Assembly: GCA_019187105.1 (NCBI GenBank) | Contig: JABAQM010000001.1 | Span: 1,178,001 to 1,242,000, forward strand | DNA length: 64,000 bases | DNA from: Fimbriimonadaceae bacterium | Lineage (GTDB): Bacteria > Armatimonadota > Fimbriimonadia > Fimbriimonadales > Fimbriimonadaceae | Reading direction: 5' to 3' | In this document: one piece after another, positions 1 through 64,000 of the stretch | How the letters are laid out: each line of letters opens with the position of its first letter | Numbering within the stretch: position 1 is the stretch's first letter | The notes under the pieces: generated by a model | What the model was told of the DNA's origin: nothing | What the model saw: only the letters and a program-made list of their open reading frames with translations | Databases searched by the model: none | Program-made: the position numbers and the translations under genes

Positions 1-1200
1 CGCCTGCATCGCCATTCGCCAAAGCTGCGGCGAGCGGGCGAGGCGGGAATAGGCCTGCCAAGGAGGGTCTCCGGCTTGGGGTTGCGCCTCGCCACGGAGG
101 GCGAGCAGCATGTCCGGGATCGGAATCCCAACTGGGCAAACCTCTTCACAGGCGCCGCAAAGCGACGATGCCTTAGGCAAGTCCGACATCTTGTCCAGCC
201 CTTCGAGCAGGGGCGCGAGAACCGCGCCGATAGGGCCCGAATAGACGTGGCCATAGGCATGTCCGCTGGCCTGCCGATACACCGGGCACACATTCAGGCA
301 GGCGCCGCATCGGATGCAGCGCAACACCGCGCGATGCTCGCCCTGGTAAATCCGGCTTCGGCCGTTGTCGAGCAGGATCACATGGACCTCCTCCGGGCCG
401 TCGATCTCGTCGGCCCTCCTCGGACCCGCGATGAAGTGGACGTAGGTAGTGATCGTCTGCCGGGTCGCGGACCGGGCGAGCCAGCGCAGCATGGTGGCTA
501 GCTCGCTCTCGGTCGCCAGCACCTTTTCGATACCGACGAGGGCAATATGCGTTTTCGGTGCCGTTGTCGACAACCGGTTGTTGCCTTCGTTTTCAACCAG
601 CACGATTCGCCCCGTCTCGGCGACGACAAAATTGGCGCCACTGATGCCGATTTCAGCGTTTCTGAATTTGCTGCGCAGGTGTGACCGGGCTTGCGCCGCC
701 AGCTGTTCCGGATCCGTCGTCGTGGGTCCCAGGCCCGCTCTCGCAAAGGCTGTCGAGACGTCGTACCGGTTCTTGTGAATGATCGGGGCGACGATGTGGC
801 TCGGCGTGTCGCCGTCGAGTTGGACCACGAACTCCCCGAGGTCGGTCTCCACGACGTCGTAGCCATGCTCTTCCAAGATCGCATTGAGGTGGATTTCCTC
901 GGTAGCCATCGACTTCGCCTTGACGATCGTCGCTCCATCCGCGGCCCTCGTCCGGCAGATGGCAAGGATCGTGCTCCGCGCCACCTCCGCGTCCCTGCAC
1001 CAATGAACGTGGCATCCGCGTGCTTGCGCATTGGATTCGAACTGCTCGAGCAGTTCCGGAAGTCGCTCGAGGACAGCGGCCTTGATTCTTGCCGCTGGTT
1101 TGTCGATGGCTGGATCGCGAACCACCACGTTGCGCGCTGCCCGGCGCACCGACTGGGTCGTCGTCAACTGGATGTTCGAGGCGAACTGTTCTACCCTCAT
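1..1200 (-). CDS. lutB: LutB-like iron-sulfur protein of L-lactate oxidation (partial, C-terminus beyond left edge)
   Basis: The frame is open from the ATG at 1200 to position 1, about 400 residues, against roughly 475 in full-length LutB/YkgF. It shows an N-terminal LUD domain (segment IGISGANFVVAETGRIVLVE) and then two ferredoxin-type cysteine clusters, CIRCGACLNVCPVYR and CGACEEVCPVGIP. In the known LutABC system LutB carries two 4Fe-4S clusters and works with LutA and LutC to oxidise L-lactate to pyruvate. The start overlaps the lutA stop as ATGA, so translation is probably coupled. LutC is not in view and may lie further left. The missing part is only the window edge; no frameshift is seen. 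Confidence 0.93.
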   Translation of the reverse strand, partial: MRVEQFASNIQLTTTQSVRRAARNVVVRDPAIDKPAARIKAAVLERLPELLEQFESNAQARGCHVHWCRDAEVARSTILAICRTRAADGATIVKAKSMATEEIHLNAILEEHGYDVVETDLGEFVVQLDGDTPSHIVAPIIHKNRYDVSTAFARAGLGPTTTDPEQLAAQARSHLRSKFRNAEIGISGANFVVAETGRIVLVENEGNNRLSTTAPKTHIALVGIEKVLATESELATMLRWLARSATRQTITTYVHFIAGPRRADEIDGPEEVHVILLDNGRSRIYQGEHRAVLRCIRCGACLNVCPVYRQASGHAYGHVYSGPIGAVLAPLLEGLDKMSDLPKASSLCGACEEVCPVGIPIPDMLLALRGEAQPQAGDPPWQAYSRLARSPQLWRMAMQA

Positions 1201-1880
1201 GCCAGGTGCTCCTTGAGAAAGGTCGCAATATGCATGACGGGCCGCTTATCGGCAAGGCCGTTCAAGTGCATGAGGCAGCCCAGATCGGTCGTGACGATGG
1301 CGTCCGCGTTCGCTTCGGTGAGATTCGCGAGCTTTTCACGGCCAATTCCGGCACTTACGGTCGGGTGGTTGATACTGAACGCGCCACCGAACCCACAGCA
1401 CTGCTCCGAATCCGCGACCGGGACCACCACCACGCCGGGGATCCGCATTAGCAGTTCCTGCAACGCGTCGGGCCGTGACAGCTGGCGCGAGTGGCAGGAG
1501 CGGTGGATGGCGACGCGCGTTCCAACCTCGGACTTCAGCGACGGCAATCCAGATTCCAACAGGAACCCAGATAGTTCATATACCTTATGGTGCGGCGCCC
1601 TATCCTTCAACAGCAGATGGTATCCGTGCCCGCACATGGCGGCACAGGAACCGCTCGGGGTTACCACCGGGATCGTCGGATCGAATGTGGCCGCCCACTG
1701 TTCGGCGATCTCAACCGCAGCCTTGCGGTCCCCAGCATTGAAGGGCGGTTGCCCACAGCAAGTCTGGTCATTCGGTAACCGAACGGTGTGGCCGGCTGCC
1801 TCGAGCACGTAGACGGTGTCGCGGGCTACCTCGCCGTAGAACGAGTCAGCGAGGCATGTGATCATCAGCTGGACGGTCAT
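1197..1880 (-). CDS. lutA: LutA-like CCG-domain protein of L-lactate oxidation
   Basis: A 227-residue protein, slightly shorter than typical LutA/YkgE (about 240). It has two cysteine-rich CCG modules (TCCGQPPFNAGD near the N-terminus and EQCCGFGGAFSI near the C-terminus), the hallmark of the heterodisulfide-reductase B-like family that binds an iron-sulfur cluster. I chose the ATG at 1880 because it gives the family N-terminus MTVQLMITCLADSF and overlaps the rhamnulokinase stop as ATGA. A longer open frame upstream is antisense shadow of rhaB. The position after the rhamnose genes suggests it handles the L-lactate they produce. Confidence 0.93.
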   Translation of the reverse strand: MTVQLMITCLADSFYGEVARDTVYVLEAAGHTVRLPNDQTCCGQPPFNAGDRKAAVEIAEQWAATFDPTIPVVTPSGSCAAMCGHGYHLLLKDRAPHHKVYELSGFLLESGLPSLKSEVGTRVAIHRSCHSRQLSRPDALQELLMRIPGVVVVPVADSEQCCGFGGAFSINHPTVSAGIGREKLANLTEANADAIVTTDLGCLMHLNGLADKRPVMHIATFLKEHLA

Positions 1881-3208
1881 GTTTGGCACCCGAAGCTTTG
1901 GGTGACGAATGATCCGTCCAGCAAGGCCGATGCTTCGGCAAGGCTTCCCACTATCCCCTGGGCGACGAACTGCACGGCGACGTTCCCGTATAGGGTGGCT
2001 TCCACAGGCCCTGCCACCACCTGAAGCCCGGTGGCATCGGCCACCGCTTGGCATAGGGCGCGTGATCGCGATCCACCCCCGGATACGCGGATCCGTTCGA
2101 AGTCCCGGCCGGTGACAGCCGCTACTTCTCGTACGGCATCCGCAATCGCACTTACCAGGGAGCTCAAAGCCAGGGCAGCCCACTGTTCCGCTGTTTCCGG
2201 GATACGAGGAGACAATGCCGCAACTGCTTCCGCCATCGAGTGGGGGAGGTAAAGCGAAGCGTGGTAAACGTCGATGGTTGCGGCCCAGGATGGGTCCGCC
2301 CTCTCGAGCCATTCGCCCACGGAACACGCCAGCCCCAGGTCTTCATGCAGCCGGTTAGGCACCCAGAGTCCGGGAATGTTCTTGAGAAACCGCACCGTGC
2401 CGTCCACGGCCCGCTCATTGCTGAAGTTTGCCGATCGCGCTTCGTCGGAAACCAATGGAACCGGCAATAGACAACCTAAGATCGACCACGTGCCAAGGTT
2501 CAGATACAAGTCATTTGGCCCCAAGCTACCGAGGCCGAATGCCGCCGATGCCGAGTCATGGCTTCCAACCCGAACGAGCGAAACATCGGCAGAGTTCGTG
2601 GCCAGCTTGTCGCCACCCGCTCGCACGAGGGGAACCGGCGAGGACTCCCAAAGCGAAAGGGCGAAAGCCCCGGAATGCCAGGCGCCGTCGATGCCGAGCA
2701 TCTGCGTCGTCGAGGCCTGTGTCAGCTCCTGATGAACGTCACCGGTGATTCGCCAGATCAAGTAATCGGGGAGCACCAGCCATGGTGCGGTAGGGCGGCG
2801 CTCGCGGGTTCGAGCACGCAATTGAACGATCGTGTTGAACGGCTGTTTTTGGATCCCTGTCCAGCCGTAGAGCTGGGCCTGATACGGCTCAAGCGAGGCC
2901 AGCTCGGCTTGGTGGGACGGGTGGCGATAGGCGAAAGGGTCGGGTGCCGGATCCAGCAAGAAGCCATGATCGACGCCCCATGAGTCGATGCCAACCGTGG
3001 CCGGCTCCCCAAGGGAATCGCCGAATTGGATGGCTTCTCGCACGAAGCCTTCAAGGAAGCTGAGTGACCAGTGTGGATCCTCTTCGGATCCGACGACGGG
3101 GTTCGGAACCTGCCGAACGACCTCCACCTCGATACGACCATCGACCAGCTCGGCCGATGCATACCGTACGGAGGAAGCCCCCAGATCGACGGCAATCGCC
3201 CTCGCCAT
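1877..3208 (-). CDS. rhaB: Rhamnulokinase (FGGY carbohydrate kinase)
   Basis: A 443-residue FGGY-type kinase beginning MARAIAVDLGASSVRYAS, the ATP-binding phosphate-1 loop of the actin-like fold. The IDSWGVDHGFLLD segment is characteristic of rhamnulokinases, and the C-terminal half carries an SGGGSRSRALCQAVAD stretch, the adenosine-binding region of the family. It should phosphorylate L-rhamnulose to L-rhamnulose-1-phosphate in the cytoplasm. It starts 3 bp after the aldolase-dehydrogenase gene and its stop overlaps the lutA start as ATGA. Length is a little short of the Escherichia coli enzyme (about 489). No rhamnose isomerase is visible in the window. Confidence 0.92.
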   Translation of the reverse strand: MARAIAVDLGASSVRYASAELVDGRIEVEVVRQVPNPVVGSEEDPHWSLSFLEGFVREAIQFGDSLGEPATVGIDSWGVDHGFLLDPAPDPFAYRHPSHQAELASLEPYQAQLYGWTGIQKQPFNTIVQLRARTRERRPTAPWLVLPDYLIWRITGDVHQELTQASTTQMLGIDGAWHSGAFALSLWESSPVPLVRAGGDKLATNSADVSLVRVGSHDSASAAFGLGSLGPNDLYLNLGTWSILGCLLPVPLVSDEARSANFSNERAVDGTVRFLKNIPGLWVPNRLHEDLGLACSVGEWLERADPSWAATIDVYHASLYLPHSMAEAVAALSPRIPETAEQWAALALSSLVSAIADAVREVAAVTGRDFERIRVSGGGSRSRALCQAVADATGLQVVAGPVEATLYGNVAVQFVAQGIVGSLAEASALLDGSFVTQSFGCQT

Positions 3209-3211
3209 GGG

Positions 3212-5284
3212 CTAGCGTGGAAATCCCTCTTTGTTGCCGCCGTCAACTGGAATGACCGTCCCCGTGGTGCGGCTGCTGCGGGCTTCGCTGGCCAGCCAGC
3301 AGATCGCCTCGGCGACATCGTCGGTGCTCACGGTAACGCCAAGCAGAGATCGCTTTCGATAATGCTCCTCGAGTTGGTCAGGCGGAATTCCCAAGGAAGC
3401 CGCCGTTTGCGAGCGCCATTGGTCGCTCCAAATTGCCGACCCCTGCAGGACGGCATCGGGATTGACGGCGTTGACCCGGATGCCATGCTTGGCGAGGTCC
3501 CCTGCCGAGCAGCGCGCAAGATGGAGCTCGAAAGCCTTGGCCGCAGAGTAAACAGCGGCATTTGACCCGGCGGCGATTCCATTCTTGGAAGCGACGACCA
3601 CGATGGCCCCCCCCGTACCTTGACGAATCATGATCTGCGAGCCCGCCCGCATCGTCTCGAAATACGCCTTCATCAGCAGGTCGCTCTGGAATGCGTAATC
3701 CTCGTCGGTCGTGTCGGCAACCGTTCCCCGCCTTGCATTGCCGGCCGACACCACCACGATATCAACACCGCCGAAGTGGTCGACGGCTTGTCCAAAGGCC
3801 GCCTCAAGCTCCTGGTTCTTCGTCACATCGCATCGGATACCGAGGGCATGCTCCTTCGTACCCGCCGCAGCAGCCAGTTCGACCTTTGCCTCTTCGATCT
3901 TGTCCGCGTTGAGGTCGAGGATGACGACGCATGCGCCCAGCTCGGCCATCATCTTGGCGGTTGCCAGTCCTATTCCCTGAGCTCCTCCAGAAATCACGGC
4001 AATCTGTCGGGAAAGCTCCTTCTCAGGCGGCATGCGCCTGAGCTTCGCTTCTTCCAGCAGCCAGTACTCGATGTCGAAGGCTTCCTGCTCGGGGAGGGCG
4101 GTGTACCGGGTCAGCGTCTCTGCCCCGCCCATGACCCCGATCGCGTTCATGTAGAACTCTCCCGTAACCCTCGCTTCGGCCTTGTTCTTGCCAAAGGAGA
4201 CCATGCCGAGTCCGGGAACCAGGACCACGCTCGGGTTGGGATTGCGCATCGCCGGCGAGTCGGGCCGTTTGCAGCGATCGTAGTAAGCGGCATAGCCGCT
4301 TCGGTATTCGGCGAGGGCAGAGTCGATACCCTCCATCGAATCGAGGATCATCGGTCGGATTTTTGTGCGAAGGAAGTGATCAGGGCAACTCGTTCCCAGT
4401 GCGGCGAGCCGCCGCATCTGTGATCGATCGAGGAAATCCATTAGCCGGTCATCGCTTCGAACGTGGGCGATCAGCCGCTTGCCTTCAAACGCAACCTTGC
4501 CCCGCAGCTCTGGAAGGAGATTGCGGAACGATTCCGTTGGCTTGGCCACTTGGACGCGGTCACCGAACGGGTGGCTCTTAGCCGCGCCCCGTCCATCGAT
4601 GAACTCCTGAGCGCGGTTAATCAATCGAAGGGTGAGCTCATAGCACTCGCGGGGATCGTCTGCCCAGTTGATGATTCCGTGGGAGCCCATAACCGCACCC
4701 TTGAGCGACGGGTTGGATTTGCAGAGGTCGCGGAGCATCAGTCCAAGCTCGAAACCGGGTCGCTTCCAGGGAAGCCAACCCACCTCCCCACCGAATACCT
4801 CTTGTGTTAGAGACTCGCTATCGAACGCGGCAGCGACCGCAATGGCGGCATCCGGGTGCATGTGGTCAACATGCTTGAACGGCACGTACGCGTGCAGCGG
4901 GGTATCAATGCTGCTCGCGGTGGGATTCAGGTTGAAGGTGCAGTGAGCGTACAGGCCGACAATCTCGTCTTCGTGCAGACCCACCTTGGTGAACTTCGCC
5001 TCCAGCGCAAGCAGGCGGTCCATGTACAGGCTTGCCAGACCGGTGCGCTTCATCGTGCCGAGATCTCCCCCCGAACCCTTAACCCAAAGGACTTCCACCG
5101 GCGCGCCGGTCAGAGGATCCGGCATGGTGACCTTGCTGCTGGTGTTGCCACCTCCAAAATTGGTGATGCGGGGATCGGAGCCGAGCAGATTCGAACGATA
5201 GACCAGGAGATCGACGAGATCGGAGGGCGCACTCGAATCCCACCGAGGCTCGATGTGGTTGGATGGGGTTGCGACGGCGCTCAG
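3212..5284 (-). CDS. rhaEW: Bifunctional rhamnulose-1-phosphate aldolase / lactaldehyde dehydrogenase (RhaEW type), apparent CTG start
   Basis: Residues 1 to about 420 are a class II aldolase domain, including LVYRSNLLGSDPRITNFGGG and VEVLWVKGSGGDLGTMK. The C-terminal 270 residues are a short-chain dehydrogenase with Rossmann motif GGAQGIG and active-site YSAAK. Known YuxG/RhaEW proteins cleave rhamnulose-1-phosphate to DHAP and L-lactaldehyde and oxidise the latter to L-lactate. The first in-frame ATG (5125) would delete the conserved N-terminal aldolase motif. Homology continues 53 codons upstream with no in-frame ATG, GTG or TTG. A CTG at 5284 sits 7 nt after a perfect AGGAGG and overlaps the previous stop as CTGA, giving 690 residues, the usual family length. 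Function is secure; the start codon is inferred. Confidence 0.9.
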   Translation of the reverse strand: MSAVATPSNHIEPRWDSSAPSDLVDLLVYRSNLLGSDPRITNFGGGNTSSKVTMPDPLTGAPVEVLWVKGSGGDLGTMKRTGLASLYMDRLLALEAKFTKVGLHEDEIVGLYAHCTFNLNPTASSIDTPLHAYVPFKHVDHMHPDAAIAVAAAFDSESLTQEVFGGEVGWLPWKRPGFELGLMLRDLCKSNPSLKGAVMGSHGIINWADDPRECYELTLRLINRAQEFIDGRGAAKSHPFGDRVQVAKPTESFRNLLPELRGKVAFEGKRLIAHVRSDDRLMDFLDRSQMRRLAALGTSCPDHFLRTKIRPMILDSMEGIDSALAEYRSGYAAYYDRCKRPDSPAMRNPNPSVVLVPGLGMVSFGKNKAEARVTGEFYMNAIGVMGGAETLTRYTALPEQEAFDIEYWLLEEAKLRRMPPEKELSRQIAVISGGAQGIGLATAKMMAELGACVVILDLNADKIEEAKVELAAAAGTKEHALGIRCDVTKNQELEAAFGQAVDHFGGVDIVVVSAGNARRGTVADTTDEDYAFQSDLLMKAYFETMRAGSQIMIRQGTGGAIVVVASKNGIAAGSNAAVYSAAKAFELHLARCSAGDLAKHGIRVNAVNPDAVLQGSAIWSDQWRSQTAASLGIPPDQLEEHYRKRSLLGVTVSTDDVAEAICWLASEARSSRTTGTVIPVDGGNKEGFPR

Positions 5285-5778
5285 AACCCGGCCTCCTTCT
5301 TAAAATGGTCGGCCGGCAGGGGCTTCTTAGCCGTCCGCTTGTACTTCTTCGCCCAAGCCTTCTCCGACGCCTTCAGATCGGCGCCCTGAAGCGCGGTCAC
5401 GTGACCGTCGACGAAGCCTGTCAACCGTTCTCCCGTGGGCCACGCCTTGCTGTCGCGAAAGAGGGGCGTTCGTGCCGGCTCGTCCGCGGCCACCAAGTTC
5501 ACGCCGCCGAGGTTGGCATTGAAGGTCCACTTCGACTTCTGCGGGTTGCCGGTTTGAAAGACATCGCGGTTCTTGATGTATGGGTAGACCACACGCTGCC
5601 ACGTTTCGTCGTTCTGTGGATAAGGCAAGACATCGTCGTAGTCGCTGGCATAAAGCAGGAAGCCAATTGCCAGTTGCTTGGCCGACGATTTGGCTTTATG
5701 CTGCCAGTCCCCTCCGCCTTGCTGGCCGATTGCCGCCAATCCAATGCCGATCAAGGTCGCAATTAACGGCCATCGCAT
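5281..5778 (-). CDS. Pseudopilin-like H-X9-DG domain protein, first gene of the rhamnose/lactate operon
   Basis: A 165-residue protein with a short N-terminal hydrophobic segment (MRWPLIATLIGIGLAAIG). It then has the segment AKSSAKQLAIGFLLYASDYD and a C-terminal GFVDGHV. These are typical of the periplasmic part of the abundant DUF1559/type II secretion pseudopilin-like proteins of Planctomycetota and Armatimonadota. The prepilin peptidase site and long pilin helix are absent, so it probably does not assemble into a filament; the N-terminus may be a signal or anchor. Its stop overlaps the rhaEW start. A role with the sugar genes, for example at the envelope, is a guess from position. Confidence 0.8.
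   Translation of the reverse strand: MRWPLIATLIGIGLAAIGQQGGGDWQHKAKSSAKQLAIGFLLYASDYDDVLPYPQNDETWQRVVYPYIKNRDVFQTGNPQKSKWTFNANLGGVNLVAADEPARTPLFRDSKAWPTGERLTGFVDGHVTALQGADLKASEKAWAKKYKRTAKKPLPADHFKKEAGF
5282..5297 (-). promoter_or_regulatory. Shine-Dalgarno AGGAGG placing the rhaEW start at a CTG codon
   Basis: On the minus strand AGGAGG (5297-5292) is followed by 7 nt and CTG (5284-5282). The A after CTG completes the TGA stop of the upstream gene. The spacing is ideal, and no ATG, GTG or TTG is available in frame nearby. Confidence 0.65.
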
Positions 5779-5784
5779 GCCGAA

Positions 5785-5790
5785 ATTTTA
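5785..5790 (-). promoter_or_regulatory. -10 box TAAAAT for leaderless pseudopilin-rhaEW-rhaB-lutAB operon
   Basis: TAAAAT lies 6 nt before the ATG at 5778 and no Shine-Dalgarno is present, which fits transcription starting at or next to the start codon. Confidence 0.6.
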
Positions 5791-5837
5791 GCCTAGACGA
5801 AACCTCGGCTGGCCCCTACGGGTAAACCGGAGAGATC

Positions 5838-8291
5838 ATGCGACCTGTCGCCATCGCGCTATTGGTTGGATTCTCCTCAATCTCGGTCCTGGCTCAGAAC
5901 CGAAATCCGTTCCAACCCCCATCGGCCAAGATCCACTATGCGCTTGATCGCACCTTTGATCTGAAGCACTTGGCCGTTGCGATCGACGTGGACTATGAGA
6001 AGCGCGCGATCAAGGCCACCGCAACGAACACCTTTTCTCCGCTGCGGAACGATGTCTCCGAGGTGACCTTCCATGCCGGGGACACCCTGGTGTTCGAATC
6101 CATCACGCTCGATGGAAAGCCTGCGACTTACCGCAAGGACGGAATCAATCTGAGGATCACGATTCCGAAGAATTCCAAAGGCAAGACCATGGCGGCGACG
6201 TTCAAGTACTCGAGTTCCAGCCTTAGCGGCGGAACCTTCGGTACTCGAGGCGGGTGGCACTGGATCGAACCGCGGGGCAATCCCTCTCGGATTGGCTTTT
6301 GGACGCAGGGCGAAACCATGTACAACAGCGTCTGGGTACCGACCTGGGACTTCCCCAACGACTTCACCACGACGGAAACGATCGTTACGGTGCCGGCGGA
6401 CTGGGCTGTTATCGGCAACGGCGCGCTGATTTCGGACAAGGCTGATGCGGCGAAGAAGCGCCGGACGGTCCACTGGAAGATGAACCAGCCGCATGCCACC
6501 TATCTGCTGTCGCTCTGTGCAGGCCCGTTCGACATCAAGAAGGCGATGTGGGAGGACGTGCCCCTTTGGTACGTCGTGCCCCGTGGCTATGGCGATCTGA
6601 TCGACGACTCCTTTGGCGATACCCCGGACATGATGACCTTCTTTTCCAACAAGTTGGGGGTGAAATATCCATGGCCCAAGTACGCCCAGAACGCGATGTA
6701 TGACTTCGGTGGCGGGATGGAGAACGTAAGCTCCACGACCCTCGGCATGGGAGCCCTCACAGAAGCCCGTGAGGGCTTCCGGAATATGGCCGGACTTAAC
6801 GCCCACGAGCTCGCCCACCAATGGTTTGGCGACCTCGTGTCGTGCCGCGATTGGGGTCATATCTGGCTCAACGAGAGCTTTGCCACCTTTATGGAGTCGA
6901 CCTACATGGAGCACTCGCGCGGCAAGAACGTATACGAGCAGGAGGTTGCCGGCAACTCAAGCGGTTACTTCCAGGAAGCGAGGCGATACAAGCGGCCGCT
7001 GGCAACCAATCTCTATCCAAATTACGACGCGGTTTTCGATTCGCACGCCTATCCGAAGGGCGCCACCATCTTGCACACGCTCCGGCGGCAGGTGGGAGAG
7101 GAAGCCTTCTGGATGGGTCTGAAACACTATCTGGAGACGAACCGGCACAGCCCGGTCGAGAGCTGGCAGCTGTGCCGCGCCATGTCGGAAGCCAGCGGCA
7201 CCGATCTACAGTGGTTCTGGGATCAGTGGGTTTACAAACCGGGCCACCCCGTCATCGCTTATTCCTGGACATGGGATGAAGCCGCCAAGGAGGCCGTGGT
7301 CTCGGTCGAGCAGAAGCAAGATACGGCTGACGGAACGCCGGTCTATCTCATCAACACCAGCATTGGCTGCATCCATGCAGGCGGAATCGAGCGGCATTCC
7401 ATCCAGCTGAAAGACGCGAAGCAGGAATTCCGCATCAAATGCGCCACGAAGCCTGATGCCGTCCTCTTCGACCCCGATCACGATTTCCTCCGCGAGCTCA
7501 CCGAGCCCGAGCGTCAGACCGGCGAATGGGTGGCGATTCTCAAGCACACTCCTAATGCGGTGATGCGCCAGTCGGCGTTTACCAAGCTGGCGGCAGCCGA
7601 TGCCTCTCCTGAGGTCGTTGCGCTGCTAATGGAAACGGCTCGCAAGGACTCATCCGCGCACCCTGCCATCGGCTCGATCGACGCGCTGGCCAGAATCGAT
7701 GCGCCTGGCCGTCGAGCGTTTCTAATGAGCCAGCTCAGCCATCCGAACTTCAACCGGCAGGCTCAGGCAGTGCGCGCGCTGGCGTCGATGCCGGAGGACG
7801 AGACGACGACCGCTGCGATTCGGAAGCTGATCGATGTCAAGACAGGCTATGCGCCGATCACCGCAGCCATCCGAGCGCTTGCTGACTGGAACGCACCCAA
7901 GCATGAGGCGGCCCTGATCCAGGCCACCAAAATCCCTTCACGGTATGGCCGCGTCGCGCAGGCTGCGATCCGAGCGCTGGCCGAGGTCAATACGCCGACC
8001 GCGGAAGCCGCCCTTCGAAGTGCGCTTGCCCAAGCAAAGGGGCCTCAGGCTCAAGCGGAAGCACTCCGTGTGGCTGCGGAGAAGGGCTGGAAGACGCCGG
8101 ACGTCTTGGCCGCCATCGACCGCAACCTGGCGGATTCGGATACCGGCCCGGTCCAGGCCGCGATCGATGCCTGTGAAAAGCTCGGTCTCAAAGACCGCGT
8201 GCCTAAGCTTCAGGCCATGCTCGGAAAGGGTTTGCCGAGTTTCGTTGAGAACAACTTGAAGTCGGCGATCGAAGCCCTGAATAAGCTTTAA
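5838..8291 (+). CDS. M1 family zinc aminopeptidase with C-terminal HEAT-like repeats
   Basis: An 817-residue protein with a cleavable-looking signal peptide (about residues 1-19, ending SVLAQ). The gluzincin M1 signature is complete: GGMEN substrate-anchoring motif, HELAH at 323-327 and the downstream zinc-ligand glutamate in WLNESFATF. It should remove N-terminal residues from peptides outside the cytoplasmic membrane. From about residue 560 the sequence changes to alpha-helical repeats (ALARIDAPGRRAFLMSQL and similar), resembling HEAT repeats. The start has a GGAGAG ribosome site 3 nt upstream. The gene is monocistronic, ending at a strong palindromic terminator. Confidence 0.92.
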   Translation: MRPVAIALLVGFSSISVLAQNRNPFQPPSAKIHYALDRTFDLKHLAVAIDVDYEKRAIKATATNTFSPLRNDVSEVTFHAGDTLVFESITLDGKPATYRKDGINLRITIPKNSKGKTMAATFKYSSSSLSGGTFGTRGGWHWIEPRGNPSRIGFWTQGETMYNSVWVPTWDFPNDFTTTETIVTVPADWAVIGNGALISDKADAAKKRRTVHWKMNQPHATYLLSLCAGPFDIKKAMWEDVPLWYVVPRGYGDLIDDSFGDTPDMMTFFSNKLGVKYPWPKYAQNAMYDFGGGMENVSSTTLGMGALTEAREGFRNMAGLNAHELAHQWFGDLVSCRDWGHIWLNESFATFMESTYMEHSRGKNVYEQEVAGNSSGYFQEARRYKRPLATNLYPNYDAVFDSHAYPKGATILHTLRRQVGEEAFWMGLKHYLETNRHSPVESWQLCRAMSEASGTDLQWFWDQWVYKPGHPVIAYSWTWDEAAKEAVVSVEQKQDTADGTPVYLINTSIGCIHAGGIERHSIQLKDAKQEFRIKCATKPDAVLFDPDHDFLRELTEPERQTGEWVAILKHTPNAVMRQSAFTKLAAADASPEVVALLMETARKDSSAHPAIGSIDALARIDAPGRRAFLMSQLSHPNFNRQAQAVRALASMPEDETTTAAIRKLIDVKTGYAPITAAIRALADWNAPKHEAALIQATKIPSRYGRVAQAAIRALAEVNTPTAEAALRSALAQAKGPQAQAEALRVAAEKGWKTPDVLAAIDRNLADSDTGPVQAAIDACEKLGLKDRVPKLQAMLGKGLPSFVENNLKSAIEALNKL

Positions 8292-8309
8292 GGCCCCAGA
8301 CCAATCAAA

Positions 8310-8347
8310 AGCGGGGACCGATCGAGATCGGTCCCCGCTCCAATTTT
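8310..8347. terminator. Bidirectional intrinsic terminator between the M1 peptidase and RRM genes
   Basis: A perfect 14-bp inverted repeat (8310-8323 with 8326-8339, core gcggggaccgatc) is preceded by aatcaaaa and followed by aattttt, so it can end transcription from both convergent genes. Confidence 0.88.
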
Positions 8348-8358
8348 TGCAGCGAGCC

Positions 8359-8694
8359 TTAGCGTCGACCGCCGCCGCTTCGGCCGCCACGGTCTCGGTC
8401 GCGGCCACCACCGCCACCTCCGCCGCCATAGCCGCCGCGATCGGATCGCTCTTCGCGAGGACGTGCCTCATTCACCGTCAATGCGCGTCGCTGGTATTCC
8501 TTACCGTTGAGCCCGTTGATGGCCGCTTCGCATTCTGCCGCATTGGGCATCTCCACAAAGGCGAATCCTCGCGATTGACCCGTAAACTTATCGTTCACGA
8601 TCACCACCGAATCGACCTGGCCGAAAGGCGAAAACAGATCGTGAAGTTCCGCCTCGGTCACCGAATAGGTCAAGTTACCGACATAAAGTTTCAT
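8359..8694 (-). CDS. RRM-domain RNA-binding protein with RGG/Gly-rich tail
   Basis: A 111-residue protein: one RNA-recognition motif with RNP2 (LYVGNLTYSV) and RNP1 (SRGFAFVEM), then a tail of Gly, Arg and Asp in RGG-like runs (about residues 84-111). Such small bacterial RRM proteins, common in cyanobacteria and Armatimonadota-like groups, bind RNA and are often induced by cold. Two ATGs lie side by side; the second (8694) stands 7 nt after GGAG and gives the standard start MKLYVGN. The frame open up to 8895 is unlikely to be coding. Expression may be controlled through the long upstream region. Confidence 0.9.
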   Translation of the reverse strand: MKLYVGNLTYSVTEAELHDLFSPFGQVDSVVIVNDKFTGQSRGFAFVEMPNAAECEAAINGLNGKEYQRRALTVNEARPREERSDRGGYGGGGGGGGRDRDRGGRSGGGRR

Positions 8695-8697
8695 CAT

Positions 8698-8994
8698 TCG
8701 TCTCCGTGGATACCGGACACGATGCAGAAATACGAGTGGAACGATGCGGTCGCGAGCGGCCTGTCTACCAATCTGTCTGCCGTGCTCCCGCTGCCTTTCG
8801 GCCTTGGCCCCCAAAACTTGGGACCGGAACCCAACACCGGAAATGATACCCAACCTACCGCTCCGTTCACGAGAATCCTGTAAATATTCCGCCAATTTTG
8901 ACCAGTGCCGAAGGTATGACCGATCTTTCTCGAGTGCGATCTCCGTTAGTCGCCGGGGTTCTGCTCGTGCAGTGGCCGTGCCAGCACTGTTGTT
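8698..8994. other. Gene-free interval upstream of the RRM gene
   Basis: About 300 bp between the RRM start and the WD40 stop. Possible minus-strand -10 sequences (TATCAT near 8850, TATTTA near 8885) would give a leader of over 100 nt, as in cold-regulated RNA-binding protein genes. No RNA gene or clear terminator is recognisable. Confidence 0.4.
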
Positions 8995-11900
8995 TCACCT
9001 TGCCCCGATCTTAAAAACGGCAACCTCCACGGCGTCCGACAAGGTCTTTTCTTCCTGGTCCACTCGTACGACTGCGGAGTAAGAGCCCAAAGGAGCCTTC
9101 GAGAGATCGAACGTAGCATCGGCTACGAAGGCACTTAGCCGAGTGACGCTCGATGCGAGAATAACGGTAGTGCCACGCTCTAGTCGGAATGCGACACCGG
9201 CCTCAAATCCCGAACCGACGAACCGTAAGCGAACACGGTTTCGCCTTGGCAATTTGCCCGGAAGGGTCTGTCGCAAGTTCAGACCGGGATCTGGTGGAAA
9301 CGGGTTCTCAAACACGCCCGAAATTTTCCGTCCTGCAACCGCAATAGTAGTGCCGTCGAACGAATAAGCTACGTCCGTAACGGTTTGCAATTCTTGGTCC
9401 AATAGCCGCAGTTGAGCCCCGCTATCAACATCCCAAAAGATCAACTGTTTCTCGGAAGCCGTGAGCAAAGTTCTCCCATCCGGACAGAATTTCACCACCT
9501 CTACGGGCCCGGTGTGGGATGCCAAGGTCCGTATTAGGATTCCGGTCTTGCAATCCCACAGCTTTGTCGTGTTGTCCTTGGCACCTGTAGCGACAAGCTG
9601 CCCGTCCGGGGATACGTCGACGGAGCGCAGCTCATCCGTGTGTCCAAGCATCGTTGAAAAGAGCACACCTGTCCGAGGATCCCAGAGGCTTGCGACGTTC
9701 CCTGCAACGCTAGCTAGGCGGGTTCCATCCAGGGAGTAGTCTACTGACCGCACAAACGAGGTTTCCTGCGACAGAAGCTGTTCCTGTGCTCCCGTTTTCG
9801 CATTCCAAATTCGAAGAGTACCGTCATGAAGTCCACCGGCGACTGTTAAACCATCAGGAGACAACGTGAGGCAATCGACTGTAGCTTGGAACCCAGAAAG
9901 CTTGGCAACGGGCGCGCCTGTACTCGCGTCCCATATTCGACCGGTACCGTCGCTGGAACCTGACACAAAGACAGATGACGTTGAGGTGGCTAGCGTCGTA
10001 ACATCCAGTCGATGACCGGCATAGATACTCACGATCTCTCCAGAAGTAGCGTTTATGATAGGCACGGTTCGGTTCCAAAGTGCCAGTGCAGCGATCCCAT
10101 CTACCGAGACCGCCACGTCGTTCTGGATGTTATGTTCTGTGGTCGCGGATTGCAAGAGTGCACCCGTCGAAATGTCCCAAAACTTGATTTGTCCATCGAG
10201 TGAGGCTGTTGCCATAACCTCGCCATTCGGAAAGACTGCAAGGGACGTCACTGCCGATGTGTGGCCGGTTAACGTTCGCAACAATGACCCAGAGTTTGGA
10301 TCCCAGATTTTCACGGTGTTATCGTGGGAACAGGAAACCAAAATAGTACCATCCGGAGTGTATCCAACAGCATTTACTCTATTCGTATGACCAGATAGAG
10401 TCCTGATGTGGGTCCCGGTTGCAACGTCCCACAAGCGAATTGTGTTATCCCTTGAACCAGTCGCAAGTACTAGACCGCCCGGAGCAAACTCCACCGTATT
10501 CACGTAACCCGTATGCCCGATTAGAGTCCTTATCTGACTGCCTGTTGCTATGTCCCAGAGTCTAACAGTATTCTCTCGTGCTCCCGATGCGACCATCGTC
10601 GAGTCGGGGGAAAGGTCCACGGCTTCAACCGGAACGTTATGGCCAAACATCGTTTGCAGCAATCTTCCGGTGCTTAGCTCCCAAACCCTAACCGTTCGGT
10701 CATAGGAGCACGAAGCAATTTTCTGCCCGTCATCGGACACTGCTAAACCAAGAACATCATCCCAATGCCCAATCAGGGACTTCTGGTAACCACCGTTTGG
10801 CATACGCCAAAGATGAATATCCCAATCAAGCGAACCGGTTACCAATGTCATCCCGTCCGGTGAAAAAGCAACTGTCGCTACCTGGTCGCGATGGCCAATA
10901 AAGGCACCAACCGCCTCACCAGTCGAAGTCCACTTCTTGATATCGCCAAGAACAGTTCCTGACACGACAGCTTGGCCCTCTCCAACAAACGCAACGCTGA
11001 TTACGTCTGACTTATGTTCGCCAAGAATGCGTTTCAATAACCCATCCTGTCGACCCCATACTCTAACCGACCGATCATCGGAACATGATGCAATGTCTTC
11101 ACCGTCCGGAGACACGGTAACGCCGTTAACCTGAGATGGGTGGCCCCTCAAAATGAAAAGCGGTTGTCCCGATTCATAATTCCAGGCACATACATTTCTG
11201 TCTGTTGAACCTGAGATCAACGTTGTCCCTATAGGACAGAATGAGATAGAACGCACAGTGTTGGAATGTCCTATGAGGTTCCTTATAGGCGCGTAAGAAG
11301 TTGCATCCCAAATTTTGATCGAATTACTCTCTCCGACGGTAGCGAGCACCGCTCCGTCCGGCGAGAATGCGACGCAGCGCATATTGGTGTCAGGTACCGT
11401 AAGTACTTTCTTAAGGTCGCCCGTTGCAGCATCCCATAATTTGACCTCTTGAGAGGCTGAAGCAATGGTTTTACCATCGGGGGAGAACGCTACCGACGTC
11501 ACCCAACCACCATGTGCAGCAATCGAGCGGATTAGTTCTCCCGTTGCAGCACTCCAGATTTTTACCGAACCATCCGATGCACCCGATACCAGTGATTCGC
11601 CGTTCGGCGAGCAGGCAACACTCCACAACCCATCCGTGTGTCCCACTAACACATGCTGTGTCTGTGCCGTCAGCAAGTCCCAGATTCGAATTGTCTTGTC
11701 GTAGGCCGCTGATATGAGCTTCGTTCCGTCCGGGGAGTATGCAATTGAAGTTACTGCATTAGTATGCCCATACAAGGTTCGGTACATGATAGGAGAGTGG
11801 GCATCGAATATTCGAACAGCCCCGTCCGCGCAACCTGTGGCTAGTCGAAGCCCATCGGGCGAATAAGCAATAGAGGCGGCAATTCCGGGCTGAGTTGAAA

Positions 11901-12024
11901 ATTGCCACAGCCATTCCGGAGCGCCCTGAGCGTATGCAGGTTCAGTCGCTGACCCTAGAGCAACTGCAAAAGCGACAGCCAAACAGCCAGTCGAATTGCG
12001 AGCGAACCAACGTTTTTCCTGCAT
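8995..12024 (-). CDS. Secreted WD40-repeat protein, about 21 repeats (three propellers)
   Basis: A 1009-residue protein starting MQEKRWFARN with a signal peptide ending about AYAQ; AAGGA lies upstream of the ATG at 12024, so the longer frame to 12069 is not used. I count about 21 WD40 units of the pattern SPDG...LATGS.DNTIRLWD, two of them degenerate, enough for three seven-bladed propellers. The last 110 residues form a beta-rich IPT/TIG- or Ig-like domain with no WD motif. It is probably a protein-protein scaffold in the periplasm or at the surface; no catalytic motif is seen. Its GC (about 52% in sampled lines) is clearly below its neighbours, which suggests a separate history. Confidence 0.9.
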   Translation of the reverse strand: MQEKRWFARNSTGCLAVAFAVALGSATEPAYAQGAPEWLWQFSTQPGIAASIAYSPDGLRLATGCADGAVRIFDAHSPIMYRTLYGHTNAVTSIAYSPDGTKLISAAYDKTIRIWDLLTAQTQHVLVGHTDGLWSVACSPNGESLVSGASDGSVKIWSAATGELIRSIAAHGGWVTSVAFSPDGKTIASASQEVKLWDAATGDLKKVLTVPDTNMRCVAFSPDGAVLATVGESNSIKIWDATSYAPIRNLIGHSNTVRSISFCPIGTTLISGSTDRNVCAWNYESGQPLFILRGHPSQVNGVTVSPDGEDIASCSDDRSVRVWGRQDGLLKRILGEHKSDVISVAFVGEGQAVVSGTVLGDIKKWTSTGEAVGAFIGHRDQVATVAFSPDGMTLVTGSLDWDIHLWRMPNGGYQKSLIGHWDDVLGLAVSDDGQKIASCSYDRTVRVWELSTGRLLQTMFGHNVPVEAVDLSPDSTMVASGARENTVRLWDIATGSQIRTLIGHTGYVNTVEFAPGGLVLATGSRDNTIRLWDVATGTHIRTLSGHTNRVNAVGYTPDGTILVSCSHDNTVKIWDPNSGSLLRTLTGHTSAVTSLAVFPNGEVMATASLDGQIKFWDISTGALLQSATTEHNIQNDVAVSVDGIAALALWNRTVPIINATSGEIVSIYAGHRLDVTTLATSTSSVFVSGSSDGTGRIWDASTGAPVAKLSGFQATVDCLTLSPDGLTVAGGLHDGTLRIWNAKTGAQEQLLSQETSFVRSVDYSLDGTRLASVAGNVASLWDPRTGVLFSTMLGHTDELRSVDVSPDGQLVATGAKDNTTKLWDCKTGILIRTLASHTGPVEVVKFCPDGRTLLTASEKQLIFWDVDSGAQLRLLDQELQTVTDVAYSFDGTTIAVAGRKISGVFENPFPPDPGLNLRQTLPGKLPRRNRVRLRFVGSGFEAGVAFRLERGTTVILASSVTRLSAFVADATFDLSKAPLGSYSAVVRVDQEEKTLSDAVEVAVFKIGAR

Positions 12025-12249
12025 ATCCTTCCTTGATGGCAACCCTTCCACAGGCGGCTCACCAGTCACAGTATAAGGAGTTTTCTTGCCTATCCCAAAC
12101 TGGGACGATTCCCTGAACCGACACCGACCCCCTCGATTGGACGAAAGCCACCTGGCGCCTCCGGGAGGGTCTTCGGATTAGCCGCAACCTGCTGCCTGGA
12201 AAACCGGGCCCCCAGGTACAATATTGACCAGTTCCCCCCTTCGAAAACT

Positions 12250-13137
12250 ATGAACAATCCGTTGAAGACATGGCGTGAAAAGGTCGGCTTGGCCGAGATG
12301 CTCAAAGGCGGCGTCATCATGGACGTCACCAACCCCGATCAGGCGAAGATCGCGGAAGATGCGGGGGCGGTGGCGGTGATGGCTCTGGAGCGAGTCCCCG
12401 CCGACATTCGACGGGATGGAGGCGTTGCCCGCATGAGCGATCCCGAGATGATCCTCGGCATCAAGGCGGCCGTGTCCATCCCGGTTATGGCCAAGTGCCG
12501 GATCGGCCACTTTGTCGAAGCCGAAATTCTCCAAGCGTTGGAAGTCGATTTCATCGACGAGAGCGAAGTCCTGACGCCGGCCGACGAGGAGCACCATGTG
12601 GACAAGCACGTCTTTACGGTCCCGTTCGTTTGCGGAGCACGGAACCTCGGAGAGGCGTTGAGGCGGTGCGGAGAAGGCGCGGCGATGATCCGGACCAAGG
12701 GCGAGGCCGGCACCGGCGACGTCGTCGAGGCCGTGCGCCACATGCGAACCATCATGGGCGAGATCCGCATGGTTCAATCCTCGCGAGAGGACGAACTTTA
12801 CACCTTTGCCAAGGAGCTTCAGGCGCCCCTAAATCTGGTTCGCGAAGTCCACGAGACGGGCCGCATGCCGGTGCCGAACTTCAGCGCCGGCGGCATCGCG
12901 ACCCCTGCCGACGCGGCGATGATGATGAAGCTCGGCGCAGAGACCGTTTTTGTGGGCTCGGGCATCTTTAAGAGCGGCGACCCAGCGCGAAGAGCGAAGG
13001 CGATCGTCGAATCGGTGCTGTTCAAAGACGACCCAAAGAAGCTGGCAGAGATCAGCCGCAACTTGGGCGAACCGATGGTCGGCATCAACGTATCGAGTCT
13101 CGAAGAGCGCGAATTGCTCGCTATGCGCGGCTGGTGA
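12250..13137 (+). CDS. pdxS: Pyridoxal 5'-phosphate synthase lyase subunit PdxS
   Basis: 295 residues, the normal PdxS length, opening with [20 protein letters not shown]. Both active-site lysines are in their motifs: Lys82 in MAKCRIGH, which forms the Schiff base with the pentose phosphate, and the second in RTKGEAGTG. It condenses ribose-5-phosphate, glyceraldehyde-3-phosphate and PdxT-supplied ammonia into PLP. The usual neighbour pdxT is not adjacent but lies at 46796. A TACAAT (12217-12222) is a likely -10, giving a short leader without a Shine-Dalgarno. Its stop codon abuts the convergent PEP-CTERM gene with no gap (TGATCA). Confidence 0.97.
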
Positions 13138-13830
13138 TCAAGCCCGTCTACACCTCCGCTTTCGCAAGAGAGTAGCTAGCCCGGCACCCAGGGCGGCCAC
13201 GGTCGCCGGCTCCGGCACCGGGGCGCATCCAACATCATCGATGCCGACATAGGCGTCCGGACCCGATTCCATGCTCATGATGAGGGAGTACATGCCGGTC
13301 GTCGGGACGGTGAACTGCAACGATCGAGCTTGCCACGTCTTGGGGAGCGTGTTCGGTGCGAACGTACCCACGACAAAGCTCGGACCCGTCCCCTTCAGGC
13401 GAATCGTGATGATGCCCGGGTTGTTCCACCCCGAACTGTTGGTGCTGTCGTACAGGATCATTGCCGAGGCGTCGTAGAGCTGTCCAGCTGACAGGCTCAT
13501 CGACGAGGACTCGATCCCTTCTTTGTAGCGTGCCCAGTTGTTGTTCCCCCACATGTAGGAGTAAGTGCCGATACCGGCCCACTTCGTCCCGCCAAATGCG
13601 GTCACGCCGGTCATGTAACCGGAGTCGCCGGGCAAATTGCCCTGGACACCGGCGTTGTCCCACATGTCGGGCGTGGTGAGGACCTTTGTCCAGCTGTCGG
13701 CGGTATCGCCCCAGTAGCGCAGCACACCGGTGTTGACCGTGTTTACTTCGAACCCCCCATTGGCAACGAGATTTGCGTGAGCCGAAATCGAGGCGGCTCC
13801 AGCGATAGCGATCCCTAGAATGCGTTTCAT
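13138..13830 (-). CDS. PEP-CTERM sorted extracellular protein
   Basis: A 230-residue protein with signal peptide MKRILGIAIAGAASISAHA and a C-terminal sorting signal: VPEPATVA, a hydrophobic stretch, then the basic tail RKRRCRRA. Exosortase systems cut after such signals and place the protein on the cell surface or in exopolysaccharide. The body begins NLVANGGFEVN and has a jelly-roll-like pattern (SLQFTVPTTGMYSLIMSME), as in carbohydrate-binding-module-like surface proteins. AGGAG lies 6 nt before the ATG at 13830. No exosortase gene is in the window. Confidence 0.88.
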   Translation of the reverse strand: MKRILGIAIAGAASISAHANLVANGGFEVNTVNTGVLRYWGDTADSWTKVLTTPDMWDNAGVQGNLPGDSGYMTGVTAFGGTKWAGIGTYSYMWGNNNWARYKEGIESSSMSLSAGQLYDASAMILYDSTNSSGWNNPGIITIRLKGTGPSFVVGTFAPNTLPKTWQARSLQFTVPTTGMYSLIMSMESGPDAYVGIDDVGCAPVPEPATVAALGAGLATLLRKRRCRRA

Positions 13831-14046
13831 GTGTTTCTCCTGCTGGTTCGCCAGCATCCATCTCTGTCAGGCCCTGGAGGTTCATAACAAGGCGGTTCCA
13901 GCAAGCCCGAACATCCGTGAAGTGGACAGGACCACCGGTTCAGTTGCGAACTGCGAGAGCGCGATAAGGAGAATGGGTCCTTTGGCCTAGCGGCTCCTTT
14001 TGCCGACAGGGCTGAAAAACATTGACCTCCGTCGAGGAAACCGCCG

Positions 14047-14052
14047 TACAAT
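14047..14052 (+). promoter_or_regulatory. -10 box TACAAT for a leaderless PEP-CTERM gene
   Basis: TACAAT is 6 nt before the ATG at 14059, with TTGACC (14022-14027) as -35 at 19 bp. No Shine-Dalgarno can fit between them. Confidence 0.7.
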
Positions 14053-14058
14053 GCGCTT

Positions 14059-14772
14059 ATGAGGACAGCCCTGGTTTTGTCATGTGGCTTGATGACCGCC
14101 GTTTGCCACGCTGAGGTCGTGTGGTCGAATGTGAACGACATCCCGAAGGACCTGATGAGCACCGGCGATGGCTGGACGGCGAGCCGCGCCAACGACGACG
14201 ACTTCACGTCCTATCGCTGCGCCGCCGACGACTTCATTCTTACCGCGCGGACCCGCCTGACGAGTCTCACCTACTACTCCATACCGATCTCGAATCCGGA
14301 CATTCTCGGCGGCGATTGGTATCTGTTCGGAGGAGAGAATGCGGGCGGCCCCCCGGGCGAGGTTTTCGCAGGCGCCTTCAGCCAGAAGCTGACCCAAACC
14401 GACACGGGTTGGTTCAACTCGGCATTCGGCGAGAATGTTTGGGCGAACACGCTCTCGCTCGACATGACGCTCGACCCTGGCCACTACTTCCTGGGCTTCC
14501 GCAGCCTCCAGACCTTTAAGAACGGAGGCGGAAAGAACGGAATCCTCACCACCCGATGGGCCAACGGCACCGCGCGGGCGCACTGGAACTTCGACATCAT
14601 GGAGGACGGTTCCGCCTTCGGCGGCTGGGTGACGATGGACGTCTTCAACGGCGTGAAGGATCAGGAGTGGGCTTTCCAGCTTGAGGGAGACATCGTGCCG
14701 GAGCCGGCGACGATCATGGTGCTGAGCCCATTGCTTCTGGCTCTCGCCCGACGGAGACGCCCAGCAAGCTAG
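14059..14772 (+). CDS. PEP-CTERM sorted extracellular protein
   Basis: 237 residues: signal peptide MRTALVLSCGLMTAVCHA, a body starting EVVWSNVNDIP, and the C-terminal signal VPEPATIMVLSPLLLALARRR. The body, with ADDFILTARTRLTSLTYYS and a repeated Trp/Gly pattern, resembles the beta-sandwich surface proteins common in Planctomycetota and Armatimonadota; no enzyme motif is visible. It should be exported and anchored or released by exosortase. Its -10 box sits immediately upstream, so the mRNA is probably leaderless. Its stop shares CTAG with the convergent VOC gene. Confidence 0.88.
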   Translation: MRTALVLSCGLMTAVCHAEVVWSNVNDIPKDLMSTGDGWTASRANDDDFTSYRCAADDFILTARTRLTSLTYYSIPISNPDILGGDWYLFGGENAGGPPGEVFAGAFSQKLTQTDTGWFNSAFGENVWANTLSLDMTLDPGHYFLGFRSLQTFKNGGGKNGILTTRWANGTARAHWNFDIMEDGSAFGGWVTMDVFNGVKDQEWAFQLEGDIVPEPATIMVLSPLLLALARRRRPAS

Positions 14773-15242
14773 GGGGAGAGCTCTCCGAGAAGCCCGTTCA
14801 GGTCTAGGGGCTTCGTGAACATCGCGATCCGGCCACCGGACCGCGGCCATTGGTCGCGCGGCCGGTCCCAATACAGCTCGAGACCGTTGCGATCGGGGTC
14901 GTCCAGATACAGCGCCTCGCTCACGCCGTGGTCGGCGGCTCCAGTCAGGTCGACTCCTGCATCGATCAGGCGCTGGTAGGCCGCCGCCAGATCTCGCCGG
15001 GTCGGATACAGGATGGCGACATGAAACAGACCGGTCGTGCCTGGCGCAGGCGGCGGACCGTTACGGCTCTGCCATACGTTTAGCCCGATATGGTGGTGGT
15101 AGTCGCCGTAGGAAAGGAACGCCGCATCTTCGCCATACATCTGCTGCAGCTCAAGTCCGAGCACGTCGCGGTAGAAGGCCATCGATCGCTGCAGGTCGGA
15201 TACCTTGAGGTGGACGTGACCGATAACGGGATGCGAGTCCAT
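14769..15242 (-). CDS. VOC superfamily (glyoxalase/extradiol dioxygenase-like) protein
   Basis: 157 residues with one full vicinal-oxygen-chelate fold: VGHVHLKVSDLQRSMAFYRDVLG, the middle segment GLFHVAILYPTRRDL, and GLELYWDRP. The likely metal ligands (His in HVHL, His in GLFHVAI, Glu in GLELYWD) are all present, as in CatE/catechol 2,3-dioxygenase-like members. It resembles the first half of two-domain dioxygenases, so the substrate cannot be assigned. A -10 box 6 nt upstream of the ATG suggests a leaderless transcript. Confidence 0.88.
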   Translation of the reverse strand: MDSHPVIGHVHLKVSDLQRSMAFYRDVLGLELQQMYGEDAAFLSYGDYHHHIGLNVWQSRNGPPPAPGTTGLFHVAILYPTRRDLAAAYQRLIDAGVDLTGAADHGVSEALYLDDPDRNGLELYWDRPRDQWPRSGGRIAMFTKPLDLNGLLGELSP

Positions 15243-15248
15243 GCCCCT

Positions 15249-15254
15249 ATGCTA
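15249..15254 (-). promoter_or_regulatory. -10 box TAGCAT for the leaderless VOC gene
   Basis: TAGCAT is 6 nt before the ATG at 15242. Confidence 0.55.
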
Positions 15255-15266
15255 CGCGACTCCTCT

Positions 15267-15293
15267 GGGAGTGCGCGAGCTTGCTCGCGCTTT
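15267..15293 (-). repeat. REP element 1 (inverted copy) at the 3' end of the RAYT gene
   Basis: Contains gcgcgagcttgctcgcgc (15273-15290): 8-bp arms around 2 nt. It is the reverse complement of the two copies upstream of the transposase, matching over 27 bp. It abuts and slightly overlaps the transposase stop codon. Confidence 0.92.
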
Positions 15294-15822
15294 AGAAGTC
15301 GTCGTAGACACTCACTCGATCCGTCTTAAACGACATCACGCTTTCGTAGAACGGCCTGGCGGAACGCAAGGCGAACCACTGGGCGCTGCACCAAGGATAC
15401 AGCTGAGCATCCTCTACCAAACCGTGTCTGACCGCGTTATTGTGGACGTAGGCAAGTCGAGCAAGATAGGATCGCTCGAAGATGATCCTTGTATCCCAGC
15501 ATCGGTACCAAACCATCCTTCCCGGCGTTCCGTCCAGTTTGTTGAGCGCAATGGCCGAGCGACCGTGAATCGCCCTGGTTAGCCTCTGGAGTCCCAGCCC
15601 CGTATCCGGTGAAAGTCCAACAAAGTGGTAGTGGTTCGGAAAGACTGCCCAAGCTTGAACATCCCACCCTGCCTTATCAAGCTCCTCCAGAAGAATGTCG
15701 TGCAGCATCTCCAATCGCTGTTCCCCTTTGAAAAGTGGAACCTTCTGATAAGTCGCAGCCGTGAGAACGTAAGTCCCCGGATGATCGACGACATGAGACG
15801 GGCTGTGGGGCCATCGTGTCAT
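15292..15822 (-). CDS. REP-associated tyrosine transposase (RAYT, TnpA-REP family)
   Basis: 176 residues of the IS200/IS605 Y1 transposase superfamily. The metal-binding HUH-type motif is seen in VFPNHYHFVGL and the likely catalytic tyrosine in YVHNNAVRHGL, with ERSYLARLAYV just before it. RAYTs are domesticated single-copy nucleases that cut and possibly spread REP palindromes. Here one inverted and two direct REP copies flank the gene, the classical REPtron layout. I chose the ATG at 15822, which gives MTRWPHSPSHVV and has TAAAGT 7 nt upstream. The frame looks intact. Confidence 0.93.
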   Translation of the reverse strand: MTRWPHSPSHVVDHPGTYVLTAATYQKVPLFKGEQRLEMLHDILLEELDKAGWDVQAWAVFPNHYHFVGLSPDTGLGLQRLTRAIHGRSAIALNKLDGTPGRMVWYRCWDTRIIFERSYLARLAYVHNNAVRHGLVEDAQLYPWCSAQWFALRSARPFYESVMSFKTDRVSVYDDF

Positions 15823-15829
15823 GAGGACA

Positions 15830-15835
15830 ACTTTA
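15830..15835 (-). promoter_or_regulatory. -10 box TAAAGT for the leaderless RAYT gene
   Basis: TAAAGT is 7 nt before the ATG at 15822, with no Shine-Dalgarno. Confidence 0.5.
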
Positions 15836-15876
15836 CTCGTGGTGACACAAAGTGTGAGTGACACCCGCACCGCAGA

Positions 15877-15908
15877 AAAGCGCGAGCAAGCTCGCGCACT
15901 CCTAAGAA
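15877..15908 (+). repeat. REP element 2
   Basis: A 32-bp unit with palindrome gcgcgagcaagctcgcgc (15880-15897) followed by actcctaagaa. It differs from REP 3 at one base. Confidence 0.93.
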
Positions 15909-15914
15909 AGCGTT

Positions 15915-15946
15915 AAAGCGCGAGCAAGCTCGCGCACTCCCAAGAA
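15915..15946 (+). repeat. REP element 3
   Basis: A direct copy of REP 2 after a 6-bp spacer; the palindrome is at 15918-15935 and is followed by actcccaagaa. Confidence 0.93.
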
Positions 15947-15962
15947 CGACTACCCACGACGG

Positions 15963-15968
15963 TAGAAT
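15963..15968 (+). promoter_or_regulatory. -10 box TAGAAT for the leaderless M32 carboxypeptidase gene
   Basis: TAGAAT is 6 nt before the ATG at 15975. It lies only 16 bp after REP 3, so the REP pair occupies the -35 region. Confidence 0.6.
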
Positions 15969-15974
15969 CCCGCC

Positions 15975-17459
15975 ATGGAAGTGCTTTCGCAGTTGAAGGC
16001 GCGGATGCATGATATCGACGCCCTTCATGCCGCCTGCGCGCTGATGGATTGGGACCAGCAAACGTATATGCCTCGCGGCGGCGCCGAGGCGAGAGGAGAG
16101 CAGACCGGCATCCTGGCCCGGATGGCGCACGAGATGCTCGTCGCCAACGAAACCGCCGACATTTTGGGAGGCATCAACGGTGGACTCGATCCCGAGTCGG
16201 ACGATGCCGCGCTGGTCCGGGTCGTCAAGCGTCAATACGACCTCGCCACCAAGATCCCCTCATCCCTCGTGGAAGAGAAGACCAAACTCTCGGTGATCGC
16301 GCATGAGAAGTGGGTCGAGGCACGGCAGAAGAACGACTTCGCCGGCTTCCAATCGACTTTGGAACGGATGTTCGAGATCGCTCGCCAAGAGGCGGAATAC
16401 CTCGGCTACACCGACCACATTTACGACGCGCTGCTCGACCAGTACGAAGAAGGCGCAACCGCTGCCGACTGCCGAGCGATGTTCGACGCGCTAAAGCCGC
16501 AGGTCGACCTGGTACACGAAATCCAAAAGGCCCCGACCATCGACGATTCCAAGCTCTACGGCACGTGGGACCATTCCAAGCAGGGCGCTTTTACCGAGAT
16601 GCTGGTGAAGGAGATCGGATTCGACATGGAGCGCGGTCGCCAAGACACCGCCCCGCACCCGTTCTGCACGAACTTCAGCGTCAACGACGTCCGCCTCACG
16701 ACGCGCTACAAGGACTACATCGGCTCCGCGATCTTCGGCTCGCTGCACGAAGCCGGCCACGGCATGTACGAACAAGGATCCCCGGCCCGGTGGGATCGAT
16801 CGCCGCTCGCGGGCGGAGTCTCGCTCGGAATCCACGAGAGCCAGAGCCGGCTCTGGGAAAACATCGTCGGCCGCAGTAAGCCGTTTTGGAACCGGTTCTT
16901 GCCCAAGCTCCAAGCGACTTTCCCTGACCTGAGTGGCATCTCCGTGGACGACTGGTACCGCATGATCAACAGGGTCCAGCCCTCGTTCATTCGTGTCGAA
17001 GCCGACGAGCTGACCTACAACATGCATATCATGGTGCGGTTCGAGGTGGAATGCGACATTCTCGAAGGCACGCTGTCCGTCAAGGACCTGCCCGAGGTCT
17101 GGAACGACAAGTACGAGCGGTACCTTGGCATCCGCCCGAGCACCGACAGCGAAGGATGCCTGCAGGACGTTCACTGGTCGGTTGGATCGATCGGCTATTT
17201 CCCGACCTATTCCATGGGCAACCTTTTGAGCTATCAGATCTGGAACTGCCTTCGTCGCGATCTCGGCGACACCGACAAGTTGATTGAAAGCGGCGACTTT
17301 GAGTCGATCCTCGGATGGCTCAAGCTTCAGATTTATTCAAAGGGCAAGAAGTACCGGCCCAAGGACCTGGTCGAGCGAGTAACGGGCAAGCCGATGGGCG
17401 CCGAAGACTATGTCGACGGGCTCTCGGCCAAGTATCGCGACATCTACGGTCTGAGCTGA
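15975..17459 (+). CDS. Carboxypeptidase Taq (M32 family metallocarboxypeptidase)
   Basis: 494 residues, the normal M32 length. The zinc site HEAGH is at residues 258-262 in FGSLHEAGHGMYEQG. Other family blocks follow, such as SLGIHESQSRLWENIVGRS and the YPTYSMGNL-type segment near the C-terminus (IGYFPTYSMGNLLSYQ). M32 enzymes remove C-terminal residues, broadly except proline, in the cytoplasm. The ATG is directly preceded by a -10 box and no ribosome site. The next gene starts 7 bp downstream and is likely co-transcribed. Confidence 0.95.
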   Translation: MEVLSQLKARMHDIDALHAACALMDWDQQTYMPRGGAEARGEQTGILARMAHEMLVANETADILGGINGGLDPESDDAALVRVVKRQYDLATKIPSSLVEEKTKLSVIAHEKWVEARQKNDFAGFQSTLERMFEIARQEAEYLGYTDHIYDALLDQYEEGATAADCRAMFDALKPQVDLVHEIQKAPTIDDSKLYGTWDHSKQGAFTEMLVKEIGFDMERGRQDTAPHPFCTNFSVNDVRLTTRYKDYIGSAIFGSLHEAGHGMYEQGSPARWDRSPLAGGVSLGIHESQSRLWENIVGRSKPFWNRFLPKLQATFPDLSGISVDDWYRMINRVQPSFIRVEADELTYNMHIMVRFEVECDILEGTLSVKDLPEVWNDKYERYLGIRPSTDSEGCLQDVHWSVGSIGYFPTYSMGNLLSYQIWNCLRRDLGDTDKLIESGDFESILGWLKLQIYSKGKKYRPKDLVERVTGKPMGAEDYVDGLSAKYRDIYGLS

Positions 17460-17466
17460 AACGAAA

Positions 17467-18813
17467 ATGAAAAAGGGGTCGCTTGCGCTGCTCTTCGCAG
17501 TGGCAGCGGCCCTTTTGGTACTCCCGTACCGAGCACTCGGCCCGGAGCTCCTGCAAGACACCGATACGGCCGTCTTGCTCGACGCGATTTCCAGAAGAGG
17601 AAATCCCCTCAGCTGGTTTGTCGGCGATTGGCCCCTGCAAAACCACTTTTATCGCCCAATAAGCACCCTCTTTTTCGAGCTTGATTACCGCCTTTACGGA
17701 GACGCTGCCACAGGTTTTGGTTGGACGAACGCGGTCTTAGCGTCGATCTGCGTCATCGGAACGTACTTTGCGATCCGTGCCTGGACCGCGAACGCCTGGA
17801 TTGGGGCATGTGCCGCATGGCTGCTGGCCCTTTGGCTGCTGCCTCAGCGGATTTCGCTTGAGGATCATGCTTGTTTTATCGGTTTCCTCGTCCTCACCCT
17901 ATCGGTTGTGCGACAACGCCTGCTCTTGCCGGGCCTGTTGGCTGCAGCTGGAATCGTTCTGCTTGGGAGTGAGATCGGTGGCCAGTCGCCACTCCACTAC
18001 CGCATTGTGCATTGGCTCCCCGGTCGAACGGCTAGCGTGATGACGGTCTTTGGACTCGCCGCAATCGCGCTCTTCTTGGCCCAACTTCGATCCCAGCCAC
18101 GTCACCAGAGTGCCGCGAACCCTTACGACATTCCGGCCACCAAGTCGACGGAGGCGGTGAAGCTTAAGGAGAAGAACTTGCTTCCTTGGGCGACCGTTGC
18201 CCTGCTGGCCGCGTTGGGAAGCTATGAGCAGGCGGTCACCCTGCCGTTCGTTCTTTTGATCGCCTATGTCGGCTTACTTGCCGGCCGACGAGAAGCCAAG
18301 CGGGAGTGGATGATGCCGCTCGGCTGCCTGTTGGTTTACGTAGCCGTACGGCTGCTGTTCGTACCGGTTGGCGTTTCCGGCTATCAGGCTCAGCAGTTTA
18401 GGGATGGCCCGGGAGTTTGGCTCGCCCTTGGCGATTACCTCCTTCCCGGTTACCGAGGCCTACAGTCGGCGTGGATTCTAGCCACGAGCGGACCCCAGTC
18501 GGTCTTCCTGCCTGAGCTTTATCTCAACTTGATTGCCGGCTTGTCAGGAACCGTTCTCTTTGGATACCTTCTTGTGCGGACCCGAAACCAGATGGGGATG
18601 TGGCTGTGGCCGGCTTCGTTCATCGCCTTCCTGCCGATGGCCTGGCTCAAGCCATTCGATCATTACCACTTGTTCCCGATGGCTCTGCGAGCCGGATTCA
18701 TAGCCTGGCTGGTGTTCACCGTCGGCGCCTGGGTGGCTACCGCAATTTCGCCCCGACCGCGGCAAGCTCCGCCACGATCTTGTCCCGCACCTGGTTCGCT
18801 TCCTCGTCGGTAA
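17467..18813 (+). CDS. Polytopic membrane protein, GT-C glycosyltransferase-like
   Basis: 448 residues with about ten hydrophobic helices. The first loop after helix 1 contains the pattern QNHFYRPISTLFFELDYRLYG. A YRP motif followed by an aromatic/acidic stretch is common in protein O-mannosyltransferase-like GT-C proteins of Planctomycetota and Armatimonadota. Sugar transfer from a lipid donor is possible but not shown, as the catalytic acid cannot be fixed by eye. The last 25 or so codons (PRPRQAPPRSCPAPG) run antisense through the end of pheT, a 77-bp convergent overlap, and may be a late-stop extension rather than conserved protein. Confidence 0.7.
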   Translation: MKKGSLALLFAVAAALLVLPYRALGPELLQDTDTAVLLDAISRRGNPLSWFVGDWPLQNHFYRPISTLFFELDYRLYGDAATGFGWTNAVLASICVIGTYFAIRAWTANAWIGACAAWLLALWLLPQRISLEDHACFIGFLVLTLSVVRQRLLLPGLLAAAGIVLLGSEIGGQSPLHYRIVHWLPGRTASVMTVFGLAAIALFLAQLRSQPRHQSAANPYDIPATKSTEAVKLKEKNLLPWATVALLAALGSYEQAVTLPFVLLIAYVGLLAGRREAKREWMMPLGCLLVYVAVRLLFVPVGVSGYQAQQFRDGPGVWLALGDYLLPGYRGLQSAWILATSGPQSVFLPELYLNLIAGLSGTVLFGYLLVRTRNQMGMWLWPASFIAFLPMAWLKPFDHYHLFPMALRAGFIAWLVFTVGAWVATAISPRPRQAPPRSCPAPGSLPRR

Positions 18814-20785
18814 AGTTCTCGCCCATTTTGCGCAGTTGCATACCGATCGCGAGGCTATGGTGGCATTCGGGAACTCCTGCTCCTTCGTAGACATCGAATA
18901 GCCAGTGACGCTCCAAGACTTCTCCGCCTCCCCTTCGGATGGCCTCGTCCACCGTTGCGTAGGGGACGGACTTCTCGATGAGGAAGCTGATGTCGCGCAG
19001 CACCGCCGGATTGCGGCTGATAGACTTTAGTTTCAGCCCGGATTCGTGCTCCATCGCCAGAGCGAGGAGGTCCAGTTCGGCAAGAAACGTGTCGCGCGGG
19101 AGGTCCAGCTCGTCCGCGATGTCCGGGTGGATCTGGCCCATCGTCCCGACCCAGAGGTTCCCTTCATCGACGAGCACCCCCGCCTGCCGAGTTGGATGAA
19201 ACCGTTGATCAGGATCGAAGGGATAGTCGAAGTGAATCGCGATGTCAACGCTTCGCGCCACCTCTTCGATCACGCCTTTCAAGCTGAAGAAGTCGGCTAG
19301 CCGGCTCATCTTCTGGTTGCGATCAGGCGGATCGAGGGCGCCGGTGCTCAGAATAGCCAGTTCTGGACTCTCGTCATAGACGCCGGCTTCCTTCACGAAG
19401 ACCTTGCCAATTTCAAACAGGTGGATATCCCTACCGCCATTCTTCCGGGCCGCATCGGCCAGGGATGGCAAGTTGCTGTCGCGGAGGTACGCCATCTCCG
19501 GCGAGTGCGGATTCCGCACCGTAACCCGGCCTTCGGGCACGAAGTCGAGCGGATGGACATCGCGAAGCGAGTGGCTTACCATTTGGTCGAACCCACACCG
19601 TAGCATGGCTTCCCGGATCCGGTCCTCCAACGCATAGTAGCCCTGCAGGCCGCCCCCAGGTGTGGCGCCGGTTGGCGGAGCTTCTGGAATACGGTCGTAT
19701 CCATGGATACGGCCGATCTCTTCGATCAGGTCATCCTCGCGCACGATGTCGGGCCGCCATGACGGCGGCGTCACAACCAAGTCGTGGTGGTGCCGATGGA
19801 CTTTCATCCCCAAGCGGCTAAGGTATGTTTCTGCCTCGCCGATGTCCACGGCCATACCCAGGAGCCGGTTGGTGCGCTCCATCCGCACCGTGATGGGCGA
19901 TGGATGCGGTGGCCGGGGATACACGTCGAGTACACCTGCTAGTGGCCGTCCCGCGCCCCCGCACTGCTGATAAATCTGCTGGAACCGGTTCAGCGCAGCG
20001 ACCACGCCATCGGGATCCACGCTCCGCTCGAAGCGGTAAGAAGCCTCAGTGGAAAGCCCAAGCTTCCGTCTTGTCCGACGGACCGAGGTGCTCACGAAAT
20101 GGGCAGACTCCAAGAGCATGTTCCGTGTCGCTCCCGTTACCTCGGTCTCCAGACCGCCCATGATTCCTGCGGCTGCGACGGGCTTGGCGAGGTCGCAGAT
20201 CATCATCATGTCGTCCTCGAGCTCGTGCTCTTTGCCATCGAGTGTGGTTAGCTTCTCACCTGGGTGAGCTTGCCGAACGATGATGCTTTCACCAGTCAGC
20301 AGGTCGGCATCGAAAGCGTGCAGGGGTTGACCGATTTCGAGCATCACGTAATTCGTCACGTCGACGACCAGCCCCAAGGGTCTCATGCCCGCTTGACGCA
20401 ACCGCTTTTGAACCCATTCCGGTGAAGTTTGGGGCTCCAGGCCCTCGAAGCGCCGGCACGCATAGCGTGTACATGCATCGGTATCGATCGAAACCGTGGT
20501 GTCGGAGTGCAGAACACCGTCATCGGTGGCAAAGCGATGGACCGCCCGATCGTAAAGGGCGGTGGGTTTGGCGGCCAGGTCCTTGGCAAGCACTTCGCGC
20601 GCCAGGCCGAAGACGCTCAGCCCATCTCCACGATTCGAACAAACCTTGATGTCGAGTACCGGCTCGCCCTCGACTTCCTCGATACCCTCGAGCTCGAAGC
20701 CGGACATCGTGAGCAATTCGCCGACGCTATCGGCGTCTAGCTTCGTTTCCACGAAGTCTTGGAGCATGGAGATCGGAAACTTCAT
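18737..20785 (-). CDS. pheT: Phenylalanyl-tRNA synthetase beta subunit, short form without the EMAP/OB domain
   Basis: 682 residues against about 790-800 in the common form. The N-terminus MKFPISMLQDFVETKL passes from ELEGIEEVEGEPVLDI straight into VCSNRGDGLSVFGLAREV. The usual 110-residue tRNA-binding OB insertion after the first 40 residues is therefore absent. B3/B4 editing, B5 (TPPSWRPDIVREDDLIEEIGR), the catalytic-like core (FEIGKVFV) and the C-terminal FDX-ACB anticodon domain are all present. It pairs with PheS to charge tRNA-Phe and edit Tyr-tRNA-Phe. pheS is not adjacent; the gene lies 3 bp behind lpd instead. No break in the frame suggests decay. Confidence 0.95.
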   Translation of the reverse strand: MKFPISMLQDFVETKLDADSVGELLTMSGFELEGIEEVEGEPVLDIKVCSNRGDGLSVFGLAREVLAKDLAAKPTALYDRAVHRFATDDGVLHSDTTVSIDTDACTRYACRRFEGLEPQTSPEWVQKRLRQAGMRPLGLVVDVTNYVMLEIGQPLHAFDADLLTGESIIVRQAHPGEKLTTLDGKEHELEDDMMMICDLAKPVAAAGIMGGLETEVTGATRNMLLESAHFVSTSVRRTRRKLGLSTEASYRFERSVDPDGVVAALNRFQQIYQQCGGAGRPLAGVLDVYPRPPHPSPITVRMERTNRLLGMAVDIGEAETYLSRLGMKVHRHHHDLVVTPPSWRPDIVREDDLIEEIGRIHGYDRIPEAPPTGATPGGGLQGYYALEDRIREAMLRCGFDQMVSHSLRDVHPLDFVPEGRVTVRNPHSPEMAYLRDSNLPSLADAARKNGGRDIHLFEIGKVFVKEAGVYDESPELAILSTGALDPPDRNQKMSRLADFFSLKGVIEEVARSVDIAIHFDYPFDPDQRFHPTRQAGVLVDEGNLWVGTMGQIHPDIADELDLPRDTFLAELDLLALAMEHESGLKLKSISRNPAVLRDISFLIEKSVPYATVDEAIRRGGGEVLERHWLFDVYEGAGVPECHHSLAIGMQLRKMGENFTDEEANQVRDKIVAELAAVGAKLR

Positions 20786-20788
20786 CGG

Positions 20789-22204
20789 TTACTTGTGAAT
20801 GGCCATGCCGTGAACGTCCTCAAAGGCCTCAAGAGCCGCTTCTGACATGGTCGGATGCGGATGGATAGAGCTTGTCATGGATTCCACCGTGGCTTCAAGG
20901 TTCAAGGCAACCACACCCTGCATGATCATGTCGGTCACATGGGCGCCGATCATATGCACGCCGAGGACCTCGCCATACTTTGCTTCGGCGACAACCTTGA
21001 CGAAGCCGTCCTGCTCAGCGGTGGCGATGGCCTTGCCCAGGCCGCGATAGGCATACTTGCCCACCCGAACCTCGTAGCCTTGGGTTTCCGCCTCGCTCTG
21101 CGTCAGTCCGACGCTTGCGACCTCTGGCTGCGTGTAAACGCAGTTGGGCACCGCCTTGTAGTCCATCTTCTGGTCGCTGCCATTCACCATGTTCGTAACG
21201 GCGAGAATTCCTTCGGCGCTGGCAACGTGGGCGAGCTGGATTCGACCGGTAACGTCCCCGATCGCGTAAATATTCGGCACGTGGGTCTTCATGCTATCGT
21301 CGAGAAGCTCCACTCCGCGCTTATGAAGCTTGACGCCGAGCTTCTCCAGGTTCATGCCATCGGTGTTGGCCTTCCGACCGACGCCCAAGAGAATGACTTC
21401 CACTTCGACGTCCTGGGATTCCGTACCTTTCTTAACCGTGCATTTCCAGCCGTTCTTTGTCTTCGACACCTTTTCGAGAAGGGCCCCGGTCATGACATTG
21501 ACGCCTTGCCTACCCAGCAGTTTGCCTAGCTCCACGCCGAGGTCGGCATCGAACATCGGAATCAGACTCGGCATCATCTCGACGACATGGACCTTGCTTC
21601 CCAGGGCATTGAATACGTAGCCGAACTCCACGCCAACTGCGCCACCGCCCAAGATGAGCATGGATGCCGGGAGTTTGGGAGCGGTCACGGCGTCGTCGGA
21701 TGTCCACACACCTTCATCGCGGCCGCCCTTCAGACCTGGAATGTCGAGCTTGATTACCGAAGAACCCATGGCCAGGAGGAAGTGGCGGGACGTGAGTTTC
21801 TCTTTCTTGCCATCCTTCTCGACCTCGATGGTGTTTCGATCGACGAAGCTGGCAAAGCCCTCGACGTGGCGTATCTTGTTCTTCTTAAAGAGGCTTCCAA
21901 CGCCCCCTCGCAGCGTGGTGACGACTTTGCCTGTGCGCTCCATCATCTTCGCAAAGTCGATTGTCGGCTCGCCAGGCAGCTTGATGCCGAAGGTCTCCGC
22001 ATGCTTGATTTGCTGGAAGTGATGCGCGGCCGAAATCATCGCCTTGGAGGGGATGCAGCCCCAGTTGAGGCAGGTCCCGCCTAGATACTCCTTCTCCACG
22101 CAGATCACACGCGCGCCTAGCTGGGCCGCGCGGATGGCGGCGACATAGCCACCGGGGCCTGCGCCGATTACGATCAAGTCAGCATCGAAATTTTCGGTTG
22201 CCAT
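20789..22204 (-). CDS. lpdA: Dihydrolipoyl dehydrogenase (E3)
   Basis: 471 residues. The FAD-binding GAGPGGYVAAIRAAQLG, the redox disulfide GGTCLNWGCIPSK, the NAD-binding GGGAVGVEFGYV and the C-terminal His-Glu pair in SIHPHPTMSEA are all present. It reoxidises lipoamide in the pyruvate, oxoglutarate or glycine-cleavage complexes. I chose ATG 22204 because it matches the family start; the frame also continues to a TTG at 22309, adding 35 residues (MSLPSFGPPGVATQAV) of no recognised domain. No E1 or E2 gene is close by. pheT follows after 3 bp. Confidence 0.95.
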   Translation of the reverse strand: MATENFDADLIVIGAGPGGYVAAIRAAQLGARVICVEKEYLGGTCLNWGCIPSKAMISAAHHFQQIKHAETFGIKLPGEPTIDFAKMMERTGKVVTTLRGGVGSLFKKNKIRHVEGFASFVDRNTIEVEKDGKKEKLTSRHFLLAMGSSVIKLDIPGLKGGRDEGVWTSDDAVTAPKLPASMLILGGGAVGVEFGYVFNALGSKVHVVEMMPSLIPMFDADLGVELGKLLGRQGVNVMTGALLEKVSKTKNGWKCTVKKGTESQDVEVEVILLGVGRKANTDGMNLEKLGVKLHKRGVELLDDSMKTHVPNIYAIGDVTGRIQLAHVASAEGILAVTNMVNGSDQKMDYKAVPNCVYTQPEVASVGLTQSEAETQGYEVRVGKYAYRGLGKAIATAEQDGFVKVVAEAKYGEVLGVHMIGAHVTDMIMQGVVALNLEATVESMTSSIHPHPTMSEAALEAFEDVHGMAIHK

Positions 22205-22374
22205 TGGCTGTTCGAGTTCCTTTACCACCGTTAACTCGGCGATCTGCTCGACGACGGCGCTGACGGCTTGCGTGGCGACACCAGGCGGCCCAAAGCTGGG
22301 CAGCGACAATGGGGGGTCGTGCAGGTCTATTTTGGGTTCGGCGCGGTTGTCGATTCCGGCTCAGATTTTACCCG

Positions 22375-22380
22375 GAGGCT
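22375..22380 (-). promoter_or_regulatory. Possible -10 box TAAAAT upstream of lpdA
   Basis: TAAAAT lies 170 nt before the chosen lpdA start, in the gap behind the eamA stop. The long leader leaves room for the TTG start at 22309. No -35 is obvious. Confidence 0.3.
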
Positions 22381-22386
22381 GGCCCT

Positions 22387-23328
22387 TCACCCAGCCGGCG
22401 GAGCTTCGGTTGCCAGGTCAAGACGTCTCGCCCTGGCTTCGGCGCGCATCCGGCTGCGGGCGGCGTACCAGACTCCGATCACGACGATTGCGAATCCGAA
22501 TCCCTGGCCGATGGTCGGGATCTGGCGGAGAAACAGGAACCCGAATGCCGTCGCGAGTGGCGGAACCAGGAACTGGTAAAGCATCGTTCCCGACGCACCG
22601 ATTTGCTTGACTCCCTTATAGAAACCGAGGAACCCAACGACGCCGGCCAGGAAGATCACGTGGAGGAGCGCAATCCATGTGACAGGCTCGATATAGCGCC
22701 ACCAGACTTCCGCGAAGTCGAGGAGTCCGTATGGAATCAGGATCGGCAGGGCCCCGGGCATCGAGAGGGTGAGTGCCTCGAACGGGTCGCGATCTTGAAC
22801 CACCCGGCGCATGACGACGGTGCTAAGCGCCCACAGGATAGAGGAACATAGGATTAGAATCCCGCCCAAGCGGTTGCCCTGGAGATGGTAGGGGCCAAAG
22901 AAGACCACAATTCCGACCCCGATGAATGCCAGGACGGCGCCGCCGAGTGCGCCCCAGCTAAACCGCTCCTGACGAAAGAGATAGGCGAACAGCGCGGTGA
23001 AAATGGGCGAGGTCGACAGGATAATCGCGCCCTCCGCCGGGGTTGCCAAGCGCATGCCTTCCAGAAAGAACACGATGTACACGCCCATCGACAGGGCGCC
23101 GAGACCCATCAGCCACCAAAAATCGCTCGCGTGGTACCTAAGGCGGTACCCCATCGCCTTGCCGATGGCAACAAGCGCGAGCCACATCACGACGCAACGG
23201 ACAACCGCGACCACCGAGGCGTCGATTTGCTGATAAACCTGCTTCAGGGCGACAAAGTTATAGGCCCAGAACACCACGGTGAGCAGCATCGGCCAGCTAA
23301 AGGCTCGCGGCGAAGGCGTCGGCGTCAC
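22387..23328 (-). CDS. EamA/DMT-family membrane transporter
   Basis: 313 residues with ten predicted transmembrane helices in two EamA repeats (about 10-140 and 155-295). Typical pieces are FVALKQVYQQIDASVVAVVR and, in the second repeat, GFLGFYKGVKQIGAS. Members export amino acids, nucleosides or other small metabolites; substrate cannot be told from sequence. The start is a GTG with TATATT 6 nt before it, so the mRNA is likely leaderless. Confidence 0.9.
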   Translation of the reverse strand: MTPTPSPRAFSWPMLLTVVFWAYNFVALKQVYQQIDASVVAVVRCVVMWLALVAIGKAMGYRLRYHASDFWWLMGLGALSMGVYIVFFLEGMRLATPAEGAIILSTSPIFTALFAYLFRQERFSWGALGGAVLAFIGVGIVVFFGPYHLQGNRLGGILILCSSILWALSTVVMRRVVQDRDPFEALTLSMPGALPILIPYGLLDFAEVWWRYIEPVTWIALLHVIFLAGVVGFLGFYKGVKQIGASGTMLYQFLVPPLATAFGFLFLRQIPTIGQGFGFAIVVIGVWYAARSRMRAEARARRLDLATEAPPAG

Positions 23329-23334
23329 TGCCTA

Positions 23335-23340
23335 AATATA
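23335..23340 (-). promoter_or_regulatory. -10 box TATATT for the leaderless GTG-started DMT gene
   Basis: TATATT is 6 nt before the GTG at 23328. Confidence 0.55.
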
Positions 23341-23432
23341 CGGCTCTTGCAGGTTCGACTTAATGAACCGCCGATGAAATCGGCCTATCGATATTGCTAA
23401 CCCGCAATAACGCCGGATACCTTCTTTGGTCC

Positions 23433-24851
23433 TTAGCAAAACTGGAATTCCGGGGCGCCGAAAATCAGCCTGCAAACGGCAACGGCGACGTCGTTTGCAT
23501 TGCCTTGGGTTATGGTTCCTCCCGAAGCGTCGCGGGCTGCCTTGGCCAGCTGGTCGAGCTTCGGTGCCGATATCGGCGCATCAAACAGCGAGGTGAGCGC
23601 TTTCGCAGCGCCCATCGGCGTCGGATCCGCTTCCATCACGTGATAGATGGGCAACCGGAGACTTTGGGGGCCGCGCTGTCCCGGTTGCCGGATTGGCACG
23701 GCGAACAGCCGGTCGGCCCACTTGATGCGCTCGACCATGGTGGCCGAGGAAATCCACGTCGCCCCATGCGGCCAGCCGTCCACATCCGGCGGATAGAACA
23801 ACTCCATCCCCATCGCCTTCGAGGACTGATTGGTAACGAACACGGGCGCGATGCGGCGAAAGACCTCGGTGGTTTCCGTATCCTTGACCGTCTCCATGAG
23901 AGGGACGGCAACACCGAGCTGCCGGATCGTCGAGACCGTGAAATCGATCGGATTCTTGTAGACCTTGCGAATCGCCTTCTGGCTGTAGAAAGCCGGGGAT
24001 TCCAGCACGTCACGCAATAGCTTCTTGACATCGAGGCCGTTCTCATAGAACTTTCGAGACAGACTCGCAATAAGCTCCGGCTCCGGCTGCGGATAGGCGA
24101 ACCACTCCCAAATCTTGGTCGCGATGTACTTGGCGGTCTGCTCCTGGCCGCAGAGAATGCCGAAGATATCTTCCCCATCGAAATTGCCGGTATTGCCAAG
24201 CACCGTTTTGGAGTTGAAGTCGTGCTCCGATTGCCGCAGCAGGAACCGCGAGCGTGGCGTGATGCGGTCGAGCTTGCGGCCCTGGGGTCCAACCCCGAAC
24301 GTCCAGCCCGTGAACGCACGCGATGCCTCCTGAATGTCCTTTTCGCTATAGTGGCCGATGCCAAGCGTGAAGAGCTCCATGACCTCGCGGGCGAAGTTCT
24401 CGTTCGGCTTGCCTGCCACGTTGTAGTGGTTATCCAGCCAGTAGAGCATGGCCGGATCCTTGCTAACGGTGGTCAGCAGGTTTTGGAAGCGGCCGGTGGC
24501 ACCGGCCCGAATGATCTCGTTCTGCTGGAACATCGCTCGCGGGACATCGACCTTGGCTGCGCTGGTGGCGAAGTGGTCGTGCCAGAACAACGTCATCTTC
24601 TCCTGCAGCGGCCTCCTGGTGACGCACATCCGCATGATCCACCACGCCTGTACGCTCTGGATGCGGAGTTGGCCCTGCTGGTTCGAGAATCGCTCGAGCG
24701 GCAGGTCCCACCCTTCATCGACCTGTTCGTAGTTCACAAGCAAGTCGATGGTGCCGGCAATGCCCTTCGACTCGTAGTAGTCCAACTCGGCTTCGCTCGC
24801 GCCGAATCCGAATCGGCGCAAGATATGCGCTATCTTCTCGCGATCGTTCAT
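23433..24851 (-). CDS. DUF1800 family protein
   Basis: 472 residues. Diagnostic parts of DUF1800 are seen in order: HILRRFGFGASEAELDYY at the start, MTLFWHDHFATS near residue 85-100, NENFAREVMELFTLGIGHYSE and DIQEASRAFTGW in the middle, and the terminal IFGAPEFQ. The family is abundant in Planctomycetota, Acidobacteriota and Armatimonadota and is normally beside a DUF1501 gene; none is next to it here. The biochemical function is unknown, and the His/Asp/Asn-rich core suggests an enzyme. No signal peptide is visible. Confidence 0.9.
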   Translation of the reverse strand: MNDREKIAHILRRFGFGASEAELDYYESKGIAGTIDLLVNYEQVDEGWDLPLERFSNQQGQLRIQSVQAWWIMRMCVTRRPLQEKMTLFWHDHFATSAAKVDVPRAMFQQNEIIRAGATGRFQNLLTTVSKDPAMLYWLDNHYNVAGKPNENFAREVMELFTLGIGHYSEKDIQEASRAFTGWTFGVGPQGRKLDRITPRSRFLLRQSEHDFNSKTVLGNTGNFDGEDIFGILCGQEQTAKYIATKIWEWFAYPQPEPELIASLSRKFYENGLDVKKLLRDVLESPAFYSQKAIRKVYKNPIDFTVSTIRQLGVAVPLMETVKDTETTEVFRRIAPVFVTNQSSKAMGMELFYPPDVDGWPHGATWISSATMVERIKWADRLFAVPIRQPGQRGPQSLRLPIYHVMEADPTPMGAAKALTSLFDAPISAPKLDQLAKAARDASGGTITQGNANDVAVAVCRLIFGAPEFQFC

Positions 24852-24954
24852 GGTCGTGCCCTTCGCCTTGCATTGACGCCGGAACCGGTCCCTCGTTCAG
24901 TGAGCGAGATGCGGCTTACAAAAGGCCGGTTACCAGGTAACGTTGCGCTCAAGC

Positions 24955-25626
24955 ATGCAGGTCGAACTTCTTTATCAGCCATCCTTCACGGTCGCCCGAC
25001 TCTTGCTCGAACCGGGAGAAGCGGTTCGGGCCGAAAGTGGGGCCATGTTGAGCATGTCTCCGACGATCACGCTGGAGTCGAAGGCTTCGGGAGGCTTAGG
25101 CAAGATGTTCGGAAGGCTGCTGGGAGGCGAGAGTCTGTTCCAGACCACCTTCACGGCCACCAGCGGGGCAGGGGAAGTCCTGCTTGCTCCGCCGGGACCA
25201 GGAGACGTCGTGGCGCTCCAGCTCCAGAACCAGTCGCTCATGGTGACTTCCGGCTGCTATCTGGCCGGCGACATGAATCTCGACATGCAGACGCAGGCAA
25301 ACCTTCGCGCGTTCTTTGGAGCTGAGGGTCTGTTCATCATGCGGATTTCTGGCTCAGGCTGGCTGCTGCTTAGCGCCTTTGGCGCGATCCACACGGTGGA
25401 GGTGCCACCCGGGGTGCCGTATATCGTGGATACGGGACATCTCGTCGCCTTCACCGAGGGCATGCGCTACGAGTTGCGGAAGGCCACGCGTGGTTTGCTC
25501 GGCACCATCACTTCAGGGGAAGGGATCGTCGCAGAGCTCACCGGCCCGGGCAGAATCTACATCCAGACACGGGCGCCTCAGGCGTTTGCCGGCTGGATTT
25601 GGCCGATGTTCCCGAAGCAGAGCTAG
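24955..25626 (+). CDS. AIM24 / TIGR00266 family protein
   Basis: 223 residues beginning MQVELLYQPSFTVARLLLEPGEAVRAESGAM... in the family manner, with the glycine-rich GGLGKMFGRLLGGESLF and GDVVALQL, as in the AIM24 beta-prism fold. The C-terminus ends GLLGTITSGEGIVAELTGPGRIYIQTR, also typical. Bacterial roles are unclear; the yeast namesake is mitochondrial. The frame extends to a TTG at 24943, but the ATG fits better. Its stop shares CTAG with the convergent LolA-like gene. Confidence 0.9.
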   Translation: MQVELLYQPSFTVARLLLEPGEAVRAESGAMLSMSPTITLESKASGGLGKMFGRLLGGESLFQTTFTATSGAGEVLLAPPGPGDVVALQLQNQSLMVTSGCYLAGDMNLDMQTQANLRAFFGAEGLFIMRISGSGWLLLSAFGAIHTVEVPPGVPYIVDTGHLVAFTEGMRYELRKATRGLLGTITSGEGIVAELTGPGRIYIQTRAPQAFAGWIWPMFPKQS

Positions 25627-26405
25627 CCGCCAGACCGGATCGGCGGCATCGCCACCACACTGGCATCCTTGGGCGGGATGAACTTGTACTCCCGCGAGAA
25701 CGACTCTGGCAGCTTGTCGATGGCCAGGCTCCAGATCGTTTGCCGTCCGAGCTTGTCTCCGGGTGTTCGCTCCGCTCCATAAACGGTGTGCAGCTTCCAG
25801 CCGGTGGATGGGCGCTGTAGGTGGTAGATCACTTCGCGGGTCGGGTCCTGAAGGTCGCGCTGCAGGATATAGGCTTCGTCGGCTTCCGGCCGGAACACGC
25901 GTCCCGTGCCCCAAATCGGGTCTTCGAGCTCCTGCGGCTTGACGTAAAGTTCTCGAGCGGCGGCCGGCAGCATCCATCGTGCTTCGGGGGCGGTGAGGAC
26001 ATCGTTCAGGAGGGTTACGGCGATGCCGGCATGACCGCTGCTGTTCGCCGCCGCCGCCTTAAGAGCTTGCGCGCCCTGGGTGTAGTCGGAGCTGGCATAT
26101 GTCTTCCGGTCGGCGTCGAAAATCCAGATTCGCTCGCCGTCGGCCACAATGCGCCGGCGCATCCGGTTTCCGGAATAGGCAGCAACATCAAGATAGACCT
26201 TTCCTTCGTCGAGCTGGTACCAGATCTCGGTGCTAAAGGTTCGCTTGTCGGTGCCGAAGAACTCGGTGCCTTCGATCGTGACCTTGAGCGGGGACAGGCC
26301 GCGCCATGACATGAAGCCCTCGTTCAGGATGCGTTGCGGCATATCCTGGGCCCACACTTGGCCGACAGCACCTGCACAAACGATCAACACCCCAAGCCTC
26401 AACAT
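25623..26405 (-). CDS. Exported LolA-like (outer-membrane lipoprotein-sorting fold) protein
   Basis: 260 residues with signal peptide MLRLGVLIVCAGAVGQVWAQ. The body reads like the LolA/LolB/MucB fold: GFMSWRGLSPLKVTIEGTEF, then EIWYQLDEGKVYLDVAAYSG and VADGERIWIFDADRKTYASS, alternating strands that hold a lipid in known members. It may bind lipid or lipoprotein in the periplasm; no specific partner is evident. ATG 26405 is chosen because it opens the signal peptide, and TCTAAT stands 6 nt upstream. Translation further upstream is unsupported. Confidence 0.75.
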   Translation of the reverse strand: MLRLGVLIVCAGAVGQVWAQDMPQRILNEGFMSWRGLSPLKVTIEGTEFFGTDKRTFSTEIWYQLDEGKVYLDVAAYSGNRMRRRIVADGERIWIFDADRKTYASSDYTQGAQALKAAAANSSGHAGIAVTLLNDVLTAPEARWMLPAAARELYVKPQELEDPIWGTGRVFRPEADEAYILQRDLQDPTREVIYHLQRPSTGWKLHTVYGAERTPGDKLGRQTIWSLAIDKLPESFSREYKFIPPKDASVVAMPPIRSGG

Positions 26406-26462
26406 CGAACGATTAGACCCCGTAATTTGGCCAATAAGTTCCGTTTTATCGACGCAGATCGG

Positions 26463-26468
26463 TACAAT
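26463..26468 (+). promoter_or_regulatory. Possible -10 box TACAAT upstream of thrS
   Basis: TACAAT with a weak -35 (TTCCGT) would give a leader of about 120 nt ending at the strong ribosome site TTGGGGAGG. No T-box or thrS-operator fold could be recognised. Confidence 0.3.
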
Positions 26469-26596
26469 CTTCCCAGCGTTGTGATGCAGGCAATCTAGCG
26501 ACATCGGCTGGTCCAGAGTAAGGACGCTCGCCGTTTCAATAGGCCCAAGTTACCCGCCAAGCAAGTCACGTTCCCATTGTTGGGGAGGTTCATCTG

Positions 26597-28456
26597 ATGC
26601 AACAACCTTACGAACAAAGCTATCTCTACCGCCTGCGGCATTCCGCTGCCCACCTCATGGCCCAGGCGCTCACCGAACTCTATCCTGGCGTCAAGCTTGC
26701 GATAGGCCCGCCGATTGAAAACGGTTTCTACTACGATGTCGATCCGCCGACTCCGATCAAGGAAGAGGATTTGGAGAGGATCGAATCGCGCATGCGCCAG
26801 CTGGCCAAGCTGAAGATGCCGATTGTGCGCAAGGTCGCCGGAGACCGGTGCGAGGCGAAGAAGATCGTGCTCGAAGAATGCACCCTCGGCCAAGGCGAGG
26901 AAACCGCGCTGTACAAGCTTCAACTCCTGGATGCCGTACCCGAAGGCGACGATGTCAGCTTCTACGATCAGCAGCGCTTCACCAACGGCAAACTCCATCG
27001 CTTCATCGATCTATGCCGGGGGCCGCACGTGGATTCCACCGAGGAGATCAAGCATTTCAAGCTGTTGACCATCGCCGGCGCCTATTGGCGGGGCGACGTT
27101 AAGAACAAGCAGCTCACCCGGATCTACGGCACCGCTTTCGAGACCCAAGAGGAACTCGACGACCACCTCCATATGCTTGAGGAGGCCAGGAAGCGGGACC
27201 ACCGCGTGCTCGGCCGAGAACTCGGACTGTTCATGTTCTCGCCCAAGGTTGGCACCGGGTTGCCCTTATGGCTGCCGAAGGGTGCGGTCATGCGCCAGGT
27301 CATGACCGATTTCCTTCAGCAGGAACAGGTCAAGCGCGGCTACCAGCCCGTCGTCACCCCCCATATCGCAAGCATCCGGCTCTACGAGAAGTCAGGCCAC
27401 ATCATCAACTATCGGGACAAGATGTTCCCGTTCATGGAGGACGAGGAAAAGGAGACCTTCATCCTCAAGCCCATGAACTGTCCGTTCCACATCGAGATCT
27501 ACGCCTCCCAGATGAGGAGCTACCGGGACCTGCCGATCCGCCTCGCGGAATTCGGAACCGTGCACCGCTACGAACAAAGTGGCGAGGTAGCCGGAATCCT
27601 CAGGGCTCGGGGTTTCACCCAGGACGATGCCCACCTCTTCGTGACTCCGGAACAGCTGGAAGGCGAGTTCATCGGTGTCGTCGAGCTGATGCGGGTCGTA
27701 CTGGACAAGCTCGGTTTGAAGGACTTCCGTCTCCGCGTCGGCACCAAAGACCCTACCAGCGACAAGTACGTCGGGGATGACGAGAATTGGGAAGCAGCAA
27801 CCGTTGCCATCACCAAGGCGTGTGAAAAGCTGGGTCTCGAGTACGAGATTTCGGTCGGCGACGCGGCCTTCTATGGCCCGAAGCTCGATCTGATCATCAA
27901 GGACGCGCTTCGCCGCGAGTGGCAGATGGGCACGGTTCAGGTGGACTACAACCTGCCGGAACGGTTCGATCTCGAATACATCGCCGAAGACGGCAAGCCA
28001 CATCGGCCGATCATGATCCACCGCGCTCCCTTTGGCTCGCTCGAACGTATGATTGGCCTCCTTACCGAGCAGTATGCGGGGGCCTTTCCGCTATGGCTGT
28101 CGCCGGTCCAAGTGGCCGTCCTTCCGATTGCCGACCGCCACATCGGCTACGCGCAGATGCTGGCCGAACGATTACAGGGGTTTAAGTCGCCCGACTATAA
28201 CCCGGACGGTGAGGAGACGCATCTACCCGATGTCGGGGCGGGACCGCAGGTGTCGTTCCGGGTTCATGTGGACGAGCGCCGGGAGACCCTTGGCAAGAAG
28301 ATCCGCGAGAATCAAATGCAGAAGGCGCCCTACATGCTCATCTGCGGCGATCGGGATATGGAAGCTGGGACCGTCGGCGTGCGCAGTCGCGAGGAAGGCG
28401 ACCTCGGCGCGATGACCTTCCAGGACTTCCTCAAGAAACTGATGGCCGACCTGTAA
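26597..28456 (+). CDS. thrS: Threonyl-tRNA synthetase lacking the N-terminal TGS domain
   Basis: 619 residues. The protein begins about 15 residues before the editing domain (RHSAAHLMAQAL with its HxxxH, and later IDLCRGPHV). The 60-residue TGS domain that normally comes first is absent. The class II core is complete: motif 1 region, zinc-site Cys in MNCPFHIEIY, motif 2 YEQSGEVAGILRARGF and motif 3 HRAPFGSLERM, then the anticodon domain. That last domain carries a short insertion (around SPDYNPDGEETHLPDVG). GGGGAGG 8 nt upstream fixes the start. It charges tRNA-Thr and clears Ser-tRNA-Thr. ltrA follows after 4 bp. Confidence 0.96.
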   Translation: MQQPYEQSYLYRLRHSAAHLMAQALTELYPGVKLAIGPPIENGFYYDVDPPTPIKEEDLERIESRMRQLAKLKMPIVRKVAGDRCEAKKIVLEECTLGQGEETALYKLQLLDAVPEGDDVSFYDQQRFTNGKLHRFIDLCRGPHVDSTEEIKHFKLLTIAGAYWRGDVKNKQLTRIYGTAFETQEELDDHLHMLEEARKRDHRVLGRELGLFMFSPKVGTGLPLWLPKGAVMRQVMTDFLQQEQVKRGYQPVVTPHIASIRLYEKSGHIINYRDKMFPFMEDEEKETFILKPMNCPFHIEIYASQMRSYRDLPIRLAEFGTVHRYEQSGEVAGILRARGFTQDDAHLFVTPEQLEGEFIGVVELMRVVLDKLGLKDFRLRVGTKDPTSDKYVGDDENWEAATVAITKACEKLGLEYEISVGDAAFYGPKLDLIIKDALRREWQMGTVQVDYNLPERFDLEYIAEDGKPHRPIMIHRAPFGSLERMIGLLTEQYAGAFPLWLSPVQVAVLPIADRHIGYAQMLAERLQGFKSPDYNPDGEETHLPDVGAGPQVSFRVHVDERRETLGKKIRENQMQKAPYMLICGDRDMEAGTVGVRSREEGDLGAMTFQDFLKKLMADL

Positions 28457-28460
28457 CCAC

Positions 28461-29705
28461 ATGGCCCGACCCACGATATTTCGCGGCGCCGCTGCCGCTC
28501 ACGTTCGCCGGAAGCTCGTTAAGCCGATGGAGCTTCACACCGCGGATGTGGACCGCAGCGAGCGCCACGCTTCGTGGCTCGAGCTGTTTTTCGATCTGAT
28601 TTTCGTCGCCGCCGTGGCGCAGCTTTCCGCGCGGCTGACGGCTGATTTCACAGGTCTGGGGCTCGCCAAGTTCATCTTGTTGTTCATTCCGGTCTGGTGG
28701 GCATGGGTAGGCCACACCTTCTATCTCAGCCGGTTCGACAACGACGACCTCGGCCACCGGCTCCTGACGATGGGGCAGATGGTCGGCGTCGCGGGCATGG
28801 CCGTTTACATTCCAGCCGCGCTGGAGACTGCTCACGAGGGCTTCGCCCTTAGCTATGCCCTGGTTCGCTTGCTGTTGGTGGCCGAATACGTCCGCGCCGG
28901 GCGTCATATTCCCCGGGTTCTTCCCTTGACCCGCCGGTATGCGACTTGCTTTGCGATTGCCCTCAGTTTCTGGATCGTTTCGGCGTGGGTCCCGGTGCCG
29001 TACGCATTTGCGTTGTGGGGCATCGGCCTCTGTATCGATTTCTATGGCCCGTTGGCGGCAGGCAAGCTCCATTCCCAGTTTCCTCCCCACGTCAGTCACC
29101 TTCCCGAACGCTTTGGGCTGTTCACGATCCTCGTGCTCGGCGAATCGGTGATTGCGACCGTGCTCGGTGTCGCGGGCAATGTGCGCGGCATTGCGGGAGG
29201 CAGCGCCGGCTTCATTGCACTGCTGCTGGCGTTCATGATCTGGTGGGGTTACTTCGACGGAGTGAAGGCGGCGGAACACCGCCATCTGGCCCCCGATCGA
29301 ATTCTCTCCTACCAGGTCTGGCTCTATGCCCACCTGCCCATCGCCATGAGCATCGTCATCGTTGCAATCTCGGCCAAGAAGATCATCCTGGATCCGATGC
29401 ACGCACCGGAACTTCTCAAGGTCGGGGGACTCGTTGGTGGAATGTTCGTCATCATGGTGCTGTTCACCCAGCTCTACGTTCACTCGCCTGCATACTCGCT
29501 CACCGAGCAGGAACGGCGGTCGACGCTGATTCATTACCGTCTTGCCCTCTTGGCCATTCCTATCGCGGTAGCGGCCCCCTTTATGCCGGGGATCGTATCG
29601 CTTGGACTGATCTCAATGGTCATTCTTGCCCAGGTGATCTACTCCGTTATCCGAACGCCGTTCGACCAAACCGTCAGCCTGCTCGGCGACGAAGCCGCTG
29701 GATAG
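28461..29705 (+). CDS. ltrA: Low-temperature-requirement A (LtrA) family membrane protein
   Basis: 414 residues with about ten to twelve hydrophobic helices. The LtrA hallmark ASWLELFFDLIFVAAVAQLS follows the N-terminal basic region (RSERH). A second family block is ERFGLFTILVLGESVIATV. LtrA was found as needed for growth of Listeria at low temperature; the biochemical role is unknown. The gene is 4 bp behind thrS, so it is probably read from the same mRNA. Its last 32 bp overlap the convergent APC permease gene. Confidence 0.92.
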   Translation: MARPTIFRGAAAAHVRRKLVKPMELHTADVDRSERHASWLELFFDLIFVAAVAQLSARLTADFTGLGLAKFILLFIPVWWAWVGHTFYLSRFDNDDLGHRLLTMGQMVGVAGMAVYIPAALETAHEGFALSYALVRLLLVAEYVRAGRHIPRVLPLTRRYATCFAIALSFWIVSAWVPVPYAFALWGIGLCIDFYGPLAAGKLHSQFPPHVSHLPERFGLFTILVLGESVIATVLGVAGNVRGIAGGSAGFIALLLAFMIWWGYFDGVKAAEHRHLAPDRILSYQVWLYAHLPIAMSIVIVAISAKKIILDPMHAPELLKVGGLVGGMFVIMVLFTQLYVHSPAYSLTEQERRSTLIHYRLALLAIPIAVAAPFMPGIVSLGLISMVILAQVIYSVIRTPFDQTVSLLGDEAAG

Positions 29706-31026
29706 CGTAGTAGACCAGCGGTCCGCTCGCGATGATGAGGGCGGTAGGAACCATCGTCGCGCGCTCTTCGGGGTCTATCACGGTTGCGGCGATCAGCAAT
29801 CCAACCAATAGGATCGGCATCGTCACGATGGCGAAGAGGAACGGCATTCCTCCCCAGATGCGGAACGGTCGGTGAAGATTGGGCTCGTTTTTTCGCAAGA
29901 CGATAAGGCTCAGGCTTTCCAGCACCAGTGCGCAACCATAGAGGATCACGTTGACCCGGACGAGGTCTTGGAACGTCTGCGCCACGAGCACGGCATGGAT
30001 CACGGCGCAAAGGAGGATCGCCCGATACGGCGTTCCGAATCGCGGATGGATGGCCACCAGACCCTGCGGCAGATACCGTTCCCGGGCGAGCACGAACGGT
30101 ACCCGGGAGGCACCGAGCAGCGTGCCCGTATAGAGCGCCACCATCGAAATGGCGCCCGCCACCAGCATCAGCATGCCAAGCCAGGGTCCACCGATAACGG
30201 AGGCGATCATCGGCCATGCGCCTTCCTCCCACTTGGCAGGATCTGGCACGAAGGCGAGGCCGGCGAGCGTGGCGATCAGGTAGACGCCGGTGACGGCGAC
30301 GATTCCGAACAGCATGGCGCGGGGATAGGCCTTCTGGGGCTCGTCGACTTCCTCCGCGATCGTGGACAGCGCGTCCCAGCCCAGGTAGTTCCACATGACG
30401 ATGGCGAGACCCCCGCTGAGGCTGCCCCAAAGGTTCTCGGTCTGCAGCGGTGGTAAGAACGGCGTCGGAGCTTGGGCATAGCGCCACCCCGCGATGCCCG
30501 CCATGATGAGGAACGGAAGAACAATCATTCCGGCAAAGGCCGCGCTCGCAATGCCGACCTGCTTCGTGCCCCGAATGTTAAGGTATGCAAACATTCCGAC
30601 GACGATAACGGCAACCAACCACTTCATCGCGGGAAGATCGATGCCTTTGATCCCGAACTGTTCGGTTAGGAAGCCAGATAAATAGCTGGTGAATAGGACC
30701 GGGTAGATCGCGGCGTCGATGATTGCATAGAGCCAGCTCCACCAGGCGTTGACGAAGCCCCAGAACGGTCCCAGCGCCCGCCGCACCCAGATGATGTAGC
30801 CCCCTTCTTCGGGGAGGGCCGGCGCGAGCTCGCAGGTCGTGAGCGCATCGGGTAATGCCCAAACGAGAGGGGTCAAGAGGATCAGGGCGATCGCGATGGC
30901 AGGGCCGACTTCCTTAACCAGCTCTTCAAGCCCAAAGGGCCCACCGCTGACCTGGCAGTAGACGGTGCAGACGAGCAGCCCCGTCGTCATCGCTCGTCGT
31001 TTGAGCGTGCCTTTCCCTGCGCTCAT
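29674..31026 (-). CDS. APC-superfamily amino acid/polyamine permease
   Basis: 450 residues with twelve predicted helices. Family motifs include VSGGPFGLEELVKEVGPA in helix 1 and the consensus region ALPEEGGYIIWVRRALGPFWGF, which match LAT/PUT-type (plant polyamine uptake-like) permeases most closely. It should import amino acids or polyamines by cation symport or exchange; an arginine/polyamine link to the arginase at 45803 is only a thought. ATG 31026 has TAAACT 8 nt upstream. Confidence 0.9.
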   Translation of the reverse strand: MSAGKGTLKRRAMTTGLLVCTVYCQVSGGPFGLEELVKEVGPAIAIALILLTPLVWALPDALTTCELAPALPEEGGYIIWVRRALGPFWGFVNAWWSWLYAIIDAAIYPVLFTSYLSGFLTEQFGIKGIDLPAMKWLVAVIVVGMFAYLNIRGTKQVGIASAAFAGMIVLPFLIMAGIAGWRYAQAPTPFLPPLQTENLWGSLSGGLAIVMWNYLGWDALSTIAEEVDEPQKAYPRAMLFGIVAVTGVYLIATLAGLAFVPDPAKWEEGAWPMIASVIGGPWLGMLMLVAGAISMVALYTGTLLGASRVPFVLARERYLPQGLVAIHPRFGTPYRAILLCAVIHAVLVAQTFQDLVRVNVILYGCALVLESLSLIVLRKNEPNLHRPFRIWGGMPFLFAIVTMPILLVGLLIAATVIDPEERATMVPTALIIASGPLVYYAIQRLRRRAG

Positions 31027-31034
31027 CGGGAGTT

Positions 31035-31040
31035 AGTTTA
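31035..31040 (-). promoter_or_regulatory. -10 box TAAACT for the APC permease gene
   Basis: TAAACT is 8 nt before the ATG at 31026. It is only 5 bp from the divergent DinB -10 box. Confidence 0.45.
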
Positions 31041-31045
31041 GGCGG

Positions 31046-31051
31046 TACGCT
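31046..31051 (+). promoter_or_regulatory. -10 box TACGCT for a leaderless DinB gene
   Basis: TACGCT is 6 nt before the ATG at 31058. Confidence 0.5.
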
Positions 31052-31057
31052 CGCCCC

Positions 31058-31543
31058 ATGTCCGACTTCGCCAGCGCGTGGGCGCTATGCCGCAGCCGCT
31101 TCGTCGACGCTGTCGACGGCCTAAGCCAGGCACAGCTCAATTGGCGAATGCATCCTGGCACGCTGACGATCGGCGAGATGGCGTTTCATGTGGCCGGAGC
31201 CGAGGTGAATTTTGCCGCCCAGCTGACCGAGTCGGCCCTGGACCCCTATCTGGAGCGGCTGAGCCATGCCGCCACCGACAGAATCGTCAACGAGAAGCCG
31301 TTCCCGTTTAGCGAGGCGGAGACGACACCCGAGGCGATTCGCGAAGCGCTGGAGCGGTCGAAGGGCGTGATGGGGCCGCTGATCGAGCGCCCAACCGGTG
31401 AGATCCTGCGGAAGGAGATCGTCAGCGTTCTGGGTCCCGTGATCACCGGCGAGGGTGCGTTTGCGCGGATGGCGTTCCATGCGGCCTATCACCAGGGCCA
31501 GGTTCACTTTATGCGAACGGCGCCCGGTTTTCCTCCGAACTAA
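31058..31543 (+). CDS. DinB/DUF664-type four-helix protein
   Basis: 161 residues of the DinB/YfiT metal-binding four-helix fold: FVDAVDGLSQAQLNWRMHP, then TIGEMAFHVAGAEVNFA with the first His ligand, and the C-terminal FHAAYHQGQVHFMR that supplies the other His residues. Many such proteins are thiol-dependent transferases using bacillithiol or mycothiol; the substrate is unknown. The start is preceded directly by a -10 box. A second DinB-like gene lies at 33446. Confidence 0.88.
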   Translation: MSDFASAWALCRSRFVDAVDGLSQAQLNWRMHPGTLTIGEMAFHVAGAEVNFAAQLTESALDPYLERLSHAATDRIVNEKPFPFSEAETTPEAIREALERSKGVMGPLIERPTGEILRKEIVSVLGPVITGEGAFARMAFHAAYHQGQVHFMRTAPGFPPN

Positions 31544-31604
31544 ATGGGCCAATGAAAGCCGGTGGGACGGTCCGTCGGGCTTTCTCTAACGCGGCAACAG
31601 GCGG

Positions 31605-32915
31605 CTAAGGACCGATATGTCGGGGAAGACGCCTCGAGGTACGCACATAAACATCAAGGGTGTCCCCAATCTTAGGATTCTCGGTGATATTGCGACCCTG
31701 AGACACGAACGCCGTCACTCCGCCGTCGCTAGAACTCGCCGGAAAGTATGAGCCATCGTCGATCTGACCATTTTCGGAGGTAAGGCTCCAGCGTTCAGTC
31801 GTTTGATCGACCAGGTTTCGAACAAAGATGTCTGGAGCATCGTTCGTATCACCCGAAATCAGATTGGTTGAGTGCGACGTGAAGGCCACAAGCCGTCCGT
31901 CACCGCTGACGCACGCATAGCGCGAGTGGTCGTTGCCTTGAACCCCCGCCGTCGTTACGCTCGCTCGCCGCGTCGTCTTCGCCGTTCGGTCTCGAACAAA
32001 CACGTCCGGCGCGGTATTCGTGTCGCCCGAAACCAGATTGCTTGCTCGGGATTCGAATGCCACAACTCGCCCATCGTAGGACAGGCATGGGTCGTAACTC
32101 CCGCTGTTCGCGACCTGGTTGTTCGTTGAAAGGCTGGCCAGCGACGTGTCGCCCGTTTGCAGATCGTGAACGAAGATGTCTCGCTTCGAGCCGCCGCCAC
32201 CAGGTCCCAGGTTGGAAGCGTATGATTCATAGGCAACCACCAAGCCGTTCCCTGCGATCCAGGGATCGTACGAAGTTGAATTGGCTTGCTGTCCCGAAGC
32301 GCTCACATTTACTCTGGACGTGATGCCCAAGAGTCGGTCGCGAATAAAGATGTCGGCGCACCCGTTGGTGTCGCTTCCCACGAGATTTGAGGCATGGGAG
32401 TCGAAGACGACAAATCTGCCGTCCGCACTGATGGACGGGTTCGTGGAGTCGTGGTTGGCCGCTGATCCAGATGTGCTCACCGAGACCAATTCGGTGGAAC
32501 CTGACTGCCAGTCATACAGGAAGATGTCCGAAGCTTGGTTGCCATCTCCTACTACCAAGCCTGTGGAATAGGAAGAGAACACGATGAAGCGACCGTCGGC
32601 GGAGATCGCTGGATTATAGGATCCACCGTCCTTGACGAATCCATCCAACGGCGTTGACACACAGGTGATCCCCCAGCCATGCAGGTCGCGCACGTAGATG
32701 TCGTTCCAACTGTCGTCGTCGGCGGCGGTCAGGTTGGCAGCGTTCGATTCGAATACGACGAAGCGACCGTTACCTGAAACCGCCGGCATTCCAGAATCTT
32801 GGTCCCCGAAAATCCCGTTTGCGTTGACGCTGACAGCAACGGTATCCCACGACAGAGCGAACGTACTTGCCGAGAGAGCAACGGTGAGCAAGGCGAAGAG
32901 GTTAGTCGTCCTCAA
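31605..32915 (-). CDS. Exported TolB-like seven-bladed beta-propeller protein
   Basis: 436 residues with signal peptide ending near STFALS. Seven repeats of the pattern ISADGRFVVFDSHASNLV...DIFIRDR are visible, enough for a closed seven-bladed propeller like TolB/PD40 proteins. No enzymatic motif is seen; it is probably a periplasmic or surface binding protein. The frame also has an ATG at 32927, but that ATG overlaps a TATAAT -10 box. I therefore prefer the TTG at 32915, which gives MRTTNLFALLTVALSAS. Confidence 0.82.
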   Translation of the reverse strand: MRTTNLFALLTVALSASTFALSWDTVAVSVNANGIFGDQDSGMPAVSGNGRFVVFESNAANLTAADDDSWNDIYVRDLHGWGITCVSTPLDGFVKDGGSYNPAISADGRFIVFSSYSTGLVVGDGNQASDIFLYDWQSGSTELVSVSTSGSAANHDSTNPSISADGRFVVFDSHASNLVGSDTNGCADIFIRDRLLGITSRVNVSASGQQANSTSYDPWIAGNGLVVAYESYASNLGPGGGGSKRDIFVHDLQTGDTSLASLSTNNQVANSGSYDPCLSYDGRVVAFESRASNLVSGDTNTAPDVFVRDRTAKTTRRASVTTAGVQGNDHSRYACVSGDGRLVAFTSHSTNLISGDTNDAPDIFVRNLVDQTTERWSLTSENGQIDDGSYFPASSSDGGVTAFVSQGRNITENPKIGDTLDVYVRTSRRLPRHIGP

Positions 32916-32925
32916 ATGTCCGCCC

Positions 32926-32931
32926 ATTATA
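32926..32931 (-). promoter_or_regulatory. -10 box TATAAT for the TolB-like propeller gene
   Basis: A perfect TATAAT sits 10 nt before the TTG start at 32915. The terminator hairpin of the upstream gene covers the region where the -35 would be. Confidence 0.6.
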
Positions 32932-32934
32932 CAA

Positions 32935-32966
32935 AAGACCCTTGTCCCGAAGGAGGCAAGGGTCTT
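32935..32966 (-). terminator. Intrinsic terminator of the cysteine-rich secreted protein gene
   Basis: A 10-bp stem, aagacccttg with caagggtctt, with a 12-nt loop, followed on the minus strand by TTTTGTAT. Confidence 0.82.
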
Positions 32967-32978
32967 GGCGACTTCCGC

Positions 32979-33356
32979 CTATCCCGCTACCTTGAGGACC
33001 GTTTTCTTTCGAAACTTTCCACACTTGCCGCAGTTTCCGGCTTTGGTGGCGGTGGTGTGGCAGTTCTCGCACGCGTAGGTGACCGCGACCGGCTGTTCTT
33101 TGCCTTTGCACTTTGGACACGTGCCGGCCTTCTTCTCGGCAATTGCGTCCTTGACGCAGCCGTACTGCATCGTGGCGTAGATCTGCTTCATCTCCGCGCC
33201 GCAAGCGCATTTGCCGCCCGTCTTGCTGGCGACATGGCACTTGGCGCAGGCGTAGACGCGGTTCGCCGTCTTTGCCTCGACAGCCTTCTGGGCGGGTGCG
33301 ACCCCGACCAGGCAGGCGGCAAGCACGACACCGATCAACAGTTTGGCAATTCGCAT
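32979..33356 (-). CDS. Small secreted cysteine-rich (zinc-ribbon-like) protein
   Basis: 125 residues: signal peptide MRIAKLLIGVVLAACLVGVAPA, then a Lys-rich mature part with about a dozen Cys and two internally similar units, VYACAKCHVASKTGGKCACG and TYACENCHTTATKAGNCGKCG. A third CPKCKGK pair lies between. The repeated CxxC-H...C-xx-C pattern suggests metal (zinc) binding outside the cytoplasm; haem attachment is less likely because the CxxCH pairs sit inside ribbon-like repeats. GGAGG lies 6 nt before the ATG. No known family is assigned with certainty. Confidence 0.8.
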   Translation of the reverse strand: MRIAKLLIGVVLAACLVGVAPAQKAVEAKTANRVYACAKCHVASKTGGKCACGAEMKQIYATMQYGCVKDAIAEKKAGTCPKCKGKEQPVAVTYACENCHTTATKAGNCGKCGKFRKKTVLKVAG

Positions 33357-33403
33357 TTTGATCCTCCAACTTTGGGGCCAGGAGTTATCCGGCCACACTC
33401 GTC

Positions 33404-33409
33404 ATTGTA
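33404..33409 (-). promoter_or_regulatory. Likely -10 box TACAAT of the cysteine-rich protein gene
   Basis: TACAAT is followed by a leader of about 40 nt containing GGAGG. This gene therefore uses a normal leader, unlike its divergent neighbour. Confidence 0.4.
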
Positions 33410-33433
33410 TCAAGCGCCAGCGCGTTCCGTCGG

Positions 33434-33439
33434 TATTCT
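33434..33439 (+). promoter_or_regulatory. -10 box TATTCT for the leaderless second DinB-like gene
   Basis: TATTCT is 6 nt before the ATG at 33446. Confidence 0.5.
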
Positions 33440-33445
33440 CGCGAA

Positions 33446-34006
33446 ATGAATTTGCGGGAGGAACTCAAGTTTCAGTACCACAGCGGCTTGGAGATGCTAA
33501 CCGAATGCATACGCCGCTGTCCCGAAGACCTCTGGATAGCTCCCAATCCGCCGAATCCGGTTGCGGCCAGCCCGGACAACCCCGACTGGAACGGCGTCGA
33601 GCGGCCCTTCTGGCGCATCGCCTTTCACAACGTCTACTTCACCCACCTCTATTTGGGACAGAACGAGGCCGCCTTCATGCCTCCCCCAGCCGCTCTCACC
33701 GTTCGTTCGCGTCCCGATTTCGAAGCGATGTGGCACGCACCGTGGGCTCTGGAGCCGTACGAGCTCGTAACGGCCGCCCACCCGGTCAGCCGGGACGAGC
33801 TGCTGGAGTACCTGCATTTTGTCGACGGTCTGGTAGACGCCACCGTTGACGGCCTGGATCTGGAGCATCCGGCAAGCGGCTTCGAGCTCTACCCAGGGTT
33901 TACCAAGATCGGCCATCAGCTGCTGAATCTGCGGCATCTGATGGGCCACGTCGGCCAGCTCAGCGAGCTGCTGATGCTCCGCGGCACCGATATTGAGTGG
34001 CGGTAG
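33446..34006 (+). CDS. DinB-superfamily protein
   Basis: 186 residues predicted as a four-helix DinB-like bundle. His ligands are suggested by the segment FWRIAFHNVYFTHLYLG and by LLNLRHLMGHVGQLSELL at the C-terminus. It is only distantly similar to the DinB protein at 31058 and carries a Pro-rich linker (PNPPNPVAASPDNP). A hydrolase or thiol-transferase role is possible but unproven. Confidence 0.8.
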   Translation: MNLREELKFQYHSGLEMLTECIRRCPEDLWIAPNPPNPVAASPDNPDWNGVERPFWRIAFHNVYFTHLYLGQNEAAFMPPPAALTVRSRPDFEAMWHAPWALEPYELVTAAHPVSRDELLEYLHFVDGLVDATVDGLDLEHPASGFELYPGFTKIGHQLLNLRHLMGHVGQLSELLMLRGTDIEWR

Positions 34007-34024
34007 CTTCCAGGGCGAAGTCGC

Positions 34025-35008
34025 CTACTCTTTCGCCCAGAACATTGCGCCAGCGGGCTCGGAGACCACCGCCTGCTTCAGCACCTGCAGGGCCTTTCGC
34101 AAGCCCTCCATCGGCGACATCAGCCCATCTTCGTGCTCGATCGAGAGCACGTGGTCGTAGCCAACCATGCGGAGGTTTGATACGAAGTCCTTCCACCACT
34201 CGATTCCGTGACCGTAACCCACGCTTCGGAACACCCAGGAGCGGCTGAGAATGTCGCCATACGACTTGGTATCCAGGTTGCCGTTGCGGCCGGAATTGTA
34301 GGGGTCGATTCTGGTGTCCTTGGCGTGGACGTGGTAAAGCGCGCCTTCGGCGCCAAGTTCGCGGACGGCGGCGATGGGGTCGATGCCCTGCCACCAGAGA
34401 TGGGAGGGGTCGAAATTCGCCCCGATCGCGTCACCTTCCTTTCCGATTCCATGCCGAAGCTTCAGGAGGGTGTCGTTGCTGTACACCACAAACCCAGGAT
34501 GCATCTCGATGCAGAATCTCACCCCATGGTTGTTTAGCAGGTTTGCCTGCTCGGACCAATAGGGGATGACGACCGAATTCCACTGCCACTCCAGCACGTC
34601 GCGGTATTCGTCTGGCCAGGCGCACGTCACCCAGTTCGGATTGATCGCTCCGGGGTGGTCGCCTGGGCAACCGCTGAATCCGTTGACGCAGCCAACCCCC
34701 AGGGCCGAGGCAAGTTTGACCGCCTTCACGAACACGTCGTGATGCTCTTGGGCGACGGCCTTGTTGGGATGGATCGGGTTGCCGTGGACGCTGATCGCGC
34801 TGATCGTCAAGCCACGGTCGGCAACCGCCTTCAAGAGGGCATCTCGCTCAGCCTGGCTCTCCAACAGCTTGTCGACCTGAAGGTGTGCAGAGCCAGGATA
34901 GGCGCCGGCGCCGAACTCGACGGCTTCGATTCCCTCCGACTTCACGAGGTCGAGGGTTTCATGAAGTGTCTTGTCGCCGAAGAGCGCGGTGAAGATGCCG
35001 ATTTTCAT
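34025..35008 (-). CDS. Sugar phosphate isomerase/epimerase (xylose isomerase-like TIM barrel)
   Basis: 327 residues of the AP-endonuclease-2/xylose-isomerase-like TIM barrel family (IolE/hydroxypyruvate isomerase group). It starts MKIGIFTALFGDKTLHETLDLV. Metal-binding residues are likely in FCIEMHPGFVVYS, GANFDPSHLWWQG, YHVHAKDT and the terminal VLSIEHEDGLMSP. This set of Glu, His, Asp and Glu is typical. The substrate is probably a ketose or inositol derivative and cannot be set by sequence alone. It is divergent from ligA, with a leaderless-type -10 box upstream. Confidence 0.9.
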   Translation of the reverse strand: MKIGIFTALFGDKTLHETLDLVKSEGIEAVEFGAGAYPGSAHLQVDKLLESQAERDALLKAVADRGLTISAISVHGNPIHPNKAVAQEHHDVFVKAVKLASALGVGCVNGFSGCPGDHPGAINPNWVTCAWPDEYRDVLEWQWNSVVIPYWSEQANLLNNHGVRFCIEMHPGFVVYSNDTLLKLRHGIGKEGDAIGANFDPSHLWWQGIDPIAAVRELGAEGALYHVHAKDTRIDPYNSGRNGNLDTKSYGDILSRSWVFRSVGYGHGIEWWKDFVSNLRMVGYDHVLSIEHEDGLMSPMEGLRKALQVLKQAVVSEPAGAMFWAKE

Positions 35009-35015
35009 CGCGATA

Positions 35016-35021
35016 AGTTTA
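35016..35021 (-). promoter_or_regulatory. -10 box TAAACT for the leaderless TIM-barrel isomerase gene
   Basis: TAAACT is 7 nt before the ATG at 35008. Confidence 0.5.
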
Positions 35022-35022
35022 G

Positions 35023-37912
<2,890 letters not shown>

Positions 37913-37916
<4 letters not shown>

Positions 37917-38215
37917 CCGCGCAGACCTTGAGCGCGAGGCACTTCCGGTCCGGGAGCGCTGTTGCCGCCGCCACTCGGAGGCGGAGGAGGTGTAGAAGCG
38001 GTCATGCCGCCGCCACCGCCACCCTGGTTGCCGGATCCCGGAAGGCTGGGCGCATAGGTGACGCTGCCGGCCGGATACTGAGGGTCAGAAACGACCACCT
38101 GCTCCGGAGGAGAAAAAGTCTGCGGTTCCGGCTTCGTGAAGTACGTGCCTGCAAGGGCGCCAATCGCAATGATGATGGCGACGATCGTGAATATGAGGTC
38201 GTTTTGGCTCTTCAT
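37913..38215 (-). CDS. Small single-span membrane protein with Pro/Gly-rich tail
   Basis: 100 residues: one helix (LIFTIVAIIIAIGALAGTYF, about 6-27) followed by a Pro-, Gly- and Ser-rich tail ending GPEVPRAQGLRG. It lies 25 bp behind purH in the same direction. The tail resembles the low-complexity tails of the pilus proteins at 57-60 kb. The function is unknown. A TAGAAT 12 nt upstream may be its own -10. Confidence 0.6.
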
Positions 38216-38240
38216 GGCGCGAATTCAATTCTACATGAAA

Positions 38241-39779
38241 CTAGTGGTGGAAATGCCTGATACCGGTAAAGACCATTGGGAGGCCCAATTCGTTCGCGGC
38301 AGCGACGACATCCGCGTCCTTCTTACTTCCACCCGGCTGGACCACTGCGGTGATACCGGCTTTTGCGGCCGTTTCGACGCTGTCAGGAAACGGAAAGAAG
38401 GCGTCACTGGCGAGAACCGCGCCCTTCGACCCGTCGCCGGCTTGCTCGATCGCGAGACGAACCGATTGAACTCGGTTCATCTGACCCGCTCCGACTCCCA
38501 GGAGCCGGTTCTTGGCCGCAATCACGATGGCGTTGGACTTGACGTGCTGCACGAGGACCCAGGCAAGCCGCAAGGCTCCCATTTGATCATCGGTCGGCCT
38601 CCGGTCCGTCACTACCTGCCATTCGGAACCGGGATCTTCGTCCACGTCCTGCATCAGCACGCCCCCTCCGATCGACCGAAACTGCGTCCGACGCTCGCCA
38701 CCGACCAGCGGCGCTTCCAACAGGCGCACATTTTGGCCCCACCCACTCCGCTCGCGAAACATCGCGGCCGCTGCCTCCTCAAATTTGGTTCCGATGACGA
38801 CCTCCAGAAAATTCCCTTTCTCGATCATCGCCGTGGCAGCCGACTCGTCGATAACCCCGTTGAATGCCGCAATTCCCCCGAAGGCACTGATCGGATCGCT
38901 TTCGCGGGCGGCTCGATATGCCTCACCAAAGGACTCGCCTACGGCCGCGCCACATGGATTGCCATGCTTGATAATCGCGCACGCACCGTGGGGCAGATCG
39001 CAAGCCAGCTCCCACGCACCGTCAGCATCGAGGTAGTTGTTGTAGCTGAGCGGAATGCCCCAGATCTGGCGAGCCTGGGCAATGCCTGGCACGGCCAAGG
39101 GATCGGCCAGCACGGAAGCGCTTTGGTGGGGATTTTCGCCATAGCGGAGCTCGGCAACTCGCCTCCAGCCCATGGTGATCGTCTCTCCGTGTGACAGGTC
39201 GGCTACACGTAGGAGGTACCGGGAAATCACGCTATCGTAATAGGCGGTATGGGCGAAGGCCTTTGCCGCCAAGCGGACGGCCAGTTTTCGCTCGGATTTG
39301 GAACCAAGGGCTTCTGTGACCTCGGCATAGTCCGCAGGATCGGTCACTACCAGAACATTCGCGTGATTCTTGGCTGCCGAGCGAAGCATCGCGGGGCCGC
39401 CGATATCGATGTTTTCAATGGCCTCTTCAAAGGAGTGGTCGCCTGATACCGTTCGCTCGAATGCGTAGAGATTGACCACGAGCAGCTCTATCGGCTGGAT
39501 GCCATGGTTATCCATTTGCTCCCGGTGGCCCGAGTCCCGCACATCCCCCAGAAGCCCCCCGTGGATTTTGGGGTGCAACGTCTTTACTCGACCCGCCAGC
39601 ATCTCGGGCACTCCCGTAACGGCGCTTACGTCGGTAACGTCGATTCCAGAGCCACGGAGCACGTTGGCGGTACCACCGGTGCTGACCAGCTCAAAGCCAA
39701 GGTCGACAAGCGACTTGGCGAGCGATTCGATCCCAGTTTTGTCGGTTACGGAGAGCAGTGCCCGACGCACGTTAGCCAT
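38241..39779 (-). CDS. purH: Bifunctional AICAR formyltransferase / IMP cyclohydrolase
   Basis: 512 residues. The N-terminal MGS-like IMP cyclohydrolase domain (ALLSVTDKTGIESLAKSL and the phosphate-binding STGGTANVLR) is followed by the AICAR transformylase domain with the Lys-His pair in CAIIKHGNPCGAA. It carries out the last two steps of IMP synthesis. The ATG at 39779 starts MANVRRALLS; a GTG-started extension exists but lies inside the upstream gene. The start overlaps the stop of the membrane Ig-like gene by 8 bp. Confidence 0.97.
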   Translation of the reverse strand: MANVRRALLSVTDKTGIESLAKSLVDLGFELVSTGGTANVLRGSGIDVTDVSAVTGVPEMLAGRVKTLHPKIHGGLLGDVRDSGHREQMDNHGIQPIELLVVNLYAFERTVSGDHSFEEAIENIDIGGPAMLRSAAKNHANVLVVTDPADYAEVTEALGSKSERKLAVRLAAKAFAHTAYYDSVISRYLLRVADLSHGETITMGWRRVAELRYGENPHQSASVLADPLAVPGIAQARQIWGIPLSYNNYLDADGAWELACDLPHGACAIIKHGNPCGAAVGESFGEAYRAARESDPISAFGGIAAFNGVIDESAATAMIEKGNFLEVVIGTKFEEAAAAMFRERSGWGQNVRLLEAPLVGGERRTQFRSIGGGVLMQDVDEDPGSEWQVVTDRRPTDDQMGALRLAWVLVQHVKSNAIVIAAKNRLLGVGAGQMNRVQSVRLAIEQAGDGSKGAVLASDAFFPFPDSVETAAKAGITAVVQPGGSKKDADVVAAANELGLPMVFTGIRHFHH

Positions 39780-41343
39780 CGCCCCCGGTTGTCGTTGGCT
39801 CGCCACCGGTTGTATCTGGAGGAGGTGGCGGCTCCTTCTTGACCTTGACCTTTATCGATTTCTTGACGGTGAGGCCTTTTTCATCGTAGCCCGTGATGGT
39901 AAAGGTCGTATCCTCTAGCACAACGACCTCCCGGCTTCCCGTGCTGTTTTCGAGGACTTCGGTCGATTTGCCGTCACTCAATTCGAGTCTGGCCGCATTG
40001 GTCAGCTGCCAGTTCAGCACCACGCGACCATCTGTCTCCGTGACTTCCGTCCGGTCAGCGGAAAACACCACAATGGTCGCCGCGCTGGCCTCGACGACAT
40101 TGACTTTGATGGACCGGGTCACCGTCTTGCCGGCAGAATTTTCGGCGATGATCTTGTATTCCTGGCTGCCCTTGAGGTCGGCAACGAGCTTGATCGTATC
40201 CACCTTGAGGTCAAGGGTTTGACCAGGGGGTGAGAGCACCGCGCGGACAACCCCGTCGTTGAATTTATAGCGAACCAGGAAGGACTCGCCGAGCTTGAGG
40301 TTGCGCGGCGTAATCTCGAAGGCCTCGATCAATGGATCCGGCACCGGTGGCGGCTCGTTAACGATCAGCACCATGCGATTGCTTCTTGCCGTCCGGTCGC
40401 CACTGACGGCGACAGCGTAGAGCTCGAAGTTCCCAGCTGCCTTTGCCACGATCTGGCGCTCGCCTTGGGTAGGCAGGCCGTCGAGCAGGACCTCGTCGTT
40501 CTGCATGATCCTCACGAACCCGGCATTCGAGGCATACCAGTTGACCGCGTAGGGGGTGCCTACCACTACTGTGGCTGGATTGATCCGAAAGGTGTTGACG
40601 GCCGGCTGCTTCGGCAACAGGGCGATCCAGGCGGCTGCAAGACCCCCGACAAGAAGGAGTCCTAGAAGCGTTCCCGGAGAGAGCAGCGGCCTAACTTCGA
40701 CCTGGGCCTGGCTCGCCGCCATCACGTTGGCCGTCGTCTTGCTGCGACCGCTCACCGTCAAGCTGTGCAGACGCGTTCCGGTGAACCAGCCCCGCTTGGC
40801 CGCCCGGGCGGTAAGTTCCACTTCCTTCTGTTGTCCCGGCCCTACCGTCACCTGCTCCTGTTCGAACTGATACGAACAGGCATCGTCGGGATCACTCGCG
40901 AAGAGTTGAACGTTCTCATCGTGGTTGCCGAGGTTCATAACCGTAACCTGAAAATGATCCTCGGGGCTCAGGGGAGTGATCTTCCCCCGGCGGGGGTGGA
41001 GGTCCAAGCTGATGTGGTGGAAGGGCTTGATCTGCAAAACGCCCTGGACGCTGCGGACTTCGCCGGACGTCATCGAGCGGACCTTGAGGACGAATGGATA
41101 GGCCCCCGCCGAGCTCTCACTCGTCCTCGGTGTTTTGAAGAAAACCTTCTCGGTCTGAATGTCGCGCGGTTCGATCGTAAGGGTCGGAACGGGGACGGCC
41201 ACCCATTCCGGGTCCACTCCCTCGACACTGATCTCAAAAGTGTCCGAATCGTCGCTCCGGTTGGCTATCTCGATGTTAACGGGCGCGGTCGATCCGGCCT
41301 CGGCCAACACCTGATCTTCGGATAGCCGTACCACAAAGCTCAT
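39772..41343 (-). CDS. Membrane-anchored protein with Ig-like domains
   Basis: 523 residues. The first 230 residues look like two beta-sandwich domains of the NPCBM/FixG-C or COG1470 type (PVNIEIANRSDDSDTFEISV and FQVTVMNLGNHDENVQLFA). A single hydrophobic helix follows (LLGLLLVGGLAAAWIALLP), then about three bacterial Ig-like domains and a Pro/Thr/Gly tail. With no signal peptide, the N-terminal part may be cytoplasmic and the rest outside, or the reverse. The ATG 41343 has TACAAT 8 nt upstream. Function unknown; it probably recognises a ligand. It is followed by purH. Confidence 0.72.
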   Translation of the reverse strand: MSFVVRLSEDQVLAEAGSTAPVNIEIANRSDDSDTFEISVEGVDPEWVAVPVPTLTIEPRDIQTEKVFFKTPRTSESSAGAYPFVLKVRSMTSGEVRSVQGVLQIKPFHHISLDLHPRRGKITPLSPEDHFQVTVMNLGNHDENVQLFASDPDDACSYQFEQEQVTVGPGQQKEVELTARAAKRGWFTGTRLHSLTVSGRSKTTANVMAASQAQVEVRPLLSPGTLLGLLLVGGLAAAWIALLPKQPAVNTFRINPATVVVGTPYAVNWYASNAGFVRIMQNDEVLLDGLPTQGERQIVAKAAGNFELYAVAVSGDRTARSNRMVLIVNEPPPVPDPLIEAFEITPRNLKLGESFLVRYKFNDGVVRAVLSPPGQTLDLKVDTIKLVADLKGSQEYKIIAENSAGKTVTRSIKVNVVEASAATIVVFSADRTEVTETDGRVVLNWQLTNAARLELSDGKSTEVLENSTGSREVVVLEDTTFTITGYDEKGLTVKKSIKVKVKKEPPPPPDTTGGEPTTTGGDG

Positions 41344-41351
41344 CGGTGGAG

Positions 41352-41357
41352 ATTGTA
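41352..41357 (-). promoter_or_regulatory. -10 box TACAAT for the Ig-like protein-purH operon
   Basis: TACAAT is 8 nt before the ATG at 41343, with no Shine-Dalgarno. Confidence 0.5.
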
Positions 41358-41371
41358 GCAGGGGAGGCTGC

Positions 41372-42262
41372 TCATAACCCGGCCACACCCGTTTCATCGG
41401 GCCAGGGTGACATGCGCAGGCAACGGAAGCCCTCCCCATAAGTGACCCCAATTCGCTCCCCGTCTTCGATCGCGCGATTCTGGACCATGTTCGTGACGCG
41501 CCTGAGCCGTTCTCCGAAAAACTGGCTCTTATGGATGGCCAAGAGCTCACGCTTGGCTTCCCACTGGTCGGAAATGTCAACAACGTAGTTGGGCGTCATC
41601 GTAGAGAATCGCATCAGCCACCGGCAGAGATCGGGTCGCCGGTTCAACACGTTGGCCACGGCCTCTCCGGTTCGACGGTGGTCTTGGTGGCTAAAGCGAG
41701 GTGGATACTCGCCATCGAAGCTCAGAACGTAGTCTGGCTTGATCCGCTCCAGCTGCGCCGCAATGCTGTCCTCCAGGGCCTTGGTTACCCGCAGCCGGCC
41801 ATCGGGAAAACCAAGAAAGACCACATGTTTGCCCCCCCAAATCCTCGTTGCTTCCGTTTGTTCCTGTCGACGAACCTTCCGATTGGTTTCCCAATCCTCG
41901 AACGGATAGTAGGCCTTATCTCCGTCGGTGCAGGCGATGAGGGTGATCTCAGAATTCCTGCCCAGGCGTGTCAGCGCACCGCCAATGTAAAACTCCGCAT
42001 CATCAGGATGACCGACCACAACCGCAATCTTGGTCCCTGGTGAGAAGAGCCGCTTCGAATCGGGGTCGACTGGCGGATGCGGAACCGGCAAGCTGCGTTC
42101 GATGAGATCAAGCTCCCAAGGTTGCCAGGCCCAGAACGCCCAAAAGGCGAGCAGCAGCCCACCGTAGAAAAACAGCCGCCGCTTTCGATTTCGCTTCTTT
42201 CTAGCGACCTTGATCGGGTCGGCGGTCGCTGTTCTCTCCCCCGGAAGAAGGCTAACTGGCAT
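41372..42262 (-). CDS. PIG-L/LmbE family N-deacetylase with N-terminal membrane anchor
   Basis: 296 residues: basic N-terminus and one helix (RLFFYGGLLLAFWAFWAW, about 29-46), then a LmbE domain. The zinc motif is seen in VVVGHPDDAEFYIGG, and the third ligand in SFDGEYPPRFSHQDHRRTGEA (the HxDH portion). Members deacetylate N-acetylglucosaminyl compounds such as bacillithiol or mycothiol precursors, or glycolipids. A DinB relation to such thiols would fit but is not shown. TAGATT is only 4 nt from the ATG, so the start could be later. Confidence 0.87.
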   Translation of the reverse strand: MPVSLLPGERTATADPIKVARKKRNRKRRLFFYGGLLLAFWAFWAWQPWELDLIERSLPVPHPPVDPDSKRLFSPGTKIAVVVGHPDDAEFYIGGALTRLGRNSEITLIACTDGDKAYYPFEDWETNRKVRRQEQTEATRIWGGKHVVFLGFPDGRLRVTKALEDSIAAQLERIKPDYVLSFDGEYPPRFSHQDHRRTGEAVANVLNRRPDLCRWLMRFSTMTPNYVVDISDQWEAKRELLAIHKSQFFGERLRRVTNMVQNRAIEDGERIGVTYGEGFRCLRMSPWPDETGVAGL

Positions 42263-42273
42263 GCCTAATCTAC

Positions 42274-42296
42274 GCAGCCTCCGTTAAAGCGGCTGC
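42274..42296 (-). terminator. Weak hairpin downstream of tmRNA
   Basis: A 6-bp stem, gcagcc with ggctgc, lies 21 nt after the tmRNA CCA end; no T-run follows. It also lies just upstream of the PIG-L promoter. Confidence 0.35.
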
Positions 42297-42317
42297 TTCC
42301 GATCCACGAAAAGGCTT

Positions 42318-42672
42318 TGGTGGAGGCGGGGAGAATTGAACTCCCTTCCAAAACCGCCGTACTCAACGTTGCCACGAGCGTCTCTCCTGTACTTTATCTC
42401 GGCGGCGAACTCTCCCGGAGTCGGCTGTTCGCACGCCCAGTTCGGTTGTTTTAGCCCGGCGGCCCTCGAACAGGGAGCCTCCTAGGCGATCCGGATTTGG
42501 CTAGGCCTTGGTGATCCCTACCGGATCGAGACCACTAGACCCACAGCGTTAATTAGGCTGCGTATGCGTAACTGTTATTGGCAGTTATTTTGTTTGCCGC
42601 TTTTTACGAGGCCAGCGGCGCCTCGGCTCGCAACCTTGAGTCGAACCGGCTCTGTCGAACCCGTTCGCCCCC
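42318..42672 (-). ncRNA. ssrA: Transfer-messenger RNA (ssrA)
   Basis: About 355 nt. The 5' end GGGGGCGAACGG and the 3' end, a T-arm reading GGAGTTCAATTCTCC and then CGCCTCCACCA, close a 7-bp tRNA-like acceptor stem with one G-U pair; CCA is encoded. The 5' end carries the GGGUUCGAC region typical of tmRNA. The tag reading frame starts at GCA (around 42598) and encodes ANKITANNSYAYAA followed by TAA, 14 residues. The tag ends AYAA instead of the usual ALAA but keeps the hydrophobic-Ala-Ala character that ClpXP recognises. It rescues stalled ribosomes with SmpB, which is not in the window. Confidence 0.96.
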
Positions 42673-42685
42673 AATATGCATCTCT

Positions 42686-42691
42686 ATTATA
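42686..42691 (-). promoter_or_regulatory. -10 box TATAAT of ssrA
   Basis: A perfect TATAAT lies 13 nt before the mature tmRNA end, leaving a few nucleotides for RNase P to trim. The -35 (near CTTCTG, 17 bp upstream) is weak. Confidence 0.75.
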
Positions 42692-42795
42692 GATGTCGGC
42701 AATCCGGTCAGAAGTTCCCTGGGCCTTTGGGCCCAATGAGGGTACATTCCCCGGAGCAGCTCATCGAGTTTAACGGGGAAAGAGAGGAATTATAG

Positions 42796-43701
42796 ATGCG
42801 AGGATGGGGAATTTGGGCATTTGCCCTTCTAACGGTTGTCATCGTCGGTTGTGGAGGCGGCTCCGCCTCGATCGGTGGCACGAACTCGGGTGGTGGCGCT
42901 AGCGGAGGCACAACCGGCGGCAACGACCAGGCGTTGTTGGATGCGGAAACCCGAAAGACGATGATACGGGCCGCGCGCATGGTTCGGACACCAAGCGCGT
43001 TTGCCAATGTCATTCCGTTCAAGAATCGGTCGGGCAACTCCGTTCCGTTCGGCTGGCTTAAGGAAGTGCGGCCAGGTCGCGACGGCGATGCTGAGGGCTT
43101 CGACGAGGACCTGAACCTCCATTGGCGCTTTACCTTCGACCCTAACGACGACACGAAGTCGAAGCTTGAGCTATTCAGCGACGCGGCCATGACGCAGGTG
43201 GCAGGAACGGTGAACTTCGTCCTCACGGGAGAATTCGATGCGTTTCCTCTGGTTTACACGGCCACGTACTCGGTCTCGGGTGGCGATTTCCTGGTTTCAG
43301 GAAGCGAGATCATCACGTTCGACTCAGACGTGTCGTCCCGCTACGAGGGCACGACTTCGAACCAGTTCGGCGAGCAGCTCACCTACAACTACACGTGGAT
43401 CGATAACGTCAACAACGGCTCATTCACATTGAGCGGCAGCTATCAGCTCCTGGATGCGGGCGCCAAGTACACGGGCACCATTACGACGACGCAGAACGGT
43501 GACGTCAAGATCAACTGGAACTCGCCGTTACGGATTTTTGGCACGTTAACGGTTCGGGAAGACCTGAGTTCTTCGATCACGGCCTCCACCAAGCAAGACA
43601 ATGTCTCCCGCGCAACAGCAGAAGTGGATGCGAAGGGCGGAGGTCAAATCACCTTCAGCTCGGGACCGACGGAGCTAGTCGCGTTCGACACGGCTCAGTA
43701 G
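42796..43701 (+). CDS. Putative lipoprotein, member of a tandem pair
   Basis: 301 residues with a lipoprotein signal ending VIVGCGGGS, so Cys19 should be lipidated. A Gly/Ser-rich linker follows, then a beta-rich body: LNLHWRFTFD, VAGTVNF, FGEQLTYNYTW, and repeats of short strands with Thr, Asp and Asn. The same block order occurs in the next gene, so the two are paralogs. AGAGGA lies 8 nt upstream of the ATG. No known domain is recognised; a surface or outer-membrane structural role is possible. Confidence 0.78.
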   Translation: MRGWGIWAFALLTVVIVGCGGGSASIGGTNSGGGASGGTTGGNDQALLDAETRKTMIRAARMVRTPSAFANVIPFKNRSGNSVPFGWLKEVRPGRDGDAEGFDEDLNLHWRFTFDPNDDTKSKLELFSDAAMTQVAGTVNFVLTGEFDAFPLVYTATYSVSGGDFLVSGSEIITFDSDVSSRYEGTTSNQFGEQLTYNYTWIDNVNNGSFTLSGSYQLLDAGAKYTGTITTTQNGDVKINWNSPLRIFGTLTVREDLSSSITASTKQDNVSRATAEVDAKGGGQITFSSGPTELVAFDTAQ

Positions 43702-43837
43702 GCTTTTGGTCCAAACCGGCCGTCCTTTAGTCCCAAATTTTGGTTCGAATCGCGGCACAGGCTCGACAATGAGATCATGCGAAAGATCGCGCGGTTTCCG
43801 GTAGTATTCGGGTTCGCGTCGATCAAGAGTGAAAGCA

Positions 43838-44785
43838 ATGAAAATCTTCAATGGATACCTATGCGTCGCCGCTGCGGCGGTCGGCATTTTGCTGGCGGTC
43901 GGTTGCGGTGGTGGAGGCGGGCTCGACTTTGTCAAGGCGTTCAAGGCGGACGCAGCCGTAACGAAGGCCCGCACGACAACCGCAGCCCGACAAATCAAGG
44001 CATCGCTTAAGAATGGGCGCGGACTGCCTCTCAACCTGAACGGAAGGGACCGAGCCAACCCCCTCGCTCGCGAGATCGACCTGCTGAAGAAGCGGACAGG
44101 GCGGGATGGCGAGACCGGCTACCTCGAGGACTACCAGCTTTATTACGTTTTGACCTCCGAGGGCACGTACCACATCGGCAACGTGGATACGGGAATCGTC
44201 AGCAAGTGGCGTTTCACGCTCTACGAAGATCCGAACTTCACGATTCCGGCGGGCACGATGACGCTGGAGATCAAGAAGATCAACGAAATCGGCGCCTTGA
44301 TGGATCCGCCGAACCCGTTCCCGGCCACGGTTGAGTACACGTTCGAGGTCGACTCTTCCTTCTTCGATCAGATGGGCGTGGTGACGGTTACGGTCAACGA
44401 CGAGCTCGGCGAAAGCGGCCGGATCGTGATGGACCTTGAGAATTCATTTGGCGAGCGCCTCCAGTCGGATGTCGTCATCGATGGCCAGAACTTCACCGGC
44501 GATGACATCTACACTGATGAAACCGGCTTTAGCATCACTTGCAAGTACACGGGCATCTTTGGCGGTGGCTCGACCGGTGATTTTGAAACCGGCAATGTCG
44601 GCGAAGAAGGCGGCCTTGCCGGAACGTACACATGGAACGCCGATGGCAGCGGCCAGATCACGGTCAAGGACAAAGCGACCGGCGAGCAGCTTTACCTGCT
44701 CACGTTCGATGCCGAAGGCAACGCGACCGGTCAGTACATGGACGACCCTCCCGAGAACTTCGACATCGATTCCGCCGACTTCTAA
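43838..44785 (+). CDS. Putative lipoprotein, paralog of the preceding gene
   Basis: 315 residues. The signal MKIFNGYLCVAAAAVGILLAVGC puts the lipid on Cys23, followed by GGGGG. The body reads KWRFTLYEDPNFTIPAGTMTLE and later SFGERLQSDVVIDGQNF, matching WRFTF..., AGTVNF and FGEQLTYNYTW of the upstream gene in the same order, with low identity. Its charged regions are more acidic. A GTG at 43829 could also start the frame. A strong hairpin follows the stop. Function unknown. Confidence 0.78.
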   Translation: MKIFNGYLCVAAAAVGILLAVGCGGGGGLDFVKAFKADAAVTKARTTTAARQIKASLKNGRGLPLNLNGRDRANPLAREIDLLKKRTGRDGETGYLEDYQLYYVLTSEGTYHIGNVDTGIVSKWRFTLYEDPNFTIPAGTMTLEIKKINEIGALMDPPNPFPATVEYTFEVDSSFFDQMGVVTVTVNDELGESGRIVMDLENSFGERLQSDVVIDGQNFTGDDIYTDETGFSITCKYTGIFGGGSTGDFETGNVGEEGGLAGTYTWNADGSGQITVKDKATGEQLYLLTFDAEGNATGQYMDDPPENFDIDSADF

Positions 44786-44800
44786 AGAGTTGTTCGGCAT

Positions 44801-44835
44801 AGAGGGTCCGCAGGCAGTTCGCCGGCGGACCCTCT
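44801..44835 (+). terminator. Hairpin terminator after the lipoprotein pair
   Basis: An 11-bp stem, agagggtccgc with gcggaccctct, followed by tcttgtc. It may act from both sides, since the convergent kdsD stop is next to it. Confidence 0.7.
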
Positions 44836-44840
44836 TCTTG

Positions 44841-45806
44841 TCAGATAATGCCGCTTCGAAGCAGGTCCTTGACCATTAGCAATCCGACGACCTTATCACT
44901 CTCGACGACCGGTACCTCGCCGATTTTCTTGGGAAAGTTCTGAAACATTTCAAGGGCGTCCATGGCGAGCACGCTCGCCTCGATCGAAGCGGGATCCTTG
45001 GTCATGTACGACCATGCCGGGGCGTCGAGGTTATGGTCAAGGGTCATGAAGTGCCGACGCAAGTCGCCATCCGAGATTAGCCCCAGCAACTGCCGTTCAC
45101 TGTCGCAGACGATGGCTGCGCCCGCCCCTGCTTTCGTGATCGCCTGCATCACTTCGAGCGTGGGCGTCTCTGGGCCGACCACGGCCAGATCCTCACCCTG
45201 ACGCATCACATCGGAAACTCGCAGCAGCAGCCGCTTGCCTAGGGTGCCGCTCGGATGGAATTTGGCGAAGTCCTCCTTGCTGAAGCCCTTGCGCTCCATG
45301 GCGGCAACGGCCAACGCGTCGCCGATCGCCAGCATGAGGGTCGTCGACGTGGTTGGTGCGAGGTTGTTGGGACAAGCCTCGCGCTCGACATGGCAGTCGA
45401 GCGTCAATCCGGCGAGCCTGGCCACGCTGCTATCTCGACGGCCGGTGACGACAATGGATTTAGCGCCGATGACGTCGAGAGACGGGAAAAGCCGGATCAT
45501 CTCGTCAGTCTCGCCGGAATAGGTGAATAGGACCACGACATCATCGTTCGTCACCATGCCGAGGTCGCCATGCACGGCTTCCGCCGCATGCAGGAACAGG
45601 CTGGGGGTGCCCGTACTGGCAAGGGTCCCGGAAAACTTCCTCGCGATGTGACCGCTCTTGCCCACGCCACAGGCGATGACACGGCCGGTGCAGTCGACGA
45701 TCCAGTCGACCGCGGTTTCATAGGCGGCATCGAGCCTGCTCGAGAGGTCGTAGAGTCCCTGGGCCTCTTCGCGCAAAACGCGAAGGATGGTATTCAATGA
45801 GCTCAC
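44841..45806 (-). CDS. kdsD: D-arabinose-5-phosphate isomerase (KdsD/KpsF family), GTG start
   Basis: 321 residues: SIS sugar isomerase domain with GVGKSGHIARKFSGTLASTG and TYSGETDEM, then two CBS domains (about 205-320). It makes arabinose-5-phosphate, the first precursor of KDO, which supports an LPS-type outer membrane. The GTG start at 45806 overlaps the arginase stop as GTGA and has GGAAGG 8 nt upstream. The frame open further upstream runs inside the arginase gene and is not needed. Confidence 0.93.
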   Translation of the reverse strand: MSSLNTILRVLREEAQGLYDLSSRLDAAYETAVDWIVDCTGRVIACGVGKSGHIARKFSGTLASTGTPSLFLHAAEAVHGDLGMVTNDDVVVLFTYSGETDEMIRLFPSLDVIGAKSIVVTGRRDSSVARLAGLTLDCHVEREACPNNLAPTTSTTLMLAIGDALAVAAMERKGFSKEDFAKFHPSGTLGKRLLLRVSDVMRQGEDLAVVGPETPTLEVMQAITKAGAGAAIVCDSERQLLGLISDGDLRRHFMTLDHNLDAPAWSYMTKDPASIEASVLAMDALEMFQNFPKKIGEVPVVESDKVVGLLMVKDLLRSGII

Positions 45807-46753
45807 TGGGGCGGCCTTCCGAGAATCGATTTGCCGAAGAGCGATGCGACCCATTCGACGGTCATCTTCGCCGTCTCGTTGTTGGAATCAAACAGCGGAT
45901 TGACTTCTACCACGTCGAGGCCCGCCAACCGGCACGTGGCACCGGGACGATTGAGAATGCTATGCAGAAGCTCGGCAACCAGGTGGCCCTCGCGATAGGT
46001 GAAACCACCACGCACGGCCGTACCGGTCCCCGGGGCAAGAATCGGATCGAGGCAATCGACATCAAAGCTGATCCACAGGCGCTTGGAGCCCGTATCCTGC
46101 AACCAAGCGTCGAACTTGTCCAGGAGGCCGGCAACGCCGTATCGGTCGGCATCCTGCATCGTCGTGCCGAAGCATCCGGGATAGGAATGGATCCGCGCGG
46201 CCTCACCTGGATCTACGTCTCGTAGACCAATCCAAGCGATGCGATCCCCAGAAAGCGGCTGATCTCCCACGAGGCCAACAAGCTCTTTCCACTGCTGGTC
46301 CGTCAGCCCCGTCGTGCCCGATGGCTGTCCGGTCAGCGCACCAAGCGGCATGCCATGAAGGTTCCCAGAGGGCGACGTTCCGGGCGAATTGATATCGCCA
46401 TGGGCATCGATCCAGAGCACGGCGAGATCTGGAGCGGCACTCATCGCCCCGGCAATCGATCCGATACTCAGGCTGTGGTCGCCGCCCAAAACCAAGGCGG
46501 TGCGGCCTTCGGAAACGGATTTCGCCACCGCCGCCTTAACCTGCGCGTACACCACGCTGGCCGTTGCAAACTCGCGAATCCCGCAGGGATCGGCGGCTAC
46601 CGGTTCAATGCTCAGGTCTCCCTGGTCTCGAATCTCGATGCCGAGCCGTTGCAGGGCGCCCTCAATATCGGCAAGCCGCAGCACCGAAGGTCCGAGGCGG
46701 CTGCCTGTGCGGCGACCACCGAGATCGAAGGGCACTCCGATGATGTCGATCAT
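45803..46753 (-). CDS. rocF: Arginase (ureohydrolase family)
   Basis: 316 residues with the three manganese-binding signatures GGDHSLSIG, DAHGD and SFDVDCLDP, and an N-terminus DIIGVPFDLGGRRTGSRLGP typical of arginase rather than agmatinase. It hydrolyses arginine to ornithine and urea. No urease or ornithine transaminase gene is nearby; the gene is co-transcribed with kdsD. ATG 46753 has TACAAT 7 nt upstream, so the mRNA is probably leaderless. Confidence 0.93.
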   Translation of the reverse strand: MIDIIGVPFDLGGRRTGSRLGPSVLRLADIEGALQRLGIEIRDQGDLSIEPVAADPCGIREFATASVVYAQVKAAVAKSVSEGRTALVLGGDHSLSIGSIAGAMSAAPDLAVLWIDAHGDINSPGTSPSGNLHGMPLGALTGQPSGTTGLTDQQWKELVGLVGDQPLSGDRIAWIGLRDVDPGEAARIHSYPGCFGTTMQDADRYGVAGLLDKFDAWLQDTGSKRLWISFDVDCLDPILAPGTGTAVRGGFTYREGHLVAELLHSILNRPGATCRLAGLDVVEVNPLFDSNNETAKMTVEWVASLFGKSILGRPPQ

Positions 46754-46760
46754 CGTCGGG

Positions 46761-46789
46761 ATTGTACTTGCGCGCCCGGCAAGTACACT
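46761..46789. promoter_or_regulatory. Divergent leaderless promoters with a palindrome between rocF and pdxT
   Basis: tgtacttg (46763-46770) and caagtaca (46780-46787) form an 8-bp inverted repeat with 9 bp between. Minus-strand TACAAT (46766-46761) serves rocF and plus-strand TACACT (46784-46789) serves pdxT. Each -10 lies where the -35 of the other should be. Confidence 0.6.
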
Positions 46790-46795
46790 TTACGC

Positions 46796-47365
46796 ATGCC
46801 GCGCGCCGGGGTCATCGCGATCCAAGGGGATTTCGAAAAGCACCTCACCGCGCTCTCCAAGTTAGGAGCCTATACCCTTGAGGTTCGCACGCCGGAAGAC
46901 CTCGCCAAGGTCGACCGGGTCATTATTCCGGGCGGCGAGAGCACGACCGTCGGCAGGCTAATGGACCGGTTCGGCCTGGGGTCGGCGCTGATTGAGCGGG
47001 CCCACCAAGGCATGCCGATCTGGGGCACGTGCATGGGGATGATCATCCTTGCCAAGGAGGTCGAAGACTATGACCAGTTCCGGCTCGGACTTTTGGATAT
47101 CACGGTCCGCCGCAACGCATTCGGCGCCCAGGTACACAGCTTCGAGGACGAAGTTTCCATTCCTGCTCTCGGTGAGCCGCTCACCGCAGTTTTCATTCGC
47201 GCTCCCGTGGTGACCCGCTGCGGTGAGGGAGTGGAGGTCCTGGCCTCGTATCGCGACGAAATCGTTGCGGTGCGGCAAGGCTCGGTGCTGGGCACGGCGT
47301 TCCACCCCGAGCTAACCGACGACACGCGCCTGCACGAGTGGTTTCTTAGTTGGCAATTGCCTTAG
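46796..47365 (+). CDS. pdxT: PLP synthase glutaminase subunit PdxT
   Basis: 189 residues, normal for PdxT. The start MPRAGVIAIQGDFEKHL leads to the oxyanion/phosphate motif GGESTTVGRLM, nucleophile Cys in WGTCMGMI and the His-Glu of the triad in AFHPELTDD. It releases ammonia from glutamine for PdxS, whose gene is 33 kb away at 12250. TACACT 6 nt upstream and no Shine-Dalgarno point to leaderless translation. An open frame upstream to 46355 is arginase shadow. Confidence 0.95.
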   Translation: MPRAGVIAIQGDFEKHLTALSKLGAYTLEVRTPEDLAKVDRVIIPGGESTTVGRLMDRFGLGSALIERAHQGMPIWGTCMGMIILAKEVEDYDQFRLGLLDITVRRNAFGAQVHSFEDEVSIPALGEPLTAVFIRAPVVTRCGEGVEVLASYRDEIVAVRQGSVLGTAFHPELTDDTRLHEWFLSWQLP

Positions 47366-48612
47366 ACGGGCAGGCCATTGGGTGAGTCGATCTTTGCCCG
47401 CCTTTGCGAGCGGAGCAGTTCATCGTAGACGGTCGTGTCGGCAAAGGCATCGTTGCAGATCACGGCCGTTCGACCATCCTCCTCAATCTGGACGAAGCGT
47501 CCAATCGCGAGACCGAAGCGGCGAAGCTCGGAGACCACCGCCTTGCGGGGATCGAATTCCATCGTCCGCTTCCCTGCGCTCACCGTCCACTGATCGTGCT
47601 GAATGAAGAGGTGTCGGGTCCCGAGAACGTAGTGTCCAGGCAGCTGCGTGAGGATGGCGGCAGGAACGGCCCAGAACACACCGCCCAATCCTAACCCGTT
47701 TGAACTCATGCCCAGGAGCAGGACGGCGATCAGTCCCAAAAGGACCAATCCGAAGAAGTTGCCGAGAAACTGACCGGTGGGCCGGGCAGCGTGGGTTGTG
47801 AATTCGGTAGGACCCAAGCGATCTAAAAGATCCAGCTGCCTCGCCGCGAGCCTGCCCTGGAGATTGAAGGTCATCGAGGTCCCAATGCCGAGGACGAGAA
47901 TGACCGCTGGGAGAACCATCTCGGCACCCATGCCCTCACCACGAAGCAACAGCCACGCACAGATCGAAAGAACGATCGATCCACTGGCCACGGCGCCACC
48001 GAGAAAACGATCTCGATGCGAATCCTCGAGGACCGGCGTGAAGACCTCTTTGATGCCGAATCGCGGCACCCGATCCAGCATCTCCCTTCGGAATGCTTCA
48101 AGTTCGGGGAATGTAATCAGCGACGTGCCAAGGGTAAGTTTGGCCACTTCGCTGCCGCTCACGTCGACGAACTCGACCCACGTCGTCCGTGTGTTTTTCT
48201 TGAGGCGGAACCCGAGGAATTCGTCCCAAGTCCCCGAGTTGACGATCTTGCCTTTCTTCCGAGCCTCCCAACCGACGGGGCCGAGAGCAATCTGGTCGGC
48301 CTTAAAGTGCCGACCTTCATACCAGAAAATCAAGAGCGTGACGACAAGGCCTCCCAGCGGAAAACCGAGCGCAGCCAGGGCTAACTCTTCCCAACCCGTC
48401 ACCGCAATAATGAACGCCGCCAACAGAAACAGGCCGCTGCCGAAATAGAGGAGGGTCATCCTGAGCGAAGCCATGTCGGTGGGAAGGAAAAAGGCAACCC
48501 GACGCTCACCGTCACCTTCAGTCACGGGCTCGACACGGGCATTAAGAGCTACTTCCCGCTCACCTGAAAGCGGGATTAACGACTTTGGCAACCGGCGTGT
48601 CAACCTTCGCAT
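47362..48612 (-). CDS. Multi-span membrane protein, paralog of the upstream gene
   Basis: 416 residues with about six hydrophobic segments: a pair near 50-95 (LYFGSGLFLLAAFIIAVTGW, GFPLGGLVVTLLIFWYEG), a pair near 205-250 and another near 270-320. Soluble stretches lie between. The C-terminus reads GRTAVICNDAFADTTVYDELLRS, parallel to SVEVINDSFGDEFLLEILNR in the next gene, so the pair arose by duplication. The start ATG 48612 lies 53 bp inside the upstream gene. No known family is recognised. Confidence 0.75.
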   Translation of the reverse strand: MRRLTRRLPKSLIPLSGEREVALNARVEPVTEGDGERRVAFFLPTDMASLRMTLLYFGSGLFLLAAFIIAVTGWEELALAALGFPLGGLVVTLLIFWYEGRHFKADQIALGPVGWEARKKGKIVNSGTWDEFLGFRLKKNTRTTWVEFVDVSGSEVAKLTLGTSLITFPELEAFRREMLDRVPRFGIKEVFTPVLEDSHRDRFLGGAVASGSIVLSICAWLLLRGEGMGAEMVLPAVILVLGIGTSMTFNLQGRLAARQLDLLDRLGPTEFTTHAARPTGQFLGNFFGLVLLGLIAVLLLGMSSNGLGLGGVFWAVPAAILTQLPGHYVLGTRHLFIQHDQWTVSAGKRTMEFDPRKAVVSELRRFGLAIGRFVQIEEDGRTAVICNDAFADTTVYDELLRSQRRAKIDSPNGLPV

Positions 48613-49852
48613 TCGATATCACCCGATTCAGTATCTCTAACAAGAATTCGTCGCCAAAACTGTCGTTGATGACCTCAACGGATTGCTTGGCATCTGAAAT
48701 TAAGAGGTTCTGAGGAGCAAGAAACATTCGCTCCGGCTGGCAACATACCGAACATTCGGCAGGGTCGAAGTAGAAAGTCCTGTCCTTCGTCTGCACAACT
48801 ATCTCGTCGTTGCTTACGAAGACGTGCCGCCCACGGCATCTCAGATTTCGGTAATTCTCAAGCCCACTAAAGCCCAAGAAGAGCATGAAGAGGCCGACGA
48901 ACGGGCTGGCGACAAAAACCAGGGCCCCAAAAGAAAGCAGTGGGAAAGGCGCTGCCAACGAAAGCAGGTCGCCGAAACTCCGCGCTCGTAGCGGCCTGAC
49001 CTCTTGCGTCGACCATCGAAGATTGGCAATCTGATCACGGGCCAGTGCCTGTAGCCGAACCCACCGGGCATGACGGAGCGAAACCCAGACCAGCATCGTC
49101 GCCCCAATGACGAGCACTCCGGTGGCGAGCCACGTATTGAGATCCCAGCCAGAGACGGCGGTCAGTAGCCAAGCTCCGCAACCGGTGACGCCGAGGATGA
49201 GGGCAATTGATAGGGTGGTCGAGCGCGCCAGGCTCTGAAGGACGTTTCCCCTTGTCGCGGGCCAGTGTTCTCGCACTGCATTCGCACTGAGTCGTAGGTC
49301 CAGTTCCTCAATGAGCGAGGGGAACTGCTGGAATTCGTAGACGGAACTGCCCAACAGAACTCTGGAGTTCACAGCGCCGGCCGCATCAAGCATCTCGAGA
49401 TACTGGTATCCGCTTTCCTGAATGAACCGGTAGCCCCCAAAATCGGCCCATGGCTCATCTGCCAACAAGCCTTCGTGCCCAGTCGCGCGCCAACCGTTCT
49501 CGTCGAATGTCAGCTTCGTTGCCCGAAAGTTGCGAACCGGTAAACGGCCCAACAGCGCCAGTATCGAGTACAACAGCGCACCGCACGACAGAGTTATTAC
49601 TGCTCCGCGGAAGACAAAGAACGCCCCTTGGATCGCTGCAACAATGCCGACCACGCAAAGAACGCTGACGAGAACCATCTCGCGCTTGTTGGATTCGTTT
49701 GGTAGGTGGAAACAAACGGTTCCGCCGATTCGCTCCACCGACCGCTGCTCAACATGCCCAGTCCGACCGTACCACTGAACGATCGCACCCCAGGCGCGGC
49801 GAAGCTTGCCGGGAGGGCCGACTGGATTAGATTCCCGCCGACGTCGAGTCAT
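48560..49852 (-). CDS. Multi-span membrane protein, paralog of the downstream gene
   Basis: 430 residues with a basic N-terminus (MTRRRRESNP), a hydrophobic pair (VLVSVLCVVGIVAAIQGAFF, VITLSCGALLYSILALLG), a second pair near 210-260 and a third near 310-345. Its layout and C-terminal motif match the gene at 47362. It may sense or transport something in the inner membrane; nothing in the sequence identifies it. ATG 49852 gives the first basic stretch; TATCAT is 9 nt upstream. Confidence 0.75.
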   Translation of the reverse strand: MTRRRRESNPVGPPGKLRRAWGAIVQWYGRTGHVEQRSVERIGGTVCFHLPNESNKREMVLVSVLCVVGIVAAIQGAFFVFRGAVITLSCGALLYSILALLGRLPVRNFRATKLTFDENGWRATGHEGLLADEPWADFGGYRFIQESGYQYLEMLDAAGAVNSRVLLGSSVYEFQQFPSLIEELDLRLSANAVREHWPATRGNVLQSLARSTTLSIALILGVTGCGAWLLTAVSGWDLNTWLATGVLVIGATMLVWVSLRHARWVRLQALARDQIANLRWSTQEVRPLRARSFGDLLSLAAPFPLLSFGALVFVASPFVGLFMLFLGFSGLENYRNLRCRGRHVFVSNDEIVVQTKDRTFYFDPAECSVCCQPERMFLAPQNLLISDAKQSVEVINDSFGDEFLLEILNRVISNAKVDTPVAKVVNPAFR

Positions 49853-49887
49853 TGGCCTAACATGATACGACCGCACGAGGAAGGGGC

Positions 49888-49931
49888 CGAAAAATTAAGA
49901 AGCCCCGCTCCGAGGGCTGGAGTCGAGGCTT
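49888..49931 (-). terminator. Intrinsic terminator of the pil-aro-rpe-ribD operon
   Basis: On the minus strand AAGCC...GGCTT with an inner CTCC...GGAG stem is followed by CTTAATTTTT, about 95 nt after the ribD stop. Confidence 0.8.
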
Positions 49932-50024
49932 TAGGGGGGAGGAAGGAAATATCCACTTGTAGGACGCGACCCCTGAAAGTGGTGTTCCGAGGAATTCTGC
50001 GAAATCGCCGTTCATACGGGAAAT

Positions 50025-51044
50025 TTAGGTTCTCCGGTACCTAAGAGCAACGTCCGCGCCGAGCCGGAAGGTTTCCATCAGGTTCAATTTGGTTTCCTGA
50101 CCCCCTAAAAATGCTGGGGTCCCATCACCTAGCGTACAGGGAGCAATCAAGACAATGAGCTCGTCAAACGTGGCGTCTTGTAGGAACGATGCCGTTGTCC
50201 GGGGCCCTCCTTCCACCAGAACCCCGATCTCGCCGTTGGCAAACAACGCCCCCGCAACCGACTTTGGACTGAGTTCCGGTGCATGGATCTCAAAGTCCTC
50301 GGCCGCGGCCGAGTCTACGAGCCGAAAGGCCCTCCCCGGACCTTTGAATAACCGGGCATCGTGAGGAACACGGCGGTTTGGGTCGATAACGTAGCGGCTC
50401 GGTTGATTGACGACCTCCGGAATTCGGGAGGTAAGCAGGGGATCGTCGATAACGGCCGTGGACGCTCCGATCAGAACCGCCCCCATTTCCGCCCGGAGCT
50501 GGTGAGTCCAAGTTCTTGCTTCCTCGCCCGTCAGGTCCGTTCGCGTCCCTTCTCGGGCAGCAACCTTGCCATCCAGCGACATCGCCAGCTTCAGGATGAT
50601 GTACGGTCGCTTGTGGCGCATGGCATGGAGAAAGGTCGGGTTTGCGGCCTCACAATCGGACTCGAGCACGCCGGAGTCCACAACCAACCCCGCCTCACGG
50701 AGCCGCTCCGCCCCGCCGGCCGCTCGAGGATTCGGATCGGGCGCACCGATCACCACGCGGGCCACGCCCGCTTTCAGGAGCGCCTCGGTGCAGGGCGGCG
50801 TTCTGCCGTGGTGGTTGCAGGGCTCAAGCGTGACGTATGCCGTTGCGCCGTGACTGAGCGCGCCCGCTTCCGATAAGGCATTAACTTCAGCATGGGGCTG
50901 CCCTGCCGCCAAATGGCTCCCTAGGCCCACTAGACGGCCATTCTGGACGATGCAGCAGCCGACACGGGGATTTGGTGCAGGAAAGCCATGCGCGGCCTGT
51001 TCGACGGCCAGGCGCATCCAGCGTTCATCTTCGCTTCTGGGCAT
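50025..51044 (-). CDS. ribD: Bifunctional riboflavin deaminase/reductase RibD
   Basis: 339 residues. The deaminase domain shows HAEVNAL and the zinc motif PCNHHGRTPPC; the C-terminal half is the reductase (MSLDGKVAAREGTRTDLTGE). It turns the GTP-derived pyrimidine into the 5-amino-6-ribitylamino uracil phosphate. ATG 51044 has GAGG 3 nt upstream and overlaps the preceding small gene by 20 bp. It is the last gene before the terminator; no FMN riboswitch is found upstream and no other rib genes are near. Confidence 0.95.
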   Translation of the reverse strand: MPRSEDERWMRLAVEQAAHGFPAPNPRVGCCIVQNGRLVGLGSHLAAGQPHAEVNALSEAGALSHGATAYVTLEPCNHHGRTPPCTEALLKAGVARVVIGAPDPNPRAAGGAERLREAGLVVDSGVLESDCEAANPTFLHAMRHKRPYIILKLAMSLDGKVAAREGTRTDLTGEEARTWTHQLRAEMGAVLIGASTAVIDDPLLTSRIPEVVNQPSRYVIDPNRRVPHDARLFKGPGRAFRLVDSAAAEDFEIHAPELSPKSVAGALFANGEIGVLVEGGPRTTASFLQDATFDELIVLIAPCTLGDGTPAFLGGQETKLNLMETFRLGADVALRYRRT

Positions 51045-51321
51045 GGTCCTCTAAGGTGCTCTCGATCAGGCCCTGCAGGTTCTTACCGGACTCTTCGAGG
51101 AATTCCTTGCGCGTTCTTCGCATCACGAGGAGGGCCAGGATCGCAGTGACCAGAAAAACGGTGGCGGTGAGTCCGAAGTACATGAGCACCCGCAGGCCGT
51201 AGCGAGCCAGCTCTTGCTTGGTCGCGGTGTCGGCGGGCTTCGGTCCAACGATCCAGGGCCACCCGACCAGCAGGACAACGCCAGTGAGAAAGAACGCAGT
51301 CGTCCAGATCTTCAGGCGCAT
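51025..51321 (-). CDS. Small two-helix membrane protein
   Basis: 98 residues with two hydrophobic helices (IWTTAFFLTGVVLLVGWPWI and YFGLTATVFLVTAILALLVM) and a charged C-terminal tail KNLQGLIESTLEDHAQKRR. ATG 51321 overlaps the rpe stop by 10 bp, so it is coupled to rpe. No family is recognised. Confidence 0.8.
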   Translation of the reverse strand: MRLKIWTTAFFLTGVVLLVGWPWIVGPKPADTATKQELARYGLRVLMYFGLTATVFLVTAILALLVMRRTRKEFLEESGKNLQGLIESTLEDHAQKRR

Positions 51322-51956
51322 GCCGACCGGAGCCTCGCCACGCCTTCTTCCGGTGTCGAAGCGCTGGAAAGGAAGCTGCCGGCAACGAAGGTATCGGCGC
51401 CGGCCCGCCATGCCGCTCCGATCGTCTCCGCGTCGATCCCGCCATCGACCTCGACCGACAGATGGGGGGCAAGCTCCCGAATCCGCCGGACCTTCGCAAG
51501 ACAGGAGGGGATCAGGCATTGTCCACCCCAACCTGGGTTGACGGTCATAACCAAGGCAAGGTCCAAGTCGTCCTTCAGCTCGAGGATCGGTTCCACCGGG
51601 GTGCCGGGGTTGATCGCCAAGCCGGCTTGGACCCCTAACGACTTCAGGTGCTGAACGAGGCGATGGGCGTGGTTAGTGGCCTCGGCGTGGAAGACAACTC
51701 TAGAGCACCCGGCGGCAATAAAGGCGTCAAAGTGCCGCTCAGGGGTCTCGGTCATGAGGTGGACCTCGAACGGCGTCGCTACGATCTTACGCAGGTCAGC
51801 CACCCAACCGGCGCCAAAGGTGATAGGAGGGACAAACTGCCCATCCATCACGTCAAAATGCAGCCACTCCGTCTGGGCCGCTTCGAGCGCTCGGACGAAC
51901 GCCGGCAGCCGCTCCAGAGGGCAGGAAAGGATAGAAGGCGCGAGCCTCGGCTTCAC
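51312..51956 (-). CDS. rpe: Ribulose-phosphate 3-epimerase, GTG start
   Basis: 214 residues, the normal length. Active-site pieces are in order: APSILSCP, HFDVMDGQFVPPITFG, the metal-binding VMTVNPGWGGQCLIPS and VEVDGGID. It interconverts ribulose-5-phosphate and xylulose-5-phosphate in the pentose phosphate pathway. The GTG at 51956 overlaps the pseudokinase stop as GTGA. Its place after a PASTA kinase-like gene recalls the prkC-rsgA-rpe order of Bacillus. Confidence 0.96.
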   Translation of the reverse strand: MKPRLAPSILSCPLERLPAFVRALEAAQTEWLHFDVMDGQFVPPITFGAGWVADLRKIVATPFEVHLMTETPERHFDAFIAAGCSRVVFHAEATNHAHRLVQHLKSLGVQAGLAINPGTPVEPILELKDDLDLALVMTVNPGWGGQCLIPSCLAKVRRIRELAPHLSVEVDGGIDAETIGAAWRAGADTFVAGSFLSSASTPEEGVARLRSACA

Positions 51957-53689
51957 TCGGGACTCCCCACGGCCTTTGCCCGTTTTTGCATGACGAGCTC
52001 GCCATCGAAAAAGATCCGGAAGATCGCCGACTCGCCGTAGCCGATCGCCTCGACTTCGAATTCTTCTCCGGGAGAGTGGTCTTCCTCGTAGACGGTGCGC
52101 GTTTCCCTGGCATCGGTAATGTCCACGCGCACGGTTGCTGCGGAATCGTCGATCGGCATCTTGATCTTCAGCGTGTACTTGCTCGGCTTCGAATCTGCCG
52201 CGGTTGAAGTCGACCGGGCGTTATCGCCGCCGCTCACGTCGACGCGAATCCGGGTCCAGCGTTCCACGCGCTTTCGAGGCTCAGGGATCTGGTTGACGAT
52301 CTTGCCGACATCGATGTGCCGATCGCGAACCGTGCGTACATTGGAGTCCAGCTCGAGCTGGAGGTTCGCAAGAAGGGACTTTGCGTCGTCGACGGTGCGA
52401 CCGCGGAGATCGGGAACATCGACAAACTTGCTGCCCTGACTGACGATCACCGACACAAAGGACCGCACCTGTGCTCCGGGAGGTGGGTTGGATTCCAGGA
52501 TCGCGCCGTCGGGAAACTGCTCGCTTGGACGCTTGCCGGCGATCTTCATCGTCAGCCCCATGTCCTGGAGGCGTGCACTCGCTTCGTTGCTGCTCAGGCC
52601 GACCACGTTTGGCACCTTGACCAGCTTTTTCTTGTTAACGTTGAACCACCCCCACGCCCCGATCGTTACGACGAGCACGCCCAAGCAGACGTACACGGAC
52701 CACATCAGCCATGGCGGCACATCCGGCTGCACCACATCGCGAGATGCCTTGGGCGGCTTCTTGTCGGCCGGATTGGCGACGTTAAGCTTCGGCACCACGT
52801 CCGGGACTGGTTGCGCCTTTGGTTGAACACGATCGCCACCGATCGGCCATGAAATCGGGCGACCGAACCTCAGCGCATCATTCAACGCTCGCAGATCGCG
52901 CAGCATCGCCGCCGCGTTGGCATATCGATGGATGGGATCCTTGGAGAGCGTCTTCTTAACGATCTCTTCGAGCACGATGGGAACTGCGGGGTTGATTGAC
53001 CTAAGATTTGGCACCGGCGCCGTGCTGTGCTTCATGGCCACGACCATCGGGGAATCACCCACGAAGGGCTGACGCCCGGTCAGCATTTCGAAGAGCAGAA
53101 TTCCTACCCCGTAGAGATCGGTGGCCGGCGAGACCATGCTGCCGGAGTTGATCTCAGGCGCCAAATACGGCGCCATGTCCGGCAGGGCCACAGCCCCCGC
53201 GGTCCGACTGCTGCTGTACGCCTCCCAGATGCCGGTGTTGCGCAACTTGACGGCGCCATTGGCCGAGACGATGACGTTACGCGAGGACACATCGCCATGG
53301 GTCACTCCGGCGCGGTGAGCGGCGTCGAGCGCTTCGGCGATTCCGATCGCGACGCTGACCGCCACAGGCGCCGAAAGGGGGGCTAACTTACGAATCCGGT
53401 CCTGAAGCGTAAATCCTGGCGAGAGATCTCCGACGATGAATGCAGAACCATCATGGTCGTCGACTTCCAGTACCCGCTCGATGCCCTCATGCTGCAGCTG
53501 GCTTAGGTTGCCCACGACTTCGCGGAGTTTCTCGATGAAACGCGCTTCGCGGTCGAATGGAGGCTGGAGAACACGTACGGCGACTTCGCGACCGGTAACC
53601 CGGTCCTTTGCCTTATACAGGACGAACATCGCATCTTCGTCGACCTGTTCGACGAGTTCATAGCGAATGCGCAGGATGGCCCCGATCAT
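51953..53689 (-). CDS. PASTA-domain pseudokinase (PknB/PrkC-like, catalytic residues lost)
   Basis: 578 residues: kinase-like domain (about 8-270), one transmembrane helix (WSVYVCLGVLVVTIGAWGW, near 328-346), then two PASTA domains (PNVVGLSSNEASARLQDMGL and VPDLRGRTVDDAKSLLANL) and a C-terminal beta-rich tail. Catalysis is not expected: the Gly-rich loop has no glycines (VDEDAMFV), VAIK is VAVR (Arg39), HRD is HGD (131-133) and DFG is NTG (151-153). APE-like LAPE and other structural parts remain. PASTA domains bind peptidoglycan in known proteins, so it may sense the wall and act as a scaffold. It is coupled to both neighbours by ATGA and GTGA. Confidence 0.9.
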   Translation of the reverse strand: MIGAILRIRYELVEQVDEDAMFVLYKAKDRVTGREVAVRVLQPPFDREARFIEKLREVVGNLSQLQHEGIERVLEVDDHDGSAFIVGDLSPGFTLQDRIRKLAPLSAPVAVSVAIGIAEALDAAHRAGVTHGDVSSRNVIVSANGAVKLRNTGIWEAYSSSRTAGAVALPDMAPYLAPEINSGSMVSPATDLYGVGILLFEMLTGRQPFVGDSPMVVAMKHSTAPVPNLRSINPAVPIVLEEIVKKTLSKDPIHRYANAAAMLRDLRALNDALRFGRPISWPIGGDRVQPKAQPVPDVVPKLNVANPADKKPPKASRDVVQPDVPPWLMWSVYVCLGVLVVTIGAWGWFNVNKKKLVKVPNVVGLSSNEASARLQDMGLTMKIAGKRPSEQFPDGAILESNPPPGAQVRSFVSVIVSQGSKFVDVPDLRGRTVDDAKSLLANLQLELDSNVRTVRDRHIDVGKIVNQIPEPRKRVERWTRIRVDVSGGDNARSTSTAADSKPSKYTLKIKMPIDDSAATVRVDITDARETRTVYEEDHSPGEEFEVEAIGYGESAIFRIFFDGELVMQKRAKAVGSPE

Positions 53690-53907
53690 CCGGCATCCTC
53701 CGCTCGCTTTTGATGGTCGTTTACGAAACCGATGGCGATGCCGCCGCCAAGCACGATAAGCGCCAGCATCGAGATTGCCGGCGTGTCGATGGCCGAGCTA
53801 TAGCTGATCGGGTTTCCGAAGGCAGCAGCGTATTGACTAGCCAAATACCCTCCACCCATCAGCACGAGGGCCGTAACAATAAGAATGGACCGCAAGAGCT
53901 CGATCAT
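53686..53907 (-). CDS. Very small two-helix membrane protein
   Basis: 73 residues with helices LRSILIVTALVLMGGGYLAS and ISMLALIVLGGGIAIGFV. Its start overlaps the aroB stop as ATGA and its stop overlaps the pseudokinase start as ATGA, so it is firmly part of the operon. No homolog is recognised; it may pair with the pseudokinase in the membrane. Confidence 0.8.
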   Translation of the reverse strand: MIELLRSILIVTALVLMGGGYLASQYAAAFGNPISYSSAIDTPAISMLALIVLGGGIAIGFVNDHQKRAEDAG

Positions 53908-54926
53908 GCGTGCAGTAGGTTGCGAACCGTGTCCAATGGAATGTTATCGACAAGTTTACACCGACCAACTCTTTCCAGCAGGCTCATGGTCAGCCCCTCG
54001 CCCTGGCGTTTCTTGTCGACCAGCATTGCCTTCAAGACGTCATCCGCGTCCCAGACGCCGTTCCAATCCGTCGGCAGACCGGCACCCGCGAGTCCTTCAA
54101 TAACCTTAACGACGGCTTCAGGCTCGGTAACCCCAAGCTTGGCGCCAACCTTGGCTTCGATCGCCATCCCAATAGCCACGGCCTCGCCGTGTAAGAGCTC
54201 ACGGTAGCCGAGCATCCGCTCGATCGCGTGGCCAACGGTGTGTCCGAAGTTGAGAATCGCGCGAAGGCCCGTTGTTTCAAACTCATCCTCGATAACGACG
54301 CGAGCCTTATGTCGGACGCAGAGCTCGATAAGGTCCTGAAGCCCAGCGGTATCCGCCCTCCACTGGGTTCCCGAGAGGGTTCCGACAAGATCGGCATCCA
54401 TGATGAAGCCGTACTTCCAAACCTCCGCCATCCCATTCGTGAACTGCCTTTGGGGAAGCGTTTGCAGAAACTCGTTCGCGATCCTGACCTCTGCGGGTGG
54501 ATGAAAGGCCCCGGCGAGGTTCTTTCCAGCCCGGAGATCGATCCCGACCTTTCCCCCAACGGAACTGTCGACCATCGCCAGCAATGACGTCGGTATCTGG
54601 ATGTAACGCACCCCGCGCATGTAGGCCGCGGCGGCATAGCCTGCGAGATCCCCGACCACCCCACCCCCCCAAGCCACCACGGTCCCATTCCGGCGGAGTC
54701 CCTCTTCGCCCAACCACTCGAGAACGTCTTCAAATACGCGGACCGTCTTGGAACTCTCGCCGGCGGGCACGACCTTAAGGGACCGCCAGCTACGCGCCAT
54801 CTCTGGCCACGCAGCAGCCACGTTGGTGTCGGTCACGACCAGGGCCTCTTCCAACCCCTTGGTGACCTCGCCAATCGGAAGGAACCGTACGGAGTAGCTG
54901 GACCGCGATGTCTTGATTTCAACCAT
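53904..54926 (-). CDS. aroB: 3-dehydroquinate synthase
   Basis: 340 residues. The NAD-binding glycine-rich stretch GGGVVGDLAGYAAAAYMRG and the signature IQIPTSLLAMVDSSVGGKVG are both intact, as is the metal-binding His in NFGHTVGHAIE. It makes dehydroquinate from DAHP, the second step of the shikimate pathway. ATG 54926 overlaps the aroK stop by 8 bp. It is a little shorter than Escherichia coli AroB (362). Confidence 0.96.
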   Translation of the reverse strand: MVEIKTSRSSYSVRFLPIGEVTKGLEEALVVTDTNVAAAWPEMARSWRSLKVVPAGESSKTVRVFEDVLEWLGEEGLRRNGTVVAWGGGVVGDLAGYAAAAYMRGVRYIQIPTSLLAMVDSSVGGKVGIDLRAGKNLAGAFHPPAEVRIANEFLQTLPQRQFTNGMAEVWKYGFIMDADLVGTLSGTQWRADTAGLQDLIELCVRHKARVVIEDEFETTGLRAILNFGHTVGHAIERMLGYRELLHGEAVAIGMAIEAKVGAKLGVTEPEAVVKVIEGLAGAGLPTDWNGVWDADDVLKAMLVDKKRQGEGLTMSLLERVGRCKLVDNIPLDTVRNLLHA

Positions 54927-55431
54927 GGCGCTCGATCTCCTCGATGGCGATCCGAGCTACGGTTTCGGGATCGTCGCCATGCAGATGAAGGTGGATTTCG
55001 GCCTGTTCATAGAGGGGCCTTCGCCGGGAGAGCAGATCCAAAACCCGTTGTTCCCAGCCTTCTTCGACCAGCAACGGCCGGCGATGCCGGCCCCGCTCCA
55101 AGCGCTCGAGGAGCACTTCAGTTTTGACATCGAGGAACACCGTGAGACCAAGCCGGCGCATTTCGATCCAATTGGCTTCGCGCTGGACGATCCCTCCGCC
55201 CGTTGCCAGAACATAGGCGCCCGGGTCGAGGCTGCGCAGCAAGGCGGTTTCGTGGTCCCGAAATGCGGCTTCGCCGTATACGGCAAACAGGCGGGCGACG
55301 CTATGCCCTAGCCGGTGCTGGAGCAGCATATCGCTGTCGACAAACTCACGCTTGGATGCGGCGGCCATCGCTCTGCCGATGGTCGATTTGCCTGACCCCA
55401 TCATGCCCACCAAAATCCACGCCCTGTCCAT
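54919..55431 (-). CDS. aroK: Shikimate kinase
   Basis: 170 residues, normal length. Walker A is GMMGSGKST, followed by DSDMLL, FRDHETALL and the substrate loop ATGGGIV, then the LID region RGRHRRPLL. It phosphorylates shikimate with ATP. The ATG at 55431 (MDRAWILVGMMG) has no Shine-Dalgarno and lies 10 nt after a hairpin; a GTG at 55470 is inside the hairpin and gives an unusual N-terminus. It overlaps aroB by 8 bp. The pilQ-aroK-aroB order matches proteobacteria. Confidence 0.95.
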   Translation of the reverse strand: MDRAWILVGMMGSGKSTIGRAMAAASKREFVDSDMLLQHRLGHSVARLFAVYGEAAFRDHETALLRSLDPGAYVLATGGGIVQREANWIEMRRLGLTVFLDVKTEVLLERLERGRHRRPLLVEEGWEQRVLDLLSRRRPLYEQAEIHLHLHGDDPETVARIAIEEIERHG

Positions 55432-55441
55432 AAATATGAAA

Positions 55442-55469
55442 TGGCGGCAAGCCAGAAGGCTTGCCGCCA
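55442..55469 (-). terminator. Hairpin between the secretin gene and aroK
   Basis: A perfect 12-bp stem, tggcggcaagcc with ggcttgccgcca, around agaa. The minus-strand sequence after it is ATTTCATATTTATG, T-rich but with no solid T-run, and it contains the aroK ATG. It may be a partial terminator or an attenuator rather than a full stop. Confidence 0.55.
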
Positions 55470-55491
55470 CGTTTTACCCACCTTTGTCAGG

Positions 55492-57111
55492 TTACGGCGT
55501 TCCGACCATATTCTCGTCATCGATAATCGTCGGGGTGACGAAGATCAGAAGCTCGCTGTTGTTCTTTTCCCGGGTCGTCGATCGGAAGAACTGGCCCACG
55601 ATGGGCAGATCGCCGAGGATCGGGAATCGGGACTGCGAGGACTGATCCGACTTTCGCGTCAAGCCGCCGAGCACGATCGTCTCGGTGTCCTTTACGCGAG
55701 CAACGACGTTGATCGACTGGAAGAGCTGGTCGGGAATTTCTTCACCGTTCGGACCGCGGCGCAGTTGGCCGAAGTCGCCGATTTGCGGGGTGAGGTTCAT
55801 CGTAACCGTTCGGTCGCCTTCGTTGATACGAGGTCGGACGATCAGGAAGGTGTTCACCGGGAGTGCCACCGGGTTAACCGAAGTGACGATGCCACCCGGG
55901 CCGTTCTGCACGGTCGTGACGAAGATGGTGGTGATGACCTGCTGCTGGACCACGGCCACCTGGTTGTTCAGCGTTCGGAGGATCGGCGCATTAACAACCT
56001 TTCCTTGGCCGCTCGTAAGGAGGGTTCGAAGTCGCGAGGTGATATTGCCGAAAGCATAGTTCAGGAAGATCGGATCGCTCTGTCGGGCGAAGGTGCCGGG
56101 TCGGTTACCGGTTACGACGGTTCCACGCTGATAGAGCCAGTCGAAGCCGAGCGATTGGCTCGCGCCTTGGCTCGTGGTAACGAATTCGACCTTGATCAGG
56201 ATCTGCTTCGGAGCATTGTCGAAGTCGGCGATGATGCGTCGCAGTCGATTGACCGCATCATCTTCGCCAATGACGTACAGGCTGTTGTCGGTTGGGTCGT
56301 AGATGACCTTTTCGATGCCGTTCGGCACGAGGCCCTGACCACCGACGAAGTTGCCGGTGTTTTGCTGTCCGCCGGCGCCGAGACCGCCACCAGGCTGTCC
56401 GCCACCACCGGGAGCTCCAAGACCGCCACCCTGCGCAGAGGCCTCTCCGGGAAGGAGAACGCCGTTACCGGCGCCATCGTTGATCGGCGCCTGGACAGGC
56501 TGCTGGGTCATATTGCTCTGAGGCTGGGCGATCGGTGCGAACTGGCTCGCTCCGGCGACGATAACCTGGCTGGTCGGATAGCTGCTGGTGCCGGGTCGTG
56601 TCAACGCGGCGGCAGCATTTAGCTCGCGAAAGCCCTCAAGAGGATCGAACGTGACTTCCTTCGTGATGATGTCGTAGATCATCTTTGGGTCGGCGCGAAG
56701 GATCTTGATCTTACGATAGACAATCGGCTTCTTCGCCTCAGGAACGACCACGTTGGTGGTGCCGCCATCGGACTTCACCGGAGGTTTGCCTTGCCGGATG
56801 ATGTAGACGCCGTTCTCATCCCGCTCGGCCCAACCGCCAGCGGCTTGGCAGATGTATCGAATCGCCTCTTCCGCCGTGACGCGGTTCAGCGAAAGCTCGA
56901 TTTTCTTAAACGGTACGTCCGTCGGCTCGATCACGAACTGGAGGCCGGTTTGGCGAGAGAGGACTTGCGTTGCCGCCAAAAGGTCTGCGTCCTTTAGCTT
57001 GAGGTCAACGAGCTGAGCTGGACCGGAGTCCTGTGCTACCGCCATGGTCGCCATGGATACGGCGGCCGCGAGGACGGCCAGCTTACTACGCCAATTCTTC
57101 CAATACGTCAT
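55492..57111 (-). CDS. pilQ: Type IV pilus/type II secretion secretin (PilQ-like)
   Basis: 539 residues: signal peptide ending near MAVA-QDS, an STN-like N-terminal domain (about 30-105), a further N-domain, a Gly/Gln-rich linker (near 220-255), and the C-terminal secretin domain. The latter has KVEFVTTSQGASQSLGFDW, TETIVLGGLTRKSD and LGDLPIVGQFFRSTT followed by ELLIFVTPTII. It should form the outer-membrane pore through which the pilus passes. It is shorter than most PilQ (600-900) and has no AMIN domains. AAGGAAGG lies about 10 nt before the ATG. Confidence 0.93.
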   Translation of the reverse strand: MTYWKNWRSKLAVLAAAVSMATMAVAQDSGPAQLVDLKLKDADLLAATQVLSRQTGLQFVIEPTDVPFKKIELSLNRVTAEEAIRYICQAAGGWAERDENGVYIIRQGKPPVKSDGGTTNVVVPEAKKPIVYRKIKILRADPKMIYDIITKEVTFDPLEGFRELNAAAALTRPGTSSYPTSQVIVAGASQFAPIAQPQSNMTQQPVQAPINDGAGNGVLLPGEASAQGGGLGAPGGGGQPGGGLGAGGQQNTGNFVGGQGLVPNGIEKVIYDPTDNSLYVIGEDDAVNRLRRIIADFDNAPKQILIKVEFVTTSQGASQSLGFDWLYQRGTVVTGNRPGTFARQSDPIFLNYAFGNITSRLRTLLTSGQGKVVNAPILRTLNNQVAVVQQQVITTIFVTTVQNGPGGIVTSVNPVALPVNTFLIVRPRINEGDRTVTMNLTPQIGDFGQLRRGPNGEEIPDQLFQSINVVARVKDTETIVLGGLTRKSDQSSQSRFPILGDLPIVGQFFRSTTREKNNSELLIFVTPTIIDDENMVGTP

Positions 57112-57157
57112 CGAATCACAACCTTCCTTGTTCCAAGCTTCTGTTCTACATGTTTGT

Positions 57158-57189
57158 TGGCGTCGACGAAGTGTTTCGCCGACGCCAGA
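57158..57189 (-). promoter_or_regulatory. Intercistronic hairpin between the STN-protein and secretin genes
   Basis: tggcgtcg (57159-57166) pairs with cgacgcca (57181-57188) and an inner cgaa/ttcg extends it. No T-run follows, so it looks like an mRNA processing or stability element rather than a terminator. Confidence 0.5.
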
Positions 57190-57203
57190 GTTCTTATTAA
57201 GGC

Positions 57204-57920
57204 TTAGCGACCGATGCCGCCGCCACGGCCCATGCCGCCGCCACCGAAGCCGCCGCCGCCGAAGCCGCCGCCACCCAGTCCGCCGCCGCCAAAGCCGCCG
57301 CCGCCCACGCCGCCGCCGAAGCCGCCGCCGCCAAGTCCGCCGCCGAAGCCGCTGCCCATGCCGCCACCGAGGCCGCCGCCACCGAAGCCGCCGCCACCCA
57401 TGCCGCTACCGCCGCCCATGCCACCGACAATCGTGCTCCATTCCGGCTGAAGCTGGAAGTTGGGCTGGTCGGACGTGATCAGCATCGCGATGAGCGCGGG
57501 ATCAGCGTATCGAAGCTGAATTCGAACCGGAGGCTTGTCGCGCTTGACATTGGTGAGCGTTTCGCTTCCGCCGGTGCCGGCGTTGTCGACCTGGGTCTCG
57601 CGAAGTCGAATTACGTAAATGCCGGCTTCAACCTTGTAGGTCGCGCTAACCTGGTTCAGGATATTGCGAAGCGCCGTCTCAAACGGCACCTTCTTCAGGC
57701 TAACGGTAACCGTACCGGTCACGTTCGAGTCAACCGTGAAGTTCACGTTGACTTCTTTAAAAAGGATCTTGAGAGCTTCGCGAACGTCGGCCTGGTCAAG
57801 TTCCAGAGAATCGATAATCTTGTCCCGGGGATCGTTCTGCGCGCTTGCAGCCGTTGGAACGGCGAACAGGAGTGTCGCTGCCAGAATCGATGCCAAGAGG
57901 TTCTTTGCCACTTTAAACAT
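57204..57920 (-). CDS. Exported STN-domain protein with a long Gly-rich tail
   Basis: 238 residues: signal peptide (1-28, ending ASAQ), an STN/secretin N0-like domain (about 35-110, with SLELDQADVREALKILFKEV and VSLKKVPFETALRNIL), a short strand region, then about 65 residues made almost only of Gly with Met, Phe and Leu in GGGGFGGG-type runs. It looks like a detached N-domain of a secretin with a flexible tail. It lies exactly between pilP and the secretin, so it probably belongs to the pilus envelope complex. GGAGG lies 8 nt before the ATG. Confidence 0.88.
   Translation of the reverse strand: MFKVAKNLLASILAATLLFAVPTAASAQNDPRDKIIDSLELDQADVREALKILFKEVNVNFTVDSNVTGTVTVSLKKVPFETALRNILNQVSATYKVEAGIYVIRLRETQVDNAGTGGSETLTNVKRDKPPVRIQLRYADPALIAMLITSDQPNFQLQPEWSTIVGGMGGGSGMGGGGFGGGGLGGGMGSGFGGGLGGGGFGGGVGGGGFGGGGLGGGGFGGGGFGGGGMGRGGGIGR
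57214..57430 (-). repeat. GGC/GGY codon-rich low-complexity tract
   Basis: Imperfect tandem runs of ggcggcggcttcggc-type units encode the Gly-rich tail of the STN protein. Slippage could change its length between strains. Confidence 0.8.
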
Positions 57921-57994
57921 TTAATGTTCCTCCGAAAGTTTGAAGCCCAAAGTTTGCGATGGTTATCATCATTTTAGCTTAGGCTCCTCGAAAA

Positions 57995-58708
57995 CTATCT
58001 ATCGCCCATGCCTCCGCCTTCACCGTCGAGGCCGCCACCGCCGCCGGTTCCGCCGCCTCCGCCTCCGCTTCCGCCGCCGCCAGAGGTTCCGCCGCCTCCG
58101 CCGCCGCCGAAATCGGCTCCGCGGCTTTGGAGCCTAACGACAAAGGTCGAGGGACGCATATCGGCAGATCGCCGTAGAACGGCCCGCTCTTCATCGATGC
58201 TGACGACCGTCCATTCGGTTCCTTGAATCTGCTGACCCGGTCGAATCTCAATCGTGTCTCCGGGCGAACGCTCAAGGAGCGCCCCGATGCCGTCGCCGAT
58301 GAGAACCGCTGACAGCCGCCATCCTTGCGGGACCGGCGCCATGACCGTCGTCTCGTCGGGCGGGGGTGGGGGTGGCTCGTAAAAAACCGAGAAGCTGCCA
58401 CCAAAGTCGGCCAAGACACGCTCGCTCGCCTGTTGTCGGTCAAAGACCTTCTCGACAGCAAGCAAGGCAAACGGGTCGGCTCGTCCACCGAAGTCTATTG
58501 AATTCGCAAGGTCGAAGGTTGACTTGTTGCCCGGATCGGCGATAATAGTCGCGTTTCGCCCAGCTTCAGCTGAGAGGTTTAGCTCCGGCGCCTGAAAGCG
58601 GCTATGAGTTGGCTGATCCTCCAGCGGAACGGGCGGCATGCAACCAGCGCCGGCCACCACGAGGGCGATCAGAGCTGCATTTCGACTCAACTTCAATACG
58701 TTTGCCAT
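57995..58708 (-). CDS. pilP: PilP-like pilus assembly lipoprotein with Gly-rich tail
   Basis: 237 residues: lipoprotein signal ending AGAGC (lipidated Cys23), a disordered Pro-rich middle (PPPPPPDETTV), the PilP-type beta domain (WRLSAVLIGDGIGALLERSP and GQQIQGTEWTVVSIDEERAVL), then 45 residues rich in Gly and Ser. PilP links the inner-membrane PilNO to the secretin. Identification rests on the fold pattern and the pilMNO-x-pilQ position. Sequence identity to known PilP is low. Confidence 0.78.
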   Translation of the reverse strand: MANVLKLSRNAALIALVVAGAGCMPPVPLEDQPTHSRFQAPELNLSAEAGRNATIIADPGNKSTFDLANSIDFGGRADPFALLAVEKVFDRQQASERVLADFGGSFSVFYEPPPPPPDETTVMAPVPQGWRLSAVLIGDGIGALLERSPGDTIEIRPGQQIQGTEWTVVSIDEERAVLRRSADMRPSTFVVRLQSRGADFGGGGGGGTSGGGGSGGGGGGTGGGGGLDGEGGGMGDR

Positions 58709-58722
58709 TCAACAGTTCCTTC

Positions 58723-59502
58723 TTATAGGTCCGGAGGTGGTGGTCCGCCACGCGGTCCGCCTCCGCCACCTCCGCCAAATCCCGGCGTGCCCGGTCCTCC
58801 TCCGCTGCCGCTTGCAGGCGCTGCGCCTTCCGGCACGGGGGGCGAGACCGTCTCGCCACGGATATAGGCTACGAGCGATAGATTGTATGTGGCGAGCAGA
58901 TTCGGCGAGGTTCCGGTAATCCTCAGCCCGTCGGTCACCGCCAGGTAGTTCGGCATCGTGCTCCAGGCCCGAACATGCTGGTCGATTTGATCGAACGTGC
59001 CTCGGACCGAAACTGTACCGAGATCGTAGATCGCCACAGGAAATCTGATGCTCGGATAGTTGAAATAGGTTTCAACCACGTTCGTTGCGGATGTGCTCGG
59101 GAACGGAATCGTCGGTCCGTTCTCGACCGTAACCCCGCCGCGACGGAGTTGGCGATTCAAGTCGCGTTGAACTTCATTGCGGAATTTGCGCGCGTCGATG
59201 ACCAGTTGCCATCGGTTGCGGGCGAGGTCGATGCCGCCTGCCCCGAGGCCATGTGGGGGCGTGTGGGCGGCCACGACCGCCTGCCACTCGTCGGCCTTGA
59301 GCTGTACCATTTCCACCGCTTTCAGAACGCGCTGTTCGGCTCGCTTCTGCTTGCCAGCCTCCGTCTTGAGGAGGTCAACCTGTGTCAGAAGGTTCTCGGT
59401 TGTGGCCTTATTCGGCAGGTAGTGGTGGAAGAGAGCGAACGACAGGACACCGATACTGATCGAGAGTCCAAGGAGAATGATGGTGAGAGGACTGAGTTTC
59501 AT
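58723..59502 (-). CDS. pilO: PilO-like pilus assembly protein with Gly/Pro-rich tail
   Basis: 259 residues: short cytoplasmic start MKLS, one helix (LTIILLGLSISIGVLSFALF), a coiled-coil-like stretch (LLTQVDLLKTEAGKQKRAEQ), a periplasmic ferredoxin-like fold with VRGTFDQIDQHVRAWS (typical of PilO), and a tail of Gly and Pro ending GGPPPPDL. PilN and PilO form the inner-membrane alignment complex. Only 12 bp separate it from pilN. Confidence 0.85.
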   Translation of the reverse strand: MKLSPLTIILLGLSISIGVLSFALFHHYLPNKATTENLLTQVDLLKTEAGKQKRAEQRVLKAVEMVQLKADEWQAVVAAHTPPHGLGAGGIDLARNRWQLVIDARKFRNEVQRDLNRQLRRGGVTVENGPTIPFPSTSATNVVETYFNYPSIRFPVAIYDLGTVSVRGTFDQIDQHVRAWSTMPNYLAVTDGLRITGTSPNLLATYNLSLVAYIRGETVSPPVPEGAAPASGSGGGPGTPGFGGGGGGGPRGGPPPPDL

Positions 59503-59514
59503 CGCGTTTTCTCC

Positions 59515-60450
59515 TTACTCGTCATCCAAGGCTGTCTTGGCGCCGGGTCGTCGATCCGGATTGATTCCCGCTGCTCCGCCACCCTTTGCGGGCCCCGGGT
59601 TCGTCGGTCCGGCGTCAGGATTGGCGCTGGTTGTGCCACCGCCACCCGTTCCACTTGGTGCTGGAGCCGGAGCCGAGGCGGCGCCCTGTGCGGCCAGCGT
59701 TGCGCGCGGATTTGGAGTTTGGATATTGCGGTCGTTGAGGACCACGGTAAGCGTAACTTGGCTCCAGTCTGGCATCGCACCCTTCGGCGAGGCGTCGGGC
59801 GTACCGAAGCCGCCTACGCCAGTAAAGCCGGTGGTCGTACTGCCAGAAGCCATCAAGAAGTACAGGCGATCGACGGGATCGCTCGGCTGGCGACCTTGGC
59901 CGGGCCGAATCGGATAGCCGACCTGGTCTTCCGTCACAAGATTGGGGACAAACTGATCGTTGATCACGTAACCGGCTCGGCTCACCGTCTGCGCGCCTGG
60001 AATTCTAAGCAGCGCCAACATAATGTCGGCGTATTGCTGCTGACTCTTCAAAACGCCGGTCATGGTCACCGTGCACTGCTTGTCGGTTACCGGAGCGGCG
60101 GAAATACTGGTGACACGGAACCAGGACGGAACGTAGCCGAGGCACTCCCGATAAAGATCGACATAAGTCGAGTTGTGCTTCATCATCGCCTGGGCCAAGT
60201 CGATGTTGCGGATCAGGACCTGGGACTGAGCCATGATATCATCCGCCATTTTCGATGTGGCGACCGCCTTTTCTGCAGCCGGCGTCCAGTCTTGAACCAG
60301 CTTTTCGGCATCTTGCTTTGTGTTCGTCGACTGCATGATCAGGAAGACGGAAGCACCAATGGCGATCACGGCCATCAGAATGCTCAAAATGGTCGCGGTC
60401 TTTGCCGCGCCGGCCTTGGATACATGGGTCGGGAGAAGGTTTAGCTTCAT
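59515..60450 (-). CDS. pilN: PilN-like pilus assembly protein with Gly/Pro/Ala-rich tail
   Basis: 311 residues: cytoplasmic MKLNLLPTHV, the canonical PilN start that binds PilM, one helix (TATILSILMAVIAIGASVFL), coiled-coil region, and a periplasmic domain with VTSISAAPVTDKQCTVTMTG. The last 55 residues are Ala, Pro, Gly and Thr (GTGGGGTTSANPDAGPTNPG). It is longer than the usual PilN (180-230) mainly because of this tail. Confidence 0.88.
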   Translation of the reverse strand: MKLNLLPTHVSKAGAAKTATILSILMAVIAIGASVFLIMQSTNTKQDAEKLVQDWTPAAEKAVATSKMADDIMAQSQVLIRNIDLAQAMMKHNSTYVDLYRECLGYVPSWFRVTSISAAPVTDKQCTVTMTGVLKSQQQYADIMLALLRIPGAQTVSRAGYVINDQFVPNLVTEDQVGYPIRPGQGRQPSDPVDRLYFLMASGSTTTGFTGVGGFGTPDASPKGAMPDWSQVTLTVVLNDRNIQTPNPRATLAAQGAASAPAPAPSGTGGGGTTSANPDAGPTNPGPAKGGGAAGINPDRRPGAKTALDDE

Positions 60451-60456
60451 GCGGCT

Positions 60457-61755
60457 TTACTCAAAGGCAATATGCAGTCCGTTACCGATAGCTACGGCAA
60501 ACGCCTCTGCATTTTCCTCCAACAGACTTTGGTCGAGCTTCTTTGCAGATATGGACAGCCCCTGAAATGGATCGTGCATCGCTGCGGGCAATCCAAGTGA
60601 GGAGGCCAAGAATGGCGCCAGGCCGCGGAGGCGGGCGCCGCCGCCGCACAGGACGATTCGGTTGACGTCTCCGCCTTTCGAGCGGAAGTAGTCTACAGAC
60701 CGCCGGACTTCGGCGACAAACTCGTCTAAAACGCCAGCCATCGCGTTGTAGATACGGACGCTGTCAGCGCTTGAAACTGAGGGCACTGCGGCTGGTTCGG
60801 CAGCTGGAACCGGAATCTCCGCTGGCTCGAACGCTCCGGCAGCTTCCACCGGTGGCGCGGCGTAGGGATCGAGCGGGACATCGGGAACAGCCATACCGCC
60901 GGGCGCCAACGCCGGATTCATGAGAGCGGGGTCATCGGCGAACGGATTGTAAGCCTGAAATGCCTGGGTAGGAGCCGCGCCGAATGAAGCGCTCATCATG
61001 CCCATCGAGGCAGACTCCGGAATGTCGGCATGTTGAACCTTCATCGCCTCTGCTTCCTCGACCGAGAGGTTCAAATTATTGGCAATCGCTTCGGTAAACA
61101 TTTCTCCGCCGATGGGGACCTGTCGCGGTAGCAACAGCTGGCCGTCGCGATACATGTTTATCGAGGTTGTTTTGTGTCCCACGTCAACGACGCAGACCAC
61201 CTCATTGGGATCACTCGACCCGCTCACCTTGAGCGACCGTGCGATTCCGAGCGGTTCGACATCGATCGCAGCAATTGGCTTGCCCGCCTTCTTGGCGATA
61301 CCGATCAAGGTATCAACCGCCGACTGGGGCGAGATGGCCATCACCACGTCCAAATTCTGGCTCGCGGCATCGGCCGGCTCAAACGATCTGAAGTCACTGA
61401 CGACCGTGCTCTCGGGAAACGGGATGTTTCTCGTGATCTCCCAATTCATATGCTCCTTGAGCTCATTGGGGTTCATCCGAGGAACTTCCAGCGTCCGCAC
61501 GAGCACCGACTGTTGGCCCGCTACCGAGAAAACGAAGTGGCTGGCGGTCGCTCCCGAAGTGGCCAGGGCCTGCTTGATCGCCGCGCCGATTGCATCGACA
61601 TCGTAAACCCCGGTGTGGTCGACGGTTCCTGGAGGCGTGTCGGTCATCGTGACCGCAGAGATCGTAGGTTCCTTACCGGCGAGCTTAATCTCGGCGATTT
61701 TGATCTTCTGGCTACCGATATCGACGCCGATCGCGCTGCTTAACTTCTTCCCCAT
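60457..61755 (-). CDS. pilM: PilM-like actin-fold ATPase with a Pro/Ala-rich insert
   Basis: 432 residues, compared with about 350 in typical PilM. Actin/FtsA-like motifs are present: IGVDIGSQKIKIAEIKL (phosphate 1), VVDVGHKTTSINMYRDG (phosphate 2) and IVLCGGGARLRGL (adenosine). An insert of about 85 residues (near 240-325) is rich in Ala, Pro and Met. PilM sits on the inner face of the membrane and binds the PilN N-terminus. It is the first gene of the operon behind a strong promoter. Confidence 0.92.
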   Translation of the reverse strand: MGKKLSSAIGVDIGSQKIKIAEIKLAGKEPTISAVTMTDTPPGTVDHTGVYDVDAIGAAIKQALATSGATASHFVFSVAGQQSVLVRTLEVPRMNPNELKEHMNWEITRNIPFPESTVVSDFRSFEPADAASQNLDVVMAISPQSAVDTLIGIAKKAGKPIAAIDVEPLGIARSLKVSGSSDPNEVVCVVDVGHKTTSINMYRDGQLLLPRQVPIGGEMFTEAIANNLNLSVEEAEAMKVQHADIPESASMGMMSASFGAAPTQAFQAYNPFADDPALMNPALAPGGMAVPDVPLDPYAAPPVEAAGAFEPAEIPVPAAEPAAVPSVSSADSVRIYNAMAGVLDEFVAEVRRSVDYFRSKGGDVNRIVLCGGGARLRGLAPFLASSLGLPAAMHDPFQGLSISAKKLDQSLLEENAEAFAVAIGNGLHIAFE

Positions 61756-61792
61756 GTAGCCGTTGCCTTACCCTTCCCTGCGAGGCTTGGTT

Positions 61793-61822
61793 AGCATAGC
61801 ACTCGCTCAGGATGCCTGTCAA
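61793..61822 (-). promoter_or_regulatory. Sigma-70-type promoter of the pil operon
   Basis: Perfect -35 TTGACA (61822-61817), 18-bp spacer and -10 TATGCT (61798-61793). The leader to the pilM ATG is about 30 nt and contains GGAAGG. Confidence 0.8.
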
Positions 61823-61867
61823 CCAGGTCCTTACCCTCAAAAAGACGGTTTCGGACCCGTGAAATGT

Positions 61868-61913
61868 TCGAACCGAAAAGCCGAAACGGCCGGAATCGTG
61901 AATCCCGGCCGTT
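61868..61913 (-). terminator. Likely terminator upstream of the pil operon
   Basis: A 9-bp stem, aacggccgg with ccggccgtt, around 11 nt, followed on the minus strand by the T-rich stretch TTCGGCTTTTCGG. It separates the gene at the right edge from pilM. Confidence 0.65.
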
Positions 61914-61942
61914 CTTTATCGTCGCTCTCGCAATCGAGGCGA

Positions 61943-64000
61943 TCATTGGTTAGGTGGAACCGCTGAGAAGCGCGGCGCCATGGTCTGGAAGTAGACGTCG
62001 GTAACGCCACCTCTCGTACTCGTCCAGAAGAGCCAGAACAGGCCCGGCCGCCGCAGGCCGAGGTCGACCCCATTCATATTGATCGGGTCGATTGCCGCGG
62101 TCAGGGCTGCCTCGTTGACGGCCTGTTCGATCGGCACCGTCGCCTCGACCGTTTCCTCGATCAAAGTTACCGGGGCCTGAATGTTGATGTTCGCGATCGT
62201 CCTGCCCTGCTCATCCAGTCCGTTGTAGCGGACCGAGAGGTTGTTCATGTCCTCCAACTCGGAGGTGAAGTACACCTTGCCGGTTGACGGCTCGACCTGA
62301 TAGAAGGAGCCGGCGGGCATGCCCGTTACTTGGAAGGAAGTGATGCGCCCATCGATGTCGGTCTCAACTGCGGTAGGCAGCTGAATACCGAATCTGAGGG
62401 TTCTCATGAAGGGACGCGAGATTTGAGTACCTTCGGAGGCCGTGCGCGTGAACGTGAGCAGGTAACGGTCATTGCGTACAGGATCGGGCGCCGCCGCACC
62501 GGAGTTCTGCGAGGTACCCCAGTAGCTAAACCCGGCAAGATCGCTTCGCTCGCCATAGAACCGGTCGTCGAACACGAGCGTGCCGTTGCGATAGTTCGCC
62601 GCCAAGCCCGTGCTAACCCGGATGGCGTTTGGCGCGCTAATGACTTCCAGCCGCATGTCGCGCGGGATCATCGCACCCGAGAATCGAACGGAACCGACCC
62701 GTGGATCGACGTAGACCTTACCGCCCAACAGGCAGTCGTAGACCAGCGTGAAGCTGAGCGAGTCGTATTGTCGGCTGTTTTTGTCGATGATCGACGTTCG
62801 GCTCGAGCCAACCCGACTGACGATATCCACGTTGCCAAGGTCCGCCTCGCGGGTCGACCAATCGATGCCGTTCGACCAATAGACGCCGGCAACCGGATCC
62901 TGAACCAGGGCCGAATATCCCGTTGGGAACGTCCGCAGCCGGGGTCGCTCGCCACGCGGAGCCACGGGGAAGCCGCGTCCGTCGGAAACGAGCCTCATCA
63001 GGAAGGCTTCGCTCTGGGCCCGGCCGCGAAGTTTGGCCGTATACAGGAGATCGATGACCGCATCCGATCCGGAGTTACGGTATCGACGCACCTGGGCCGA
63101 CAGGGATGTGATCGACTCATAGCCGTTGCCGACCTCCAAGCTCCTCGGTCGAGACCACGTATTATTGTTGCCGGTGAAGGTCGCATTGAAGACCTGCGAC
63201 AAGCCGCCGGCGCTGGCGATGTAAAACACCGATGCGTTGTTGCCGACCTGGATGAGCGCAGGTCGACCCTTGCGGACTTCCGGATCATAGCCGTTGCCGT
63301 TGCTGTCGGCCATGGCAATCGGATCGCTAATCGAAATCGATCCATCCTGGGCGACCGTGACTCGTGCGATGAACAGCTTGCTGACGAGTTCCAGCGCACC
63401 GCGGGTGCTTCGTTTCATCGCCTCGCCCACGAATGACATGTAAAGATTGGTCTCGAAGCTCCGATTGCCAGGGGCATCCAGCGGATTGAACGGCGCATAG
63501 GAGGCAAAGGTCGGCGAGCCAAACTTGATCGACTCGGGGACGATCGACTCGCCGGTGGCCAATGGTCCGAAATGCACGTCCGGGTTGTTTGGATACGGGC
63601 CAACGCTCTTGCGGAACCAGGAGGCGCCGCTCACCGGAGCGAATGCGTTCAGATCGCGCATCGGGCTCGATCCCGGCGCTCCGTTTTGACCGGATCCGTT
63701 AAGGGCGGCAACGTAGATCCGCCACTGGTCGTTTCGAGTGCTCGGATCGGTGAAGTCGGTCTCCGTGCGATTGCGCGGATTCCAGCCAGGAGTGCTACCG
63801 CTCTCAAGTCGGTCACTCGACCAAGCTACAACCAGATTGCCGTTGCCGTCGCGGATACCGCTGGGTCCGCGGTTGGACCACAGGAACGACTCCGTTCCGT
63901 TAACGATGTCCTCGACCATCGGCGCCGACTTGGTGGTTCGGCGGTTGGTCAGACGCGCTTCGCGAACGGTGAACTGCAGAGCGAAACCTGGATCGGCGTA
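61943..64000 (-). CDS. Large secreted-type protein of unknown function (partial, N-terminus beyond right edge)
   Basis: The frame is open from the stop at 61943 to the right edge, at least 685 residues; an ATG at 63919 is internal to it. The sequence is rich in Asn, Ser, Thr, Gly and Arg with beta-strand patterns (NLVVAWSSDRLESGSTPGWN, FTGNNNTWSRPRSL, VDVYFQTMAPRF). Near the end a domain reads AGSFYQVEPSTGKVYFTSELED, like cadherin/Ig-type folds. Because it lies just upstream of the pil operon it might be a surface adhesin or pilus-associated protein, but no motif shows that. No known family is recognised. Confidence 0.8.
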   Translation of the reverse strand, partial: YADPGFALQFTVREARLTNRRTTKSAPMVEDIVNGTESFLWSNRGPSGIRDGNGNLVVAWSSDRLESGSTPGWNPRNRTETDFTDPSTRNDQWRIYVAALNGSGQNGAPGSSPMRDLNAFAPVSGASWFRKSVGPYPNNPDVHFGPLATGESIVPESIKFGSPTFASYAPFNPLDAPGNRSFETNLYMSFVGEAMKRSTRGALELVSKLFIARVTVAQDGSISISDPIAMADSNGNGYDPEVRKGRPALIQVGNNASVFYIASAGGLSQVFNATFTGNNNTWSRPRSLEVGNGYESITSLSAQVRRYRNSGSDAVIDLLYTAKLRGRAQSEAFLMRLVSDGRGFPVAPRGERPRLRTFPTGYSALVQDPVAGVYWSNGIDWSTREADLGNVDIVSRVGSSRTSIIDKNSRQYDSLSFTLVYDCLLGGKVYVDPRVGSVRFSGAMIPRDMRLEVISAPNAIRVSTGLAANYRNGTLVFDDRFYGERSDLAGFSYWGTSQNSGAAAPDPVRNDRYLLTFTRTASEGTQISRPFMRTLRFGIQLPTAVETDIDGRITSFQVTGMPAGSFYQVEPSTGKVYFTSELEDMNNLSVRYNGLDEQGRTIANINIQAPVTLIEETVEATVPIEQAVNEAALTAAIDPINMNGVDLGLRRPGLFWLFWTSTRGGVTDVYFQTMAPRFSAVPPNQ

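Follow-up and report, generated by a model that had tools for sequence, protein, structure and literature searches.

The locus at positions 15267-15946 of the window, by which we mean the whole stretch of 64,000 nucleotides of Fimbriimonadaceae DNA that was analysed, raises the question of whether a single RAYT gene and the three short palindromes around it constitute a REP-RAYT system. We consider it very probable that the locus is a complete minimal REPtron, i.e., a HuH single-strand endonuclease bounded by inward-facing REP hairpins that would serve as its recognition and cutting sites, belonging to a RAYT clade with a GGAG(T) foot. The evidence comprises the gene, the geometry of its flanks and the conservation of that geometry, a constant foot with covarying stems, the co-occurrence of REPs with RAYTs and the REPIN-like dispersal of the same 26-mer in other genomes. 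The name "REP" is justified by structure and kinship, whereas dispersal and the foot speak against it.

The RAYT (TnpA-REP; HuH, Y1-type) gene occupies 15292-15822 on the reverse strand when read from its likely ATG, with an alternative GTG at 15870; since homologues begin near W20, the ATG at 15822 is probably the start. NF047646 (REP_Tyr_transpos) matched the protein at 3.7e-21 and 75.5 bits, 4.5 bits short of its cutoff of 80, and PF01797 (Y1_Tnp) gave 20.5 bits, slightly below the cutoff of 23, while a profile in which the window protein was aligned with 17 relatives matched E. coli TnpAREP (4ER8) at 4.5e-13. The HuH motif NHYH (N79-H80-Y81-H82, numbered from the GTG) is invariant in 18 aligned proteins, as is the catalytic tyrosine Y141 (18/18; same numbering), which aligns with E. 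coli Y115. The window protein hence has the combination that defines a RAYT, namely HuH and a single catalytic tyrosine in a Y1 transposase domain. Its tyrosine motif is YVHNNA, in which A replaces the P of the YVHxNP found in the majority of relatives; it is of the class 2 type (Y---NP) and not of the class 1 type (Y---Q), as the two are defined in excerpts of PMC6006769. The W motif is WY. A structure predicted from the single RAYT sequence had a mean pLDDT of 34 and was discarded, and a plasmid search with the protein returned 0 matches. The gene has a GC content of 0.546 (0.598 for the window) and a GC3 of 0.62, compared with 0.70 +/- 0.08 over 37 ORFs, six of which lie lower; as this is within one standard deviation, a foreign base composition was rejected, and composition, being uninformative, lends no support to recent transfer. 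The immediate neighbours, both outside the element, are a VOC/glyoxalase-family gene downstream (14769-15242, reverse strand; PF00903, 1.4e-17) and a divergent M32 carboxypeptidase Taq gene (15975-17459, forward strand; PF02074, 1.7e-170).

Three identical copies of the 26-mer GGAGTGCGCGAGCTTGCTCGCGCTTT, the complete REP unit, flank this gene. Each is built of a GGAGT foot, an 8-bp hairpin stem with a TT loop (GCGCGAGC-TT-GCTCGCGC) and a TTT tail. All three stems are perfect and the GGAG stands one base (T) before the stem in 3/3 copies; a canonical GT[AG]G foot 0-2 nt from the stem is found in none. The downstream REP (15268-15293, forward strand; 44 bits, E 1.9e-10 in the window) is inverted with respect to RAYT, and the proximal (15877-15902) and distal (15915-15940) upstream REPs, both on the reverse strand and at 44 bits each, are direct, the proximal one having a T-tail and being terminator-like on the RAYT strand. 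The palindrome proper, GCGCGAGCAAGCTCGCGC, lies at 15273-15290 (inverted), 15880-15897 and 15918-15935; with up to three mismatches it gave six strand-wise matches in the window, against a mean of 0.34 and a maximum of 3 in shuffles. The upstream pair forms a tandem duplication (15877-15946; period 38 bp) of a 32-bp unit, TTCTTN plus REP on the RAYT strand, with a gap of 6 bp and one mismatch, which falls outside the 26-mer. The original prediction of one inverted REP at the stop codon and two direct REPs upstream is confirmed in coordinates and identity, as is its count of only three copies in the window (three exact palindromes and 26-mers). Its description of the direct copies as 6 bp apart and one base different is true of the 32-bp units, and the inverted copy is where it was placed, except that it overlaps the stop codon rather than abutting it, the TTT tail sharing two of the three stop-codon bases (15292-15294). 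A weak match of the REP covariance model at 8308-8341 in the window is an ordinary terminator-like hairpin.

The REP pair had further been thought to cover the -35 region of the M32 gene and, by its insertion, to have altered expression of that gene. The formal -35 slot (15940-15945) reads CCAAGA and shares 2/6 bases with TTGACA; it overlaps the REP 26-mer by one base, its remainder lying in the tail of the 32-bp unit, and no sigma-70-like promoter was found. The likely M32 promoter is instead the putative extended -10 element GGTAGAAT (15961-15968, forward strand), which is clear of the REPs. M32 was found in 55/61 genomes, and in a comparison of 30 loci (the window and L049-L077) the motif GGTANNNT stood at the M32 start in 21/30, as against 1.4% of random windows; in the window it is intact, downstream of the REP. 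At the 29 other loci, the 400 bases upstream of M32 are free of GGAG-footed hairpins, and neither a RAYT nor the VOC gene lies within 1.5 kb of M32. The claim of altered expression is therefore unsupported, since GGTANNNT is intact here and is common to the M32 genes of most relatives examined, which have no REPs at this place, and damage to the promoter by the REPs was rejected on the same grounds together with the lack of a sigma-70-like promoter; some REP effect on M32 expression is possible. The position of GGTANNNT near the M32 start codon in these 21 loci suggests leaderless or extended -10 promoters, and the motif may aid gene-start calling in this family.

A dispersed repeat would be expected to recur across the host genome, which is 3.307 Mb long and 99.55% complete. 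The genome-wide search for the palindrome that the original prediction had proposed was run, and it found three exact palindromes, all in the window and thus no intact copy outside it; a fourth palindrome at 2,947,943 has one mismatch and lacks the foot. A covariance model of 32 REPs, applied to the genome at E <= 0.1, returned the same three copies only, with the proviso that the scoring covered 150 out of 2545 first-look candidates, so that weak, decayed copies could escape. The loose pattern GGAGTGCN{12,18}GCTTT matched the three window copies and one further site, 419036-419061 (GGAGTGC ... GCTTT), whose arms pair at 5/8 positions; since a backward control of this foot-and-tail pattern gives 4 matches in the genome, that site is either a decayed REP or a product of chance. 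By the palindrome and covariance-model searches, then, the REP is non-dispersed in this genome: the many intergenic copies that the term implies were sought in the host and not found, the 3 intact copies all lying beside the RAYT. The predicted RAYT with flanking inverted REPs accordingly stands, and the dispersed repeat does not, as far as the host is concerned.

Elsewhere in the same genome, a second RAYT (G000:C1:713257, locus L013) is flanked by a palindrome of its own (GCAGGCGTCNCGCCTGC); the foot at this RAYT is of the GGAGC type. This palindrome has seven exact genome matches, two adjoining the L013 RAYT and the others at 476378, 476423, 496921, 1287293 and 2573461, and the REPs of this RAYT form a small dispersed family; the host thus does not forbid some REP spread. 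The contig end (G000:C1:3300956-3304852; L014 and L015) holds a pair of RAYT-like genes that share one translated frame, lie 1797 bp apart and are flanked on either side by CCCGGGTTCGCGCAGCTAACCCGGG palindromes; the pair is either the product of tandem amplification or an artefact of the assembly.

With less certainty, we infer that the window cassette is probably a recent arrival or weakly active, given the three identical copies, at most one doubtful decayed copy elsewhere and the upstream tandem duplication as the only multiplication. The same lack of dispersal would also follow if the cassette were a relic whose RAYT is dead and whose REPs stayed confined as activity ceased shortly after it arrived, and relatives with a broken gene do exist (L017, L019 and L022, by stops or a split frame). 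This is unlikely, since the RAYT frame in the window is intact with all invariant residues kept, the stems of the three identical REPs are perfect, and the single difference between the 32-bp tandem units spares the 26-mer.

The reading of the locus as a minimal REPtron is also supported by its relatives. A search of 201 genomes with the window RAYT gave matches in 97 at E <= 0.001, many of them distant, and 35 closer-family loci, that of the window among them, were compared (27 that are the best locus of their genome, seven additional copies and L017). GGAG-footed hairpins, one or more, are present at 33/35 loci, the exceptions being L025 and L082; an upstream direct and a downstream inverted hairpin occur together at 25/35, with 10/35 lacking the pair under a strict criterion, and 80 of the 92 GGAG-footed hairpins at the 35 loci are oriented inwards. 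A palindrome occurring nowhere else in the genome and absent near the RAYT genes of relatives had been named as evidence against the prediction; the first is the case in the host, and the second is not. The closest relative found, L017, belongs to a MAG of Fimbriimonas, a genus of Armatimonadota. Its RAYT is 64% identical and split over two frames, and it has the same palindromes around it but other genes as neighbours; it was the sole locus to come from the genome-contig search and reads as the same stretch as G082:C62. The split frame of this locus reflects either a decayed copy or a sequencing error.

When all 256 tetranucleotides were counted one base before the stem, GGAG was the most frequent, at 92 occurrences against a median of 4. 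GGAGT is present in 85/92 hairpins; 39 different stems occur among these 85, of which 67 have a perfect stem and 18 a stem with one mismatch. Covariation was assessed in 32 distinct REPs with an 8-bp stem and a 2-nt loop. GGAGT and the two basal pairs are constant among them and 97.7% of cells are paired, although the invariance of the foot and the degree of pairing arise partly by construction, as the set was selected for GGAGT and at least 7/8 pairs. The tetranucleotide count and the two-sided pair changes are less affected by this selection; the latter amount to 70 cells vs 16.6 in shuffles (0/500 shuffles as high). The covariation score is 0.713 vs 0.161 in shuffles, and sliding the partners abolishes the signal. 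In these 32 REPs, the stem is therefore kept palindromic by compensatory change, as is required of a REP. Among the flanks, those of L024, L037, L043 and L044 are composite arrays, in which a GGAGT hairpin is followed by a different hairpin nearby, some of these being repeated several times. The window RAYT has 15 matches in G076 and 16 in G082 (L026, L030, L079-L084, L089, L101 and L112-L114), and the REP pattern matches listed for G076 carry many different stems; the two genomes are likely hot spots of REP diversification.

REPs and RAYTs also occur together across genomes. At least three REPs were found by the covariance model in 26/27 RAYT genomes (match at E < 1e-37) vs 0/13 genomes without a RAYT match, which had 0-2 REP matches; the latter were hand-picked from the same family, genomes with weaker matches stood outside the comparison, the model was built from some of the tested genomes and 150 candidates were scored per genome. 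The exception, G016, has a RAYT and one weak REP match, and the lowest counts among the other 26 are those of the host (3) and G085 (3). Many relatives do show dispersed REPs, with up to 140 matches per genome. The identical 26-mer is present in 6/291 genomes of the phylum, with 3 copies in the host, 2 in G061, 1 in G069, 1 in G082, 11 in G013 and 8 in G054, the last two being of two genera other than that of the host and showing it dispersed. Of its 26 loci, 20 were inspected for a partner foot. An inverted foot lies 67-74 bases further on at 8/11 loci of G013 and at a distance of 46-76 in 4/5 inspected loci of G054, and none was found at four loci of G061, G069 and G082. The inverted 26-mer pairs of G013 and G054 can be described as REPIN-like arrangements without a RAYT.

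These observations bear on whether the hairpins are instead ordinary terminators or attenuators of RAYT and its neighbours and no substrates of a nuclease. Hairpins with a T-tail are a common form, TTT follows 51/85 of the GGAGT hairpins, and the proximal upstream REP has this appearance on the RAYT strand. A terminator, however, has no need of an invariant 5' GGAGT foot, would not track one transposase gene across genomes, and would not be scattered as a single 26-mer in inverted pairs; moreover, the upstream copies would stop RAYT transcription ahead of the gene. We regard this explanation as highly improbable, and a secondary attenuator role of the REPs as possible. The idea that the locus is a TIRtron or an IS200/IS605-type insertion sequence, mobile as a unit and with the palindromes as its ends, has in its favour that the catalytic domain PF01797 is common to RAYT and IS200 TnpA and that the gene lies between inverted ends, but is very improbable, as the window RAYT is single-copy in the host (other genome matches are 27% and 30% identical) where near-identical multiple copies would be expected, its tyrosine motif is class 2 (YVHNN) without Y---Q, its ends are of the REP type with a foot, and RAYT-free inverted 26-mer pairs exist in relatives.

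Within the REPtron reading, the foot sets this family apart. The window RAYT falls within a 33-member clade (support 100/98) of a tree inferred from 71 RAYT cores (101 columns, midpoint root, 18 open forks; L017 and L022 left out). Of the feet in this clade, 29 are GGAG and 4 unassigned, so that all assigned feet are GGAG. The neighbouring branch (7 rows, 93/86) has GTAG at L046, L047 and L085, GGAG at L099 and three unassigned feet, and GGAG-type feet are also found in a distant group (L013, L089, L101 and L113). The foot label changes three times on the tree, or at least twice when starred branches only are considered. These labels were set partly by eye: L047 and L085 are taken as GTAG though the script left their feet unscored, L113 is GGAG from one hairpin and L034 from two imperfect hairpins, and L045 and L114 are unlabelled despite 4 and 3 GGAG hairpins by script (residue 104 being F and R, respectively). 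On the sequences compared, the GGAG(T)-footed RAYT clade is one of the host family and of other families of the phylum.

Comparison with known systems draws on excerpts of the published texts. REPs are described there with a GT[AG]G foot (PMC6006769; likewise PMC3733652, PMC8266576, PMC2817692 and PMC3686654), subclass 2.6 and class 3 having other, atypical structures (PMC6006769). Subclass 2.8 (Quentin et al., 2018; PMC6006769), with 8 cyanobacterial members and related sequences in other phyla, resembles the window RAYT in NHYH, in a W motif W[YH] that WY fits, in the short protein and in the hairpin-flanked gene. By the motifs of Table 1 in that paper, its YIHYNP is fitted only in part by YVHNNA, and its long, canonical GT[AG]G REPs differ from the GGAG(T) feet that accompany 33 sampled RAYTs of another phylum here. 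E. coli TnpAREP (4ER8, REPtron Ec) shares with the window protein a homologous core, HuH and a single tyrosine, and its W94, acidic residue 100 and Y115 have counterparts; in place of its guide contacts Q95, H101 and R104, on the other hand, the window protein carries Y, T and I, and the E. coli REP has a required bulge and a GTAG foot in place of a perfect stem and GGAG. Perfect stems are also found in the Group 3 REPtrons of Stenotrophomonas and Marinomonas, and Marinomonas Mb has a foot offset from the stem, as in the window (both from excerpts of PMC8266576). The Marinomonas REPs lie mostly near their RAYT, which the same text interprets as recent arrival; these systems differ from the window in their GTAG foot and gammaproteobacterial hosts and from its confinement, complete bar one doubtful copy. 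REPs of Pseudomonas and Xanthomonas are inverted around RAYT and form dispersed inverted pairs (PMC2817692, PMC3686654 and the REPIN paper PMC3116915, in part), and several have the letters GGAG directly after a GTGG or GTAG foot (TGTGGGAGCGGGC, GTAGGAGCGCACC; excerpts of PMC2817692 and PMC3686654). REPs of the window family lack such a GT[AG] ahead of GGAG, with 0/85 containing GTAGGAG or GTGGGAG and 11/85 a GTGG that overlaps GGAG. Titles and abstracts of the literature searched held no GGAG-footed REPs or Armatimonadetes RAYTs, figures and supplements (e.g., Table S1 of Quentin et al.) being outside this scope; GGAGT, GGAGC and ACTCC are absent from the text of PMC3733652, and GGAG was sought at word starts only in the available portions of PMC6006769, PMC8266576, PMC2817692 and PMC3686654. 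Measured against these partial texts, the departure from published REP descriptions is the foot, GGAG and not GT[AG]G, while the REPtron kind itself is known.

By homology, and with the TnpAREP biochemistry in excerpts of PMC8266576 as a basis, RAYT would bind the folded single strand of a REP through foot, structure and loop. The foot would act as the guide, and GGAG keeps its last two bases, AG, which are thought to choose CT. Y141 would cut, forming a 5'-phosphotyrosine, the ends would be joined, and REP pairs would be moved or copied by RAYT. CT, the dinucleotide at which TnpAREP is known to cut, was considered as a cut site within 6 nt upstream of the feet and rejected, as it is not enriched there (42/85 observed vs 47.8 expected). 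A 3' cut at the stem edge, between C and TTT, is a guess from the last base of the stem, which is C in the 26-mer form, and from the first base 3' of it, which is T in 66/85 GGAGT hairpins.

The guide contacts were compared at the positions of the published list (W94, Q95, E100, H101 and R104, E. coli numbering), L022 being excluded from the count. Arginine is found at both 101 and 104 in 5/5 GTAG users, among them L046, L047 and L085 of the neighbouring branch. GGAG users have R101 in 6/35 and R104 in 5/35 (L013, L089, L099, L101 and L113), the latter all outside the main clade, in which no member readable at position 104 has Arg104. A strict correlation of foot with residue 104 was thus rejected, and a GGAG foot does not presuppose that Arg104 is lost; within the main clade, the residue pattern fits a specificity change, although it is no proof of one. 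We therefore offer only tentatively, as plausible yet short of probable, the proposal that GGAG replaced GTAG as the guide tetranucleotide of this whole REPtron clade, the guide-contact segment changing to match, that stems drift so long as they stay paired, and that the window cassette represents the simplest, undispersed state. The combination of GGAG-type feet with Arg104 in L099 of the neighbouring branch and in RAYTs of the distant group counts against such a switch.

In the portions of the literature consulted here, the foot is treated as a nearly fixed GT[AG]G that steers cleavage. The present family touches on how a RAYT chooses its REP and how REP families diversify, as it provides material for comparison: a clade of good support in which a different foot is constant, stems that covary by the dozen, and RAYTs of the adjoining branch in which GTAG is still used. 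A host whose cassette and REPs are unspread may further serve as a baseline for the birth of REPs and, if the guide switch is true, the clade would constitute a natural series from which the guide code of RAYTs could be read.

Follow-up and report, generated by a model that had tools for sequence, protein, structure and literature searches.

At one locus of a Fimbriimonadaceae bacterium, genes for pilus assembly, two shikimate pathway enzymes, a PASTA protein with a kinase fold, an epimerase and a riboflavin biosynthesis enzyme stand in a row, raising the question of how they came together, whether they are read as one unit, and what a kinase-like protein does among metabolic enzymes. The window, meaning the whole stretch of DNA analysed (64,000 nucleotides), carries the following features here:

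61793..61822, minus strand: sigma-70 type promoter ahead of pilM, TTGACA-18-TATGCT with TG before the -10
60457..61755, minus strand: pilM, 432 aa (Pfam PilM_2, E 1.6e-45)
59515..60450, minus strand: pilN-like gene, 311 aa, by position and conservation in the class, without a clear Pfam match
58723..59502, minus strand: pilO-like gene, 259 aa, by position, with weak PilO/T2SSM matches in relatives
57995..58708, minus strand: pilP-like lipoprotein with a Gly-rich tail, 237 aa, by position, with a weak T2SSC match in one relative
57204..57920, minus strand: separate secretin N0 (STN) domain protein with a Gly-rich tail, 238 aa (STN E 1.5e-6, just below the cut-off; 1.7e-11 in the relative L072)
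55492..57111, minus strand: pilQ secretin, 539 aa (Secretin E 6.8e-33)
55441..55470, minus strand: pilQ/aroK hairpin of 13 bp with tail TTCATATTTA, a probable attenuator or terminator
54919..55431, minus strand: aroK shikimate kinase (SKI E 2.4e-39), ATG at 55431
53904..54926, minus strand: aroB 3-dehydroquinate synthase, 340 aa (DHQ_synthase E 2e-43)
53686..53907, minus strand: small two-helix membrane protein, 73 aa, with a 4-nt overlap with each neighbour and a similar small gene in relatives
51953..53689, minus strand: PASTA pseudokinase, 578 aa, from Pfam, alignment and predicted structure
51312..51956, minus strand: rpe ribulose-5-phosphate 3-epimerase, 214 aa (Ribul_P_3_epim E 2.5e-62)
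51025..51321, minus strand: second small membrane protein, its start placed by the MRLK start of relatives
50025..51044, minus strand: ribD bifunctional riboflavin biosynthesis enzyme, 339 aa (RibD_C E 1.4e-38, deaminase E 1.6e-20)

The ORF list of the window bears out the first-pass annotation in placing all 13 genes on the minus strand between 50025 and 61822 with small gaps or overlaps, in the order pilM-N-O-P, STN-domain gene, pilQ, aroK, aroB, small membrane gene, PASTA pseudokinase, rpe, second small membrane gene and ribD. Pfam identified pilM, pilQ, aroK, aroB, the kinase and PASTA domains, rpe and ribD. An actin-like PilM protein and a PilQ secretin follow the order of type IVa pilMNOPQ, and the genes between them fit PilN, PilO and PilP in number, order and size, with only weak sub-threshold profile matches in relatives. 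By ORF coordinates, the upstream genes are separated by 6 nt (pilM/N), 12 nt (N/O), 14 nt (O/P), 74 nt (P/stn), 92 nt (stn/pilQ) and about 60 nt (pilQ/aroK). From aroK onward the genes overlap, by 8 nt (aroK/aroB), 4 nt at each of the three junctions from aroB through the small membrane gene and the pseudokinase to rpe, about 10 nt (rpe/second membrane gene) and about 20 nt (second membrane gene/ribD). A longer GTG ORF for aroK begins at 55470.

The promoter proposed ahead of pilM was recovered with an extended -10, and the same element, at a threshold of at least 10 of 12 matches, is kept in 26 of 31 loci across the phylum and in 0 of 31 shuffles. A sigma-70 type scan placed such a promoter ahead of any other block gene in only 0-1 loci per gene. 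No hairpin of the region is stronger than one inside the block, between pilQ and aroK (55470-55441, 13 pairs, fold z -5.4), which the first-pass annotation overlooked; at a fixed offset after pilQ, a hairpin occurs in 82% of loci in the class and 77% of those outside it, and is rare after other genes. Its T tract is partial: of 10 positions, on average 5.1 are T in the class and 3.5 outside. The hairpin probably punctuates the operon, and because the tract is only partial it may act as an mRNA stabiliser and not as an attenuator.

These elements bear on the proposal that one transcript spans the block: the single conserved promoter, ahead of pilM, is consistent with it, and the conserved hairpin after pilQ qualifies it. 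The hairpin could instead be a full terminator, with aroK and the genes behind it under a promoter of their own, of a type outside the scan. The strength of the hairpin, its fixed offset and its near restriction to the end of pilQ all suit this arrangement; nevertheless, two transcription units seem rather unlikely, given that the sigma-70 type element so regular before pilM was found before aroK in 0 of 34 regions and before aroB in 0 of 56, and that the weak T tract is missing altogether in some PASTA-only lineages. The terminator proposed for the end of the block was rejected: the site near 49888-49918 forms a stem of 6 pairs, the region holds 15 terminator-like sites where shuffles give 14.9, and relatives have no conserved hairpin after ribD.

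Comparison across relatives establishes that the gene order is shared, and an order peculiar to this genome was therefore rejected. It holds in 73 of 73 Fimbriimonadaceae and extends to many further families of the phylum Armatimonadota, so the refutation named for it in the first-pass annotation, an order found in no related genome, did not occur. The claim that the locus joins two distant gene orders also stands, since Bacillota hold prpC-prkC-rsgA-rpe-ribD and pilus-aroCKB as distinct loci of the same genomes; among 77 fetched non-Armatimonadota loci (flank 10 kb at most), none has aroB near a PASTA kinase. Two ancient gene blocks are here merged into one operon, for which one promoter was detected. 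The Bacillus order prkC-rsgA-rpe cited earlier is seen in Bacillota within the former locus, which resembles the window in PASTA kinase architecture followed by rpe on the same strand, with ribD next in some Clostridia and Selenomonadales. It differs in that the window has no prpC upstream, places rpe directly after the kinase-like gene, carries aroB and pilus genes upstream with a small membrane gene between aroB and the kinase-like gene, and encodes a kinase with HGD that is dead in the class. Whether rsgA was lost along with the kinase was considered; this genome carries rsgA away from the block (C1:883165).

The Escherichia coli order, hofMNOPQ and aroKB-damX-dam-rpe-gph-trpS (PMC4981707), is as the first-pass annotation gave it, and shares with the window the succession of pilus-type genes, aroKB, a peptidoglycan-binding protein and rpe. 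There the SPOR protein DamX and dam, with no kinase domain, lie between aroB and rpe; in the window this position is held, as had been noticed, by a PASTA protein of peptidoglycan-binding type, here a pseudokinase accompanied by the small membrane gene.

Whether such a block reflects function or history is a further question. Housekeeping genes may simply have stayed behind a pilus promoter through history and joint expression, the pilus, the wall protein and the metabolic enzymes having no functional bearing on one another; this explanation is quite possible, if at less than even odds. Each half is an old block in its own right, most of family f2 has split off aroB while kinase-rpe-ribD stays intact in the f2 genome looked at (G041), and rpe lies elsewhere in the PASTA-only lineages, which have no kinase domain. 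Against this, a 4-base stop/start (NTGA) overlap between the kinase-like gene and rpe, likewise overlooked in the first-pass annotation, is kept in 32 of 42 loci across deep divergence, and kinase-rpe survives in G029, a reduced genome of 1.5 Mb, although aroB was not found there; together these are more than inertia easily explains.

The protein between aroB and rpe comprises a kinase domain (1-270), a single transmembrane helix (about 326-351, in the structure model), a PASTA region (357-492) and a predicted C-terminal beta domain (503-572), with Pfam matches to Pkinase (E 2.5e-24) and to two PASTA domains (E 3.2e-21). Of the attributes of an active PASTA kinase, the Hanks fold, the transmembrane helix and the PASTA region are present, and the full set of catalytic residues and the glycine loop are not. 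The beta3 Lys is replaced by Arg, HRD by HGD with the Asp kept, and DFG by NTG. Judged by sequence, the label pseudokinase is therefore correct. Predicted confidence supports a full kinase fold, with pLDDT mostly above 90 across residues 1-275, and the model superimposes on PknA (4ow8) with Z 36.1 and rmsd 1.6 A over 267 residues. Foldseek also returns the Staphylococcus aureus PrkC ectodomain (3py9, E 6.6e-17), but with TM 0.15-0.25. The VIA-align rows span almost only residues 1-284.

None of the 53 Fimbriimonadia members keeps the Lys, Asp and Asp triad. The HRD Arg is Gly in 53 of 53 class rows and in 25 of 25 aroB-linked rows outside the class, 10 of which hold a full catalytic residue set, so it would be wrong to describe the entire family as dead. 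The class search met a stop within the match only in G051 and G111, the other ORFs being open, and mean pairwise identity over the 53 members is 0.43 for the dead kinase domain against 0.36 for the PASTA part. Simple pseudogene decay was accordingly rejected, and the open frames and the higher conservation of the kinase domain indicate that it is kept by selection.

Some pseudokinases without the DFG Asp or the beta3 Lys bind ATP or stay active. The window protein might be a still active PASTA kinase of atypical (non-RD) type, responding to wall fragments and phosphorylating substrates in the manner of PrkC. Among the 53 class members, 47 have the HGD Asp and 35 the loop Asn; Lys, Asp, Asn and the DFG Asp all persist in relatives beyond the class, and the genome encodes two PP2C phosphatases away from the locus. 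This is nonetheless very unlikely, with beta3 Lys, DFG Asp and glycine loop gone from the window protein, the whole triad absent throughout Fimbriimonadia, no prpC at the locus, and the kinase domain deleted altogether in other lineages. Because the kinase appears dead in this lineage, control through phosphorylation by the window protein is unlikely. The link from wall sensing to shikimate or pentose phosphate flux that the first-pass annotation suggested is conjectural.

In the tree, which has no inferred root, the aroB-linked kinase rows fall outside the 100/100 group of canonical PASTA kinases (StkP, PrkC, PknB, PknA), in a deep clade whose HRD motif reads HGD. An ordinary PrkC orthologue was rejected on this placement, with rooting uncertain, and the genomic position speaks for a PrkC-type origin. 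The placement of L075_2626, L102, L105, L122 and L123, all on long branches, is uncertain, and the kinase remnant of L101 was too short to be included. Some lineages have the kinase domain deleted, leaving only the ectodomain, mostly adjoining aroB. The best matches of these PASTA-only proteins are ectodomains of aroB-linked pseudokinases, canonical kinases never appearing in the top six, and sequence comparison points clearly to the aroB-linked kinase-like family as the ancestor of the PASTA-only proteins in other families.

Taken together, the reading preferred here, with a probability of roughly 0.6, is an ancient joined Armatimonadota operon with a pilM promoter, a pilQ hairpin and a dead kinase acting as a peptidoglycan-binding scaffold, which is the most likely role of the PASTA protein. 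A pilMNOP-STN-pilQ-(aroC)-aroK-aroB block would have been joined to a prkC-rpe-ribD block whose prpC and rsgA were lost. RNA polymerase would read from pilM, and the hairpin would either protect the pilus mRNA or pass only part of the transcripts, so that the wall and metabolic genes would be made at a lower, steady level. The 4-nt overlap would couple the kinase-like gene to rpe, and aroKB, rpe and ribD perhaps stay together because of shared pentose phosphate pathway precursors. The PASTA protein, the only one in the genome, would cross the inner membrane once, bind peptidoglycan or peptidoglycan precursors through its ectodomain, and offer its kinase-fold domain, no longer phosphorylating, as a docking scaffold. 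The literature on CpgA and PrkC was counted for this explanation (PMC6449344).

The genome also encodes, away from the block at C1:1383580, an intact HRD/DFG kinase without PASTA domains (L106). MviN (MurJ) of mycobacteria, a lipid II flippase, offers a parallel. Its pseudokinase, of family ActPs3, is tied to peptidoglycan, acts by scaffolding and is a substrate or partner of PknB (PMC12599244); by analogy, the window pseudokinase domain might be a substrate or partner of the intact kinase. MviN differs in having no PASTA domains and other motif changes. The DYD and ActPs2 families share the beta3 Lys to Arg change, but DYD replaces DFG in the former where the window protein has NTG, and the latter has HRD Asp changed to Asn, which the window protein keeps as Asp, and DFG deleted (PMC12599244); the window protein further differs in its PASTA ectodomain and its occurrence in Armatimonadota. 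A 2025 review lists seven bacterial pseudokinase families, its text containing no PASTA pseudokinases or Armatimonadota (PMC12599244), and a literature search for Armatimonadota PASTA kinases came back empty.

Gram-positive bacteria sense their wall chiefly through PASTA kinases. A member of Fimbriimonadia stains Gram-negative and carries LPS genes (PMC4072686), and this phylum with pilus secretins keeps a PASTA kinase relative that, by family, has all catalytic residues, as in f19 and f33, is dead, or retains the wall-binding part alone, as in an f44 protein. These families therefore provide a natural series for asking whether wall binding or phosphorylation is more needed in a PASTA kinase. 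A bolder extension, held to be quite unlikely, is that catalysis is decaying at one fixed locus across an Armatimonadota-wide family that keeps its ectodomain, and that the dead kinase of Fimbriimonadia, co-translated with Rpe, physically ties the state of the peptidoglycan, or the pilus machine, to shikimate and riboflavin use of pentose-phosphate precursors. The decay series in that reading would run from HGD with a full triad to a dead kinase to a deleted kinase domain. Canonical PASTA kinases of Armatimonadota families f36 and f40-f44 resemble those of the PknB-FHA-RodA-PBP locus of Actinomycetota and form a clade separate from the aroB-linked family (100/100 branch); several adjoin FtsW/RodA, PBP or FHA-type genes.

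An ORF check of the window recovered thirteen reading frames, all on the minus strand and at the positions assigned to the cluster by the first-pass annotation, the genome being 3.3 Mb in size.

Genes of the block, in order of transcription
pilM, minus strand, Pfam PilM_2 (1.6e-45)
pilN, pilO and pilP, minus strand, assigned by position and by weak profile matches in relatives (PilO 4e-4, T2SSM 6e-4, T2SSC 2e-4)
57204-57920, minus strand, fifth gene (stn), between pilP and pilQ, a separate protein with a single secretin N0 (STN) domain and a Gly-rich tail
pilQ, minus strand, Pfam Secretin (6.8e-33)
aroK, minus strand, Pfam SKI (2.4e-39)
aroB, minus strand, Pfam DHQ_synthase (2e-43)
small TM gene, minus strand
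PASTA pseudokinase, minus strand, Pfam Pkinase (2.5e-24) and two PASTA domains
rpe, minus strand, Pfam Ribul_P_3_epim (2.5e-62)
small TM gene, minus strand
ribD, minus strand, Pfam RibD_C (1.4e-38) and a deaminase domain

The STN-domain gene keeps its position phylum-wide, and its product may help in secretin assembly. From aroK to ribD every adjoining gene pair overlaps, the overlaps being 4 to about 20 bases long. On the pilM strand, upstream of that gene, 61943-64000 encodes a large protein to which Pfam gives no match, and whose end is also conserved ahead of pilM in four other loci (L055, L059, L064, L067). Between ribD and the convergent pdxT, two neighbouring membrane-protein ORFs of like type occupy 47362-49876, with no Pfam matches; many relatives likewise have a pdxT in convergent orientation downstream of ribD.

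The pseudokinase is present in 106 of 113 genomes in the search of the class Fimbriimonadia, and coordinate comparison placed aroB directly upstream of it in all 73 of the window family's genomes in which both genes could be placed (73/73). Twenty longer loci, belonging to families f1, f3 and f5, have the full order pilMNOP-stn-pilQ-aroK-aroB-small TM-pseudokinase-rpe-small TM-ribD over the lengths retrieved. Family f2 has aroB elsewhere in most genomes, with pseudokinase-rpe-ribD still adjoining in its genome G041; the reduced genome G029 (1.5 Mb) retains pseudokinase-rpe alone. The order of the window is found again in many families beyond the class (f10-f13, f16, f19, f24, f26, f30-f34), often with aroC inserted between pilQ and aroK. 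Comparison with related genomes of Armatimonadota, part of the check proposed alongside the original claim, thus bears out a conserved order within the family and well beyond the class. The gene following aroB encodes a PASTA-only protein in f40, f44 and some of f41, and in f42 a product about 510 aa long that has a kinase remnant; rpe lies elsewhere in both cases. In loci L078 and L082 (families f16 and f33), aroB and the PASTA kinase are separated by an inserted gene for a 365-382 aa protein, the two proteins belonging to one family.

The cluster had been described as joining the gene orders of Escherichia coli and Bacillus, and the E. coli order was found as stated. The K-12 locus has hofMNOPQ-aroKB-damX-dam-rpe; its aroB-wall protein-rpe order may be shared with the Armatimonadota block either by descent or by convergence. 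A PASTA kinase gene with rpe after it is common in Bacillota, and rsgA separates the two in the loci inspected. A search of named genomes for proteins related to the aroB-linked one gave 80 loci, mostly from Bacillota and Actinomycetota; the three from Armatimonadota, or close to it by gene order (L129, L141, L181), all show aroB-kinase-rpe-ribD, with pilus genes present too in L129 and L141. Within the flanks retrieved (up to 10 kb), aroB near a PASTA kinase was absent from every non-Armatimonadota locus. ribD also follows PASTA kinase and rpe in Bacillota loci L137, L138 and L149, with prpC upstream of the kinase in L138 and L149. Some of the same Bacillota genomes have pilus genes near aroB: pilM-pilN-(pilO)-aroC-aroK-aroB in L232, pilM-aroB in L231, and aroC-aroK-aroB with pilB-, pilT- and pilC-like genes in L235 (pilO, pilB, pilT, pilC, aroC, rsgA and prpC in Bacillota were assigned by eye from sequence). 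Genome G254 carries both blocks apart, the kinase block at L137 and the pilus-aro block at L232; what stands separate there is joined in Armatimonadota, in support of the proposed union of two gene orders.

The HRD arginine is replaced by glycine in 53/53 class members and 25/25 aroB-linked proteins outside the class. The beta3 lysine is retained in 5/53 and 18/25, respectively, the DFG aspartate in 5/53 and 15/25, and the complete Lys-Asp-Asn-Asp set in 0/53 and 10/25. At these positions the window protein has Arg, the retained Asp, Asn, and Asn in place of the DFG aspartate. On a quick tree of 51 domains with many weak forks, the minimum number of changes was three for the lysine, six for the DFG aspartate, five for the catalytic aspartate and one for the HRD arginine. 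StkP, PrkC, PknB, PknA and the canonical PASTA kinases of other Armatimonadota form a group supported 100/100, with the aroB-linked proteins outside it; G217 and G243 encode both types. Judged by its residues, the kinase domain of the window protein is one whose catalytic residues are gone, yet which is under selection. An active PASTA kinase was rejected as its class on the same residues, as were the DYD and ActPs2 pseudokinase families, whose motifs were not found. A literature search, with most subscription journals outside its reach, found no description of the aroB-linked family. In family f38 (L105:3933-6690), a 315 aa HGD kinase that has a full triad and no PASTA domain adjoins a dead PASTA pseudokinase, the two looking like an active/inactive kinase pair.

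The predicted model of the window protein retains the kinase fold in full (mean pLDDT 88), aligning with PknA at Z 36.1 and rmsd 1.6 A over 267 residues; Foldseek also matched 3py9, an S. aureus PrkC ectodomain entry (E 6.6e-17, though at a low TM-score). The PASTA-only proteins match aroB-linked ectodomains best, L101 ranking first in 6/6, and canonical kinases never appear among their top six matches; they therefore most likely descend, on this sequence evidence, from the aroB-linked family, having lost their kinase domain.

The promoter placed at 61822, the only sigma-70 type promoter detected for the block, is well supported, because its element (TTGACA-16/18-TAnnnT, at least 10/12 matches, at most 200 bases from pilM) recurs before pilM in 26/31 loci versus 0/31 shuffled sequences, and in the same scan stood ahead of each other block gene in 0 or 1 locus. 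Just 3' of the pilQ stop, 82% of class loci and 77% of those outside have a strong hairpin, at median offsets of 22.5 and 28 bases; after other block genes hairpins occur in at most 10% of loci, stn outside the class being the exception at 29%. The window's hairpin has 13 pairs and a hairpin score reached by 0.25% of random 110-base windows; its fold z-score is -5.4, and the T tract is partial. Stem sequences vary between genomes, so structure is what is conserved. In PASTA-only lineages (L085, L086, L088) the stem sequence AACGGCAC is shared and there is little or no T tract, so the hairpin there is probably not an intrinsic terminator. The stop of the kinase gene and the start of rpe share four bases in 32/42 loci, a usual sign of translational coupling.

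Transcription would begin at the pilM promoter, with the pilQ hairpin acting as a partial stop or as protection. The block's metabolic genes share precursors, because erythrose-4-phosphate feeds the shikimate pathway and ribulose-5-phosphate is used by Rpe and by riboflavin synthesis; that wall state is linked directly to shikimate/pentose-phosphate flux is a hypothesis. The PASTA part of the membrane protein would bind peptidoglycan, and its dead kinase fold could serve as a docking surface, for which MviN and FhaA offer a model (PMC12599244), the window protein probably working as receptor-type pseudokinase scaffolds do. PrkC of Bacillus phosphorylates CpgA (RsgA), a protein that clears erythrose-4-phosphate products, this proofreading being independent of PrkC (PMC6449344).

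The pseudokinase is the only PASTA protein in the window's genome, which encodes elsewhere RsgA, PP2C phosphatases and a second Hanks kinase (L106) with HRD and DFG intact and no PASTA. Canonical PASTA kinases in families f36, f41, f43 and f44 (L099, L103, L109, L110) lie near FtsW/RodA- or PBP-like genes, L099 having FHA-type genes nearby as well, and a similar unknown secreted protein is encoded beside each.
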